From a virus, in IMG/VR virus record IMGVR_UViG_3300043446_003167, positions 1 to 45,700 of that record: a stretch of 45,700 nt of DNA; one strand, given 5' to 3'. Shown here piece after piece: positions 1-45,700 of this stretch (positions are counted from its first letter, which is position 1; each line of letters starts with the position of its first letter). The notes under the pieces are model-generated. The model was not told where the DNA came from and did not search any database. It worked only from the letters and a program-made list of their open reading frames with translations. Made by a program: the position numbers and the translations under genes.

Positions 1-330
1 AGATCCTTTTTGTTCCTGATTAATATCTTTCATTTTCTTTTGAAGATCCAGGAGTTTGTCTGTAACATCTCCAACATTTTTAATCAGTTGTCCAGCAACC
101 TCATAGGCTCTTGGGGAATCGGATTCTTGTGCAAGTTCTAGGATACCATTAATTGCCTCTTGACCCTTTTCAATAATGGAGTAGAGTTGACCTCTAGAAT
201 ATTCATAATCTTTTTGAAGTTGATCTAGAGATTCTGCAGGTTTAATTGCAGTGGGTTCTGATTTAACAATTTCAGATTTAATTGTGGTTGTCTCAATATT
301 CAAAGCCTTATCAATATCTTCAAAACTCAT
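1..330 (-). CDS. gp16: Terminase small subunit gp16 (partial)
   Basis: This is the first 110 codons of the small terminase, which recognises phage DNA and regulates the gp17 packaging motor at the procapsid portal. The reading frame stays open to the window edge, so the C-terminus is missing. The protein starts MSFEDIDKALNIE. Its middle part (ESDSPRAYEVAGQLIKNV, then LDLQKKMKDI) lines up with the T4 gp16 central helices (NADSPRHMEVFATLMGQM, LKLHKDMKDI). The ATG overlaps the stop of gp15 in an ATGA junction, which fixes the start and implies translational coupling. It follows gp13-gp14-gp15 as in T4. The family match and gene order are strong; the DNA-recognition role is family knowledge. Confidence 0.9.
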   Translation of the reverse strand, partial: MSFEDIDKALNIETTTIKSEIVKSEPTAIKPAESLDQLQKDYEYSRGQLYSIIEKGQEAINGILELAQESDSPRAYEVAGQLIKNVGDVTDKLLDLQKKMKDINQEQKGS

Positions 331-1376
331 AGATCAATTCCTTTGGTTGTACTATAAACTTTACCATCACCGTAATCATATCTAGATTCACTGAATCCAA
401 AGTCATCATCAAGATCAATCAATTCATCGTCAGTGTTATTAATTACATTGAGTGCAGTTCCAGCTGGATGAACTTCAATTTTTGTATCATCTTGAGCTCT
501 ATTTACCAATAGCGTATTTCCTGTTATTTTGCGAATGAACATAGACTCGGAATCAACCATAATATATGATTTTTCTACTAATACTGATCCATCAACAACA
601 TCAAATTGAGTCATATCTGCAGAAATATCTTCAGCAATTTGAGTAATAGAATCATTATTATAATCTTTTAGAGCTCTAACCTCTGCAACATATCGCAATT
701 GTCTAGATGCATTTACTTTATTTGTATTTGTATAATAATCAACCTGAACTTGTTTAATCAATGCATCATTTGGTGTGCCAACTGGACCAAAGAGATAAGT
801 TTTAGCAACAAAATCTAATGTATATACTAAAACTCTTCTTGTAGTGAAATCTCCTTCATATTGATCATCCATTGCAATTCTTTCAAGAATCATGGGAATA
901 TCTCTTTTTTCCCCAATACTCGATACCAAATCCACAGTTAGATTGAAATGTGGTTGAAAATAAGGTAATATTTGTTCTACGACTTGCAAAGCATCTTCAT
1001 TGAGTTTAGACATTATTGAAAGTCTAAAATTTACATTATAAGGAACCGGCATAAAAACTTTTGTCATTTCATTATTTGATTGATCCAATGCTTTAAAAGT
1101 TTGCATAGTAGAAGATTTTCTACTAGAATCATAAGAAATACCGGTCATTTCAAAAGACATTCTGGGAAGAGTAATTGCAACTCTTTTCTTTAAATCTGGA
1201 ACTTGTTCAATTCTCGCTAAGAATTTTTGAACTGGTCCATAAGCAATCGGAACTGTAATAATACTGAAATCATCTCCCGCATTATCTTTATGCTTGATTT
1301 GAATATTATTGAAGAGTGTACCGAAAGCCACTATGGTCTTTCTCAATATTTCGTGATAAAAATAATTTGAGATCAT
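327..1376 (-). CDS. gp15: Tail terminator / proximal tail sheath stabiliser gp15
   Basis: This 349-aa homologue of T4 gp15 caps the tail tube and sheath at the neck and lets the finished tail join the head. The diagnostic segment is QVVEQILPYFQPHFNLT near residue 130, nearly identical to T4 gp15 (QIVEQILPYFQPHFNTT). It is followed by KRDIPMILERIAMDDQYEGD and a TRRVLVYTLDF strand, which match the T4 region ending in RRRIEWSLTFEV. The N-terminus (YFYHEILRK, then LFNNIQIKH) also matches T4. The protein is about 75 residues longer than T4 gp15, with an extra acidic C-terminal part. It lies between gp14 and gp16, overlaps gp16 by 4 bases, and has a late promoter box just upstream, overlapping the gp14 stop. 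Confidence 0.95.
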   Translation of the reverse strand: MISNYFYHEILRKTIVAFGTLFNNIQIKHKDNAGDDFSIITVPIAYGPVQKFLARIEQVPDLKKRVAITLPRMSFEMTGISYDSSRKSSTMQTFKALDQSNNEMTKVFMPVPYNVNFRLSIMSKLNEDALQVVEQILPYFQPHFNLTVDLVSSIGEKRDIPMILERIAMDDQYEGDFTTRRVLVYTLDFVAKTYLFGPVGTPNDALIKQVQVDYYTNTNKVNASRQLRYVAEVRALKDYNNDSITQIAEDISADMTQFDVVDGSVLVEKSYIMVDSESMFIRKITGNTLLVNRAQDDTKIEVHPAGTALNVINNTDDELIDLDDDFGFSESRYDYGDGKVYSTTKGIDL

Positions 1377-1400
1377 TACAAGTAACTACAGGGTAATAAT

Positions 1401-1407
1401 TATTTAG
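1401..1407 (-). promoter_or_regulatory. Late promoter box CTAAATA before gp15
   Basis: The minus strand reads CTAAATA about 25 bases upstream of the gp15 ATG. This matches the T4-like late promoter -10 element (TATAAATA in T4, NTAAATA in cyanophages) read by the phage sigma-like factor gp55. The stop codon of gp14 lies inside the box. It would drive gp15 and gp16. Confidence 0.55.
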
Positions 1408-2834
1408 TATTCACCAAATGGGTTCTTCTGACTAAAATCTAAAATTTGATCAGCTTCTAATTCAATTTCAATATTTTCCGCATAAGCATCTAAAAATTCA
1501 TTTGTTTGAACTGTAGATACTTTATAACTGGCTCCAATACCAATGATAGATTCACCCTTAGCAAAATTACCATCAACGATTGCAACCTTAAGAATTCTGT
1601 TAGTTGCATCCCAACTCTTAACATACCCTGTTGTACCAGTTCTTGATCCAGTAACGATCTCATTATAATCATAATCACCAAATGTTGTTGCAGTTGGATT
1701 TGTAAATTCAATAGTTGGAGTGAAACTATATCCAGCACCAGCATTAGAATAACGAACCGAAACTACTACTCCATTTGAATTAACAACTGCTTCTGCTTGT
1801 GCATTTCTAATATTAGACGAAATTCCAGAACTTGTAGGAATAAATGTTCTTTGAATTGTAACTTGAGGAATTGTCGTGTATCCAACGCCTCCTGAAGAAA
1901 GTCCAACTATTCCAAGAACTCCAGTATTGATAACTGCGGTAGCTATTCCGCCAGTACCTCCACCTCCAGAAATAGTAACAGTAGGAGGTTCTGTATATCC
2001 AAATCCTGGATTTGTAATGAGAATTCTATCAATTGCAAGTTTTTGGTTGGCATATCTACTAGTCATAATCGCAACAGCAGTTGCTGTTTGGCCTCCAGGA
2101 CCAGCAGTAGATATAGAAACTGTAGGAGAAAAAGTATATCCAAAACCATCATTAATAAGATCGATATATTGAACTGATTTAGAGTTTGGATCTGTTGTTG
2201 CAAATCCAACAGTTGCAACTGCTCCGGTTGCATCTGCACCAACCATTTGAATGGTATAAACATTTCCAAGATCTTTAATGGATTCATTGATCTCTATACC
2301 AGTAGGATCAACTTCAGGAACATCAATAATCTCATCCTCATATTCAAATCTTTCACATCTTAATTCATAGACATAGAGATTGTTGAGTTGATAAAATGGT
2401 TTTTTACCTTCAACATATTTAATTTCAAATAATGACTCATCTAGAGGAAACCAAATTAAATCTCCCTCTTGTGGTCTATATGCAACTTTTCTTTCATCTT
2501 CTGGCCATAATTTCAATAAAGGTGAAATGAAATCATCATATCTCTCCTTAGAAATTACAAGGTTAATCTCATCATTACTTCTAACTCCAAACTTACTCAA
2601 TAAATCTCCATTACCACTGAATCCCTCAAAATTCATTAGATAAGCTTCTATACGAAAACTATCATCAAATTTTGATGCAGTAACTTCTTTGATGACCGTA
2701 TTTTCGCCAATAATCCTTCTAGGCATGTATAGAACATCCTGTCCATACATTTTGAGTTGTTCGTTAATTAGATCTTGAATAAGTCTTTGCTCACTCGGAG
2801 ATCCTTGAAGAAAATAAGAATTGAGTGGTGACAT
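1404..2834 (-). CDS. gp14: Neck protein gp14 with GxGY-repeat insertion
   Basis: This is a gp14 homologue, a ring component of the neck that completes the head and joins it to the tail. The N-terminal third matches T4 gp14: YMPRRII, then FRIEAYLMNFEGFSGNGDLL with LSKFGVRSNDEINL, and GDLIWFPLDESLFEIKYVE followed by FYQLNN (T4: GDLIYFPMDNSLFEINWVE, FYQLGQ). At 476 aa it is far longer than T4 gp14 (about 256 aa). The extra length at about residues 200-400 contains four copies of a beta-strand module with a central GxGY followed by P-T-V-x-I (NDGFGYTFSPTVSI, NPGFGYTEPPTVTI, SGGVGYTTIPQVTI, NAGAGYSFTPTIEF). The same module occurs in gp7, gp8 and the DUF4815 protein of this window. It lies one base from the gp13 stop and probably shares its transcript. 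Confidence 0.93.
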   Translation of the reverse strand: MSPLNSYFLQGSPSEQRLIQDLINEQLKMYGQDVLYMPRRIIGENTVIKEVTASKFDDSFRIEAYLMNFEGFSGNGDLLSKFGVRSNDEINLVISKERYDDFISPLLKLWPEDERKVAYRPQEGDLIWFPLDESLFEIKYVEGKKPFYQLNNLYVYELRCERFEYEDEIIDVPEVDPTGIEINESIKDLGNVYTIQMVGADATGAVATVGFATTDPNSKSVQYIDLINDGFGYTFSPTVSISTAGPGGQTATAVAIMTSRYANQKLAIDRILITNPGFGYTEPPTVTISGGGGTGGIATAVINTGVLGIVGLSSGGVGYTTIPQVTIQRTFIPTSSGISSNIRNAQAEAVVNSNGVVVSVRYSNAGAGYSFTPTIEFTNPTATTFGDYDYNEIVTGSRTGTTGYVKSWDATNRILKVAIVDGNFAKGESIIGIGASYKVSTVQTNEFLDAYAENIEIELEADQILDFSQKNPFGEY

Positions 2835-2835
2835 A

Positions 2836-3669
2836 TCAACCTATGAGATCAAGTGGTGGTAATTCGTATTCATCCTTAAGTTGTTGTTCCAATTTTTCCA
2901 CTTCCGCAACACCATCGTCATAAATCTGTCTTCCATTCAACTGAACTCCACCTGGAAGTAGAACTCCATTGAATTTGATCATGTTCTGTCCCCATTGTTT
3001 CTTAATCAAAGCCGTGAGGTATTTCTTCAACCACCAATCGTTGTAGAGTTTTGGTGCATCTGAAGGATCTACGATCCTATAACAATCAATAATCACATAT
3101 TCATTTTCTCCAACCTGAGACCAATCAATATCAAGATATAGTTTATGGTTCTTTTTATTGAATCTAATCTGTGCATGGGGATTTAGGAGAAAATCCAAAT
3201 CTTCAAGATATCTTTTGACCATTGCATAATTTAGAAGATCTAATGCACCATAATAGTAAACATCATTCAAAAATAACTGATATTTAATATTAAAAAGACC
3301 GTCTGAAATTGTACTAGAATTGATTTTAAGAATATTATTTACACCAATAATAGAATCTGGAAGTGGAAGATAATTAACTCCTTCAACATAAGTTAGAGAA
3401 GTTAAACCAGCACCAACAACTTCTTGAGAAGATGTTGTTGCAGAACCTACTGGACCTGGTTGAGCTAAGGTTGTTTTAGTTGCAGGAGTGAGTTTATGTT
3501 TTAAAAATACACGATCAATGCCATCGAAATGACGCTCATGATAATACTGAATTGCATCGTCAATTAAATTATCAATCTGGTCGTCATCTACATTTATTTC
3601 TAAAACTGGCTTTCCTAGTTGTTTGAGGCAATAGTCTTTCAACTCCGCTCTACTAGATGGTTGCGCCAT
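2836..3669 (-). CDS. gp13: Neck protein gp13
   Basis: This 277-aa neck protein completes the head after packaging together with gp14. It starts MAQPSSRAELKDYCLKQLG and continues DDQIDNLIDDAIQYYHERH and DGIDRVFLKHKLT, the conserved N-terminal signature of T4-like gp13. The middle (YYGALDLLNYAM, then PHAQIRFNKKNHKLYLDIDW) is also typical. I chose the ATG at 3669 rather than one at 3720: it has AGGGGT 7 bases upstream, matches the family start, and avoids overlapping the preceding gene. A late promoter box lies 27 bases upstream of the start. T4 gp13 is slightly longer (about 309 aa). Confidence 0.93.
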   Translation of the reverse strand: MAQPSSRAELKDYCLKQLGKPVLEINVDDDQIDNLIDDAIQYYHERHFDGIDRVFLKHKLTPATKTTLAQPGPVGSATTSSQEVVGAGLTSLTYVEGVNYLPLPDSIIGVNNILKINSSTISDGLFNIKYQLFLNDVYYYGALDLLNYAMVKRYLEDLDFLLNPHAQIRFNKKNHKLYLDIDWSQVGENEYVIIDCYRIVDPSDAPKLYNDWWLKKYLTALIKKQWGQNMIKFNGVLLPGGVQLNGRQIYDDGVAEVEKLEQQLKDEYELPPLDLIG

Positions 3670-3695
3670 AAAAAATACCCCTAGTCTTCTAAGGA

Positions 3696-3703
3696 TATTT
3701 ATT
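3696..3703 (-). promoter_or_regulatory. Late promoter box AATAAATA before gp13
   Basis: The minus strand reads AATAAATA, the T4-like late consensus, 27 bases upstream of the gp13 ATG. It is just past the stop of the preceding repeat-protein gene, as expected for a new late unit covering gp13 and gp14. Confidence 0.6.
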
Positions 3704-3707
3704 GTTA

Positions 3708-6700
3708 TTAAATAATGCAAACATAAGTTCTTGGTATCTGGAATGGGTTGTTAATTGTAGTACTACTTGTAGATTGGACATAAATCGTCCCAACACCAAT
3801 ATATGTTGCTCTGGTAATACTCTCTTTGACTGTAGAAAGAGTAAATAGTTTTCCTGAAGATGTGGAGTAGTTATATACTTGTTTATTGTCTGAAGATCCA
3901 ACAATAGTAATTCCACCAGAACCATCTGGAGATGGAATAAATTTAACATTTGGATAGACAAGCTCTCCAGACAGGGAAATTGTACCAAGACCAACTTGTG
4001 TATAGGTTGCAATATTTCTCGTTTCAGCAGAAGAATTAAAGTATCCTGTTCCAATTCCAGAAGCAGTGAATAATCTATTAATACTTGTTTCTGAAGAACC
4101 AGAAATAGTAAAGAGTGAAGTTGAAGATGGTAATATTTTAACTAAAGAGTTCGCAGAAACGGAGGAAACATTGATAGTTCCAGTACCATTATATGAATGT
4201 ACTTTTCTACGCTCACCAGCAGCACCAAGAACAATAGATCCATATCCAAATACGGATTTGGTAATTTTTTCATCTGAAAGGGAACCAGAAATTCCAATTG
4301 AACCAGAACCATTAAATGTATAAGTATTAATTTCTTTAGTAGAAGCGTTTCCGGAGATATTGAAGAGTTGAGTGTTTTCTGGTGGATTGACAGATAGAGC
4401 AAACCTTGCACTATTAAGATAATCTGAAGTTATATTCGTGGAATCACAAGTATCATAATCTTCATCTGTTACATATCTTACAAATCTAAATCCACCAACG
4501 CCTGATAGTGGATAATCTGCTTCAAGTGTTGTAGAAGCAGAAGATGACAATGTAATTACACCACTTCCTCTTTCAGACTTAAATAGTAAACTTGTAACAT
4601 TTTTTCCAGATAATGTTGCAGTTCCAACTCCAATATAAGTAGAGGGCGTAAAAGATTCTCTCTTTGTTCCAGATATGACAAATAAATTTGTTGATATTTG
4701 CGATTGTTTTTCAAATCTTTCTAATTTGGATCCAGAAAGGACGATAGAACCAGAACCACGATATGACTCTGTATTCTTTTCTATACGAGTTGCGGAAAGA
4801 ACTATGGAACCAGAACCAACATAAGATTCTGTATTCTTCTCTATGCGAGTTCCATTAATATAGATTATTCCAGAGGCTCCAGGATTATTCTGGTCACCAT
4901 AATATCCATATACTTGGATTTCTCTTGTTGATGATAATCCAGAGAATCTAGTGGTTCCTATTCCAGTATATCTTGACTTGGTAAATGATTCTAAAGCAGT
5001 TCCAGCTATACCAATTCCACCAAATGCACCAATTGGTAAAATAGATTGTGTCTTAGCTTGACCATAAATTACGATATTAGTACTAATTCCAATATACTTG
5101 GATACTTTTGGTGCGAATATGGATCCACTTATAATAATAGTTCCAATGCCAGTATATGCTGGAGTATAATCTACATTAGGATGTACTAATGGTTTTCCAC
5201 TAATTACTAATGTTCCTAGACCAACATAAGACTCAACATTCTTCTCTACCTCTACTCCAGAAATAACAATTGAACCAGAACCAAAATATCCAAGTCTAGT
5301 ATATGACTCATTTAATGCCGAAGAAATTATTATGGTTCCTAAACCAATATGGGTTGCTGGTGTAATGGAGTTTCTGGCAGCACCAGACAATGTAACTGTT
5401 CCTGTGCCAACATAAGACTCAGTGTTCTTCTCTGTCTTAATTCCAGATAGAACTATAGAACCAGATCCAATATGAGTTGTTGGCGTAATAGATTCTCCAC
5501 CAATACCAGAAAGTACAACTGTTCCTCTACCCGCATAAGATTCGGTATTTTTCTCTGTCTTGATTCCAGATACAACTATAGAACCAGATCCAAACCAAGA
5601 ATTTGTAATCTGCAGGTTGTTAAATGATCCAGAAATTGTAAAGAGTGATACATTTTCTGGTGGATTAATTGTAAAGGATTCTAAAGCATAATTTGGTAGA
5701 GACTGTAATCCAACTCCTATGGATTCTGGATTATCTAAATTATTGTCAAATGTTAATGGAGAAACAGTAGCTACATTGAACTGAGCAAAGTTGAGGTAAT
5801 CCTTATCAAAGGAGACATAAGTTGGTGATATATTATCATCAATATCAAATGCTGATCTAGTTTCATCAAATGTTCTTCCTGATGGAAGGATATAACTTCT
5901 TCCAAAGGTTACAATTCCAACACCAATATAAGTTGTTGGTGTAATAGATTCTGCACCAATACCAGAGAATGTAACTGTTCCAGTACCAGAATAAGACTCT
6001 GCATTCTTCTCCGTTTTGATTCCAGAAACAATAATAGAACCAGAACCAACATAAGACTCCGTATTCTTTTCTACCTCTACTCCAGAGAGTGTTATAGAAC
6101 CAATACCAACATAAGATTCGGTATTCTTTTCTACCTTGACTCCAGAGATGTTGATCGAGCCAGAACCAACATAAGACTCTGTATTCTTCTCTACCTCTAC
6201 TCCAGAGAGTGTTATAGAACCAGAGCCAACATAAGACTCTGTATTCTTCTCTACAAGAGCCCCAGAGAATGTTGCTGAACCAGAACCAACATAAGACTCT
6301 GTATTCTTCTCTACAAGAGATCCGGAAATACTGAAGAGTTGAATGTTCTCTGGAGTTTGAGCTACGAAAGCCTCTAGACCGTGACTTGGTATAGACTGAA
6401 TCACAGCCCCAACAGAAGCTGGATTCCTTAAGGTATTATCAAATGTTAATGGAGAAACAGTAGCTACATTGAACTTGGAGAAGTTGAGGTAATCCTTATC
6501 AAAGCTTGCATAAGTTGGTAGTGCATTACCATCAATATCAAATACGGCTTGAGTTTGGTCAAATGTCTGAAGAAGAGGAACTGGAGGAATATAACTTCTT
6601 CCAGGAATAATGGTTCCTGTTCCAACATAAGACTCTACATTCTTCTCTACCTCTACTCCAGAGAGAGTTATGGAACCAGAACCACTCCAAGAATTTGTAG

Positions 6701-9700
6701 CCTTTAGATCGGTGTACGCTCCAGAGAATGTTGCTGAACCAGAACCAACATAAGACTCCGTATTCTTCTCTACCTCTACTCCAGAAATTGTTATAGAACC
6801 AGAACCAATATGAGTTGCTGGTGTAAACTTCTCTACAAGAGCTCCAGAGAATGTTGCTGAACCAGAGCCAACATAAGATTCTGTATTCTTCTCTACCTCT
6901 GCTCCAGAGAGAGTTATGGAACCAAAAGCACGATAGAAATACTTAGAAGCACCAGATTGTGCTCCTCTAATATTAATAGTTTCTGTTTCTTGAGGTGGTA
7001 CTGAAGTTGTACTTTCTACACCAGATCCGGAAATACTGAAGAGTTGAATATTTTCTGGAGGATTGGCTACGAAAGCCTCTAGACCGTGATTTGGTATAGA
7101 CTGGAGTACAGCCCCAATAGAAGCTGGATTCCTTAAAGTATTATCGAATGTTAATGGAGAAACAGTAGCTACATTGAACTGAGCAAAGTTGAGGTAATCC
7201 TTATCAAAGGAGACATAAGTTGGTAGTGCATTACCATCAATATCAAATACGGCTTGAGTTTGGTCAAATGTCTGAAGAAGAGGAACTGGAGGAATATAAC
7301 TTCTACCTGGTGTTATAGAACCAGAGCCAACATAAGACTCTGTATTCTTCTCTACCTCTACTCCAGAAAGAACAATTGAACCAGAACCAATTAAAGGACT
7401 TGTAACCTTAAGGTTACTATATCCTCCAGAGAATGCAACTGTTCCTCCTCCAACATAAGACTCTGTATTCTTCTCTACCTCTACTCCAGAGAGTGTTATA
7501 GAACCAGAGCCAACATAAGACTCTGTATTCTTCTCTACAAGAGCTCCAGAGAATGTTGCTGAACCAGAGCCAACATAAGACTCTGTATTCTTCTCTATCT
7601 CTACTCCAGAGAGTGTTATAGAACCAGAAGCAACATAAGAATACTTGGATGTTCCACTCTGTCTTCCGCTGATTAGTATAGTTTCCGTCTCTTGAGGAGG
7701 TATTACCGAAACTTTCTCTACAAGAGATCCGGAAATACTGAAGAGTTGAATGTTCTCTGGAGTTTGAGCTACGAAAACTTCTAAACCGTGATTTGGTATA
7801 GACTGGAGTACAGCTCCAACAGAAGCTGGATTCCTTAAAGTATTATCGAATGTTAATGGAGAAACAGTAGCTACATTAAACTTATCAAATATTAGATAAT
7901 CTTTATCGAATGAGACATAAGTAGGCAGTTTATTTCCATCAATATCAAATACGGCTTGAGTCTGATCAAATGTCTGAAGGAGAGGAACTGGAGGAATATA
8001 ACTTCTACCTGGTGTTATAGAACCAGAGCCAACATAAGACTCTGTATTCTTCTCTACCTCTACTCCAGAGAGTGTTATAGAACCAGAACCAATTAAAGGA
8101 CTTGTAACCTTAAGGTTACTATATCCTCCAGAGAATGCAACTGTTCCTGAACCAACATAAGACTCCGTATTCTTCTCTACCTCTACTCCAGAAATTGTTA
8201 TAGAACCAGAACCAATATGAGTTGCTGGTGTAAACTTCTCTACAAGAGCTCCAGAGAATGTTGCTGAACCAGAGCCAACATAAGATTCTGTATTCTTCTC
8301 TACCTCTGCTCCAGAGAGAGTTATAGATCCAGATCCAATATAAGAAATAGAAGCTGGTATTCCACCAGATCCATAAACATTAATAGTTCCTAAACCAGTA
8401 TATAATCCCTTACCAAATTTCTCAATTATAGATCCAGAGAAACTAAAGAGTTGAGTGTTCTCTGGAGTTTGAGCTACGAAAGCCTCTAGACCATGATTTG
8501 GTATAGATTGAGTTTGAGAACCAACAGAAGCTGGGTTTCTCAGGGTATTATCAAATGTTAATGGAGAAACTGTAGATACATTGAACTTATCAAATATTAG
8601 ATAATCTTTATCAAAGGAAACATAAGTTGGTAACGCATTACCATCAATATCAAAGACGGCTTGAGTTTGATCAAATGTTTGTACTAAAGGTACTGGAGGA
8701 ATATAGCTTCTTCCTGGAATGATGGAGCCAGAGCCAACATAAGACTCTGTATTCTTCTCTACCTCTACTCCAGAAAGTGTTATGGAACCAGAACCAATTA
8801 AAGGACTTGTAACCTTAAGATTACTATATCCTCCAGAGAATACAACTGTTCCTGTACCAACATAAGACTCCGTATTCTTTTCTACTTCTACTCCAGAGAT
8901 GTTGAGGGATCCGGAACCAACATAAGACTCTGTATTCTTCTCTACAAGAGCTCCAGAGAATGTTGCTGAACCAGAGCCAACATAAGATTCGGTATTCTTC
9001 TCTACCTCTACTCCAGAGAGAGTTATGGAACCAGAAGCAATATAAGAATACTTGGATGTTCCGCTTTGTCTTCCGCTGATTACTATTGTAGTAGTTTCTT
9101 GGGGAGGTATTACCGAAACTTTCTCTACAAGAGATCCGGAAATACTGAAGAGTTGAATGTTCTCTGGAGTTTGAGCTACGAAAGCCTCTAGACCATGATT
9201 TGGTATGGATTGTAAATCCAATGCATCTACAGAAGCTGGATTTCTTAAAGTATTATCGAATGTTAATGGAGAAACAGTAGCTACATTGAACTTATCAAAT
9301 ATTAGATAATCTTTATCAAAGCTTGCATAAGTTGGTAGTGCATTACCATCAATATCAAATACGGCTTGAGTTTGGTCAAATGTTTGTACTAAAGGTACTG
9401 GTGGAATATAACTTCTACCTGGTGTTATAGAACCAGAGCCAACATAAGACTCCGTATTCTTCTCTACCTCTACTCCAGAGAGAGTTATGGAACCAGAGCC
9501 AACATAAGACTCTGTATTCTTCTCTACAAGAGCTCCAGAGAATGTTGCTGAACCAGAGCCAACATAAGACTCTGTATTCTTCTCTACAAGAGCTCCAGAA
9601 ATGTTGAAGAGTTGAGTATTCTCTGGAGTTTGAGCTACAAAAGCCTCTAGACCATGATTTGGCGTGGACTGGAGTACAGCTCCAAAAGAAGCTGGATTTA

Positions 9701-10823
9701 TCAAAGAATTATCAAATGTTAAAGGAGAAACTGTAGCTACATTGAACTGAGCAAAGTTGAGGTAATCCTTATCAAAGGAAACATAAGTAGGTAGTTTGTT
9801 TCCATCAATATCAAATACAGCTTGAGTTTGATCAAATGTCTGAGTAGTAGGTACTGGAGGAATATAGCTCCTTCCAGGAATAATGGTTCCTGAACCAACA
9901 TAAGACTCTGTATTCTTCTCTATCTCTACTCCAGAAATTGTTATGGAACCAGAGCCAACATAAGACTCTGTATTCTTCTCTACAAGAGCTCCAGAGAATG
10001 TTGCTGAACCAGAGCCAACATAAGACTCTGTATTCTTCTCTATCTCTACTCCAGAGAGTGTTATAGAACCAGAACCGATGTAGGATGAATATGCAATAGA
10101 TTCTGGTGCAAAATTCGGAATTAATTGTCTACCGTTATTGCTAAAGGTATTTGGATCTTTTGCACCATTATCATAAGTTAATGGTAATAATGTAAGAGGA
10201 TTGAATTGTGTGAATGCTAAGTAATCTTTATCAAAGGTAACAAAAATGGGTGGAGAATTATTTGAAGAGTCGTCAAATGTTGCGGTATTTGTCTCGTCAA
10301 AAGTTCTTCCCGGTAGTACTGATTTACCCGGCGTTATAGTACCAGAACCAAAATAAGATTCTCTACTTGTCTCGGTTTTGACTCCAGATATGGTTATAGA
10401 TCCTGAACCAATAAATGATAATGTTTTCTTCTCAACAATGGTTCCAGAGACCGTGGCAAGTGTACCAGAAGCAATATATGGTATAGTTGTATTTTCTGAC
10501 TTTGCTGCAAAGAGTGTAATATATCCAGAACCACTTGTAGAATTGGATTGACTCTTATTGGCAAAACTTGGATTTGGCTGATCTTGCGTATCAAAAGTTA
10601 CTTGTAATTTATTTCCAGAATCAAAAGTAGTTGGTATTGAAGCGGAACTATTATTTTTACTATTACTAAAATCTAAAGTTGGTAATGTTTTATCAAAAGA
10701 ACTTACTGATGCATCCACATAGGAAATTGCATCAAAAGTAGTTTTAGTATTATCAAATAAATTATTTTTATATACTGTACCCGGTCTTACTGAACCAGAT
10801 CCCGAATAATTAAAAATAGTCAT
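3708..10823 (-). CDS. Giant repetitive fibre-like virion protein
   Basis: This 2371-aa protein has no recognised enzyme motif. It is made of short beta-type units of about 20 residues with consensus EKNTESYVGSGSITLSGVEV. I count about 26 exact NTESYVG copies plus variants. A roughly 95-aa module (starting YIPPVP, with QTFDQTQAVFDIDGN, SFDKDYL, SPLTFDN, IPNHGLEAFVAQTPEN) recurs eight times, mostly at a 705-bp period. The outer copies are divergent and the inner six almost identical, which suggests internal amplification. Ser, Gly, Thr and Val dominate; cysteine is very rare and no signal peptide is seen. The chosen ATG at 10823 has GGAGG about 8 bases upstream and overlaps the previous stop in ATGA; a longer TTG start is less likely. 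It sits just before gp13, where T4 has gp12/wac. A tail-fibre, whisker or adhesin-like role is inferred from position and repeat style only. Confidence 0.8.
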   Translation of the reverse strand: MTIFNYSGSGSVRPGTVYKNNLFDNTKTTFDAISYVDASVSSFDKTLPTLDFSNSKNNSSASIPTTFDSGNKLQVTFDTQDQPNPSFANKSQSNSTSGSGYITLFAAKSENTTIPYIASGTLATVSGTIVEKKTLSFIGSGSITISGVKTETSRESYFGSGTITPGKSVLPGRTFDETNTATFDDSSNNSPPIFVTFDKDYLAFTQFNPLTLLPLTYDNGAKDPNTFSNNGRQLIPNFAPESIAYSSYIGSGSITLSGVEIEKNTESYVGSGSATFSGALVEKNTESYVGSGSITISGVEIEKNTESYVGSGTIIPGRSYIPPVPTTQTFDQTQAVFDIDGNKLPTYVSFDKDYLNFAQFNVATVSPLTFDNSLINPASFGAVLQSTPNHGLEAFVAQTPENTQLFNISGALVEKNTESYVGSGSATFSGALVEKNTESYVGSGSITLSGVEVEKNTESYVGSGSITPGRSYIPPVPLVQTFDQTQAVFDIDGNALPTYASFDKDYLIFDKFNVATVSPLTFDNTLRNPASVDALDLQSIPNHGLEAFVAQTPENIQLFSISGSLVEKVSVIPPQETTTIVISGRQSGTSKYSYIASGSITLSGVEVEKNTESYVGSGSATFSGALVEKNTESYVGSGSLNISGVEVEKNTESYVGTGTVVFSGGYSNLKVTSPLIGSGSITLSGVEVEKNTESYVGSGSIIPGRSYIPPVPLVQTFDQTQAVFDIDGNALPTYVSFDKDYLIFDKFNVSTVSPLTFDNTLRNPASVGSQTQSIPNHGLEAFVAQTPENTQLFSFSGSIIEKFGKGLYTGLGTINVYGSGGIPASISYIGSGSITLSGAEVEKNTESYVGSGSATFSGALVEKFTPATHIGSGSITISGVEVEKNTESYVGSGTVAFSGGYSNLKVTSPLIGSGSITLSGVEVEKNTESYVGSGSITPGRSYIPPVPLLQTFDQTQAVFDIDGNKLPTYVSFDKDYLIFDKFNVATVSPLTFDNTLRNPASVGAVLQSIPNHGLEVFVAQTPENIQLFSISGSLVEKVSVIPPQETETILISGRQSGTSKYSYVASGSITLSGVEIEKNTESYVGSGSATFSGALVEKNTESYVGSGSITLSGVEVEKNTESYVGGGTVAFSGGYSNLKVTSPLIGSGSIVLSGVEVEKNTESYVGSGSITPGRSYIPPVPLLQTFDQTQAVFDIDGNALPTYVSFDKDYLNFAQFNVATVSPLTFDNTLRNPASIGAVLQSIPNHGLEAFVANPPENIQLFSISGSGVESTTSVPPQETETINIRGAQSGASKYFYRAFGSITLSGAEVEKNTESYVGSGSATFSGALVEKFTPATHIGSGSITISGVEVEKNTESYVGSGSATFSGAYTDLKATNSWSGSGSITLSGVEVEKNVESYVGTGTIIPGRSYIPPVPLLQTFDQTQAVFDIDGNALPTYASFDKDYLNFSKFNVATVSPLTFDNTLRNPASVGAVIQSIPSHGLEAFVAQTPENIQLFSISGSLVEKNTESYVGSGSATFSGALVEKNTESYVGSGSITLSGVEVEKNTESYVGSGSINISGVKVEKNTESYVGIGSITLSGVEVEKNTESYVGSGSIIVSGIKTEKNAESYSGTGTVTFSGIGAESITPTTYIGVGIVTFGRSYILPSGRTFDETRSAFDIDDNISPTYVSFDKDYLNFAQFNVATVSPLTFDNNLDNPESIGVGLQSLPNYALESFTINPPENVSLFTISGSFNNLQITNSWFGSGSIVVSGIKTEKNTESYAGRGTVVLSGIGGESITPTTHIGSGSIVLSGIKTEKNTESYVGTGTVTLSGAARNSITPATHIGLGTIIISSALNESYTRLGYFGSGSIVISGVEVEKNVESYVGLGTLVISGKPLVHPNVDYTPAYTGIGTIIISGSIFAPKVSKYIGISTNIVIYGQAKTQSILPIGAFGGIGIAGTALESFTKSRYTGIGTTRFSGLSSTREIQVYGYYGDQNNPGASGIIYINGTRIEKNTESYVGSGSIVLSATRIEKNTESYRGSGSIVLSGSKLERFEKQSQISTNLFVISGTKRESFTPSTYIGVGTATLSGKNVTSLLFKSERGSGVITLSSSASTTLEADYPLSGVGGFRFVRYVTDEDYDTCDSTNITSDYLNSARFALSVNPPENTQLFNISGNASTKEINTYTFNGSGSIGISGSLSDEKITKSVFGYGSIVLGAAGERRKVHSYNGTGTINVSSVSANSLVKILPSSTSLFTISGSSETSINRLFTASGIGTGYFNSSAETRNIATYTQVGLGTISLSGELVYPNVKFIPSPDGSGGITIVGSSDNKQVYNYSTSSGKLFTLSTVKESITRATYIGVGTIYVQSTSSTTINNPFQIPRTYVCII
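5640..10330 (-). repeat. Tandem coding macro-repeats (705-bp period) with 60-bp sub-repeats
   Basis: Within the fibre-like gene, the anchor for FDIDGN (tcaaatacgg or close) lies near 5845, 6538, 7243, 7945, 8650, 9355 and 9811, with a diverged copy near 10272. Spacings are 693, 705, 702, 705, 705 and 456 bases, all multiples of three. Between anchors, 60-bp units encoding EKNTESYVGSGS repeat with near-identical DNA (for example ccaacataagactctgta). Identity at the DNA level, not only in protein, points to recent recombination or selection against drift. Confidence 0.9.
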
Positions 10824-11170
10824 TTTAGGATCCTCCAATTATTACGAGGATCACCCACCAACCAAGGAGCTACCATTAACTTATTTTTTGATTTCATCTC
10901 AAAAACAGTTCCGGATCCAATCCAAAATGGAACTATTTTTGATTTAAATTCTGTTCTGTTTATATTTTTAGATGCAACAAATTGTATTGATGTTGATTCT
11001 CCACCAACAACAATAACTCCCCCAGATTGATAGGAGAATATAACTGGAATTGATTGTATGTCCGAGGATGGAAGAATTCTTATTTGATAATCAAAAGTTA
11101 TTTTTTTATGATGATTATGATCGGAATCAAATGTGCAAAAACTTCCATCAAAAGTTGCATCTTCGTACAT
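10820..11170 (-). CDS. Small virion-associated protein, unknown
   Basis: This 116-aa protein is unrecognised. The N-terminus (MYEDATFDGSFCTFDSDHNH) contains the xxTFDxxxxTFD style also found in the large repeat protein downstream (QTFDQTQAVFDID, TFDNT). The C-terminal half has an IGSGTVFEM stretch like the IGSGTI units of that protein. It may be a diverged relative or an N-terminal piece of the same structure. Its stop overlaps the start of the repeat protein in an ATGA junction, so the two are probably coupled. It starts 13 bases past a terminator-like hairpin, with AAAGAGAT ahead of the ATG. Function is not known. Confidence 0.75.
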   Translation of the reverse strand: MYEDATFDGSFCTFDSDHNHHKKITFDYQIRILPSSDIQSIPVIFSYQSGGVIVVGGESTSIQFVASKNINRTEFKSKIVPFWIGSGTVFEMKSKNKLMVAPWLVGDPRNNWRILK

Positions 11171-11183
11171 TCATTTTATCTCT

Positions 11184-11220
11184 TTAAAAAGGGGGAACTG
11201 CTTTAAAGCAATTTCCCCCC
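11184..11220 (-). terminator. Rho-independent terminator after the 335-aa virion gene
   Basis: On the minus strand a GGGGGAA arm pairs with TTCCCCC, and TGCTTT pairs with AAAGCA inside it with small bulges; a TTTTT run follows. It lies 33 bases past the stop of the gene ending at 11254 and just before the 116-aa gene. No late promoter box is visible between it and that gene, so partial read-through seems required. Confidence 0.8.
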
Positions 11221-11253
11221 ACAGATTAGTAATCTAATAATTAAAAAGAAGAA

Positions 11254-12261
11254 TCACTCAAGAGCTACATTAAGGGTAATTTTGATTTGGTCACCGTTAT
11301 TTTGAATAGCGTATGGACCATTTGTAAATCTCTCAGCATACATAATGGAGCTATAAAGAGTGCAACTATTAAGTCCTGATACAGTATTAAGAGTTGGATT
11401 TAATGCAGGAGTTGTATAGAACTCGTTAGCGTTTGGAACTGAGAATACAGTATATGGTTGAGAAGTAAGAGTAGTATTTCCAGTACCAGCAGCAATATAA
11501 AGAACATCTCCTGCAACTAGTTGGTGACCTGGTTCTACTACTTTAGCAAAACTAAAGGTAACACTTGGATCTGTAGCAACCTGGATGTTGTCAATAAGAG
11601 ATTTATCCAAGTAAACAACTTTTAGAGCTCTATCAATACCAATAACTTTTGTTCCGGTTTGAACACCAGCGTTTCCACCAACAACCATTCCTAGAGTTAG
11701 ATCATCAACGCTTTGATCTGGATCAATTGTAATATAAGAATTACCAATAACTCCGATAACTGGATCGGTATTATCTCCCTTGGTAACTGTTGTTCCAATA
11801 CCTACGGAACAAGTATTAACAACTCCTTGAATGGTATATGGAAGGTTATTTGCTCTGGTTACATAATATCCAAAAATAGAACCTGCAGCACCAGTAAATG
11901 TAAAAGTCTGTTCAGGATAAGTAGCAGTAGTACCGCCACCAACTTGGTTAATTTGCCAACGAGAACCATTCAAAAGAATACCCGTTTGGGATGTATAAGT
12001 TTGATCAGTTCTGTTATTTACGCAATATGGATAACCAGTGGTAGGAGCATATCCATAAGCATTGGTATTTCCAATACCATATGGCTCATAATATGCAGAA
12101 GCTGAAGGAACATCTCCTTCTGCAGGGGTGGTATTGCTTGTGAAAAGTTTTAAAACTAGGTTTCTGGGAGACTGGTCAGCAAGACTTGCAGTGTGGTTGT
12201 TTTGTGCAACCAAGTATCTGAGTGACTCAAGTTCTCCAATGTCTGGGACTAATAGTGCCAT
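11254..12261 (-). CDS. Cyanophage virion structural protein, unknown role
   Basis: This 335-aa protein starts MALLVPDIGELESLRYLV and is rich in Gly, Thr, Tyr and Asn, with long stretches that look like beta sandwich, such as YPEQTFTFTGAAGSIFGYYV near residue 115. No enzyme motif, signal peptide or membrane segment is seen. It resembles proteins carried in the baseplate/neck block of cyanophages, but I cannot name a T4 counterpart; it lies in the gp9-wac interval. It has its own perfect T4-type late promoter (TATAAATA), an AAGGAG ribosome site and a strong terminator, so it is probably made in large amounts as a separate late unit. A capsid-decoration or tail-appendage role is possible but unproven. 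Confidence 0.8.
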   Translation of the reverse strand: MALLVPDIGELESLRYLVAQNNHTASLADQSPRNLVLKLFTSNTTPAEGDVPSASAYYEPYGIGNTNAYGYAPTTGYPYCVNNRTDQTYTSQTGILLNGSRWQINQVGGGTTATYPEQTFTFTGAAGSIFGYYVTRANNLPYTIQGVVNTCSVGIGTTVTKGDNTDPVIGVIGNSYITIDPDQSVDDLTLGMVVGGNAGVQTGTKVIGIDRALKVVYLDKSLIDNIQVATDPSVTFSFAKVVEPGHQLVAGDVLYIAAGTGNTTLTSQPYTVFSVPNANEFYTTPALNPTLNTVSGLNSCTLYSSIMYAERFTNGPYAIQNNGDQIKITLNVALE

Positions 12262-12311
12262 TTAAACAACTCCTTACAACTTTTGGTGACGTTTGATAAC
12301 TAAACTATCTT

Positions 12312-12319
12312 TATTTATA
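12312..12319 (-). promoter_or_regulatory. Late promoter TATAAATA
   Basis: The minus strand reads TATAAATA, identical to the T4 late promoter consensus, 51 bases upstream of the 335-aa gene start. It overlaps the last codons of the previous gene (stop at 12315). An AAGGAG ribosome site follows before the ATG. Confidence 0.75.
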
Positions 12320-12992
12320 ATTTTAATTTTAAAGAGATTAGAAATCTGTTTATATTATTCACTGATATAACATCAAATGTTAGGATATCTCCAGCAACTA
12401 TTGATGTGTCCCAATTATTTAGGTCATCATCACGAATTTTTCTAGAATTTGTGAATTGTGGATATACTCCACCAACTATTGATGTAAAAGTGGGAAAGTT
12501 GGTATAATTTGACTTTTTTATATCCACTATTAAATCACCTTGTTGATCTGACAATATAACTAAAGATTCAATAATACCACTTACATCTAAAGTAACAGAT
12601 CCTTTATTTCCGGGAAGCATTACAATTGACCCACTATCAACAACATAATTGATAGTCCTAGTTAGATCCGCTGTTGTTGCAAGAGCTATGATAAAAAGAT
12701 CATCTCCAACATCCGGAGCATTTGTGAAGATAATATTATTAGTGGAAATTACAAAGTCTTGGACGGGTTCTAAAATAACATTATTTAAACTTACAATTAA
12801 CTGTTGTTCGTTGACAGGGACATAATTGTCTCCAGAATAATATAATCCAAAAGTATGAGCAACTCCAGTAAATTGTGAGTTAATATTATCAAGGATTAGA
12901 TTACTATATTGAATAGATTTTGTGGGAATCTCATAATCTACACCAATTCTATAAGGACCGGGTTCGTTTAATGTTACTAAGTAATCTGTCAT
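12315..12992 (-). CDS. Putative virion structural protein
   Basis: This 225-aa protein has no recognised enzymatic motif. It contains beta-strand-rich stretches (YVPVNEQQLIVSLNNVILEP, FIIALATTADLTRTINYVV) of a style found in phage appendage and fibre proteins, where NNVILEP-type segments mark repeated beta domains. The start overlaps the previous stop by one base (TAATG) and has AGGAG upstream. It is cotranscribed with the 110-aa protein and lies between the DUF4815 protein and the 335-aa protein. A peripheral baseplate or collar role is inferred from position only. Confidence 0.75.
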   Translation of the reverse strand: MTDYLVTLNEPGPYRIGVDYEIPTKSIQYSNLILDNINSQFTGVAHTFGLYYSGDNYVPVNEQQLIVSLNNVILEPVQDFVISTNNIIFTNAPDVGDDLFIIALATTADLTRTINYVVDSGSIVMLPGNKGSVTLDVSGIIESLVILSDQQGDLIVDIKKSNYTNFPTFTSIVGGVYPQFTNSRKIRDDDLNNWDTSIVAGDILTFDVISVNNINRFLISLKLKL

Positions 12993-13324
12993 TATGATAC
13001 TCCTGGAGTTACCAGAACATTTCCTTGAACAGCTCGGGATCTGTAAGAATTAGGAGAAATGAGAATAACATCATATACATAACGACCACCTTCAATCGCA
13101 TCCGTTGCAGTATAACCCATAGAAACTGCAATTTTTCCGTTCAATCTATCAACAAAAGATAAAGTTAATGGATATGCAGTGGATGATGAAGGATGTTTTC
13201 TAATAGAAGAAATTCCCGTATAACCTGTCAAATTTAATGGTGCATTGTTGGTGTTCCTGATTGTAAAGGTGGCTTGAAAGTCAACCCCTTGTTCAAGAAC
13301 TAAGTTTACATTCCTTGCCGCCAT
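12992..13324 (-). CDS. Small beta-sandwich virion protein
   Basis: This 110-aa protein has the pattern EQGVDFQATFTIRN, then LNLTGYTGISSIRKH, GKIAVSM and GGRYVYDVILIS. This arrangement (a DF-x-x-x-F strand, an LTGYT turn, a GxYxYDV strand) is common in small baseplate or appendage domains of many phages. It covers one such domain from end to end, so the gene probably encodes a single beta sandwich. It is the first gene after a CATAAATA late promoter and overlaps the following gene by one base. No clear Shine-Dalgarno is present. The exact location in the virion is unknown. Confidence 0.78.
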   Translation of the reverse strand: MAARNVNLVLEQGVDFQATFTIRNTNNAPLNLTGYTGISSIRKHPSSSTAYPLTLSFVDRLNGKIAVSMGYTATDAIEGGRYVYDVILISPNSYRSRAVQGNVLVTPGVS

Positions 13325-13344
13325 TATTAGAACCCGTTTTTAAG

Positions 13345-13352
13345 TATTTATG
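13345..13352 (-). promoter_or_regulatory. Late promoter CATAAATA
   Basis: The minus strand reads CATAAATACTT, 21 bases upstream of the 110-aa gene. The same CATAAATACTT string occurs at 42881-42891. It overlaps the end of the 80-aa gene and would drive the 110-aa and 225-aa genes. Confidence 0.65.
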
Positions 13353-13590
13353 AGTTGGAGTCCAATTTGGAGAGAATTAATTTCATCATTCCCTTCATCT
13401 CATCCATATCAGATTTCAATTGATCGATTTCACCAATTTTTTCAATCATATCATTCATTTTATCAACTTCTTGTATTTTTTGTGATTTTAATTCAAGATA
13501 TCTTTGATAATCAAAATCAGAACAATTTAAAATAGCACTAGATTCTTTATCTCTGAATAATCCCTTGTTTCCTTCTACTGGTATTAACAT
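13348..13590 (-). CDS. Conserved small cyanophage protein, coiled-coil C-terminus
   Basis: This 80-aa protein starts MLIPVEGNKGLFRDKESSAI, continues LNCSDFDYQRYLELKSQK, and ends in a heptad-like helix (DKMNDMIEKIGEIDQLKSDM, then MKGMMKLILSKLD) likely to form a coiled coil. I prefer the ATG at 13590 over an upstream ATG at 13638, because the extra 16 residues would overlap the end of the 2504-aa gene and look unlike the rest. The VEGxKxLxRDxxSxAI start resembles small proteins often encoded next to cyanophage structural genes. It may oligomerise or cap a structural protein; no function is known. Confidence 0.7.
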   Translation of the reverse strand: MLIPVEGNKGLFRDKESSAILNCSDFDYQRYLELKSQKIQEVDKMNDMIEKIGEIDQLKSDMDEMKGMMKLILSKLDSNS

Positions 13591-13594
13591 AATT

Positions 13595-16500
13595 TTAAAT
13601 TGTTGCAATAACTCTAAAATCTCTAATTTTTGGCACAAATGCAGAATTTGTACCAGACATTAAGATTTTTATTTGGAATCCATTGAATTGTGGTAAATGT
13701 GCTGCAGTAAATTCATATGATTTGAAATCGTCTTCAGCTGTTGATGCCGCTATTTTTTTATCTGGTCTTCCATTATTTTTAGCAGGATTAATAACTTGCA
13801 TATTTGCATCTAAATTATCATATCCTGGGAATAATTGCCAAAGTTGAGATGTTGTTGGCGCATCGGACCTGAAAATTCTATAACATACTCTAATATCATT
13901 TGTTGAATCTCTAAAAGCGTCAAAAAATACTTTTAGATTATCTGAAGCTTTTTCTAAAATAACAATATTACTCAAATAAGTTGCAGCGGTAGGATCTTCC
14001 GTTAAAGAATTTACTCTTGGATCAGTAGCATAATCTGTAATTTTGGAATTAATTCTATTAGCAACAGTAATTACACTTACTCTATCCAAATCAATCATTG
14101 GTGAAACTTTTTCATCTTCAGTCGTTAATGTCAATTCCATAGTAAAAGATTTTTTACCGGGGAATGCAGATAGATATGTATCTTCATTAACTTGAGAACA
14201 AATAATTCTTGGAGAATCGAATTCATTATTACCGTCAAGCGATACATCAACAAATCCTTGATCTAGGAATGAAGTTAAATCACTATCTGGAGAAGATCCA
14301 CTAAAAGTTCTTGCTTTTGCAGATATAGATGTTTTTTGTGGTAACAATGTTTGGAAATTGGGTCTAATCACATTAAATGGTATATTTTGTGTTGCTTTAG
14401 GTCCTCTAGGAGATCCCATTAATGGGACCGTATCATAAGATCCACAGGATTTATCTGTATTAAAGTATAAAGCAGGATATCCCAGACCATTTCCAACAGT
14501 TCTATCAATTCCCCTACTATTCATACCAACTCTAATATAATAATGATCTAAATCTGTTGGATATGTTTGCAAGCTGGTGTCAGATAAATTGTGAGTTTTA
14601 TTTATTCTTCTTAAAGATACACCATTTAATTCATATTTAAATACAGGAAATTCCAAATCATAGGCTCCAGAAATACTGTCATCAATATTTCTGGTTATTC
14701 CAGTTAAACTATTGGTGGATGTAACAACCCCAGTGTACTTAATAACTTCATTATCAATTAAAATATATCCAGGATTTACTGATGAAACCGGAACATTTTC
14801 AAAACTAGTAAATATTCCCACAGAACTTACTACAATATTACTTGTAGAAGATGAACTATAAGATGCCTTTAATGTTTCTGGTTTTTGATCTGGTTCAATA
14901 CCAGAAAGTACAACTTTATCAACTAAAGAATACATTCCATGATTATTATGACTGACTTTAAAATGTAATCCGTCTGTCAAATCTGTTATGGTATTTACTG
15001 TAGCTCCGGATAAAAGCGTAGTTCCTGCAGAACCAACATAAAATAGACTGTCTGAAGAATTTTGATTAAGAGTTCCCTGAACTCTATCTACCAATAAGGA
15101 ATTAAAGGAAGAAATTATTCCTACATTATTTGGAATAGTAAGAATTAAACTATCTCCAAGATTATCAGTCTGACTATAATTAACTTCCAAAGAATCTCCA
15201 TAAGCATATCCAGTTCCACCAATAGAAACTGTGGCTGCAATAGCAACTCCATTTTGAACACTTAAATTTACTTTTGCCCCAAAACCTTTTCCAGTAATAG
15301 AAATCAAATTTACATTAGAATATGTTTTAAATACCGATGTAAATCCTAATCCAGCAGAAGTTATTGCCAATGTGCTACCAATTCCAATAGATCCAACAAC
15401 ACTCTTTAAATTTGACCTGAATGTTCCATTATTATTTTGCAATATAGGACTTCCTGGGGTCAATCCGGTAACTTCAGAAGAAGTTAAACTTTTGCCTAAA
15501 CCTATTAATGTTGATTTAGAAATACAATCTAGTGGATTGGGTCTTAAGGTTACAATTTGATTATTACCAATATCTAATTTGGGATTATAAAATCTAACAG
15601 TAGAAGATGTTTTAACAAATTTTGCTCTATAAAGAGTTAATTTTAAATCTTCTAATTGGCTTGGATCCCAAGTTGAGCCATTTTGTGATTTGAATAATGA
15701 ACCCAGCAAAGGTTGTTGTGATACAACTATTTTTTGAGATTCAGGTAAATTTAATGTAGTTACATCTTCTTCACCCATTCTAGAAATCCATACTTTATAT
15801 TCATTTGATGCAGAAAGAAGGACTACACAATAAGAATTTCCGGTTTCAAGGTAAACTGGAGAAGGGAAAGTAAATGTGGTTGCAGTTTTACCATCGGAAG
15901 AAATATTTACTTTTTCTGGATCTAAAACCACTTCACCAAAAGGAATAATTGTTGTTGTAGGCAAACCAGTTTGCATAGTTCTAATTTGCATGGTAACTGG
16001 CAATCCAGCTGTATCTTTACTAGAGAAGAAAACATCACATTTTGTGATAAAGACTCCATTTTCATCTGGAACTTCAAAAGATTGTGCAAGAGGGTCAACC
16101 CATCTTGTTTGAGAGACAGTACGATTTACAAATGATGTTCCACCTTGAAGAGCAGTGCTTTGACTAGTTAAAGTTCTTTCTTCAGTTCTATTAATTCTTT
16201 CAACATTTGCATTTCTTGTTCTAAGAGTCACCTCTTCTGTATTGTTTAAGGTTCCAGAAGATGTGAATTTTGCATCGGCTGTGCTATCTGTAGATCCAAC
16301 AATTGTACTATTTGTTGAGCTTGTTGTGAGAGTAAATGTTTTTGTTCCTGTTTCAAATGACGGAGTTGATTGTAATTTTGAATCTGGAATGTACAAAGAT
16401 CCAATCAGGGTACCGGCAGTATCAGTAACTAATCTAACATCTGTGACTTTTGCAATGGCTTTGGTTGTTTCGCCTTTCAATTGCATATTTGTGACTATAT

Positions 16501-19500
16501 TTCCATAAAATCCAGAAGAAGATTGTAATTCCAGTGAAGCTGTATCTACATTTAATATTGTAGAAGTAGTTGAATATGAAGAAGGTACTTTCTGAGTAGG
16601 AGAATATGGATTATCAGTAAATACCTGTTCTGGATTATTATATGGACCATATTTATGATTCGGATTTGCTAATCTAAATCTGATTGAAGTAGTACCTAAT
16701 GTTCCAGTAACAGTTTCCCCAACCGCAAAAGTTCCACTTTTCATTTGAATTTCAATAAGTTTGGGAAGAATGTACTTATTCATATCAACATTATCAAAAA
16801 ATCCATACATTCTAGTTTTTGGTTTCAATCTTCTAGCTATAAATTCAATATTCCTAGATCTCATTATATGAATGACTTCTGTAGAAATAACAGATGTGCC
16901 CAAATTAACACTATCATATCTCTCAGATACCTTGTATTGAATTCCTTGTCTGGCTTGTTTTGTAGTAGTTAATGTTGTTACATTTGTAAAATTAGTATAT
17001 TGATCTCTATAGTTTATGGTAGTTGTCTCTGGAACACCTCTACCTTTTTGATATCTACCTCTAGAAACACTTCTAGATATTTCTTTTGTACCAATATATA
17101 AACTTCCCATATTCTGTCTGGCAACCTCTTTAGTACCAGTCCAGGTAGTTTCCCAAGCCCCCCAATCTATTGGAGACAATCCAGTATTTGAATCTACTCC
17201 TAATTGTTGTATAGTTGTTGAATAATTTCCCTCTTGATCAACTGTTCTCTTTGTCCCTTTAGTTTCGATCCAAGTATCAGTTGCTGGATTCAATTCAATT
17301 GCACCAATCCAATTTACAACGGCAAAAGGATTAACATTTTCTTGTCTAGTTGCAAATGTGTTTTTAAGAAATTCTACATCAGTATATTTTAAACAAACAA
17401 TGTCGCCAACTTTAACCGTGTTTGGATTTCCCAAATCTTTTACAAATCGTAAATCTGCATCTGGATTTGAAACATTTGAAGAACCAATTACAGCTTCAGA
17501 TCCTAAAAGTAAATCTATTGAAGTTGTATAATGCTGTGGTCGTAGTAAACCTTCTTTTGTATCAATACTGCATTTATGTTGAGGATCTCCCAAAGATCCA
17601 GAACTTACTGACTTAAAGTTATCTACCAAAAAACCACATTTAAATCGATCCAAATTTGTTGAAGAATCTTTCAAACTTAAATTCTTAGTATCAGTTTCTA
17701 AAAGAGATAGTGAAGTATAATATTCGATATTTCTTATTCTATCTTCCAATCTAGCAATATCCTGCATTCTATATCGTTTATGTGGAGATAGCTGTACAGT
17801 TACATCTCCTATATTATAAACATAGGGTTTCATAGTAATAGTTGCTATTTCCAAAGCATTTTCAATAATAGGTGGAGCAATAGGAGTCAATGATGGAACT
17901 CCTTTAGAAACAAAAAATTCTCCATATCTATTAAGATATAACTTATCTGTTCTAGCTAGATAATAAGAGTATGATAAGTATAATTCCTTATCCTTAGCAA
18001 AATTATATGGGGTGGAATTTGTTGCAGGCAAAAACTTTCTTGAATCAAATTCAAATGGAGAATAAGGTGTTATAGAACTATTATAAGGACTAACTCTTGG
18101 TCTTAGATCAATGATATCACTTGCTCGGTGAAACGAAATTGCCGGTAATTCGGTAGAATATCTTTCTTTATCATATGAATTAACAGTTACAACATCTCCA
18201 TCATCATTTTGATCTATGTAATAGTTATTGAATACAATTTTTAATCTTTTTGTTGGAGCAGTTACACCTGATTTTCTTATTAATGATGAATAATCAGCTA
18301 TTTCAAAAGTTTGTCCGCTATTAAAAGTAAAATCAGAAACAATATTTCTATCGCCTTCTATTAACAAACTTATTTCAGCGGTAATATTTGATTCATAGAA
18401 AAGAATTTTTTCTCCTTTTACAAAAGTATTTTCATTAGTATATACAAATTCTACTTGATTTGTTCCGTTTGTTGCAACAAACATTGCCATTGAATTGCTT
18501 GTTGATCCATAAATTATTTCACCTTTAATTGCATTTAAAATATTTGCATTTAAATTAGTTAATTCCAATTTAGGTAAATCAGCATCATTTTCATCCGAAG
18601 ATTCAAAAACTCCAGCAACATAAATTACATCAGGAACATTTAAAGATATTCTAGCATCTTGAACTCTTGTTCCATAATATGGCCCATATGTCAATCCATC
18701 ATTAAGAGTTGTACTTCCGATTCCAGATGAAGTATTGCTAGAATTTCTGATATCTAAAACGGAACATCTATTATAAATTTTCTTCCTGGCCTTCAATCTT
18801 CTCTTTCTTAAAGTAGCGGTCAATGTTGCAGAACCATTTTTGCTTAAATTTACTAATGTTAAGGTTCTTCCAGAAGTAATTGTAAATTGTTGAGAAGTCA
18901 AAGTTTCTATAGTACCATCACTATAAACTAATGTGTAATCTTCCGAATCAAATGGTTCTAAAGTGATATTTGTATCGCTTTCTAGTGTTGCTGTCAATCC
19001 ATTACTTGCAACAGTTACTGAATATGATTTTTTATAAACTATTTCTCCATCGGAAATATCAACATTTGAAATATTTGTATTTTGTAATTCTGCAAAGAAA
19101 AATGAATCTTTATTATTCAATAAAGTTGGGATTCCTTTGAATAAATCGGTTAAAGTTATTGCACTTGTTGGTAATCCCCCACTATTAACTCCAGAAACGC
19201 TTGTAGTTGCTTCAATAGTTATTGTTTTTGACGAAGTACTTACTGAAGTTACTCTGTTATATGTTGGTACTTTTTCTCCAGATTTTGTATAAACAAAAAT
19301 ATCTCCAGTATTAATTCCCACCCCAAAAGTTGAAGCAGATGTTGTTATAGTACTAATTCCAGCAGTAGCTGTTGAAATAGTAAAACTTGTATTTTGTGGC
19401 GCAATTGCTATACCTGCAGATATTACAGTATCTGCAGTAAAAGATGTTGTTGTACCAACATATCCAACCACTTGTCTTACATCAGATAAATCATAATCTC

Positions 19501-21109
19501 TGACGGATGTTATTGTTCTGGAAATATCTTGACCATCAATTTTTAATTGTTCTCCTACCGTAAAAGTACCAGAAACTTGGTATAAAACTAATTGATTGCT
19601 GTTAGTAATATTTGAAGCTAAAAATCCAGACGCGGAACTATGTTTTCCTTCAACAAATGATGGCTTTGATAAAGTTATACTAGTATTTAATTGCAAATAT
19701 GTATAAGTTTGTAAATCAAAAACAGATCCTTCAAAAACTGTAGTAGAATTTGAATATGCTGCATCTTTTAATTTTAAATCATAAACTCTACCTACTCCTA
19801 TGGGAATTCCTGCAGGAAGACCCGGAGTTGCTGTTCTTTTTGAGTATAGGGTTATTTGGCTAGTAGTGCCAAATCCAACCGGAATTGTACCATAAACATT
19901 ATTGAGTTCTACTTGATTTCCTAAACTAAATGGAACTGTAGTATTTTTGACCTCTTCTGTGGTTCTTGGCTTTTCTAGATCAGCATTTACTGTTATAAGA
20001 GTTTCTACCTCATATCCTTTAACATAAGCCTTTCCTGAAGAAATTTGTAAAGTTAGTAAATCATTGGATGGAGTATTTCCTTCTTTTGTTAATTGTCCAG
20101 GATTATAAACCCCATTATTTCCTATTTTATTATTTAATGATTCTTTAGCAATTACACTAAAAGGTTTTACATAATAATCACCAGATTCATCATTCGTTCT
20201 TCTTGCAAGTTCGTCAGTTATTAATGAATTAACATCTTGTTTTTTAATAACTTTTTTTATTATTCCATTTTCAATTCGCAATAATTCTATAAAATTTTCA
20301 TCATTAAAGTCATCAATAGATTTTTTTATTAAAGTTGCTACGATTCTAAGTCTATCTGCTCCAGGTGCAGCAAAATTTGAAAATCCTCTAGCATTATCAA
20401 ACAAATCTAAATTTGATTGTGATGGTACAGCAATATCTTCAAAAATGGATAATCCAATTCTATAAGAAGGTAAATTGCTATATTGATCTAGTATTACAGT
20501 TTGAGGAAAAACATCTACAAAAAATCCTCGTATAAAATAGACTCCTTCTTCTATTTTAACTGCAGAACCTATTGCTGTAGAATTTGATATAACTGCAGTA
20601 GCGAATGATGAATCTAGTCTAATTACTCCTATGCCATAATCAATATTTTCTAATACTAGTAAATTTTCTCCATCTACAAATTTACTAGTAGTAAAATCAG
20701 TTTCACTAGAACTTTGATATTTTATGTATAAAGTATAATTATCATTCTCAGACTCTTCACTAGTAATATATTTTTCAATTTTTGCAGAAACTCCACTTGT
20801 CTCACCTTTTATTTGTTTACCTATTAAAAATTCCAAATAAGTAGATACTGGAATTCCCAAATGGGTTGGATCAATTTGCACACAAGTGTATTCGGAATCA
20901 TATGCAATATTTCCCGGAATTACTACTTGGCCTTCTTTGAAAAAATGTTTGCCAAATTTTTCAACTTGATTTTGTAAAATAGATTGTAATGTTGTTAATT
21001 CTCTTGCTTGTATTGGAGTTCCTGGTTTAAATAAAACTCTTTGATAATTTTTTGTTGGATCAAAATCATCAAAATATGGCGAAGTGTTTAAGTTGGTATT
21101 TTGTGCCAT
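13595..21109 (-). CDS. Giant DUF4815-type baseplate/virion protein
   Basis: This 2504-aa protein starts with the DUF4815 signature: SPYFDDFDPTKNYQRVLFKP, then GTPIQARELTTLQSILQNQV and KHFFKEGQVVIPG. Near residue 1110 it has the helical segment RMQDIARLEDRIRNIEYYTS with LSLLETDTKNLSL, also typical. From about residue 1670 it has DPLAQSFEVPDENGVFITKC followed by a beta domain (LPVTMQIRTMQTGLPTTTI, SPVYLETGNSYCVVLLSAS). A GxGY module (SIGGTGYAYGDSLEV) lies near residue 1960. The ATG is 5 bases from the gp8 stop. It occupies the position of T4 gp9/gp10, so it probably attaches to the wedge periphery and holds host-contact fibres; this is inference. The length exceeds 2,500 codons without a break, with no sign of frameshift. 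Confidence 0.88.
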   Translation of the reverse strand: MAQNTNLNTSPYFDDFDPTKNYQRVLFKPGTPIQARELTTLQSILQNQVEKFGKHFFKEGQVVIPGNIAYDSEYTCVQIDPTHLGIPVSTYLEFLIGKQIKGETSGVSAKIEKYITSEESENDNYTLYIKYQSSSETDFTTSKFVDGENLLVLENIDYGIGVIRLDSSFATAVISNSTAIGSAVKIEEGVYFIRGFFVDVFPQTVILDQYSNLPSYRIGLSIFEDIAVPSQSNLDLFDNARGFSNFAAPGADRLRIVATLIKKSIDDFNDENFIELLRIENGIIKKVIKKQDVNSLITDELARRTNDESGDYYVKPFSVIAKESLNNKIGNNGVYNPGQLTKEGNTPSNDLLTLQISSGKAYVKGYEVETLITVNADLEKPRTTEEVKNTTVPFSLGNQVELNNVYGTIPVGFGTTSQITLYSKRTATPGLPAGIPIGVGRVYDLKLKDAAYSNSTTVFEGSVFDLQTYTYLQLNTSITLSKPSFVEGKHSSASGFLASNITNSNQLVLYQVSGTFTVGEQLKIDGQDISRTITSVRDYDLSDVRQVVGYVGTTTSFTADTVISAGIAIAPQNTSFTISTATAGISTITTSASTFGVGINTGDIFVYTKSGEKVPTYNRVTSVSTSSKTITIEATTSVSGVNSGGLPTSAITLTDLFKGIPTLLNNKDSFFFAELQNTNISNVDISDGEIVYKKSYSVTVASNGLTATLESDTNITLEPFDSEDYTLVYSDGTIETLTSQQFTITSGRTLTLVNLSKNGSATLTATLRKRRLKARKKIYNRCSVLDIRNSSNTSSGIGSTTLNDGLTYGPYYGTRVQDARISLNVPDVIYVAGVFESSDENDADLPKLELTNLNANILNAIKGEIIYGSTSNSMAMFVATNGTNQVEFVYTNENTFVKGEKILFYESNITAEISLLIEGDRNIVSDFTFNSGQTFEIADYSSLIRKSGVTAPTKRLKIVFNNYYIDQNDDGDVVTVNSYDKERYSTELPAISFHRASDIIDLRPRVSPYNSSITPYSPFEFDSRKFLPATNSTPYNFAKDKELYLSYSYYLARTDKLYLNRYGEFFVSKGVPSLTPIAPPIIENALEIATITMKPYVYNIGDVTVQLSPHKRYRMQDIARLEDRIRNIEYYTSLSLLETDTKNLSLKDSSTNLDRFKCGFLVDNFKSVSSGSLGDPQHKCSIDTKEGLLRPQHYTTSIDLLLGSEAVIGSSNVSNPDADLRFVKDLGNPNTVKVGDIVCLKYTDVEFLKNTFATRQENVNPFAVVNWIGAIELNPATDTWIETKGTKRTVDQEGNYSTTIQQLGVDSNTGLSPIDWGAWETTWTGTKEVARQNMGSLYIGTKEISRSVSRGRYQKGRGVPETTTINYRDQYTNFTNVTTLTTTKQARQGIQYKVSERYDSVNLGTSVISTEVIHIMRSRNIEFIARRLKPKTRMYGFFDNVDMNKYILPKLIEIQMKSGTFAVGETVTGTLGTTSIRFRLANPNHKYGPYNNPEQVFTDNPYSPTQKVPSSYSTTSTILNVDTASLELQSSSGFYGNIVTNMQLKGETTKAIAKVTDVRLVTDTAGTLIGSLYIPDSKLQSTPSFETGTKTFTLTTSSTNSTIVGSTDSTADAKFTSSGTLNNTEEVTLRTRNANVERINRTEERTLTSQSTALQGGTSFVNRTVSQTRWVDPLAQSFEVPDENGVFITKCDVFFSSKDTAGLPVTMQIRTMQTGLPTTTIIPFGEVVLDPEKVNISSDGKTATTFTFPSPVYLETGNSYCVVLLSASNEYKVWISRMGEEDVTTLNLPESQKIVVSQQPLLGSLFKSQNGSTWDPSQLEDLKLTLYRAKFVKTSSTVRFYNPKLDIGNNQIVTLRPNPLDCISKSTLIGLGKSLTSSEVTGLTPGSPILQNNNGTFRSNLKSVVGSIGIGSTLAITSAGLGFTSVFKTYSNVNLISITGKGFGAKVNLSVQNGVAIAATVSIGGTGYAYGDSLEVNYSQTDNLGDSLILTIPNNVGIISSFNSLLVDRVQGTLNQNSSDSLFYVGSAGTTLLSGATVNTITDLTDGLHFKVSHNNHGMYSLVDKVVLSGIEPDQKPETLKASYSSSSTSNIVVSSVGIFTSFENVPVSSVNPGYILIDNEVIKYTGVVTSTNSLTGITRNIDDSISGAYDLEFPVFKYELNGVSLRRINKTHNLSDTSLQTYPTDLDHYYIRVGMNSRGIDRTVGNGLGYPALYFNTDKSCGSYDTVPLMGSPRGPKATQNIPFNVIRPNFQTLLPQKTSISAKARTFSGSSPDSDLTSFLDQGFVDVSLDGNNEFDSPRIICSQVNEDTYLSAFPGKKSFTMELTLTTEDEKVSPMIDLDRVSVITVANRINSKITDYATDPRVNSLTEDPTAATYLSNIVILEKASDNLKVFFDAFRDSTNDIRVCYRIFRSDAPTTSQLWQLFPGYDNLDANMQVINPAKNNGRPDKKIAASTAEDDFKSYEFTAAHLPQFNGFQIKILMSGTNSAFVPKIRDFRVIATI

Positions 21110-21114
21110 TTTTA

Positions 21115-22710
21115 CTAGAACTCCAATACAATTTTAATGTCTTCTTTTTGATTAGCTGATCTTGGAATAGGTTGTCTATTATCGAGATAAACAATATCGC
21201 CAGATTTTTTATTATATTCAGCAGAAGAAATACCAGCCACAAATGTTTGTCCTAACTGATATATTCTATTATTTATTGTGGTAGTTACACCACTGAAGTT
21301 AGAATTAATAGACAATGTTGGACCTATAATTGAAGAACAAGTAATTGTTAGTCCATATCCAGCATCTGGATTAGAAGTAAATGGAATAATTTTGAATCCC
21401 GTTTCACTTGATGCTAATCCTGTTGGTTGATAATATTTCAAAACTCCGGTTATTGAGTCCCATGATGCTACAAATCCGATTGCTGTAGATCCTAGTCCTA
21501 CAGTTTGTTTTATAACAGAGTCTACAGCATATGTAGTATTAGTAGTCACGCCAGATAATTTTAAAGCGTTTAATCCACTAACCATGGATAAATCTAAAAG
21601 TTGAACATCACTTCCAATTATTTTTGGATTTTTGATTATTCCAACTCTGGCAAAATCATTTCCCAAAATAATATCAGGATTACTTTCTAAAGTTTCATAT
21701 CTAGAATATAATAAAACTCTATATGCACCAAGTTCTCTATAAATATCATATCCGTGGCCACCCTTTGGTGGAATAATGACATTAAAAGATGATATTGAAG
21801 TAGTACCTATACCTGTATTACTAAGTTGTTTTAGAGGTCCATCTATATCAGATCCTGGAGCTCCAGGATAAAATTGTATAGTACCATAAGTATATCCCTT
21901 TCCTCCATCAGTAACAAAAACCTCGGATACTTTTCCAAAAGAATCTATTGTTATTGTCGCTTTACCTCCAGTTCCATCGCCCAATATTGGAACATTTGAA
22001 AAGGATGTTGAAATTGGTTGATAATTTGAACCTCTATTGTTAATAAGAACTACTTCAATTTTACCGTCAATTGCATTATTTTTTGTGGAGATTGTTTCTC
22101 CAGTATTTCCCCAATTTTCTGGAACAGGTATATATTCTATAGAATCAAATTTAACAATTTCTGAAGGCTTAATTGTATACAAATATTTCCATATATATCC
22201 ATCACCACTAGATCCTGCAGCTCGTGCTTCCAAATCAATAAAAGTAGGTTGATCAAAAGAAGGTCTTCCTTTTGGGTTTTCTGGATCTGTGCCATTTTGT
22301 AGACATATATAAACCCTTAAATCTTCATTAATTACATAATAGTTTGCTTCATATAAATTTGTTTGTGCGGTAACCGGAGTTACATTATAAACATTATAAT
22401 CATGTCTGTACATTTCATAGGTATTGCCAGCAACCCAAGTTACTTTTCTAACAAGTCTTCTTACATCTTGACTTGTAATTTGTTTTAAAGAGATAATACT
22501 TTCTTTAACTTGATATTCTTCCTTAAATCCATCAAGAGGAGAAGGAGTATTCACACTCCAAGTTGAAGAGCCTCCTGCAGCAGAATTATTGCTGTTTGGC
22601 AATCCAATAAAAGTATAATACTTATTTGAAGTATCCCCTACTCCAGATACACTTTTTACAAAGTTTTCTGCATTTAAAATTCTAAATTGATCAGAGATTA
22701 TTGCTGGCAT
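21115..22710 (-). CDS. gp8: Baseplate wedge protein gp8
   Basis: This 531-aa homologue of T4 gp8 is a wedge component that binds gp7 and gp10 in T4. The evidence is FRILNAENFVKSV at the start, NKYYTFIGLPN, GDGYIWKYLYTI with a following EYIPVPENW (T4: GDGYVWEYLFEI, EYIVVPWPEEL), and the C-terminal IVYLDNRQPIPRSANQKEDI before a terminal KIVLEF (T4: MIYMENRPPIIMAMDQTEEI, NILFTF). It is about 200 residues longer than T4 gp8. The extra part includes two GxGY-like modules (NNRGSNYQP, TDGGKGYTYG) at about residues 225-300. It has its own late promoter box and is followed within 5 bases by the DUF4815 gene. Confidence 0.93.
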   Translation of the reverse strand: MPAIISDQFRILNAENFVKSVSGVGDTSNKYYTFIGLPNSNNSAAGGSSTWSVNTPSPLDGFKEEYQVKESIISLKQITSQDVRRLVRKVTWVAGNTYEMYRHDYNVYNVTPVTAQTNLYEANYYVINEDLRVYICLQNGTDPENPKGRPSFDQPTFIDLEARAAGSSGDGYIWKYLYTIKPSEIVKFDSIEYIPVPENWGNTGETISTKNNAIDGKIEVVLINNRGSNYQPISTSFSNVPILGDGTGGKATITIDSFGKVSEVFVTDGGKGYTYGTIQFYPGAPGSDIDGPLKQLSNTGIGTTSISSFNVIIPPKGGHGYDIYRELGAYRVLLYSRYETLESNPDIILGNDFARVGIIKNPKIIGSDVQLLDLSMVSGLNALKLSGVTTNTTYAVDSVIKQTVGLGSTAIGFVASWDSITGVLKYYQPTGLASSETGFKIIPFTSNPDAGYGLTITCSSIIGPTLSINSNFSGVTTTINNRIYQLGQTFVAGISSAEYNKKSGDIVYLDNRQPIPRSANQKEDIKIVLEF

Positions 22711-22729
22711 TTTAAGATATACTTTTTTT

Positions 22730-22736
22730 TATTTAG
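22730..22736 (-). promoter_or_regulatory. Late promoter box CTAAATA before gp8
   Basis: The minus strand reads CTAAATAAAA 20 bases upstream of the gp8 ATG, in the 33-bp gap after the gp7 stop. It matches the other NTAAATA late boxes in this window. Confidence 0.6.
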
Positions 22737-22743
22737 TTACCTT

Positions 22744-25700
22744 TTATTTACTTATAATATCTCTAGTTCTTAAAATTTTAGGAGAAGAAGATATACCGGA
22801 AATACCGTTATCATTGAAAACTTCAAAAATTTGTGGGTTTCCCAAAACTCTATTTTGGTAATCATATATCTTACCCCAACTATATCTTCCATAATAATTA
22901 TTTGTGCCAATACCAGTATTATTTGATCCCCTACCATAAACTTTAACATAATTATCCACCATTGGAGCAAAATTACATGTTACAGTAACTATACCTAAAG
23001 AAGGTGTTGTGACATCTTCAACGATATAAACACCATCTAAAAATGACTTTGCAATTCCTACTTTTGAATTTGGATAATTGCTCATACCACCAAGAAGTGT
23101 AGTGATACCAACTAGATCACCACCAATTTCAACATTACTATCAGTAATTACAAAATAATCTCCTTTTGACAACTGACTATTAGTAATTCCAAAAACATTT
23201 AAAGAAGAATATCCAATACCCAAAGTACTATTGTCATATTCTTCCGATTTTAATATGAAAGAAATTTTTGGAGATGTTGTCCCAATACCAGCAGTTCCAC
23301 TAAGATAAGTTGTAATTCCAATAATAATCCCATGATCTCCTTTAACTTTGATAGATTTAACAATTTCTGTTGAGAATTTATCGGGTTCAACTAATACCGG
23401 CGGAAGTTTTGATGTATCATAACCAAATCCAGGATTTACTATTTGTATTGATGTCACAGTTCCACTATTTACATTTGCTACAGCTGTGGCTTTGTTTTTA
23501 ATGGGCTCTGCGTATATTGCAGTAGATCCAGATCCAATTGCAATATATCTACCATCAGATCCAAGTGTATCTACAAATGATAGATCATTTATAGATTTTG
23601 ATTGTAAAGTACTTCTATAATTCCAATCACTAAGATCAAATGAATAATATAATTCACCAATAGATGTCAGAATAACATAGAAACCATAATTATAATAGAT
23701 GTTTTGAATATTTTTAAGTCCAAGATTATTTGAAATAATTTGATAATTGTCTCTATTGATTGATTTTAAAATAACTCCGTCATCACCACCTACAATAAAA
23801 CTTCCATTAACATATATCACCTTATTTAAATTAACATTTACCGGAGATACAGTAAAATCCCAAATAGTTCCATCATTTGATGTTCTAATAATTCCATCAT
23901 TACCAACCGCAACAAAGTATTCTGCACCAAAAACAACACTATTTAAACTAGATAATGTTTCGGAGTATCTACTAACAAAGCTAGTTGTACCTATACCAGG
24001 GCCAACAAATATTGATCCACCAGCACCTACGGCAACATAAGTATCTACAACATCAGAATATACAATTTCATTAAATGTCCCAGTATATCCACTACTTACT
24101 CTACTTACAGCTCCAAGACCAATTACTGTAAATTCTTCTTCTAATGAAATTTGTGTCCATGTAGAAATACCAATTCCATAATCTGTGGCTTTTATAATTT
24201 TTCCAGAACTTCCTACTGATAATAATAAATTAGTAGACCCAGCGCCAACTATTTCTATTGAATTAAAATCAGAAGTATTTCCAAAACCTACAGTATCAAC
24301 TTGCCAATTTATCCCATCTGGACTCGTTGCAAGAATTGAACTGCTACCAACTGCAATAAATTTATCTTTGTATTTAATGGCTTTAAAATCATATGTAGTA
24401 GAACCAATTCCAACTCCAGCAGTCCAATTAAAAATAGGATCTTTTCTCTGAATATAACTTTCAGAAATAATTACTTTTGGTGCTAAAGTTTTAGCATATC
24501 CAACTCCAGGATCAATTATACTAATTGAAGAAATAGTTGACGATGCAGAAACTACAGCTTGTCCTATACAAGGTTGAATAGTTCTATTTTCTAATATTAA
24601 AACATCGCGTATATCTTCTGAAAGATTGTCTATATCTGAAAATAGTGGATAAACATTATCAACATATATTGCATTATCTGTAGGTCCAATTTTTTTAATT
24701 ACCGTTGATATTGGCTTTATCTTACTTTGATATCCAGGCCTAGATTTGGAATACAATGTCCCACTAATAACAGTATCCGACTTTTGTTTTTCCCAAGTAA
24801 GAGGTCTAACTTTTGTTGGATCGGTAATAATACCAACAGAATAATAGTTAAATGTTTCAAATTGATCAGCAGCAGTAATTTTTTTAACAACTCTATCAAA
24901 TTGAGAAATGTCAAAAGGATCTTCAGGATTTTCTTGTATTGATATTATATCTCCAGTTTTCAATGTTTTTGGTGGATCCACAAGTTCAACATCAACTGAA
25001 GATCCTCTATAATATAAAACTACACACTTAGATCCTTTTTTTGGCGCCTCAGTAAATACTACCCTACTTCCACTAAAAGTATATGCAGTTTTTGGTACTT
25101 GCAATATATCATTTATGTATATAAAAATATTGTTACTTAAATTTAAATCTGTGCCGGGAGGGACTTTCAATCCTATAACTTCTCTTATTCCATTAACATT
25201 AGTTGCGAGGGTAAATTTTTTCCTAAATCCATTAAATAATGGAGAAATATCCTCGAATCTTATGAACTGGCCTGGATAAAAACCAGAAAAAGTATCGGTT
25301 TGTACTTCTTCGACAGTTAAAACAAATTGATTAAATAATCCAGTGGTTCCTATTCCTACAGGTGTAAGTTTATCGCCGATTTTATATCCTATTCCAGGTT
25401 CATCAAATTTATAAGATATAATACTAGATCCCATACCAACTTCAACAGTTAATTTTGCTCCTTGACCGACCCCAGAAGTTCCTCCAGTGTATGCAAGAGG
25501 TAAGTTACTATATCCAGTTGGTATTCCAATTACTACTTGTGGAATTGATGTACGAGTATATCCAACTCCAGAGTTAACAATCATAAATCCACTAATAGTT
25601 CCTGCAGCGCTGACAATCGCAGTAATACTTGCGCCTGTTCCTATTGTAGATGCGATACTAACTGTCGGAGAACCTCTGTATCCCGATCCGCCTCCAGATA

Positions 25701-28700
25701 CTCTTATACTACTAATAGTTCCGGTTGCCGAAATAACTGCAGTAGCCGCTGCACCAATTCTTGGAATATATCCATAACTAGTAGATACTCCAACTTTTGA
25801 TATTTTTCCGGCTTTTGGAATACCAGATAAGAACTTAATTACATTTGTTGAAGGTCCATCAACCGTATAATCATTTGTTGGATCTTGAAAAACATTATTA
25901 ATTAAAACTATAGGATTATTATTAATATAAGTAGCACTATTAACATTATTAAAAATTGCATCTGTAGTTTGTCCTTCAGATTTTAATGTAAACTCTGTTG
26001 CGGCAATTCCAGTAAAAGATAGAGAAATGTCGTCAAATAATATATTTTTATCATTTGGTGTATTTGGATCAAATTTTCTACTAAAAGCTCTGCCTCCAAA
26101 TATAGATCCAGTTTCCAATCCAACTGGTCCAATTTTTCCATATGGAGCTATATCAAAATATATTACATCTCCTTTAATATCAAAAGAACCATTCAAAACT
26201 GTTGCAGCAGAGCCAATAGTATGTGAAGTTGCAACTGTGCCAAAGTACCCTCTTATGACCTCTATCTGATTTGATGAGGTTATTCCAATATTAGTAATAG
26301 AAACTAGTTCATTATCAATATTAATAATATCACGAATACTTAAAGATGAAATTCCAGAAGAAATATCTATTATTGTAGTTGAAGCAGAGGAAACACTGGA
26401 AGCTAAAGAAACATCTAGTGATTTTCTTGATATTGGTTTTTGTATTATTCCATCTATAGTAATTACTACACTGGAATTTGGATTTTTATATTCAAGGTAA
26501 TGAGTACCAGTACCCACATTTGTTATATCTAAAAATATACTGGTAGATAATCCGGACAACTTAAATTGGTTATCATTTAATTTATAAACAAATACCGAAT
26601 CTGGTAAAACTTGAGTACCAAGCTCCAACGGAGTAAATATTAAATCATCACTTGAAGTAGTTCCACCAATATAAGTACCCGCTATAGAAATTATTGATGT
26701 AGAAGAATATCCAGTTCCTCCATTTAAAACAGAAACTGAGTTAATTGCTCCAGAAGAATCTCTAGAAACATTAAAAGTGGCACCATTTAAATCATTAGAA
26801 GGAACTTCCAAATAGGTTTGATCGGATTCACTTTGAATTACCGTTGGACCGGTCTTAGAAATTGTAAAAGTTAGATCATTAGTCGGTGATACACCGCCGA
26901 TATAAGTTCCAGCAATAGAAACTGTTTGTCCAACAACATAGTCCATACCACCTTTAGTTGGTAATATTGAAGTTGAAAGAGCATCTCCAGTGGTTGGAGA
27001 ATAAGTTATGAATACAGTAAATTCAGCTCCGGTTCCTGTTGTTGTCAATCCAACAGACTGAAGGTAGGATTTTGAAATTGGTCCAACAGGACTTAAGACG
27101 GTAGAAATACCAGTTATTGTTGTAGATATAGATACAGAATATCCATTTTCCAATACAGCAGTTCCATCAAAATTTTGAACACTTATTAAAGTATCGAGAG
27201 ACGATGTAACATATGAAGTTGTAGCAATTCCAATCGGATTTCCATTAGAATTTGAATATATTAATTCTTGTCCCGATTGAAAATTATGATTAATAATTGT
27301 AAATGTGTCGGTAATAGAATCTATACTACTACCAGTAAAAGCATGTTTGAACAAAGAAGTTCCTTTATTTTTTAATTTAAAGGTAGTCAATCCAACTACA
27401 GATCCACCTCTAGTTAATGATGGATATATGACCACATTTGGTCCAGATGTAGTACCCAACCCAACTATAGATGTAATTATCCCAACACATGTGCCTATTG
27501 CAACATAAACATCTGCATAACAATTTTTATTGTAAGATGTACTGCAGTCAATATCTATAGGAACTGTATAATCTATAGTTTGACTTGTAGATATAAATGC
27601 TCTTTGTATTGTACCGCCAGTTACATAATTATAAGATATTGTTGATGGTCCAGGATTTACTCTAAATCTATTTGAATCAATAACTTCTACTTTATAAACA
27701 AATGTTTCGGGAGTTAGCGGTCCTGTGGTTAAAATTGAATTTGGAAATATAGCAGTAGTAACTCCACTGCCAGGATTAAAGGAAAAAGATAAATTTTTCA
27801 ATACCACATAGTTTGTGGTTGTTGTTGATAATCCATGAGCCGTTGATGTAGTTATTGTAGTTACACCACTTATTCTGTTGTAAACTGAGGTAGAAATTGC
27901 AATACTATTGCCAAGTTGATAAGATGTAATAACTCCAACATTATTAATGATATATTTTGATAAATCGAGAATATAATTAAATCCCAGAATAGTTTCGGTA
28001 GATATTCCTGACAGATAACTAGTGCCAAGTCCACTCCAATAGTCTAAACCAACATCAATAGATTTATTATTTGAAGAATATCTAACATCATGTGAAATTG
28101 CATCGACAACATATCCAACTTCATTTTTAAAAGTTGACCTATTCCAAGTTGGACTTGTATTAATACCTGGATATATTGCAGTAATAAATCCTACCACTTC
28201 TTCTTTTATAAACTCTCTATTCAATCCCAATAAATACGATCCATCCGTCCTTCTTTGAGATTTTATTTGTAAAGAAGTTCCATTAAATTGTGAACTTATA
28301 TCATCAATATCAATGACTTTATTTGTTTTATTTAAAATATAAGGGGCTAAATTAATACCTTCATCAAGAAATATATTTTGAGTAGATCCATCACTAGCGG
28401 TTTCTTCTTCATAAACTCTAGTAAAATTCTTTTTGACTCCTATTGACGATACTTGATCCACATTAATAAATGTAAATGAAGAGTTTGATGCTAATTTTGG
28501 TTTCATATCCAAAGATCTAGCAATGCCAATATTAACTTCATTTATTGTTGGTTTTGTGATAATTTCCAAATCAGAAAATTCTTTAAATCCAGAGGGATGA
28601 ACAATAGATCTTACAGATTCTCTCCAAATATTATATGGGATATTACCTTTGATCGAATATGAAAACTTTTGATAATAAAAATTATCAGAAATTCTTTGTG

Positions 28701-31700
28701 AATATTCATTCAATATCCCAGAAGAATAGTCTATAGAGGAAGTTTTATCTCTAGATACACCTAGAGTAGAATATAAGTTAAATGTATCAAAATATTCTAC
28801 TGTGCCCTTTATTTTAGATATCTCTCCATAAATTTTAGCTCCAACATTTATGGTGCCAGAAATATTTTTTAATCTCATTTGATTGAGTTTACCATCCCAA
28901 CCATTTTCCATTATTGATCCAGAAAATAACGGAGAGTTTACAGTTTCATTTGAAAGGAAATTAACATCATCTTTTAGTATCATCTCAAAAACAGCCATAT
29001 CATTTTTGTTTATTACTACGCCCAAATTTAAATCACCATCATACATACCAAATGACCCTGTAGAAATTCCAGTCATATCATATGTCACCGTATTATTGGC
29101 TGTACTAACTCCAATAACATCAAAGAATTGATAATTATATGAAGATGAATTAAAATTAGCATCATCAGAAGTTGATGATGTTAATCTGCAATTTTCAATA
29201 AAAATTTTATCCCCTATTTTGAATGGATATATGTAATCTGTTTGACCAAATCCAACGGAAATGAAAGGGTTTACACTTGGAATATTTGATAATTCAAGGG
29301 TTATATAATTTCCGTTGATAGAAATACTATCAATTTCGTATCCATTTGAATTATAAATTGGAACAATATCTAACGGGCCCGATAATGAAGTAGAATTTTT
29401 AATGATGTTTACAGAAGTTACAGATCCTCCAGATACTACTGCATCAAGTTCAATCCCATCGGTGTCATTTTTTACGATTAATTTTGGAGCAGTATTATAT
29501 CTTCTACCTCCAGTAGTAACTCCAATATAATCTATAGTTCTTATATCTTTTACTCCTATAACACTCGGAACGCTTAATGAGGGAGATAGTGTTGGGTCTG
29601 TAGGATAATCAAATCCATCTTTAATTCTAGTAAAGGTTTCAACTCTTCCTACATTTGGAGATACTAGTTTTACTATTGCATTAGTTCCAAGATCACTTTT
29701 AATTCCTCTAACTTTAGGTAATTTATTGTATCCTCTACCGGCAAAATTAATTTTTAATTTTGATACAGGACCTAAAGCATTAGTAGATGTAGTTTTATAT
29801 GAAAAAGATGTTTCATTTTGCTTCAGTATTTGTTTCTCAATAAAACTTAATTTTTTAGTATTATAAAATGTAAATGTTTTATCTGTAACTGTCTCTACAG
29901 TAAAAGTATCATTTAGTCTATGATTTACTATAGAAATTTTATTGTTTGATAACACATCAAAATCTGTAGATATTTGTTTTTTACTTTCTTCTGATGATCC
30001 TCTCGGAAATAAATTGTAGTATATTGGGAAAAATTGTGCGGAAAGGTCTAAAACAACTTTAGAATCAGCATTTCCAGGAATTCCGGTTCTAGATACAAAA
30101 AATCCAGTTCTTTCGTTAATTTTTTCAATGAATTTTACATCATAATAAAATTGCAGATCAAGATTTGTTAAACTTGGATCAGAAACATCAAATTCTATTT
30201 TTGTTGTCCTTATACAACTAATTTGAGGATTAACAAAATATAATTTATGGTTAGTACCGCCCACCGAATTAAAATTAATAAATTTAGATTCTTTTATATC
30301 AGTTCTGTATTGACATAATTTTATTGCATTAAAATCGGTTTTTAAAACATAGTAAATTCCATAATTATAAAGTCCGCCTATAGTATTTTCAGAAATATAA
30401 ACAACTTTATCACCAGTTTCAATATTACCATCATATGAAGAAAGATCTATGGAATCATTTGCTATTGAAACATCGGTATCGAGGAAAGTTATCTCCCTCA
30501 TTAAAACTTTTCTATTTACTGGATCAAAAATAACTTTAACAACTTCATTATAGTCGGTTTTTATATTAAATTTTATACTATCACCTACCTTTAAATTATG
30601 GTTTGATGTAGTTGTTACTATTCCAAGTGTTTTTTGTAAACTTGATGTTATTTTAGGATTTAGAGTTGTTAAAGAGTGTGCTGCACCGATAACACCATAA
30701 GATTTTTCTTGATTCCAAAATTCTAAACAATTATTATTAGTTCCTATTCCTATTGAACTTGTAAATCCAATAGTAGATAAACCAACATAATCCTTACCCA
30801 AGTTTACAGCCCAAACAATTTGATTATCCTCTAACTTAATTGAAAGGCCGGACCCGACATTATTAACATACAAAGATGTTCCAGCAAATCCAGATCCAGA
30901 ATTATAAATTAATGGTTGTCCTGTATAAAATTTATGTCCTGGTAAATATATGCTCTTCGCTGGAATAAATCTAGTAGTAAATGAAGTGGTTCCAAATCCA
31001 ACAACAGTACGGAATGAACCAGTTGATCCAATACCAATAGAAAATCTTGGATCAAAAAATGTAGTGTAATTTTGTAATGTTAAATCTTTGACTGTACCAG
31101 TAGGAATTTTAAATTCCCTTGGCAATAAAACTACATTATCAATTCCTGCAGTATGAATTCCAGTATTTTGTAACCTATTTACATAAAATCCCGATCTTTT
31201 AGAGTCGATATTTGTAATTAGTAAAATTTCAGTCCCTATACCTATAAAATCATTAACTTTAAATCCACTAATATCTTTCAATTTAATAAAAGTTGATATT
31301 CCAGTAACTGATACAGTATCAATGTTTTCCTCCAATTGAGATTCTTTGTCATCAACTTTTACATATTGAATGCCTTGAAATAATGATGAAGTTATTGTAG
31401 ATATACCATTAATTAATATTGGTTGTTCATTTTTTATTCCATGTGGTGCAGAAGCTGTTACAATAGTATCTGGCAATTTTATATAATATTCCAGATCTTC
31501 TATTAAACTTTCAGTTATACTAAAGGATTCTACATCAACACCTTTTAACTCACTTACGACTATATTAGGTTGTATACCATCAGTACCTGATACATCTATA
31601 TCAACAGGATCATTTACTTTATAGTTATCTCCTGGAGAAAATATAACAACATCATCTATTTTACTAGAATTTATTGAAGTTACTGAAAATTCTTGTTTAT

Positions 31701-34700
31701 ATTCTTCTTTTACTTTATCGAGTAAATCATAATAAGAATTAGCCCTATTTAGATAATAGGGACCAACATTTCTAGTTAAATTAGTTCCAAAAATATTAAA
31801 ATCCTGATTAAATGCTGGTAAGAAATTTTCAGTTATTGGTTTATTATAAAAATATGGTCCAACAAGATATGGGTATTTTGGAACAGATTGATTAGAAGCA
31901 TTGACTTCTACAGTAGAAAAATATGCATATACACCATTTGGATATTCTGGTGTTATTGCAAATCTTCCATTATGAATATCCAAATCTCCAGATCCGTCAT
32001 ATACATAATCATCTATAAAAAATCCGGGATCAAATGCTGGCGGTCTTTTTCCACTAGTTGTATCAACATTTAAAACATAACTAGAATTCATCCTTCGTAT
32101 AAATCCGCCAGTAGTAGTATCATACGCATATGGTCCATATATCGGATTTCCATCATATGCGTATCCCAAGATCGGAGAATGATTTAATGTACCAGTGCTT
32201 TCTTTATTATCTTCGGTAAAATTATCAGACAACTGATATCTTAATATTTTTGGAACATAAAAACTAATAAATTGTAGTCCAAGATCTGGATTTTTACTTA
32301 CATGGAGTATTCCATCATCCTGTTGAGAAATAATATTTTTACTTTTTGATACCTGATTTATTTTCCATTCCGTCACATTTGCTAAAAATTTAGCATTTTC
32401 TCCTCTATTTTTGAGAGTTAATATTGTATTTGATGGTTTATATCCTATACCACCAAAAACAATATTGACACTTGTTAATTTTCCATTTTCAACAATTGGT
32501 TCTATCTGGGCATAATCACCATCACCAGAAACCACTATTTCAGAATTTTTTCTAAATCCATTTCCTCTACCAATAATTTGAACATCAACTATAGATCCGT
32601 CAATAATGATTGGTTTTAAAATGGCTTCAGAAGTTATACTTGAAATTCCAATATTTGGTCTTCTGTGGTAATTAATAATGTTTGTACATCCATATGATAC
32701 ACCACCATCTTCTAGATAAACATCTTGAATTGGTCCAAGAACAATTGGTTTAAGTTCTGGACTTATTATTGTAGTAGATCCTATTGCAGATTTTGCTTCT
32801 ACATTTATTTCTATTGGTGGATATCCGATAATGTGCGTACCAATTCCCAAAGAATCTAATTTAACAAATTTATTTTTAATATAATTTTCATCACTTAAAT
32901 TTGTACTGACTCCACAGTCATAAAGTCTAAATTTATTATCATCAATTAGTTTGACTTTATAATATATTGAAGTTGATAATCCAGATACGGGAGTGTCAGT
33001 ATAACTGTATTTAACATATTCCCCATCCAAAAATCCATGTTTTTTCGCAAAAACATAAGAATCAAATGTATTAATACCACAAGTTTTATTATCTGCAGAG
33101 AGTAGAGATGATACTCTCACATTTCTATTTGAATACCCTTCTCCAGGATTTTTTACATAAATTTTTGTAAAAGTATTTTTATTTTTTAGTGTTGTTATAA
33201 AATGAAATCCAGATGAAACTCCTACAATATCAATTTCGTTTATTTTTTGAAGAGCATCTGTTTTTGTGTTAAACAATTTAACTTTATTATCAGTTAAAAT
33301 TCCAACAAAATATGTCGAACTGTTTACTATTCCTAAAATATTGTTATTTTTATTAGAATCATATATAACTTCTTCCCCATCTTCAAATGGAGTTTTGTTT
33401 AAAAATTGTATTGTATTGTCTGCTGGAGAAACATTAAGATCTGCTTTAAAACCAGCAGATACTTGGCTACTAACAAAGTTGGATTCTAATATACATCCTT
33501 TACCATTTCCCCCAGTAATTGTAATTTTTGGTTTTTCTTGATATCCATATCCAGCATTTAATATTTTAACTTCTTTAACAGATCCAACAATATTTACATG
33601 AGCTTTAACCCCTATACCAGTTTCATCCTTTAATTCTATTGGAGGTACATCAATAACATCATAGTCTTTACCGGAATTAGTGACCTCAATAGAAGATATA
33701 GCTCCATAGTAAATGTTTTCATCGAATAAAGTTGGGGATAAAATTTCAACCCCATTTATTAACATTCCAATTTCTCTATTAAAAGTAGTTCTTTTATTTA
33801 AATCATCGAATAAAAGTTTTGTTCCTTTGAGTGGTATTTTCTTTAATAATTTTTGATGTTTTAGAGTTTTATTTTGATATCCTGCTTTGTATATAATATC
33901 ATCAGTTACTGGAGAAGTAATAGTAACATATTTTTTTGAGAAAATATCTGATTTGCTGTAAGATAATTTTACTTTATTATTATCAACTTTTGTAATATAG
34001 TAAAGTCCTGTTAATATACCAACGGATGTAACTGGTTGGTAATAAATTAGTTCACCACTTAAATGATCATGATTTGGAACATTTAATGTATCTGTTATAG
34101 CTACACCAACATTAGTCGAAGCTACTTTTTTATTCTCTGTAGAGAACATTGGGTAATTTGGTAATCCAGACGATGTTACATAAAAATATTTTTCGTCCGA
34201 ATCCATATAGGTGTTTTGTACTCCAGAAGGAATAGAATCAAGATCTGGAAAATGATCATTATAATGTTTTACCTTGTAAATTTTTTTCTTTACTAAAATA
34301 GAATTTAAAACTACATATGTACCAGGATTTATTATTTGAACTAAAATTTTTCTCGTATATTTTTTAATTATATCCGATGTATCATATTCTACATCAATAA
34401 TATTACATTCTCTAACATTACCAGCAGAATCTTCTAATAAAATTGTTTCTCCTGCATAAAAATAAACTTTATCGAACAAAGTAATTCTATATTTTGTAGA
34501 ATCAATTTGAGATATTGTTTTAATATTGTGATTGGTTGGTAAATTGTACATCCAACTATTAAATTCAAATCTATCAAATAGATCTTTACCAAATCCAGAT
34601 AAAGAAATTGAATCTCCTACTCTTAAATTGGAAGTTTTGGAAAAATCAATATTATCAATTACATTAACGACCCTAAATTCAACTTTAGATGTATTACCTA

Positions 34701-35850
34701 CACCAATGTAACTAAAAGCAAATTTTTCTTCAATCAAATCTAGTCCATAATCCAAAGACTTAGTTACATTTGTAACTCCTGTGAATTGATTGACAGTTTT
34801 TCCTGTATAATTTAATGTTATAAAATCAGAATTTTTGGGTTTTACCAAAAGAGATCCAGAATTAGCAAATCCAACAGTAGAATCAACTAGAATATTATTT
34901 GCATTTATTGCAACGCTTTCCAATATTCTAGTTTTACCAGATACTTGAAAATTTCCAGTAAATGAAGTACTATCTAAAGAAATTTCATAAAAATTTTTAT
35001 TTGTTACTGGCCTGTACTCAACATTAAAAATTGAAGCGCTAACAGTGCCAACTCCAACTATATTTTGGAATAAAAAATTACCTTTTATTTCTATTGGATT
35101 ACCGCCAGAAATTTTTTCTACTAAAATATTTTTAGTTATAAAATATGAATTTGAAGATGGAACAAGAGTAAACTCTTGTGGTTTTATAATCTCAATATCC
35201 GATCCATATAAAATTTTAAATAATAATTTATATGATTGGTCCGTACCTTTAGAAGAGTATAAATCTTTAATTTTATATGATATATTTTCTATAGATATAT
35301 TTTCATAAAAATCCCTTGATTCAAATCCTGGAACAAACTCATATTTAAATTTTTCAAAAAATTCTATTAAAAATAAATTACTTAAATTATTAACTACATC
35401 GCCATCAGAATGTTCAGAAGCTTGTGAAGAAGAAAATATAGCAAACTCTGGATTATCAAGAGATTTTAAATTTTCAATTCCACTAAATCCCCTAATACAA
35501 TTTTCAAATGTAGTGTTAGTTTTTGAAGTGTATGTAATAATCTCATCATTTATTTTCAATAGTCCATAAGAATCTGGCCATCCCTTAGTAGATGTTACCT
35601 CTATTGTTTCATCAAAACTTAAAAGATCAGAAGTTAAAGTAGTTTTTTCAATTAAATCAATATTATTAAATTTTTTACTATTTTTATACTTAGTAATATT
35701 TGAAATAATATCAATAGGTCCAGATTGATTTTCTAGAGATTTATAATACTGTTCAAGAAACTCCACAAGAAGAGGAGATTCAATTGTTAAAAATTCTGGA
35801 ATTTGCGATTCTAAGATAGAACCAATTTTTACTCTTTTAATTTCTGACAT
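22744..35850 (-). CDS. gp7: Giant baseplate wedge protein gp7 homologue
   Basis: This 4368-aa protein (T4 gp7 is about 1032 aa) is one of the largest expected here. Residues 1-215 carry gp7 hallmarks: PLLVEFLEQYYKSLE, and GFESRDFYENIS followed by KIKDLYSSKGTDQSYKLLFK and ILYGSDIEI (T4: FFESRSYDFYSTKGIEASYK, FLFKVLYNEEVEIEI). Near residue 2415 comes YNIWRESVRSIVHPSGFKEF (T4: SSRWKSDVIRFVHPVGFGF). In T4 these two blocks are close together; here about 2,200 residues of GxGY-rich beta modules separate them. A YHYH-like segment lies at about 1225-1335 (GYAYDGNPIYGPY, YVYDGSGDLDIHNGRFAITP, EYPNGVYAYFST). A propeller-like stretch lies at about 3800-4100 (ILATSPDGINWQV, GIIRTSNDGTIWDF, GVILKSINRDNY). 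It sits between gp6 and gp8 with a one-base gap to gp6. GGAAAG lies upstream of the ATG. Confidence 0.92.
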   Translation of the reverse strand: MSEIKRVKIGSILESQIPEFLTIESPLLVEFLEQYYKSLENQSGPIDIISNITKYKNSKKFNNIDLIEKTTLTSDLLSFDETIEVTSTKGWPDSYGLLKINDEIITYTSKTNTTFENCIRGFSGIENLKSLDNPEFAIFSSSQASEHSDGDVVNNLSNLFLIEFFEKFKYEFVPGFESRDFYENISIENISYKIKDLYSSKGTDQSYKLLFKILYGSDIEIIKPQEFTLVPSSNSYFITKNILVEKISGGNPIEIKGNFLFQNIVGVGTVSASIFNVEYRPVTNKNFYEISLDSTSFTGNFQVSGKTRILESVAINANNILVDSTVGFANSGSLLVKPKNSDFITLNYTGKTVNQFTGVTNVTKSLDYGLDLIEEKFAFSYIGVGNTSKVEFRVVNVIDNIDFSKTSNLRVGDSISLSGFGKDLFDRFEFNSWMYNLPTNHNIKTISQIDSTKYRITLFDKVYFYAGETILLEDSAGNVRECNIIDVEYDTSDIIKKYTRKILVQIINPGTYVVLNSILVKKKIYKVKHYNDHFPDLDSIPSGVQNTYMDSDEKYFYVTSSGLPNYPMFSTENKKVASTNVGVAITDTLNVPNHDHLSGELIYYQPVTSVGILTGLYYITKVDNNKVKLSYSKSDIFSKKYVTITSPVTDDIIYKAGYQNKTLKHQKLLKKIPLKGTKLLFDDLNKRTTFNREIGMLINGVEILSPTLFDENIYYGAISSIEVTNSGKDYDVIDVPPIELKDETGIGVKAHVNIVGSVKEVKILNAGYGYQEKPKITITGGNGKGCILESNFVSSQVSAGFKADLNVSPADNTIQFLNKTPFEDGEEVIYDSNKNNNILGIVNSSTYFVGILTDNKVKLFNTKTDALQKINEIDIVGVSSGFHFITTLKNKNTFTKIYVKNPGEGYSNRNVRVSSLLSADNKTCGINTFDSYVFAKKHGFLDGEYVKYSYTDTPVSGLSTSIYYKVKLIDDNKFRLYDCGVSTNLSDENYIKNKFVKLDSLGIGTHIIGYPPIEINVEAKSAIGSTTIISPELKPIVLGPIQDVYLEDGGVSYGCTNIINYHRRPNIGISSITSEAILKPIIIDGSIVDVQIIGRGNGFRKNSEIVVSGDGDYAQIEPIVENGKLTSVNIVFGGIGYKPSNTILTLKNRGENAKFLANVTEWKINQVSKSKNIISQQDDGILHVSKNPDLGLQFISFYVPKILRYQLSDNFTEDNKESTGTLNHSPILGYAYDGNPIYGPYAYDTTTGGFIRRMNSSYVLNVDTTSGKRPPAFDPGFFIDDYVYDGSGDLDIHNGRFAITPEYPNGVYAYFSTVEVNASNQSVPKYPYLVGPYFYNKPITENFLPAFNQDFNIFGTNLTRNVGPYYLNRANSYYDLLDKVKEEYKQEFSVTSINSSKIDDVVIFSPGDNYKVNDPVDIDVSGTDGIQPNIVVSELKGVDVESFSITESLIEDLEYYIKLPDTIVTASAPHGIKNEQPILINGISTITSSLFQGIQYVKVDDKESQLEENIDTVSVTGISTFIKLKDISGFKVNDFIGIGTEILLITNIDSKRSGFYVNRLQNTGIHTAGIDNVVLLPREFKIPTGTVKDLTLQNYTTFFDPRFSIGIGSTGSFRTVVGFGTTSFTTRFIPAKSIYLPGHKFYTGQPLIYNSGSGFAGTSLYVNNVGSGLSIKLEDNQIVWAVNLGKDYVGLSTIGFTSSIGIGTNNNCLEFWNQEKSYGVIGAAHSLTTLNPKITSSLQKTLGIVTTTSNHNLKVGDSIKFNIKTDYNEVVKVIFDPVNRKVLMREITFLDTDVSIANDSIDLSSYDGNIETGDKVVYISENTIGGLYNYGIYYVLKTDFNAIKLCQYRTDIKESKFINFNSVGGTNHKLYFVNPQISCIRTTKIEFDVSDPSLTNLDLQFYYDVKFIEKINERTGFFVSRTGIPGNADSKVVLDLSAQFFPIYYNLFPRGSSEESKKQISTDFDVLSNNKISIVNHRLNDTFTVETVTDKTFTFYNTKKLSFIEKQILKQNETSFSYKTTSTNALGPVSKLKINFAGRGYNKLPKVRGIKSDLGTNAIVKLVSPNVGRVETFTRIKDGFDYPTDPTLSPSLSVPSVIGVKDIRTIDYIGVTTGGRRYNTAPKLIVKNDTDGIELDAVVSGGSVTSVNIIKNSTSLSGPLDIVPIYNSNGYEIDSISINGNYITLELSNIPSVNPFISVGFGQTDYIYPFKIGDKIFIENCRLTSSTSDDANFNSSSYNYQFFDVIGVSTANNTVTYDMTGISTGSFGMYDGDLNLGVVINKNDMAVFEMILKDDVNFLSNETVNSPLFSGSIMENGWDGKLNQMRLKNISGTINVGAKIYGEISKIKGTVEYFDTFNLYSTLGVSRDKTSSIDYSSGILNEYSQRISDNFYYQKFSYSIKGNIPYNIWRESVRSIVHPSGFKEFSDLEIITKPTINEVNIGIARSLDMKPKLASNSSFTFINVDQVSSIGVKKNFTRVYEEETASDGSTQNIFLDEGINLAPYILNKTNKVIDIDDISSQFNGTSLQIKSQRRTDGSYLLGLNREFIKEEVVGFITAIYPGINTSPTWNRSTFKNEVGYVVDAISHDVRYSSNNKSIDVGLDYWSGLGTSYLSGISTETILGFNYILDLSKYIINNVGVITSYQLGNSIAISTSVYNRISGVTTITTSTAHGLSTTTTNYVVLKNLSFSFNPGSGVTTAIFPNSILTTGPLTPETFVYKVEVIDSNRFRVNPGPSTISYNYVTGGTIQRAFISTSQTIDYTVPIDIDCSTSYNKNCYADVYVAIGTCVGIITSIVGLGTTSGPNVVIYPSLTRGGSVVGLTTFKLKNKGTSLFKHAFTGSSIDSITDTFTIINHNFQSGQELIYSNSNGNPIGIATTSYVTSSLDTLISVQNFDGTAVLENGYSVSISTTITGISTVLSPVGPISKSYLQSVGLTTTGTGAEFTVFITYSPTTGDALSTSILPTKGGMDYVVGQTVSIAGTYIGGVSPTNDLTFTISKTGPTVIQSESDQTYLEVPSNDLNGATFNVSRDSSGAINSVSVLNGGTGYSSTSIISIAGTYIGGTTSSDDLIFTPLELGTQVLPDSVFVYKLNDNQFKLSGLSTSIFLDITNVGTGTHYLEYKNPNSSVVITIDGIIQKPISRKSLDVSLASSVSSASTTIIDISSGISSLSIRDIINIDNELVSITNIGITSSNQIEVIRGYFGTVATSHTIGSAATVLNGSFDIKGDVIYFDIAPYGKIGPVGLETGSIFGGRAFSRKFDPNTPNDKNILFDDISLSFTGIAATEFTLKSEGQTTDAIFNNVNSATYINNNPIVLINNVFQDPTNDYTVDGPSTNVIKFLSGIPKAGKISKVGVSTSYGYIPRIGAAATAVISATGTISSIRVSGGGSGYRGSPTVSIASTIGTGASITAIVSAAGTISGFMIVNSGVGYTRTSIPQVVIGIPTGYSNLPLAYTGGTSGVGQGAKLTVEVGMGSSIISYKFDEPGIGYKIGDKLTPVGIGTTGLFNQFVLTVEEVQTDTFSGFYPGQFIRFEDISPLFNGFRKKFTLATNVNGIREVIGLKVPPGTDLNLSNNIFIYINDILQVPKTAYTFSGSRVVFTEAPKKGSKCVVLYYRGSSVDVELVDPPKTLKTGDIISIQENPEDPFDISQFDRVVKKITAADQFETFNYYSVGIITDPTKVRPLTWEKQKSDTVISGTLYSKSRPGYQSKIKPISTVIKKIGPTDNAIYVDNVYPLFSDIDNLSEDIRDVLILENRTIQPCIGQAVVSASSTISSISIIDPGVGYAKTLAPKVIISESYIQRKDPIFNWTAGVGIGSTTYDFKAIKYKDKFIAVGSSSILATSPDGINWQVDTVGFGNTSDFNSIEIVGAGSTNLLLSVGSSGKIIKATDYGIGISTWTQISLEEEFTVIGLGAVSRVSSGYTGTFNEIVYSDVVDTYVAVGAGGSIFVGPGIGTTSFVSRYSETLSSLNSVVFGAEYFVAVGNDGIIRTSNDGTIWDFTVSPVNVNLNKVIYVNGSFIVGGDDGVILKSINRDNYQIISNNLGLKNIQNIYYNYGFYVILTSIGELYYSFDLSDWNYRSTLQSKSINDLSFVDTLGSDGRYIAIGSGSTAIYAEPIKNKATAVANVNSGTVTSIQIVNPGFGYDTSKLPPVLVEPDKFSTEIVKSIKVKGDHGIIIGITTYLSGTAGIGTTSPKISFILKSEEYDNSTLGIGYSSLNVFGITNSQLSKGDYFVITDSNVEIGGDLVGITTLLGGMSNYPNSKVGIAKSFLDGVYIVEDVTTPSLGIVTVTCNFAPMVDNYVKVYGRGSNNTGIGTNNYYGRYSWGKIYDYQNRVLGNPQIFEVFNDNGISGISSSPKILRTRDIISK

Positions 35851-35851
35851 T

Positions 35852-37726
35852 TTATCTTGTGTACTTTCCGTTTAAATAACTTGATGTAGTTACATATTGT
35901 GTTGCAGAAGAATTTTCACCAGAACTAACAACATCTTCTATAATATTTACCACACAATTTTTTACATCTAATTGCAAATACAAATCTTTAAGTCCAATAA
36001 TATCATTTGATTCTGGAATTGCTTGTACTTCAATAAGTCCATTATTTAGAATTGCAGACTTTATCTTTACAACATCAAGTCTAATTTCACCTTTAATATA
36101 ATCAATAGTTCCTGCATTATTTTTTATTATTACCGGTAAATTATTTTCCAATTTAAAGAAATTAATAAATCCTGTATTTTTATTTGTTTTTGATGGAACA
36201 TCTGACATATAAACAACATCGGACACCCCATCAATTAAAAATCCCGTAGATTTTACGGAATATCCTCCTTCTTTAGAATGTATTTTATTTCCAAAACAAA
36301 GTTCATAAGTTGCAAAAGTTTCTATTTCGGGATTCAAATCTCTTCTCATTTTAACTTTTGTTATATTAGAAGTAATTGATTTGTCACAATCATCTATAAG
36401 TCCAACTATTTTACTATATTTAAATCTACCACCAAAGCTATTAACATCTTTAGAATTTGAATAAGATGTTAAAGTATCAATTACTTTTGTTTTTGCTATT
36501 TCTGGATTACTCAATAAATTTACATTGTAGTAAACAGAAGAATCCAATTCAACATAGAGATAAGACAAATCAATAATTTCTGGTTTAATTCCGGCTATTG
36601 AATATTTTTTAATTGTATTTAATATAGTCTGTTTGGTAATTTCCGATAAAAAAGTTCCGTTTCTTGGTTTTATGGATATAAAAACTTTCCCATATTCTGG
36701 TGGATCCAATTCATCTCCACCATAAGCATTTACTGATTCAACATTTGAATAAACATATGGAATAAGTGATTTATAGTCATTAGAAGTTACAGCACGATAT
36801 TGTGAAGCATAAACTTTTGGAGAAAAATATTTAATAGAATCTATAGATTCGATCTCATCACCACTCTCAGATTTTGATTGAGTTGTCAACAAAGAAATTC
36901 CGGTTGTAACATCAAATAAATTATTGTCCTTTATTCTACCAGAAAATGTAAAGTTTGCAGCACCATTACCTGAAGATCCATTTGTAACAATATAACTCAC
37001 TTCTATTTTACTTCCATTAGATGGTTTTTTTCCTATAATATCATCGCCAAATCTTATTTCATATTTTGCATCATCTACTTCTTGAATTAAAAATAATCTT
37101 GAATCTTTTCCAACATTTAAAAGATTGTCATATGCTGAATATATTTCAGTTACAGCATTAGTAACTTTAACTCTAATTGAAGTTGTGTCAATATTAATAT
37201 TTGGTAAAACAAACCTCTGATTAGATTGAGATTGGTCTACAGTAAAAGTGGTTGTTAAATATATTCCTTCATAAATTGGCAAATTATCAAAAATAGCTAT
37301 TCCGTCACTATTAACGGGGACTGAAATATCTTCTGGAATAGAAAAAATATAATTACCATTAACTACTGCACCAAGAGCAACTTGACCGGCTAGTAATTTT
37401 ACAGTTCTAGCATCAGTTTGACTCATATCAACTGTAAAACTTACATTTGCTCTTGCAGATCTTCTAGATCTGGGCAAATATCCTATGTTTCTAGCAAGTG
37501 AAACAACATTTTCTCTCAAAGTTGCACTTTCTAAAAACATTTCATTAACTGCCATATTTGTATTATAAGCAGTTATATAACTATTATATGCTAATAAATC
37601 TATTAACACTGAAAAATTTGATCCCTCAAAATCAAAGTCTGTAAAATTTTTATTTGCACGTAAATAATCTTTGATCTGAGTTCTTAGATCACTGAAGTCT
37701 AAATTTGTAAATTGATTGAATGACAT
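35852..37726 (-). CDS. gp6: Baseplate wedge protein gp6
   Basis: This 624-aa homologue of T4 gp6 forms the wedge ring that links the six wedges around the hub. The N-terminal block TNLDFSDLRTQIKDYLRANK with FTDFDFEGSNFSVLIDLLAY and NSYITAYNTNMAVNEMFLES, followed by ATLRENVVSLARNIGYLPRS, is the classic gp6/baseplate J signature (T4: EFLDYDFEGSRLNVLCDLLA, LRSSVVQAAQDNGYLPTSK). The middle contains YEIRFGDDIIGKKPSNGSKI and SYIVTNGSSGNGAANFTF, typical of J-like wedge proteins. Length is close to T4 gp6 (660 aa), so this wedge gene is not inflated like gp7. Its ATG overlaps the gp25 stop by one base, consistent with coupled translation in one late operon. Confidence 0.95.
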   Translation of the reverse strand: MSFNQFTNLDFSDLRTQIKDYLRANKNFTDFDFEGSNFSVLIDLLAYNSYITAYNTNMAVNEMFLESATLRENVVSLARNIGYLPRSRRSARANVSFTVDMSQTDARTVKLLAGQVALGAVVNGNYIFSIPEDISVPVNSDGIAIFDNLPIYEGIYLTTTFTVDQSQSNQRFVLPNINIDTTSIRVKVTNAVTEIYSAYDNLLNVGKDSRLFLIQEVDDAKYEIRFGDDIIGKKPSNGSKIEVSYIVTNGSSGNGAANFTFSGRIKDNNLFDVTTGISLLTTQSKSESGDEIESIDSIKYFSPKVYASQYRAVTSNDYKSLIPYVYSNVESVNAYGGDELDPPEYGKVFISIKPRNGTFLSEITKQTILNTIKKYSIAGIKPEIIDLSYLYVELDSSVYYNVNLLSNPEIAKTKVIDTLTSYSNSKDVNSFGGRFKYSKIVGLIDDCDKSITSNITKVKMRRDLNPEIETFATYELCFGNKIHSKEGGYSVKSTGFLIDGVSDVVYMSDVPSKTNKNTGFINFFKLENNLPVIIKNNAGTIDYIKGEIRLDVVKIKSAILNNGLIEVQAIPESNDIIGLKDLYLQLDVKNCVVNIIEDVVSSGENSSATQYVTTSSYLNGKYTR

Positions 37727-38124
37727 TAGACTCTAGTAGGTTGCAGTACAAACTCTATTGTTTGAGTTGGAAAAGGTAATCCGAGTATATCATATGCAAT
37801 TCTAACATTAATTTCATTGGACTCTGGTGGATATGTCACTAAAATAGAAGTTAAAGAAATTCTTGTTTCAAAATTTTTTAAAAGAGTCCTAATATCCAAC
37901 TCAAGAGAATAAGCTAACTCTGGAGTTTGCAATTCAAACATAGAATTTTCAACTTTAGATCCTAACAAAGAATTAAAAAATCTTTCGCCCACTCTAGTCC
38001 TAACCAAATTAATAACAGATTTTTTAATAGCATCAGCATCATTAATTGTTAGAATATCATTAGTTACAGGATTTCTCACAAATGATAAACTAATATCTTT
38101 AAATTTGCGAGAAATCCTAGTCAT
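37726..38124 (-). CDS. gp25: Baseplate wedge protein gp25
   Basis: This 132-aa protein has the same length as T4 gp25, the small wedge subunit at the inner baseplate that starts sheath polymerisation (gpW/gp25 family). Visible features are DADAIKKSVINLVRTRVGER, FFNSLLGSKVENSMFELQTP, LDIRTLLKNFETRISL and a C-terminal strand (PFPTQTIEFVLQP). NFETR sits where the family has its EPR-type motif. It is the first gene of the wedge operon, behind a late promoter box, and overlaps gp6 by one base. Gene 25 directly before gene 6 is the usual cyanophage order but differs from T4. Confidence 0.94.
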   Translation of the reverse strand: MTRISRKFKDISLSFVRNPVTNDILTINDADAIKKSVINLVRTRVGERFFNSLLGSKVENSMFELQTPELAYSLELDIRTLLKNFETRISLTSILVTYPPESNEINVRIAYDILGLPFPTQTIEFVLQPTRV

Positions 38125-38139
38125 TACTCAAACTAAGGT

Positions 38140-38147
38140 TATTTATT
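38140..38147 (-). promoter_or_regulatory. Late promoter AATAAATA before gp25
   Basis: The minus strand reads AATAAATAACC 16 bases upstream of the gp25 ATG, in a 40-bp intergenic gap. It would start the long wedge transcript through gp6 and gp7. Confidence 0.62.
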
Positions 38148-38164
38148 AATATGTATAAGACCTT

Positions 38165-38404
38165 TTACCATTTTTTACCATAGGTTGGTTCAGTTCCATA
38201 TGACCAATCATCGTAATCTTCATCATTACGAATTTTTTCGTGAAGATCTGTTTGCCTCTTCAAGTCATGTTTAGGTGCAATGTCATGCATGACTTCTTGA
38301 ATGATCCTTGTAGACGGTGTGGCACCATAATCTGTGATCAATTTGGATGTGCCCCACATCTGTCTCATATAATCTGCATTGCGATCCACTGGTAAATTTG
38401 ACAT
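38165..38404 (-). CDS. Conserved hypothetical small protein
   Basis: This 79-aa protein starts MSNLPVDRNADYMRQMWGTS and continues KLITDYGATPSTRIIQEVMH with many charged residues (HDLKRQTDLHEKIRNDEDYD) and an aromatic end (DWSYGTEPTYGKKW). I chose the ATG at 38404, which has AGGAG at ideal spacing, over an ATG at 38470 that lacks a ribosome site. No family is recognised with certainty. It is encoded just before the wedge operon, so a minor virion or assembly role is possible. The AGGAG is partly inside a small hairpin, which could influence translation. Confidence 0.75.
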   Translation of the reverse strand: MSNLPVDRNADYMRQMWGTSKLITDYGATPSTRIIQEVMHDIAPKHDLKRQTDLHEKIRNDEDYDDWSYGTEPTYGKKW

Positions 38405-38413
38405 TTTTAGCTC

Positions 38414-38468
38414 CTGATTGTAAAAATCAGAACTTTTTACGGGGTTGCTATCCCGAAATGTCAGCAAC
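38414..38468 (-). promoter_or_regulatory. Two small hairpins in the leader of the 79-aa gene
   Basis: On the minus strand GTTGCT (38463-38468) pairs with AGCAAC (38444-38449), and CTGAT (38426-38430) pairs with ATCAG (38414-38418). The second hairpin takes in two bases of the AGGAG ribosome site (38411-38415). Neither is followed by a clear T-run. They may protect or process mRNA, or tune translation of the 79-aa gene. Confidence 0.4.
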
Positions 38469-38479
38469 ATTTATTTTTA

Positions 38480-38944
38480 TCAATCTTCTGTAAGTTTTTC
38501 TAAGAGTTCTATGTCATCTCCAAGAATTTCTTTTAAATATTCTTCAGACCAGTAAGTATAGTTTTCAGTTTCCATCAATTTTTTACGAATTTTACTTAAT
38601 TTTTTCTTTGATTGACACAAAATTAAGTTATATTTTTGATTATTTGTTTGTATTCCGTTTATAGGGATGTCTTTAGAAGATAAATCTTTAAAAAATTTGT
38701 AATATTGAAACTTTTCATTGTAATGTGAGACCCATTTTTGTATTTGATTAGGCCTCCAAAACTCTTCAATAATAAAAATGATGACATCATATCCTGGTTC
38801 AGGTACAATGTCATCAATGGTAGTTTCTACAATTAAAGTTTTTGAAGTTGAAGCATAAGGGCAGACCGCAAATCCACCCAATTCAAGTCTATTTTTAGAT
38901 ACTTCTTGTATCCATTTACGAATATATGCTTCTTTTTCGGACAT
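38480..38944 (-). CDS. Hypothetical protein with conserved N-terminal NRLELGGFAVCPYA
   Basis: This 154-aa protein starts with a helix (SEKEAYIRKWIQEVSKNRLE) leading into LGGFAVCPYA, then TLIVETTIDDIVPEPGYDVI with IFIIEEFWRP, and ends in a Lys/Glu-rich part with SKKKLSKIRKKLMETENYTY. The CPYA cysteine in a loop after a helix resembles a motif in some small uncharacterised bacterial and phage proteins (N-x-L-x-x-x-x-x-CP[FY]A), but I cannot assign a named family. It lies 3 bases past the stop of the 46-aa gene, so they form one unit. Function unknown. Confidence 0.75.
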   Translation of the reverse strand: MSEKEAYIRKWIQEVSKNRLELGGFAVCPYASTSKTLIVETTIDDIVPEPGYDVIIFIIEEFWRPNQIQKWVSHYNEKFQYYKFFKDLSSKDIPINGIQTNNQKYNLILCQSKKKLSKIRKKLMETENYTYWSEEYLKEILGDDIELLEKLTED

Positions 38945-38947
38945 AAA

Positions 38948-39088
38948 TCACCCAGCAGCTAAAGGAGATGCAGGATTTGAACCGGGAACACCAAGCTCAA
39001 CAGGAGGTTGAGCAGTGTCGTAAGAAAATACTTGAGGCTCAGAAGTAGGAGTTTCTTCTACAGGAGGTGTTAAAGTTTCTTCTTCCAT
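38948..39088 (-). CDS. Tiny acidic Pro/Glu-rich protein
   Basis: This 46-aa frame (MEEETLTPPVEETPTSEPQV, FSYDTAQPPVELGVPGSNPA, SPLAAG) ends 3 bases before the next gene and starts about 30 bases after a CTAAATA late box. Proline and glutamate are unusually frequent, so it is probably disordered. The end SNPASPLAAG reads like a natural C-terminus. The gene is supported by tight spacing and promoter position, not by a family match. A linker or chaperone-like structural role is possible but unproven. Confidence 0.6.
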   Translation of the reverse strand: MEEETLTPPVEETPTSEPQVFSYDTAQPPVELGVPGSNPASPLAAG

Positions 39089-39116
39089 AATTGATAAAAT
39101 TTTTATACAACTGTTG

Positions 39117-39123
39117 TATTTAG
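39117..39123 (-). promoter_or_regulatory. Late promoter box CTAAATA
   Basis: The minus strand reads CTAAATACAAC in the 42-bp gap before the 46-aa gene and after the stop at 39131. It matches the NTAAATA late pattern. A short palindrome (ACAACAGTTGT) follows immediately downstream, within the transcript leader. Confidence 0.5.
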
Positions 39124-39130
39124 AATTAAA

Positions 39131-39241
39131 TTACTTAGACTTTTTTCCTTTGTTAGCTTTCGCTTGTGTATGATATCCCTTGAATCTTTTATCTTGTCTG
39201 CAAAGATTGCCTTCTCTTACTGTTCTTTGAGTTTTACTCAT
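39131..39241 (-). CDS. Tiny basic protein (36 aa)
   Basis: This frame encodes MSKTQRTVREGNLCRQDKRF and KGYHTQAKANKGKKSK, strongly basic with a lysine-rich tail. Its ATG overlaps the stop of the 50-aa basic protein by three bases, as expected for coupled genes. It may bind nucleic acid, judging from charge alone. No family recognised. Confidence 0.6.
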   Translation of the reverse strand: MSKTQRTVREGNLCRQDKRFKGYHTQAKANKGKKSK

Positions 39242-39390
39242 TTTCCTTGTCCTCTATATGGTTTACGAGCGTTATTTCGACTCGTTGAAGCATACTTAGT
39301 ACCATTTCCCTTTCCTTGACGAGTCAATTTTGGTTTTCCGGGAATATAACCAATACTTTTATTTAATCCACCTTTTGCTTTTACTGCCAT
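39238..39390 (-). CDS. Small basic protein with GKPKLTRQGxG motif (50 aa)
   Basis: This frame encodes MAVKAKGGLNKSIGYIPGKP, KLTRQGKGNGTKYASTSRNN and ARKPYRGQGK. It is very basic (many Lys/Arg) and glycine-rich with no acidic residue, so it probably contacts nucleic acid or an acidic surface. The ATG has GAGG 9 bases upstream. It is the first of a pair of overlapping tiny basic genes. I have the impression that short proteins with a GKPKxTRQGxGxxxKxxxxSRNxARKxYRGQG layout recur in T4-like phages, but I cannot name the function. Confidence 0.7.
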   Translation of the reverse strand: MAVKAKGGLNKSIGYIPGKPKLTRQGKGNGTKYASTSRNNARKPYRGQGK

Positions 39391-39483
39391 TTTTCTAATA
39401 CCTCACATATGGTTTATTTTGCGCGCCGAAATTGATTTTCAAACGCGCCGAACATCAGTTTCTAGGAGTTGTAAGACTCAATA

Positions 39484-40239
39484 TCAGATAATACGAGTCT
39501 TTTCATGTCCTACGCGAATCTTAGGATCACACCAGATCTCAAAACCGGCTTCTTTTGCGTCAAGACAGAACGATACATCTTCACCGCACATATCTTGAAC
39601 TTCTCCAGAATCGAAGACTTGCATCTTAGGAGCAAACCAGGGGTACTCCAGAGACTCAAAGACACCCTTCTTGATCAGAACCCAACCAAAACCAGTATAG
39701 TCCACAGTAAACGGTTTACGACGCTTCTGCATGGTCTCACCAGTCTCATGATTCATGACTCCACCATTATTCTTAAAGTCATCTTCTTCAAGCCAATGAG
39801 CGACAGAAGTGGTATGACCATCTTCAGTCATATACCAACCAGCAGCAATGTCTCTATCCATTTGTACTAGACGATAGAATTTTTCGGTATCAAAGACAAT
39901 ATCATTATCAATCCAGAGTTGGTAATCATACTGCAATTTACCATCCCAAGGTACTTGTTTTGGTCCACGCAAAACATTTGCACCAAGACACTTGCATCGT
40001 GCAAAGTTTACCATTGAACTATAATCTTGAGAGATTTGAATACTTGCACCCGCCTGAACTAAATCAAAGCAAAGTTGTACAAATGACTTCAAGAACAAGT
40101 AGGAACAACCTCTACCAGGAAGACAAAATACGATAGATTTGCCGCGAATCATTTCTCTCGCAACATTAATATCAAAATCATCCTCACTCTTTTTTGAAGG
40201 AGTTGGAGCGTTAGCTTTAATTGTAAATCCTTTAGACAT
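39484..40239 (-). CDS. GT-A-like glycosyltransferase
   Basis: This 251-aa protein is a probable glycosyltransferase of the GT-A (GT2-like) fold. Features: a first strand and loop SIVFCLPGRGCSYLFLKSFV (about 35-54), DYQLWIDNDIVFDTEKFYRL with a DND motif at 111-113 as the expected metal/nucleotide-sugar site, FTVDYTGFGWVLIKKGVFES (about 178-197), and GEDVSFCLDAKEAGFEIWCD followed by PKIRVGH near the C-terminus, the acceptor-side GEDxxFC signature. The sugar and acceptor are unknown. It is cotranscribed behind a CTAAATA late box, close to an acyltransferase and a 2OG-like protein, so it may help modify a virion or host glycan. No signal or membrane segment. Confidence 0.8.
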   Translation of the reverse strand: MSKGFTIKANAPTPSKKSEDDFDINVAREMIRGKSIVFCLPGRGCSYLFLKSFVQLCFDLVQAGASIQISQDYSSMVNFARCKCLGANVLRGPKQVPWDGKLQYDYQLWIDNDIVFDTEKFYRLVQMDRDIAAGWYMTEDGHTTSVAHWLEEDDFKNNGGVMNHETGETMQKRRKPFTVDYTGFGWVLIKKGVFESLEYPWFAPKMQVFDSGEVQDMCGEDVSFCLDAKEAGFEIWCDPKIRVGHEKTRII

Positions 40240-40302
40240 AAAATTAGAATTGCAACATTAACATTCTACCACCACAAGTCAATTTATGCAATGGTGTTGA
40301 TT

Positions 40303-40309
40303 TATTTAG
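40303..40309 (-). promoter_or_regulatory. Late promoter box CTAAATA before glycosyltransferase gene
   Basis: The minus strand reads CTAAATAAATC 64 bases upstream of the glycosyltransferase ATG and just past the stop of the 49-aa gene. It matches the late NTAAATA pattern. The gap 40240-40302 holds nothing else I can support. Confidence 0.5.
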
Positions 40310-40316
40310 AAGAGAA

Positions 40317-40466
40317 TCAAATGCATTCTTCTTCAACTTTAGCCAGTAAATCCTCAATTTCATTTTTCAAAGACTCATTAATAACAAGAATTTTATCAGT
40401 GTCCAATCGATGTTGAATACAATCAATCAGTAGATCTTTTTCTTGATAATTTAACTTAAGTTCCAT
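40317..40466 (-). CDS. Small helical protein (49 aa)
   Basis: The frame encodes MELKLNYQEKDLLIDCIQHR, LDTDKILVINESLKNEIEDL and LAKVEEECI. It reads as two amphipathic helices joined by a short linker, a layout common in small cyanophage proteins of unknown function (a YxxxxLLIDCIQHRL-type first helix). A late promoter for the next gene lies directly after its stop. The ribosome site is weak (AAAGAT). Support comes from coherent helix patterning and gene spacing. Confidence 0.65.
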   Translation of the reverse strand: MELKLNYQEKDLLIDCIQHRLDTDKILVINESLKNEIEDLLAKVEEECI

Positions 40467-40508
40467 ATATCTTTTGTGTTCATTTCAAACATTATATATG
40501 ATTTTTAA

Positions 40509-41111
40509 TTATTCGCCAACATATCTTGCAATGGATCCAACATATCTGCCAGGTTTAATAATATTTTTTGTTACATTACTGAATGCACCTACGGTTACAT
40601 GATCAGTTATCGACACATTATTAATTATAGATGATTTGAAGTTTAATGTACAGTATTTTCCTATCGTTGTTCGTCCTGCAATTAAACTTCCACCATGAAT
40701 TACAGAACCTCTACCAATTTTTCCATGATGAGGGAGTAAACAATAACATTCTATCCAACAATGATCTTCAACTTCAGAGTGATATGTTATTGTACTGAAT
40801 GCTCCTACAAAAACTCCTTTACCAATTTTAACAACATTATCAAAAACAACACAAGAATCATGTACATAAGTCACACAATCTAAGTCCAATTGATCGATTT
40901 CTTCACAGACTATTTTCCTCAGATTCATATCTAAAGTAAATCCAACAAAATATTGATAATCGGATTTATTCTTTAGACCTAAAAAAGTTTCCGGAGTAAT
41001 AATTTCAATTTGATTTTTACTTTCCAATGAAAACCAATGAAAAGCACCATCAGTTAATGATGATTCTGTGTAACCAATGATTTTAATTGGTTTATCATTT
41101 TCTATAATCAT
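40509..41111 (-). CDS. Hexapeptide-repeat sugar acyltransferase (NeuD/PglD-like)
   Basis: This 200-aa protein looks like a left-handed beta-helix acetyltransferase that adds an acyl group to an amino sugar. From about residue 83 the chain has hexapeptide turns (VVFDNVVKIGKGVFVGAFST, HGKIGRGSVIHGGSLIAGRT, TIGKYCTLNFKSSIINNVSI, TDHVTVGAFSNVTKNIIKPG). The N-terminal part has an IIGYTESSL nucleotide-fold-like start, as in PglD/NeuD. The histidines in DHCWIECYCLLPHHGKIG are candidates for catalysis. It overlaps the 387-aa gene by four bases (ATGA), so the two are translationally coupled. The substrate is unknown; context suggests virion or host surface glycan work. Confidence 0.85.
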   Translation of the reverse strand: MIIENDKPIKIIGYTESSLTDGAFHWFSLESKNQIEIITPETFLGLKNKSDYQYFVGFTLDMNLRKIVCEEIDQLDLDCVTYVHDSCVVFDNVVKIGKGVFVGAFSTITYHSEVEDHCWIECYCLLPHHGKIGRGSVIHGGSLIAGRTTIGKYCTLNFKSSIINNVSITDHVTVGAFSNVTKNIIKPGRYVGSIARYVGE

Positions 41112-42271
41112 TCTTTAAAAGAAACTCCAAAATGTCTAAGAGATTGTTTAATTTTTTGATGATTAAAAGTTCTTTGAAAATTTTTATCAAAAAACATTGC
41201 ATCTAATTTTTCACAATTATTATCAAATCTTTTTTTGTTATCAGACCACAATTCTTTTATATTTGTAGATCCATCTAATAATTTTTCATTATTATTAATT
41301 GCAGTTGCCATTCGTTCAAAATGATCTTCAACTTCATCATAACTATGATCAATTATATCATCAAATAAATCCAAATCAAACAATTTTTTTAATTCTCTGA
41401 CTACTCCAACTCCATTAATATAAATTGGAAAATTTTTACCATAAACAGATTGCCACTCTTTTTCACTTAATACAGGAGTATTTTCAAAAAACATCGTTCC
41501 AGTTATAATTTCAACAGCAACATTTTCATAACAAGATACTAAAACTTCATGATAATTATCAACTATTTTATAGTATGGAGTTGTTCTATCAAAAGGAGGA
41601 ATATCTAATAAATTAAAATCCTTTGATTTAAGTCTTGCATATCCTTTAGCTATATCACCTTTTAATTTGTAATCTGTAATTTTAGATATGTTTTTATAAC
41701 CATCAAATTTTACAACAGGTGGACAACTAATGTCAAAAGTAAAATCACCGTTATGATAATAATCTTTAGATAACAAATAACATATTGTTGCAATTCGATG
41801 CAACTTCGTATCTCCATTAAATGTTACCCATCGATTTGTAATTTCTTTCTTTTTACAAGACTTATACTTATCAGTTAAATTTGTGGGCATAATTGTATCC
41901 AAATATAAATTTGGAATCACAATGCCTCGTAAATTCAAATCTCTTTGAAGATTTAAATGAGGATTATAAATGATAAAATTTTGTTCTGGATGCTTCGCGC
42001 AAAATTCAACCAAACCTTCAATATCAGTATTATCCTTTCTATCAATAATAGTATCAATAATATTTAAAATTACTGTTTTACTTTGAAAATTTATTTTATT
42101 TAAATCTTCAAAATTTGTTCCCAAATCATGTCCATTTGCATGATGATATGGACAAAAAACTAATTGATAACATTCGATATCTTCTTCAATTTTATATGTA
42201 TCAAAAAAAGTTTCAAAAGTATCGTTGAAAGGAGCAGCAAATGTATTTGCTGATAGGGTTTTTATTTCCAT
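41108..42271 (-). CDS. Large cyanophage protein, possible glycan-related
   Basis: This 387-aa protein has no certain family. Its C-terminal half reads VEIITGTMFFENTPVLSEKE, then WQSVYGKNFPIYINGVGVVR, ELKKLFDLDLFDDIIDHSYD and EVEDHFERMATAINN. I associate this E-T/G-x-FF-x-x-x-x-x-LSEK(E/T)-W...P-x-x-x-x-G...L-x-x-LG/FD-x-x-F layout with phage and bacterial proteins that sit beside glycosyltransferase genes. The N-terminal half has VFCPYHHANGHDLGTNFEDL and two segments that look like Rossmann strands (TVILNIIDTII, NFIIYNP). It may be a glycosyltransferase-like enzyme, but no DxD motif is clear. It is coupled by ATGA to the acyltransferase gene and lies 5 bases after the 2OG-like gene. Confidence 0.7.
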   Translation of the reverse strand: MEIKTLSANTFAAPFNDTFETFFDTYKIEEDIECYQLVFCPYHHANGHDLGTNFEDLNKINFQSKTVILNIIDTIIDRKDNTDIEGLVEFCAKHPEQNFIIYNPHLNLQRDLNLRGIVIPNLYLDTIMPTNLTDKYKSCKKKEITNRWVTFNGDTKLHRIATICYLLSKDYYHNGDFTFDISCPPVVKFDGYKNISKITDYKLKGDIAKGYARLKSKDFNLLDIPPFDRTTPYYKIVDNYHEVLVSCYENVAVEIITGTMFFENTPVLSEKEWQSVYGKNFPIYINGVGVVRELKKLFDLDLFDDIIDHSYDEVEDHFERMATAINNNEKLLDGSTNIKELWSDNKKRFDNNCEKLDAMFFDKNFQRTFNHQKIKQSLRHFGVSFKE

Positions 42272-42276
42272 TTTAA

Positions 42277-42864
42277 TTAAAAATGTTTTTGGTAGACTTC
42301 TTCTTCATTTGATAATCTCATGGTAAGTAAAATTCTAGGAAGTTTATCATTTATAATTTCAACTCCATGAATCTCTTTTACATTATTTAATGTTGGAACA
42401 TCCAAAATATATCTATCAACTTCATGTATATCATTGCGATCATAAACATGACCATTCACTCCAGATTTGTATGAGTGTGCCTCAGACATCACTCTTTCAT
42501 TATTTTTTTCATAAAAGACTGTTGCTGCACTTGTTTCATTAAGAATAGGCCAATGCAGTCGAATTCTTCTTTTTATCGAATTATCTCCATCTGTATGTAT
42601 TGGAATGTTGTCCGCTCCATCGATATACACAAACGCCATATAAATGACTTCACTGTTAAGTTGTCTCCGAATACATTCAAATAATTCTGGAATATCTTGT
42701 TTAAATTTTGTGAGATCTTCGTCAGATACAAAGTTAAAAGAAACTCTCTCAGAAAATTTTTTTTCGGACTCATTCACATCCGTTGTTACAAAATCAACAA
42801 TATATGAAACTATCTTATCTTGTATTTCTTTAAAATTATCAATCTCAAGTTTCTTATAATACAT
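42277..42864 (-). CDS. Putative 2OG-Fe(II) dioxygenase-like protein
   Basis: This 195-aa protein has a plausible double-stranded beta-helix metal site: HTD at residues 90-92 (NIPIHTDGD), a distal histidine H166 (VKEIHGVEI) and R177 (LPRILLTMR), eleven residues after it, as the 2-oxoglutarate-binding arginine. RIRLHWPILNE and ATVFYEKN fit core strands. This H-x-D...H...R order and spacing is what 2OG-Fe(II) oxygenases use; I rely on spacing rather than on family similarity. Cyanophages often carry such enzymes. The acceptor could be a sugar, lipid or protein in the neighbouring modification cassette. It is first in the unit after a CATAAATA late promoter. Confidence 0.6.
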   Translation of the reverse strand: MYYKKLEIDNFKEIQDKIVSYIVDFVTTDVNESEKKFSERVSFNFVSDEDLTKFKQDIPELFECIRRQLNSEVIYMAFVYIDGADNIPIHTDGDNSIKRRIRLHWPILNETSAATVFYEKNNERVMSEAHSYKSGVNGHVYDRNDIHEVDRYILDVPTLNNVKEIHGVEIINDKLPRILLTMRLSNEEEVYQKHF

Positions 42865-42883
42865 TTCAATGAACTTAAAAAAG

Positions 42884-42891
42884 TATTTATG
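42884..42891 (-). promoter_or_regulatory. Late promoter CATAAATA
   Basis: The minus strand reads CATAAATACTT 20 bases upstream of the 2OG-like gene. The same string occurs upstream of the 110-aa virion gene at 13345. It would drive the AT-rich modification cassette. Confidence 0.62.
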
Positions 42892-42945
42892 GCCACCAAA
42901 AAAATTTTTGATTGTTGATGGCTTTTCGAGCGCTTTTTGGGGTCG

Positions 42946-43098
42946 TTATAGATTAGGGTAGTTTAGCGTTTTTAAAACGGGGGCCACCGCGCCCCGCGCT
43001 AACACAAACGGCCCGCCAAACAACTGCTCAAACTGGCATAAATCTCTGACCCTCCGCCGCTCTTCGTGTTCGTATTCGTGTCCCCTCCAAGTGTTCAT
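42946..43098 (-). CDS. Doubtful small ORF (50 aa)
   Basis: A frame encodes MNTWRGHEYEHEERRRVRDL, CQFEQLFGGPFVLARGAVAP and VLKTLNYPNL. The CQFEQLFGG stretch looks protein-like. However, the last third is cut through by a GC-rich hairpin with a short T-run (42974-42995) that would end transcription before the stop, and the start has only 3 bases between GAGG and ATG. I keep it because the rest of this stretch is otherwise empty. It may be a gene remnant. Confidence 0.25.
   Translation of the reverse strand: MNTWRGHEYEHEERRRVRDLCQFEQLFGGPFVLARGAVAPVLKTLNYPNL
42974..42995 (-). terminator. GC-rich hairpin terminator (possible)
   Basis: On the minus strand GGGGC pairs with GCCCC around a GCGGTG loop, followed after CCG by TTTT. 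It may end transcription of the 81-aa gene upstream. The T-run is short, so efficiency is uncertain. It also lies close to the point where base composition falls sharply going into the late region. Confidence 0.45.
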
Positions 43099-43129
43099 AA
43101 GCCTCAGAGGGGACGATACATCTACTCCA

Positions 43130-43375
43130 TCAGCCGCTAGTCTTGAAGTATGCCGAGTGGCCGCCCTCAACAACAGCATTCTGTGCATGTGTGGCATGCC
43201 CATTGTATGCCTGACCGCGACGGTTCGTGTTAGTCCGAGGGCCATTCGTGCGGCTCATGATCAGTTCAGATTTCCGAGCCTTACGGGTGGGGAGCACAGT
43301 GTACTTCAGCTGCCCCTGAGTGTCAGCAATCAGCAGATCCAGTTTGCTTGCCTTTGCGATGTCAATGGTGCTCAT
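43130..43375 (-). CDS. Small basic protein, unknown (81 aa)
   Basis: This 81-aa frame encodes MSTIDIAKASKLDLLIADTQ, GQLKYTVLPTRKARKSELIM, then SRTNGPRTNTNRRGQAYNGH and ATHAQNAVVEGGHSAYFKTS, ending in G. The N-terminal part looks folded, while the C-terminal half is Arg/Asn/Gly-rich, basic and probably unstructured. No Shine-Dalgarno is visible; instead a CCACACACATTCG leader precedes the ATG, similar to two other small genes here. Codon use (GAG, AAG, CTT, GGC) fits the higher-GC block. Function unknown. Confidence 0.6.
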   Translation of the reverse strand: MSTIDIAKASKLDLLIADTQGQLKYTVLPTRKARKSELIMSRTNGPRTNTNRRGQAYNGHATHAQNAVVEGGHSAYFKTSG

Positions 43376-43417
43376 GATGTTGATAACGAATGTGTGTGGT
43401 TAGAATAGACGAATCAA

Positions 43418-43696
43418 TCAAAGCTCACGAATCATTTCATTCATTTCCTCCTCATTGATTGCTTCATCATCCCAACGAACACCGTCACGAGTCTGTACCA
43501 AATGACGACCAATCTGGCCATCAGTCATACAACGAACAAACTTAGCCCAAGGGGTCTCATCATCACCACAGAACTCAACACAAGCCTTGGCAGTGTTATA
43601 CAGAAACTCATCATTTCCGATCCACAGAGCAGCATTCCAGGTCTCATAGTTAGACCAGCCGTTGTAGGTAGCTTGAGTGGTTTGGGTGTTGGTCAT
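43418..43696 (-). CDS. YNGWxNYETW-family small protein
   Basis: This 92-aa protein has the clear motif YNGWSNYETWNAALWIGNDE followed by FLYNTAKACVEF, then GVRWDDEAINEEEMNEMIRE near the end. Short proteins built on YNGW-x-NYETW-x-x-x-LWI-x-ND are widespread in phages and some bacteria, with no experimentally known role I can cite. I chose the ATG at 43696, with GAGAGGA 8 bases upstream, over a longer start at 43777 whose extra 27 residues look non-coding. It lies about 200 bases downstream of a near-perfect sigma70 promoter, so it is probably expressed early by host polymerase. Confidence 0.82.
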   Translation of the reverse strand: MTNTQTTQATYNGWSNYETWNAALWIGNDEFLYNTAKACVEFCGDDETPWAKFVRCMTDGQIGRHLVQTRDGVRWDDEAINEEEMNEMIREL

Positions 43697-43895
43697 TCGT
43701 GTTCCTCTCAACATGGCTAAGATACCAGGCCTGGCTGCCTCTGGCGCATACCATGGCCCACTTGTACGGCTGTCCACTATTCTCTCTGTTCTCAGCTTTT
43801 TATGGTATACTCATGGACCTCTGTGGCTTGAGCTTTACATAAGCACTCTGGCTTAAGCTTAATCACGAAGCCCCTTTATGCACTCCCACAGAGTT

Positions 43896-43925
43896 ATTAT
43901 AAGCCATTCAGAGGGCTTATGTCAA
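43896..43925 (-). promoter_or_regulatory. Consensus sigma70 promoter P1
   Basis: The minus strand has TTGACA (43920-43925) and TATAAT (43896-43901), both perfect, with an 18-bp spacer that contains TAAGCCCTCTGA. It points to the 92-aa gene 200 bases downstream, with a leader rich in inverted and direct repeats. It is unlike the late NTAAATA boxes, so it would be read by host RNA polymerase early in infection. Confidence 0.8.
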
Positions 43926-43961
43926 GCTCCGAATGTTGGGGTCTTAGAGTGCTCATAAGGC

Positions 43962-44010
43962 TGTGGAAAACTTATAGACTTTTTCCACAAGTGCTGTGGA
44001 AAACTATAAG
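43962..44010. repeat. DnaA-box cluster 1 with inverted repeat
   Basis: Three exact boxes: TGTGGAAAA (43962-43970), TTTTCCACA (43981-43989) and TGTGGAAAA (43995-44003). The segment 43971-44010 is an inverted repeat: CTTATAG...TTTTCCACA pairs with TGTGGAAAA...CTATAAG, with a 3-base bulge and a 5-base loop. Confidence 0.85.
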
Positions 44011-44210
44011 AAACTGTGAGACCTTATGTGTAGCAAACTCTGAGATCCCGGATGCTTATGTGTGGGGTGTGTTGCCATTTTAGCGGTCGTGTGATAGCCT
44101 GCCCGCTTAGATCACAAGGTCTCAGAGGGCTTTAAATGACCATAAACTCGCAAAGCCTACGAAAGAAAGCTTAAACACAGCTATGTTTTTTTAGCCATTT
44201 ATTTTAAAGC

Positions 44211-44256
44211 CTTTTTCCACAGCTTTTTCCACAGGTTATCATAAACTTGTGAAAAA
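44211..44256. repeat. DnaA-box cluster 2 (tandem)
   Basis: CTTTTTCCACAG occurs twice in tandem (44211-44222 and 44223-44234), giving exact TTTTCCACA boxes at 44213-44221 and 44225-44233. A one-mismatch reverse box, TGTGAAAAA, follows at 44248-44256. An AT-rich run precedes this cluster. Confidence 0.82.
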
Positions 44257-44331
44257 CTCATGCTAACTAACTCTCGGAGCACTAAGAGTATGTAACTCCA
44301 CTCCTCTCTAGGTGTTGTTTTCTCAGAGAGC

Positions 44332-44457
44332 TTATGGGTCATAAGACTCAATCTCTACACTACCTTGAGAGCAATCATCCCAGTCAATTACATCCCCTTC
44401 GTAGTTACTTTGATCGTTCATCTCTTGATAGAAGAACTCTTGCAGCTCATCGTTCAT
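44332..44457 (-). CDS. Tiny acidic protein (41 aa)
   Basis: The frame encodes MNDELQEFFYQEMNDQSNYE, GDVIDWDDCSQGSVEIESYD, then P. It is strongly acidic and overlaps the stop of the 61-aa gene by four bases (ATGA), which supports coupled translation. Its stop codon lies inside one of the CTCTGA elements. Function unknown; small acidic early proteins are sometimes DNA mimics or inhibitors, but nothing here shows that. Confidence 0.65.
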   Translation of the reverse strand: MNDELQEFFYQEMNDQSNYEGDVIDWDDCSQGSVEIESYDP

Positions 44458-44639
44458 TTGTTCCTCCGAGTGTTGTATTCTCCGAGATTCTCTACATAAA
44501 CCTCGTTGACACTTTCGTTACCTTTGAGTTCCAGAAGCTCACGCCAGTTCCATTCATTAGGACTTACGCAATTTGTAGCATCAACTGTGAAGTCAAGAGT
44601 AACCCGGTAGCGCGTAACTTTGTCGTTGATTGTTTGCAT
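44454..44639 (-). CDS. Conserved small early protein (61 aa)
   Basis: This 61-aa protein starts MQTINDKVTRYRVTLDFTVD and has a conserved-looking core NEWNWRELLELKGNESVNEV followed by YVENL. Short cyanophage proteins with a YRVTLDxTVD start and an NWRELLEL segment are familiar to me as early-region genes, without a known role. It has AAAGGA 9 bases before the ATG and sits right after sigma70-like promoter P2. The next gene overlaps it by ATGA. Confidence 0.78.
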   Translation of the reverse strand: MQTINDKVTRYRVTLDFTVDATNCVSPNEWNWRELLELKGNESVNEVYVENLGEYNTRRNK

Positions 44640-44676
44640 TGTGTGATGTCCTTTGAGTGTAACAAACTACATGAGT

Positions 44677-44705
44677 ATTTTATACGATCAGAGCACTTAA
44701 GTCAA
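44677..44705 (-). promoter_or_regulatory. Sigma70-like promoter P2
   Basis: The minus strand has TTGACT (44700-44705) and TAAAAT (44677-44682) with a 17-bp spacer, five of six matches in each box, 38 bases upstream of the 61-aa gene. Its -35 and spacer start (TTGACTTAAG, then CTCTGA) match P1 closely. Confidence 0.72.
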
Positions 44706-44842
44706 GGATTTGTGTTTGGTTTGTGACATTGTTCTTGGAAGTAATTTGCGTAACTGGGGTTCATGCAGCTATCACGCCATGTAGAAAAAATGAGGAGGCT
44801 GAATGGCACGATTGCGATAGCAAATAGGTGGCGTTTTTTCAT
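44702..44842 (-). CDS. Possible small membrane or exported protein (46 aa)
   Basis: The frame encodes MKKRHLFAIAIVPFSLLIFS, then TWRDSCMNPSYANYFQEQCH and KPNTNP. A Lys/Arg start followed by a roughly 15-residue hydrophobic run fits a signal peptide or membrane anchor, with two cysteines in the remaining part that could pair outside the cytoplasm. The start follows a terminator by only 14 bases and lacks a ribosome site, so expression would need read-through. The stop overlaps the P2 -35 box. Confidence 0.5.
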   Translation of the reverse strand: MKKRHLFAIAIVPFSLLIFSTWRDSCMNPSYANYFQEQCHKPNTNP

Positions 44843-44856
44843 GGGAATGAATAACG

Positions 44857-44880
44857 AAAAAGGAGGGCGATTGGCCCTCC
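44857..44880 (-). terminator. Rho-independent terminator
   Basis: On the minus strand GGAGGGC pairs perfectly with GCCCTCC around a CAATC loop and is followed by TTTTT. It lies 11 bases past the stop of the 55-aa gene and would end that early transcript. Confidence 0.88.
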
Positions 44881-44891
44881 TCAGTATAACA

Positions 44892-45059
44892 TCAGAACTC
44901 CATCGGTTCAAGAGTTGCAATACCCAGAACCTGTGCAATCATCGGAGATTCGACATAAGTGTACCCGACAGAATCAGCGGCCAGAGTATCAAGCACTTGC
45001 AGCATTTGATTCCCGTTTTGAGCAGTGCGAAGCATACCGATTGCGGTTTCTTTGGTCAT
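44892..45059 (-). CDS. Small early protein, GNxxLQVLD family, copy A (55 aa)
   Basis: The frame encodes MTKETAIGMLRTAQNGNQML, QVLDTLAADSVGYTYVESPM and IAQVLGIATLEPMEF. The GNQMLQVLDTL stretch matches GNELLQVLDDI in the next upstream gene, so the two look like diverged paralogues. A strong terminator follows the stop. No Shine-Dalgarno is present; an ACCCACACACTTTTTCC leader lies directly before the ATG. Function unknown. Confidence 0.72.
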   Translation of the reverse strand: MTKETAIGMLRTAQNGNQMLQVLDTLAADSVGYTYVESPMIAQVLGIATLEPMEF

Positions 45060-45108
45060 GATGAAAAGGAAAAAGTGTGTGGGTAAAATGTAAAGAAAGA
45101 GGAGTTAA

Positions 45109-45234
45109 TCAGTCCTCAAGAAAGCACTCAACTTCGCCAGATTCAATGTCATCCAGAACTTGCAGAAGTTCGTTACCATTGGTAGCAAACTGATCCAGAA
45201 CTTGAATGAAGAACTCTTTGCGGGTGGTGATCAT
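45109..45234 (-). CDS. Small early protein, GNxxLQVLD family, copy B (41 aa)
   Basis: The frame encodes MITTRKEFFIQVLDQFATNG, NELLQVLDDIESGEVECFLE, then D. It shares the NGNxxLQVLDxI core with the 55-aa gene downstream and repeats QVLD within itself. It lacks a Shine-Dalgarno and has a CACCACACTTTTTTT leader before the ATG, like copy A. Function unknown. Confidence 0.7.
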   Translation of the reverse strand: MITTRKEFFIQVLDQFATNGNELLQVLDDIESGEVECFLED

Positions 45235-45306
45235 TTTAAGAAAAAAAGTGTGGTGATTTGAGTGTCTTTAGAGCGCATCTCATTCTCTATTTGCGAATAG
45301 CGAATG

Positions 45307-45516
45307 CTATTGCACTGATTCAATCAATTCCTTCAAGCCATCTTCTTCATAATAAAACTCAAGCTCTTTGATGATGTCTTCTTCAGCCATTCCGTCCATG
45401 TTGTCACAAATAGAGTCAATAGCAAAAGCACACAGATCGCGGACATCCATGCTATCCACAACATCGTTGGCGTATGCTTCAATCAGTTTGGAAAGCTGTT
45501 CTTGAGAAAGTGTCAT
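45307..45516 (-). CDS. Small acidic helical protein (69 aa)
   Basis: The frame encodes MTLSQEQLSKLIEAYANDVV, DSMDVRDLCAFAIDSICDNM, DGMAEEDIIKELEFYYEEDG and LKELIESVQ. It is acidic and helical throughout. It starts 3 bases after the stop of the 56-aa gene, so the two form an operon. An imperfect hairpin (AATAGC/GCTATT, 45293-45312) overlaps its end but has no T-run. I have the impression that this kind of protein is common in cyanophage early regions, but no function is known. Confidence 0.75.
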   Translation of the reverse strand: MTLSQEQLSKLIEAYANDVVDSMDVRDLCAFAIDSICDNMDGMAEEDIIKELEFYYEEDGLKELIESVQ

Positions 45517-45519
45517 GAT

Positions 45520-45690
45520 TCAGATGGTAGCTGGGGACAGAGAAACTTCAACTCGTTTGAGATTCAATCCAGCAAGTTGCTCATTCACACGCTTGCAGAT
45601 TGCATCAGTCGGGTTCTTTAGCTTGGACTTCTCATACCAAATGGTACAACAGCCGTCGTTGGTTTCTACTTGGATTCGGATGGTTTGCAT
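45520..45690 (-). CDS. Small basic protein (56 aa)
   Basis: The frame encodes MQTIRIQVETNDGCCTIWYE, KSKLKNPTDAICKRVNEQLA and GLNLKRVEVSLSPATI, and has a coherent beta-alpha-beta pattern. It starts MQTI like the 61-aa gene at 44639, which may be a family habit of these small genes. It is complete: the stop is 3 bases before the 69-aa gene. Its promoter would lie beyond the window edge. Function unknown. Confidence 0.7.
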   Translation of the reverse strand: MQTIRIQVETNDGCCTIWYEKSKLKNPTDAICKRVNEQLAGLNLKRVEVSLSPATI

Positions 45691-45700
45691 CTCAGTTAAT

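Follow-up and report, generated by a model that had tools for sequence, protein, structure and literature searches.

The stretch at 43,697-44,331 of the window (the whole piece of viral DNA analysed, 45,700 nucleotides of IMG/VR record IMGVR_UViG_3300043446_003167) appears to be a cis-acting element that is conserved among T4-like cyanophages (Kyanoviridae), with one copy in each genome, and whose likeliest function is that of a replication-initiation site, a reading drawn from sequence comparison to which we assign a probability of about 0.45. Since an element present once per genome recurs in many related viruses, it is probably either a start of replication or a regulatory switch making use of a protein of the host. 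Initiation is favoured because there is one core per genome, because an AT-rich tract is locked to the boxes and because the arrangement resembles T4 oriF. The window encodes T4-like structural proteins (tail sheath stabilizer, head closure, and baseplate wedge proteins of the gp6 and gp25 types) and at the DNA level it matches Synechococcus myophages best. The structural region includes two open frames of 4368 and 2504 amino acids on the minus strand (22744-35850 and 13595-21109, respectively), and in the phage S-SCSM2R a 'large exoprotein' adjoins the gp6 gene. The element and its left flank comprise the following features.

43896..43925, minus strand: leftward sigma-70-type promoter, TTGACA, 18 bp, TATAAT; 12 of 12 consensus positions
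43962..43970, minus strand: DnaA box 1, TTTTCCACA, group A; exact match, 100% identical in relatives
about 43971..44010, no strand assigned: inverted repeat CTTATAG..TTTTCCACA / TGTGGAAAA..CTATAAG with boxes 2 and 3 inside; read from the sequence, kept in relatives
43981..43989, plus strand: DnaA box 2, group A; exact match, 100% identical in relatives
43995..44003, minus strand: DnaA box 3, group A; exact match, 100% identical in relatives
about 44072..44127, plus strand: conserved single-copy non-coding core; model match at 44086-44127 with a rough E-value of 3.7e-8
about 44181..44209, no strand assigned: AT-rich low-stability tract, candidate unwinding element, directly before the tandem boxes
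44213..44221, plus strand: DnaA box 4, group B; exact match, 100% identical in relatives
44225..44233, plus strand: DnaA box 5, group B, 12 bp after box 4; 94% identity, some relatives have TTTTCAACA
44248..44256, minus strand: degenerate sixth box TTTTTCACA, one mismatch

The leftward promoter, the core and the degenerate sixth box had been overlooked in the initial annotation, which was made from the sequence of the window. Its description of five exact boxes in two groups proved accurate: the copies of TTTTCCACA at 43962-44233 are all that the 45.7-kb window, a fragment of the phage genome, contains. Group A (43962-44003) has the orientations -,+,- with gaps of 10 and 5 bp, and group B (44213-44233) consists of two forward boxes at 12 bp from start to start with 3 nt between the pair, which form the tandem 12-bp repeat noted earlier. 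In the cluster that had been placed in a large inverted repeat, group A, boxes 2 and 3 lie inside that repeat, and the AT-rich patch seen between the groups corresponds to the tract at about 44181-44209. The stretch had also been described as devoid of genes, and the only open reading frames that overlap it are indeed short mechanical ones of 50-59 amino acids, none of them a convincing gene. In 100 shuffles of the whole window TTTTCCACA occurred 0.98 times on average and five copies were never reached, against five observed and unevenly spread. An unbiased count of repeated 9-mers in five genomes (Syn9, S-PM2, Syn1, a 162-kb contig and the window) singled out the same sequence: no other 9-mer reached two copies within 60 bp in each of the five genomes, and no other reached three in four of them. 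Chance clustering of the boxes is ruled out by the shuffles and by this count.

A DNA similarity search with the window's own stretch returned only S-SCSM2R, which shares the flanks and has no boxes; relatives of the element were gathered via box patterns, by scanning IMG/VR for three-box patterns and then comparing box geometry. Seven other viral contigs (four distinct sequences) have the A and B groups with the same box positions and orientations, at an A-to-B distance of 251-294 bp and with drifting DNA in between. In an alignment of eight distinct relatives, three of them with a degenerate box 5, identity reaches 100% over boxes 1-4 and 94% over box 5, versus 62-77% for most spacers, which also vary by insertions and deletions. 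Several relatives possess an exact opposing box near the place of the degenerate TTTTTCACA box of the window. The share of boxes found inside the cluster is 6 of 8, 5 of 5 and 6 of 7 in large contigs of 162, 124 and 111 kb, the exception being a 249-kb contig with just 6 of its 14 boxes there. Tight clusters occur in the cultured phages S-PM2 (at about 19.23-19.35 kb), S-RIM32, S-CAM1, S-CAM3, S-RIM44, Syn1, S-RIM8, P-TIM68, DSL-LC02 and DSL-LC03, all ten picked by box search. A separate set of ten cyanophage genomes was chosen irrespective of boxes, five of them via similarity of a neighbouring gene; here the cluster is present in Syn9 (at about 52.55-52.70 kb), S-MbCM6, S-CAM8, S-ShM2 and Syn19, and is absent from S-RSM4, S-WAM2, S-H9-1, P-SSM2 and P-SSM4, as it is from T4. 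The boxes are exact, of the high-affinity type, and number two to seven per genome. Their commonest unit is forward, 12 bp, forward, 13-14 bp, opposing; other phages have forward, 23-25 bp, opposing. A 146-bp block of S-RIM8, boxes included, matches 206 phage records at one place each, all cyanophages, and a block of S-RIM44 matches 50 records. Conservation in related cyanophages, which the initial annotation had put forward as a check, is thus found as one cluster at one place in many relatives, and it extends across genera. Six IMG/VR contigs carry a related four-box order (forward, opposing, forward, opposing) in about 65 bp, one of them with a core match; these may represent additional variants of the element. 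A 46.7-kb viral contig with a G+C content of 29% has eleven exact copies of TTTTCCACA within 300 bp (9576-9875), mostly head to tail every 21-31 bp or so, in an iteron-like array.

The core lies between the two box groups and in the window consists of a promoter-like pair, TTGCCA (44072-44077) and TAGCCT (44095-44100) separated by 17 bp, followed by GCTTAGATCACAA; most close relatives have TTGACA as the first hexamer. Across the aligned isolates it reads as a TTGAC-type hexamer, followed in most copies at exactly 17 bp by a TA-hexamer, and then GCTAAGA..ACAA, with an identity among relatives of 92% as compared to 62-77% in the spacers. Many copies have a second hexamer that resembles a -10 poorly, and Syn9 has no pair. 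A sequence-only model of the core (R1), trained on fifteen sequences, was searched with stricter filters and with E-values that are rough. It gave exactly one match in 29 of 36 phage records and one in the window; the seven records of the 36 that gave no match were T4, P-SSM2, P-SSM4, P-TIM68, DSL-LC02, DSL-LC03 and S-SRM01. Core-bearing isolates outside the training set are S-RSM4, S-WAM2, S-H9-1, S-8S53, S-PRM1 and S-CAM9. Among two sets of loci fetched by box pattern alone, which include some training sequences, near copies of these or repeat isolates, the core was found in 15 of 23 and 33 of 68 at E up to 0.05, and in 14 of 23 and 25 of 68 at E below 0.001. The core sits 51-152 bp before the first box, the distance varying among phages. 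It is closely followed by a gene on the same strand in S-8S53, S-PRM1 and S-CAM9 (positions 2630-2774, 3434-3614 and 11424-11647 of the fetched loci); in most other isolates the core is directed against the neighbouring genes. A reading of the element as a structured RNA was dropped, as there was no Rfam match and the core gave no consensus fold.

The core is also kept in five isolates without exact boxes (S-RSM4, S-WAM2, S-H9-1, S-SCSM2R and S-CAM9), so the boxes are not essential to the family. In the first three of these, the palindromes TTGATTCTCAATA / TTATTGAGAA occupy the place of the boxes, and DSL-LC03 carries both DnaA boxes and the TTGATTCTCAATA-like palindromes, which we take to bear some resemblance to cyanobacterial Fur iron boxes. 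That the site can be replaced would suit a regulatory function, or one in which DnaA is an accessory.

The AT-rich tract lies 5' of the forward boxes, a placement that counts against an origin, and the order along the core strand is promoter-like pair, GCTAAGA..ACAA, AT-rich tract, boxes. The 30-mer of the tract in the window ranks in the lowest 3% for stability over 1.5 kb, and the least stable 30-mer in a 60-bp range starts 35 bp before box 4. In 13 of the 14 phages scored, all but P-TIM68, this 30-mer likewise starts 25-38 bp ahead of the first box; when a wider range is scored, 30-mers of equally low stability occur at other places in some phages.

Instead of starting replication, the stretch could be a DnaA-controlled early promoter region, where host DnaA would act as a transcription factor and tie early expression to the replication status of the host, a possibility that we consider tenable if rather unlikely. 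The perfect leftward sigma-70 promoter, which ends 37 bp to the left of group A and is present in most close relatives and in box-less S-SCSM2R, argues for such a function, together with the exact 17-bp spacing of the core pair in most copies and the different palindrome at the place of the boxes in box-less phages, as the sites of regulators often swap. The gene that follows the core on the same strand in S-8S53, S-PRM1 and S-CAM9 likewise suits an ordinary promoter and counts against an origin. The lack of the promoter-like pair in some copies, for example that of Syn9, also counts against an origin. Three observations speak against this function: the spacing of the AT-rich tract is constant relative to the boxes but not relative to the core, core and boxes are separated by anything between 51 and about 150 bp, and the core of most isolates faces against its neighbouring genes.

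The initial annotation's identification of TTTTCCACA as the cyanobacterial consensus is confirmed by the literature, where it is documented as the DnaA box of most cyanobacteria, and the DnaA protein of Cyanothece binds paired boxes and does not clearly bind a single one (PMC4674748; PMC3480399). The DnaA domains PF00308 and PF08299 scored above cut-off in none of 20 phage records, with bacterial controls positive, which speaks against an origin driven by a phage-encoded DnaA in these records and makes host DnaA the likely ligand, one that likely binds the boxes. A search of the open-access literature (subscription papers and preprints lay outside it) found no paper on DnaA boxes in such phages. 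In a scan of bacterial genomes the unit TTTTCCACA-3-TTTTCCACA-2..7-TGTGGAAAA was frequent in Acidobacteria and Clostridia among the matches listed, and there was no cyanobacterium among them. In Acidobacteria the paired-box unit is present on several contigs of one genome and therefore need not always mark oriC. This occurrence, and the existence of core-bearing phages without boxes, would agree with recognition of the boxes by another protein of phage or host, or with an ncRNA gene or some other cis site, for packaging or recombination for example, in which case the likeness to the DnaA consensus would be a coincidence; we judge this improbable, as the repeated 9-mer exactly equals the cyanobacterial consensus, and the results on Rfam and folding speak against an RNA. 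E. coli datA is a DnaA titration site with an array of DnaA boxes. A datA-like titration, by which replicating phage genomes would draw DnaA off host oriC and halt host initiation, is unlikely: like datA the phage element is a box array away from host oriC, its exact high-affinity-type boxes are multiplied by phage copy number and the 20 records lack a DnaA of their own, but the boxes are few and in one cluster, and titration calls for no conserved core, no AT-rich tract held at a set distance and no constant place in the genome, the first two of which datA is not known to share.

For the replication-initiation site that we prefer, the following course may be envisaged. Host DnaA would bind the box array cooperatively and contribute to melting of the AT-rich tract, perhaps assisted by a transcript that starts at the core promoter and forms an R-loop as at T4 oriF; thereafter the helicase, loader, primase and polymerase of the phage would take over. 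A more specific proposal, which we regard as doubtful, is a hybrid site of T4-style promoter, unwinding tract and host DnaA boxes, at which the host initiator would aid a phage that has its own replisome, with box-less lineages using another palindrome, perhaps the site of another regulator. Among the hallmarks of an origin, a non-coding cluster of consensus boxes beyond chance and a low-stability tract adjoining the boxes were found, and DnaA-trio repeats, the mark of the basal unwinding system, and a GC-skew switch were not, which together with the five isolates that lack exact boxes counts against an origin. Among ten phages or loci, no box has more than two trios next to it; a B. subtilis-like check sequence has six. 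The GC skew shows a local dip and no switch at the element; it follows the coding strand and was discarded as an origin marker. A skew switch is often weak in cyanobacteria and phages. To the earlier proposal of an origin-like anatomy recruiting host DnaA, the conserved cluster, the lack of a DnaA gene in the phages searched and the documented identity of the box thus lend support, and the skew change that it had named as a check did not appear.

Known systems resemble the element in part. Cyanobacterial oriC has 11 boxes in Synechococcus elongatus PCC 7942 and 3 in Cyanothece ATCC 51142 (PMC3480399, PMC4674748). Similar to these origins, the phage element has clustered TTTTCCACA and an AT-rich patch in non-coding DNA; unlike them, it is located on a lytic T4-like phage without an adjoining dnaN, possesses its own conserved core, lacks the boxes in some relatives and shows no skew switch. 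T4 oriF consists of a MotA-dependent promoter and an exchangeable downstream unwinding element and is R-loop primed (PMC3016281). The cyanophage element, also from a T4-like phage, has in most copies a promoter-like pair followed by a low-stability tract, whereas its tract leads into DnaA boxes and its promoter motif differs. T4 has several origins, whereas the element is present in one copy per genome. To our knowledge, the T4 origins do not need DnaA, a point against the origin reading. For cyanophage Syn9 a single theta origin was predicted (cited in PMC2984593), which favours initiation; Syn9 belongs to the same phage family and carries the element.

The original observation is confirmed and generalised, and its interpretation as an origin is plausible, though unproven. 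Cyanomyoviruses are common viruses of ocean Synechococcus and Prochlorococcus. The start of their DNA replication is hardly known, the sole statement found being the Syn9 prediction (PMC2984593). The element marks one exact place per genome, and would link phage replication or early expression to the replication initiator of the host.
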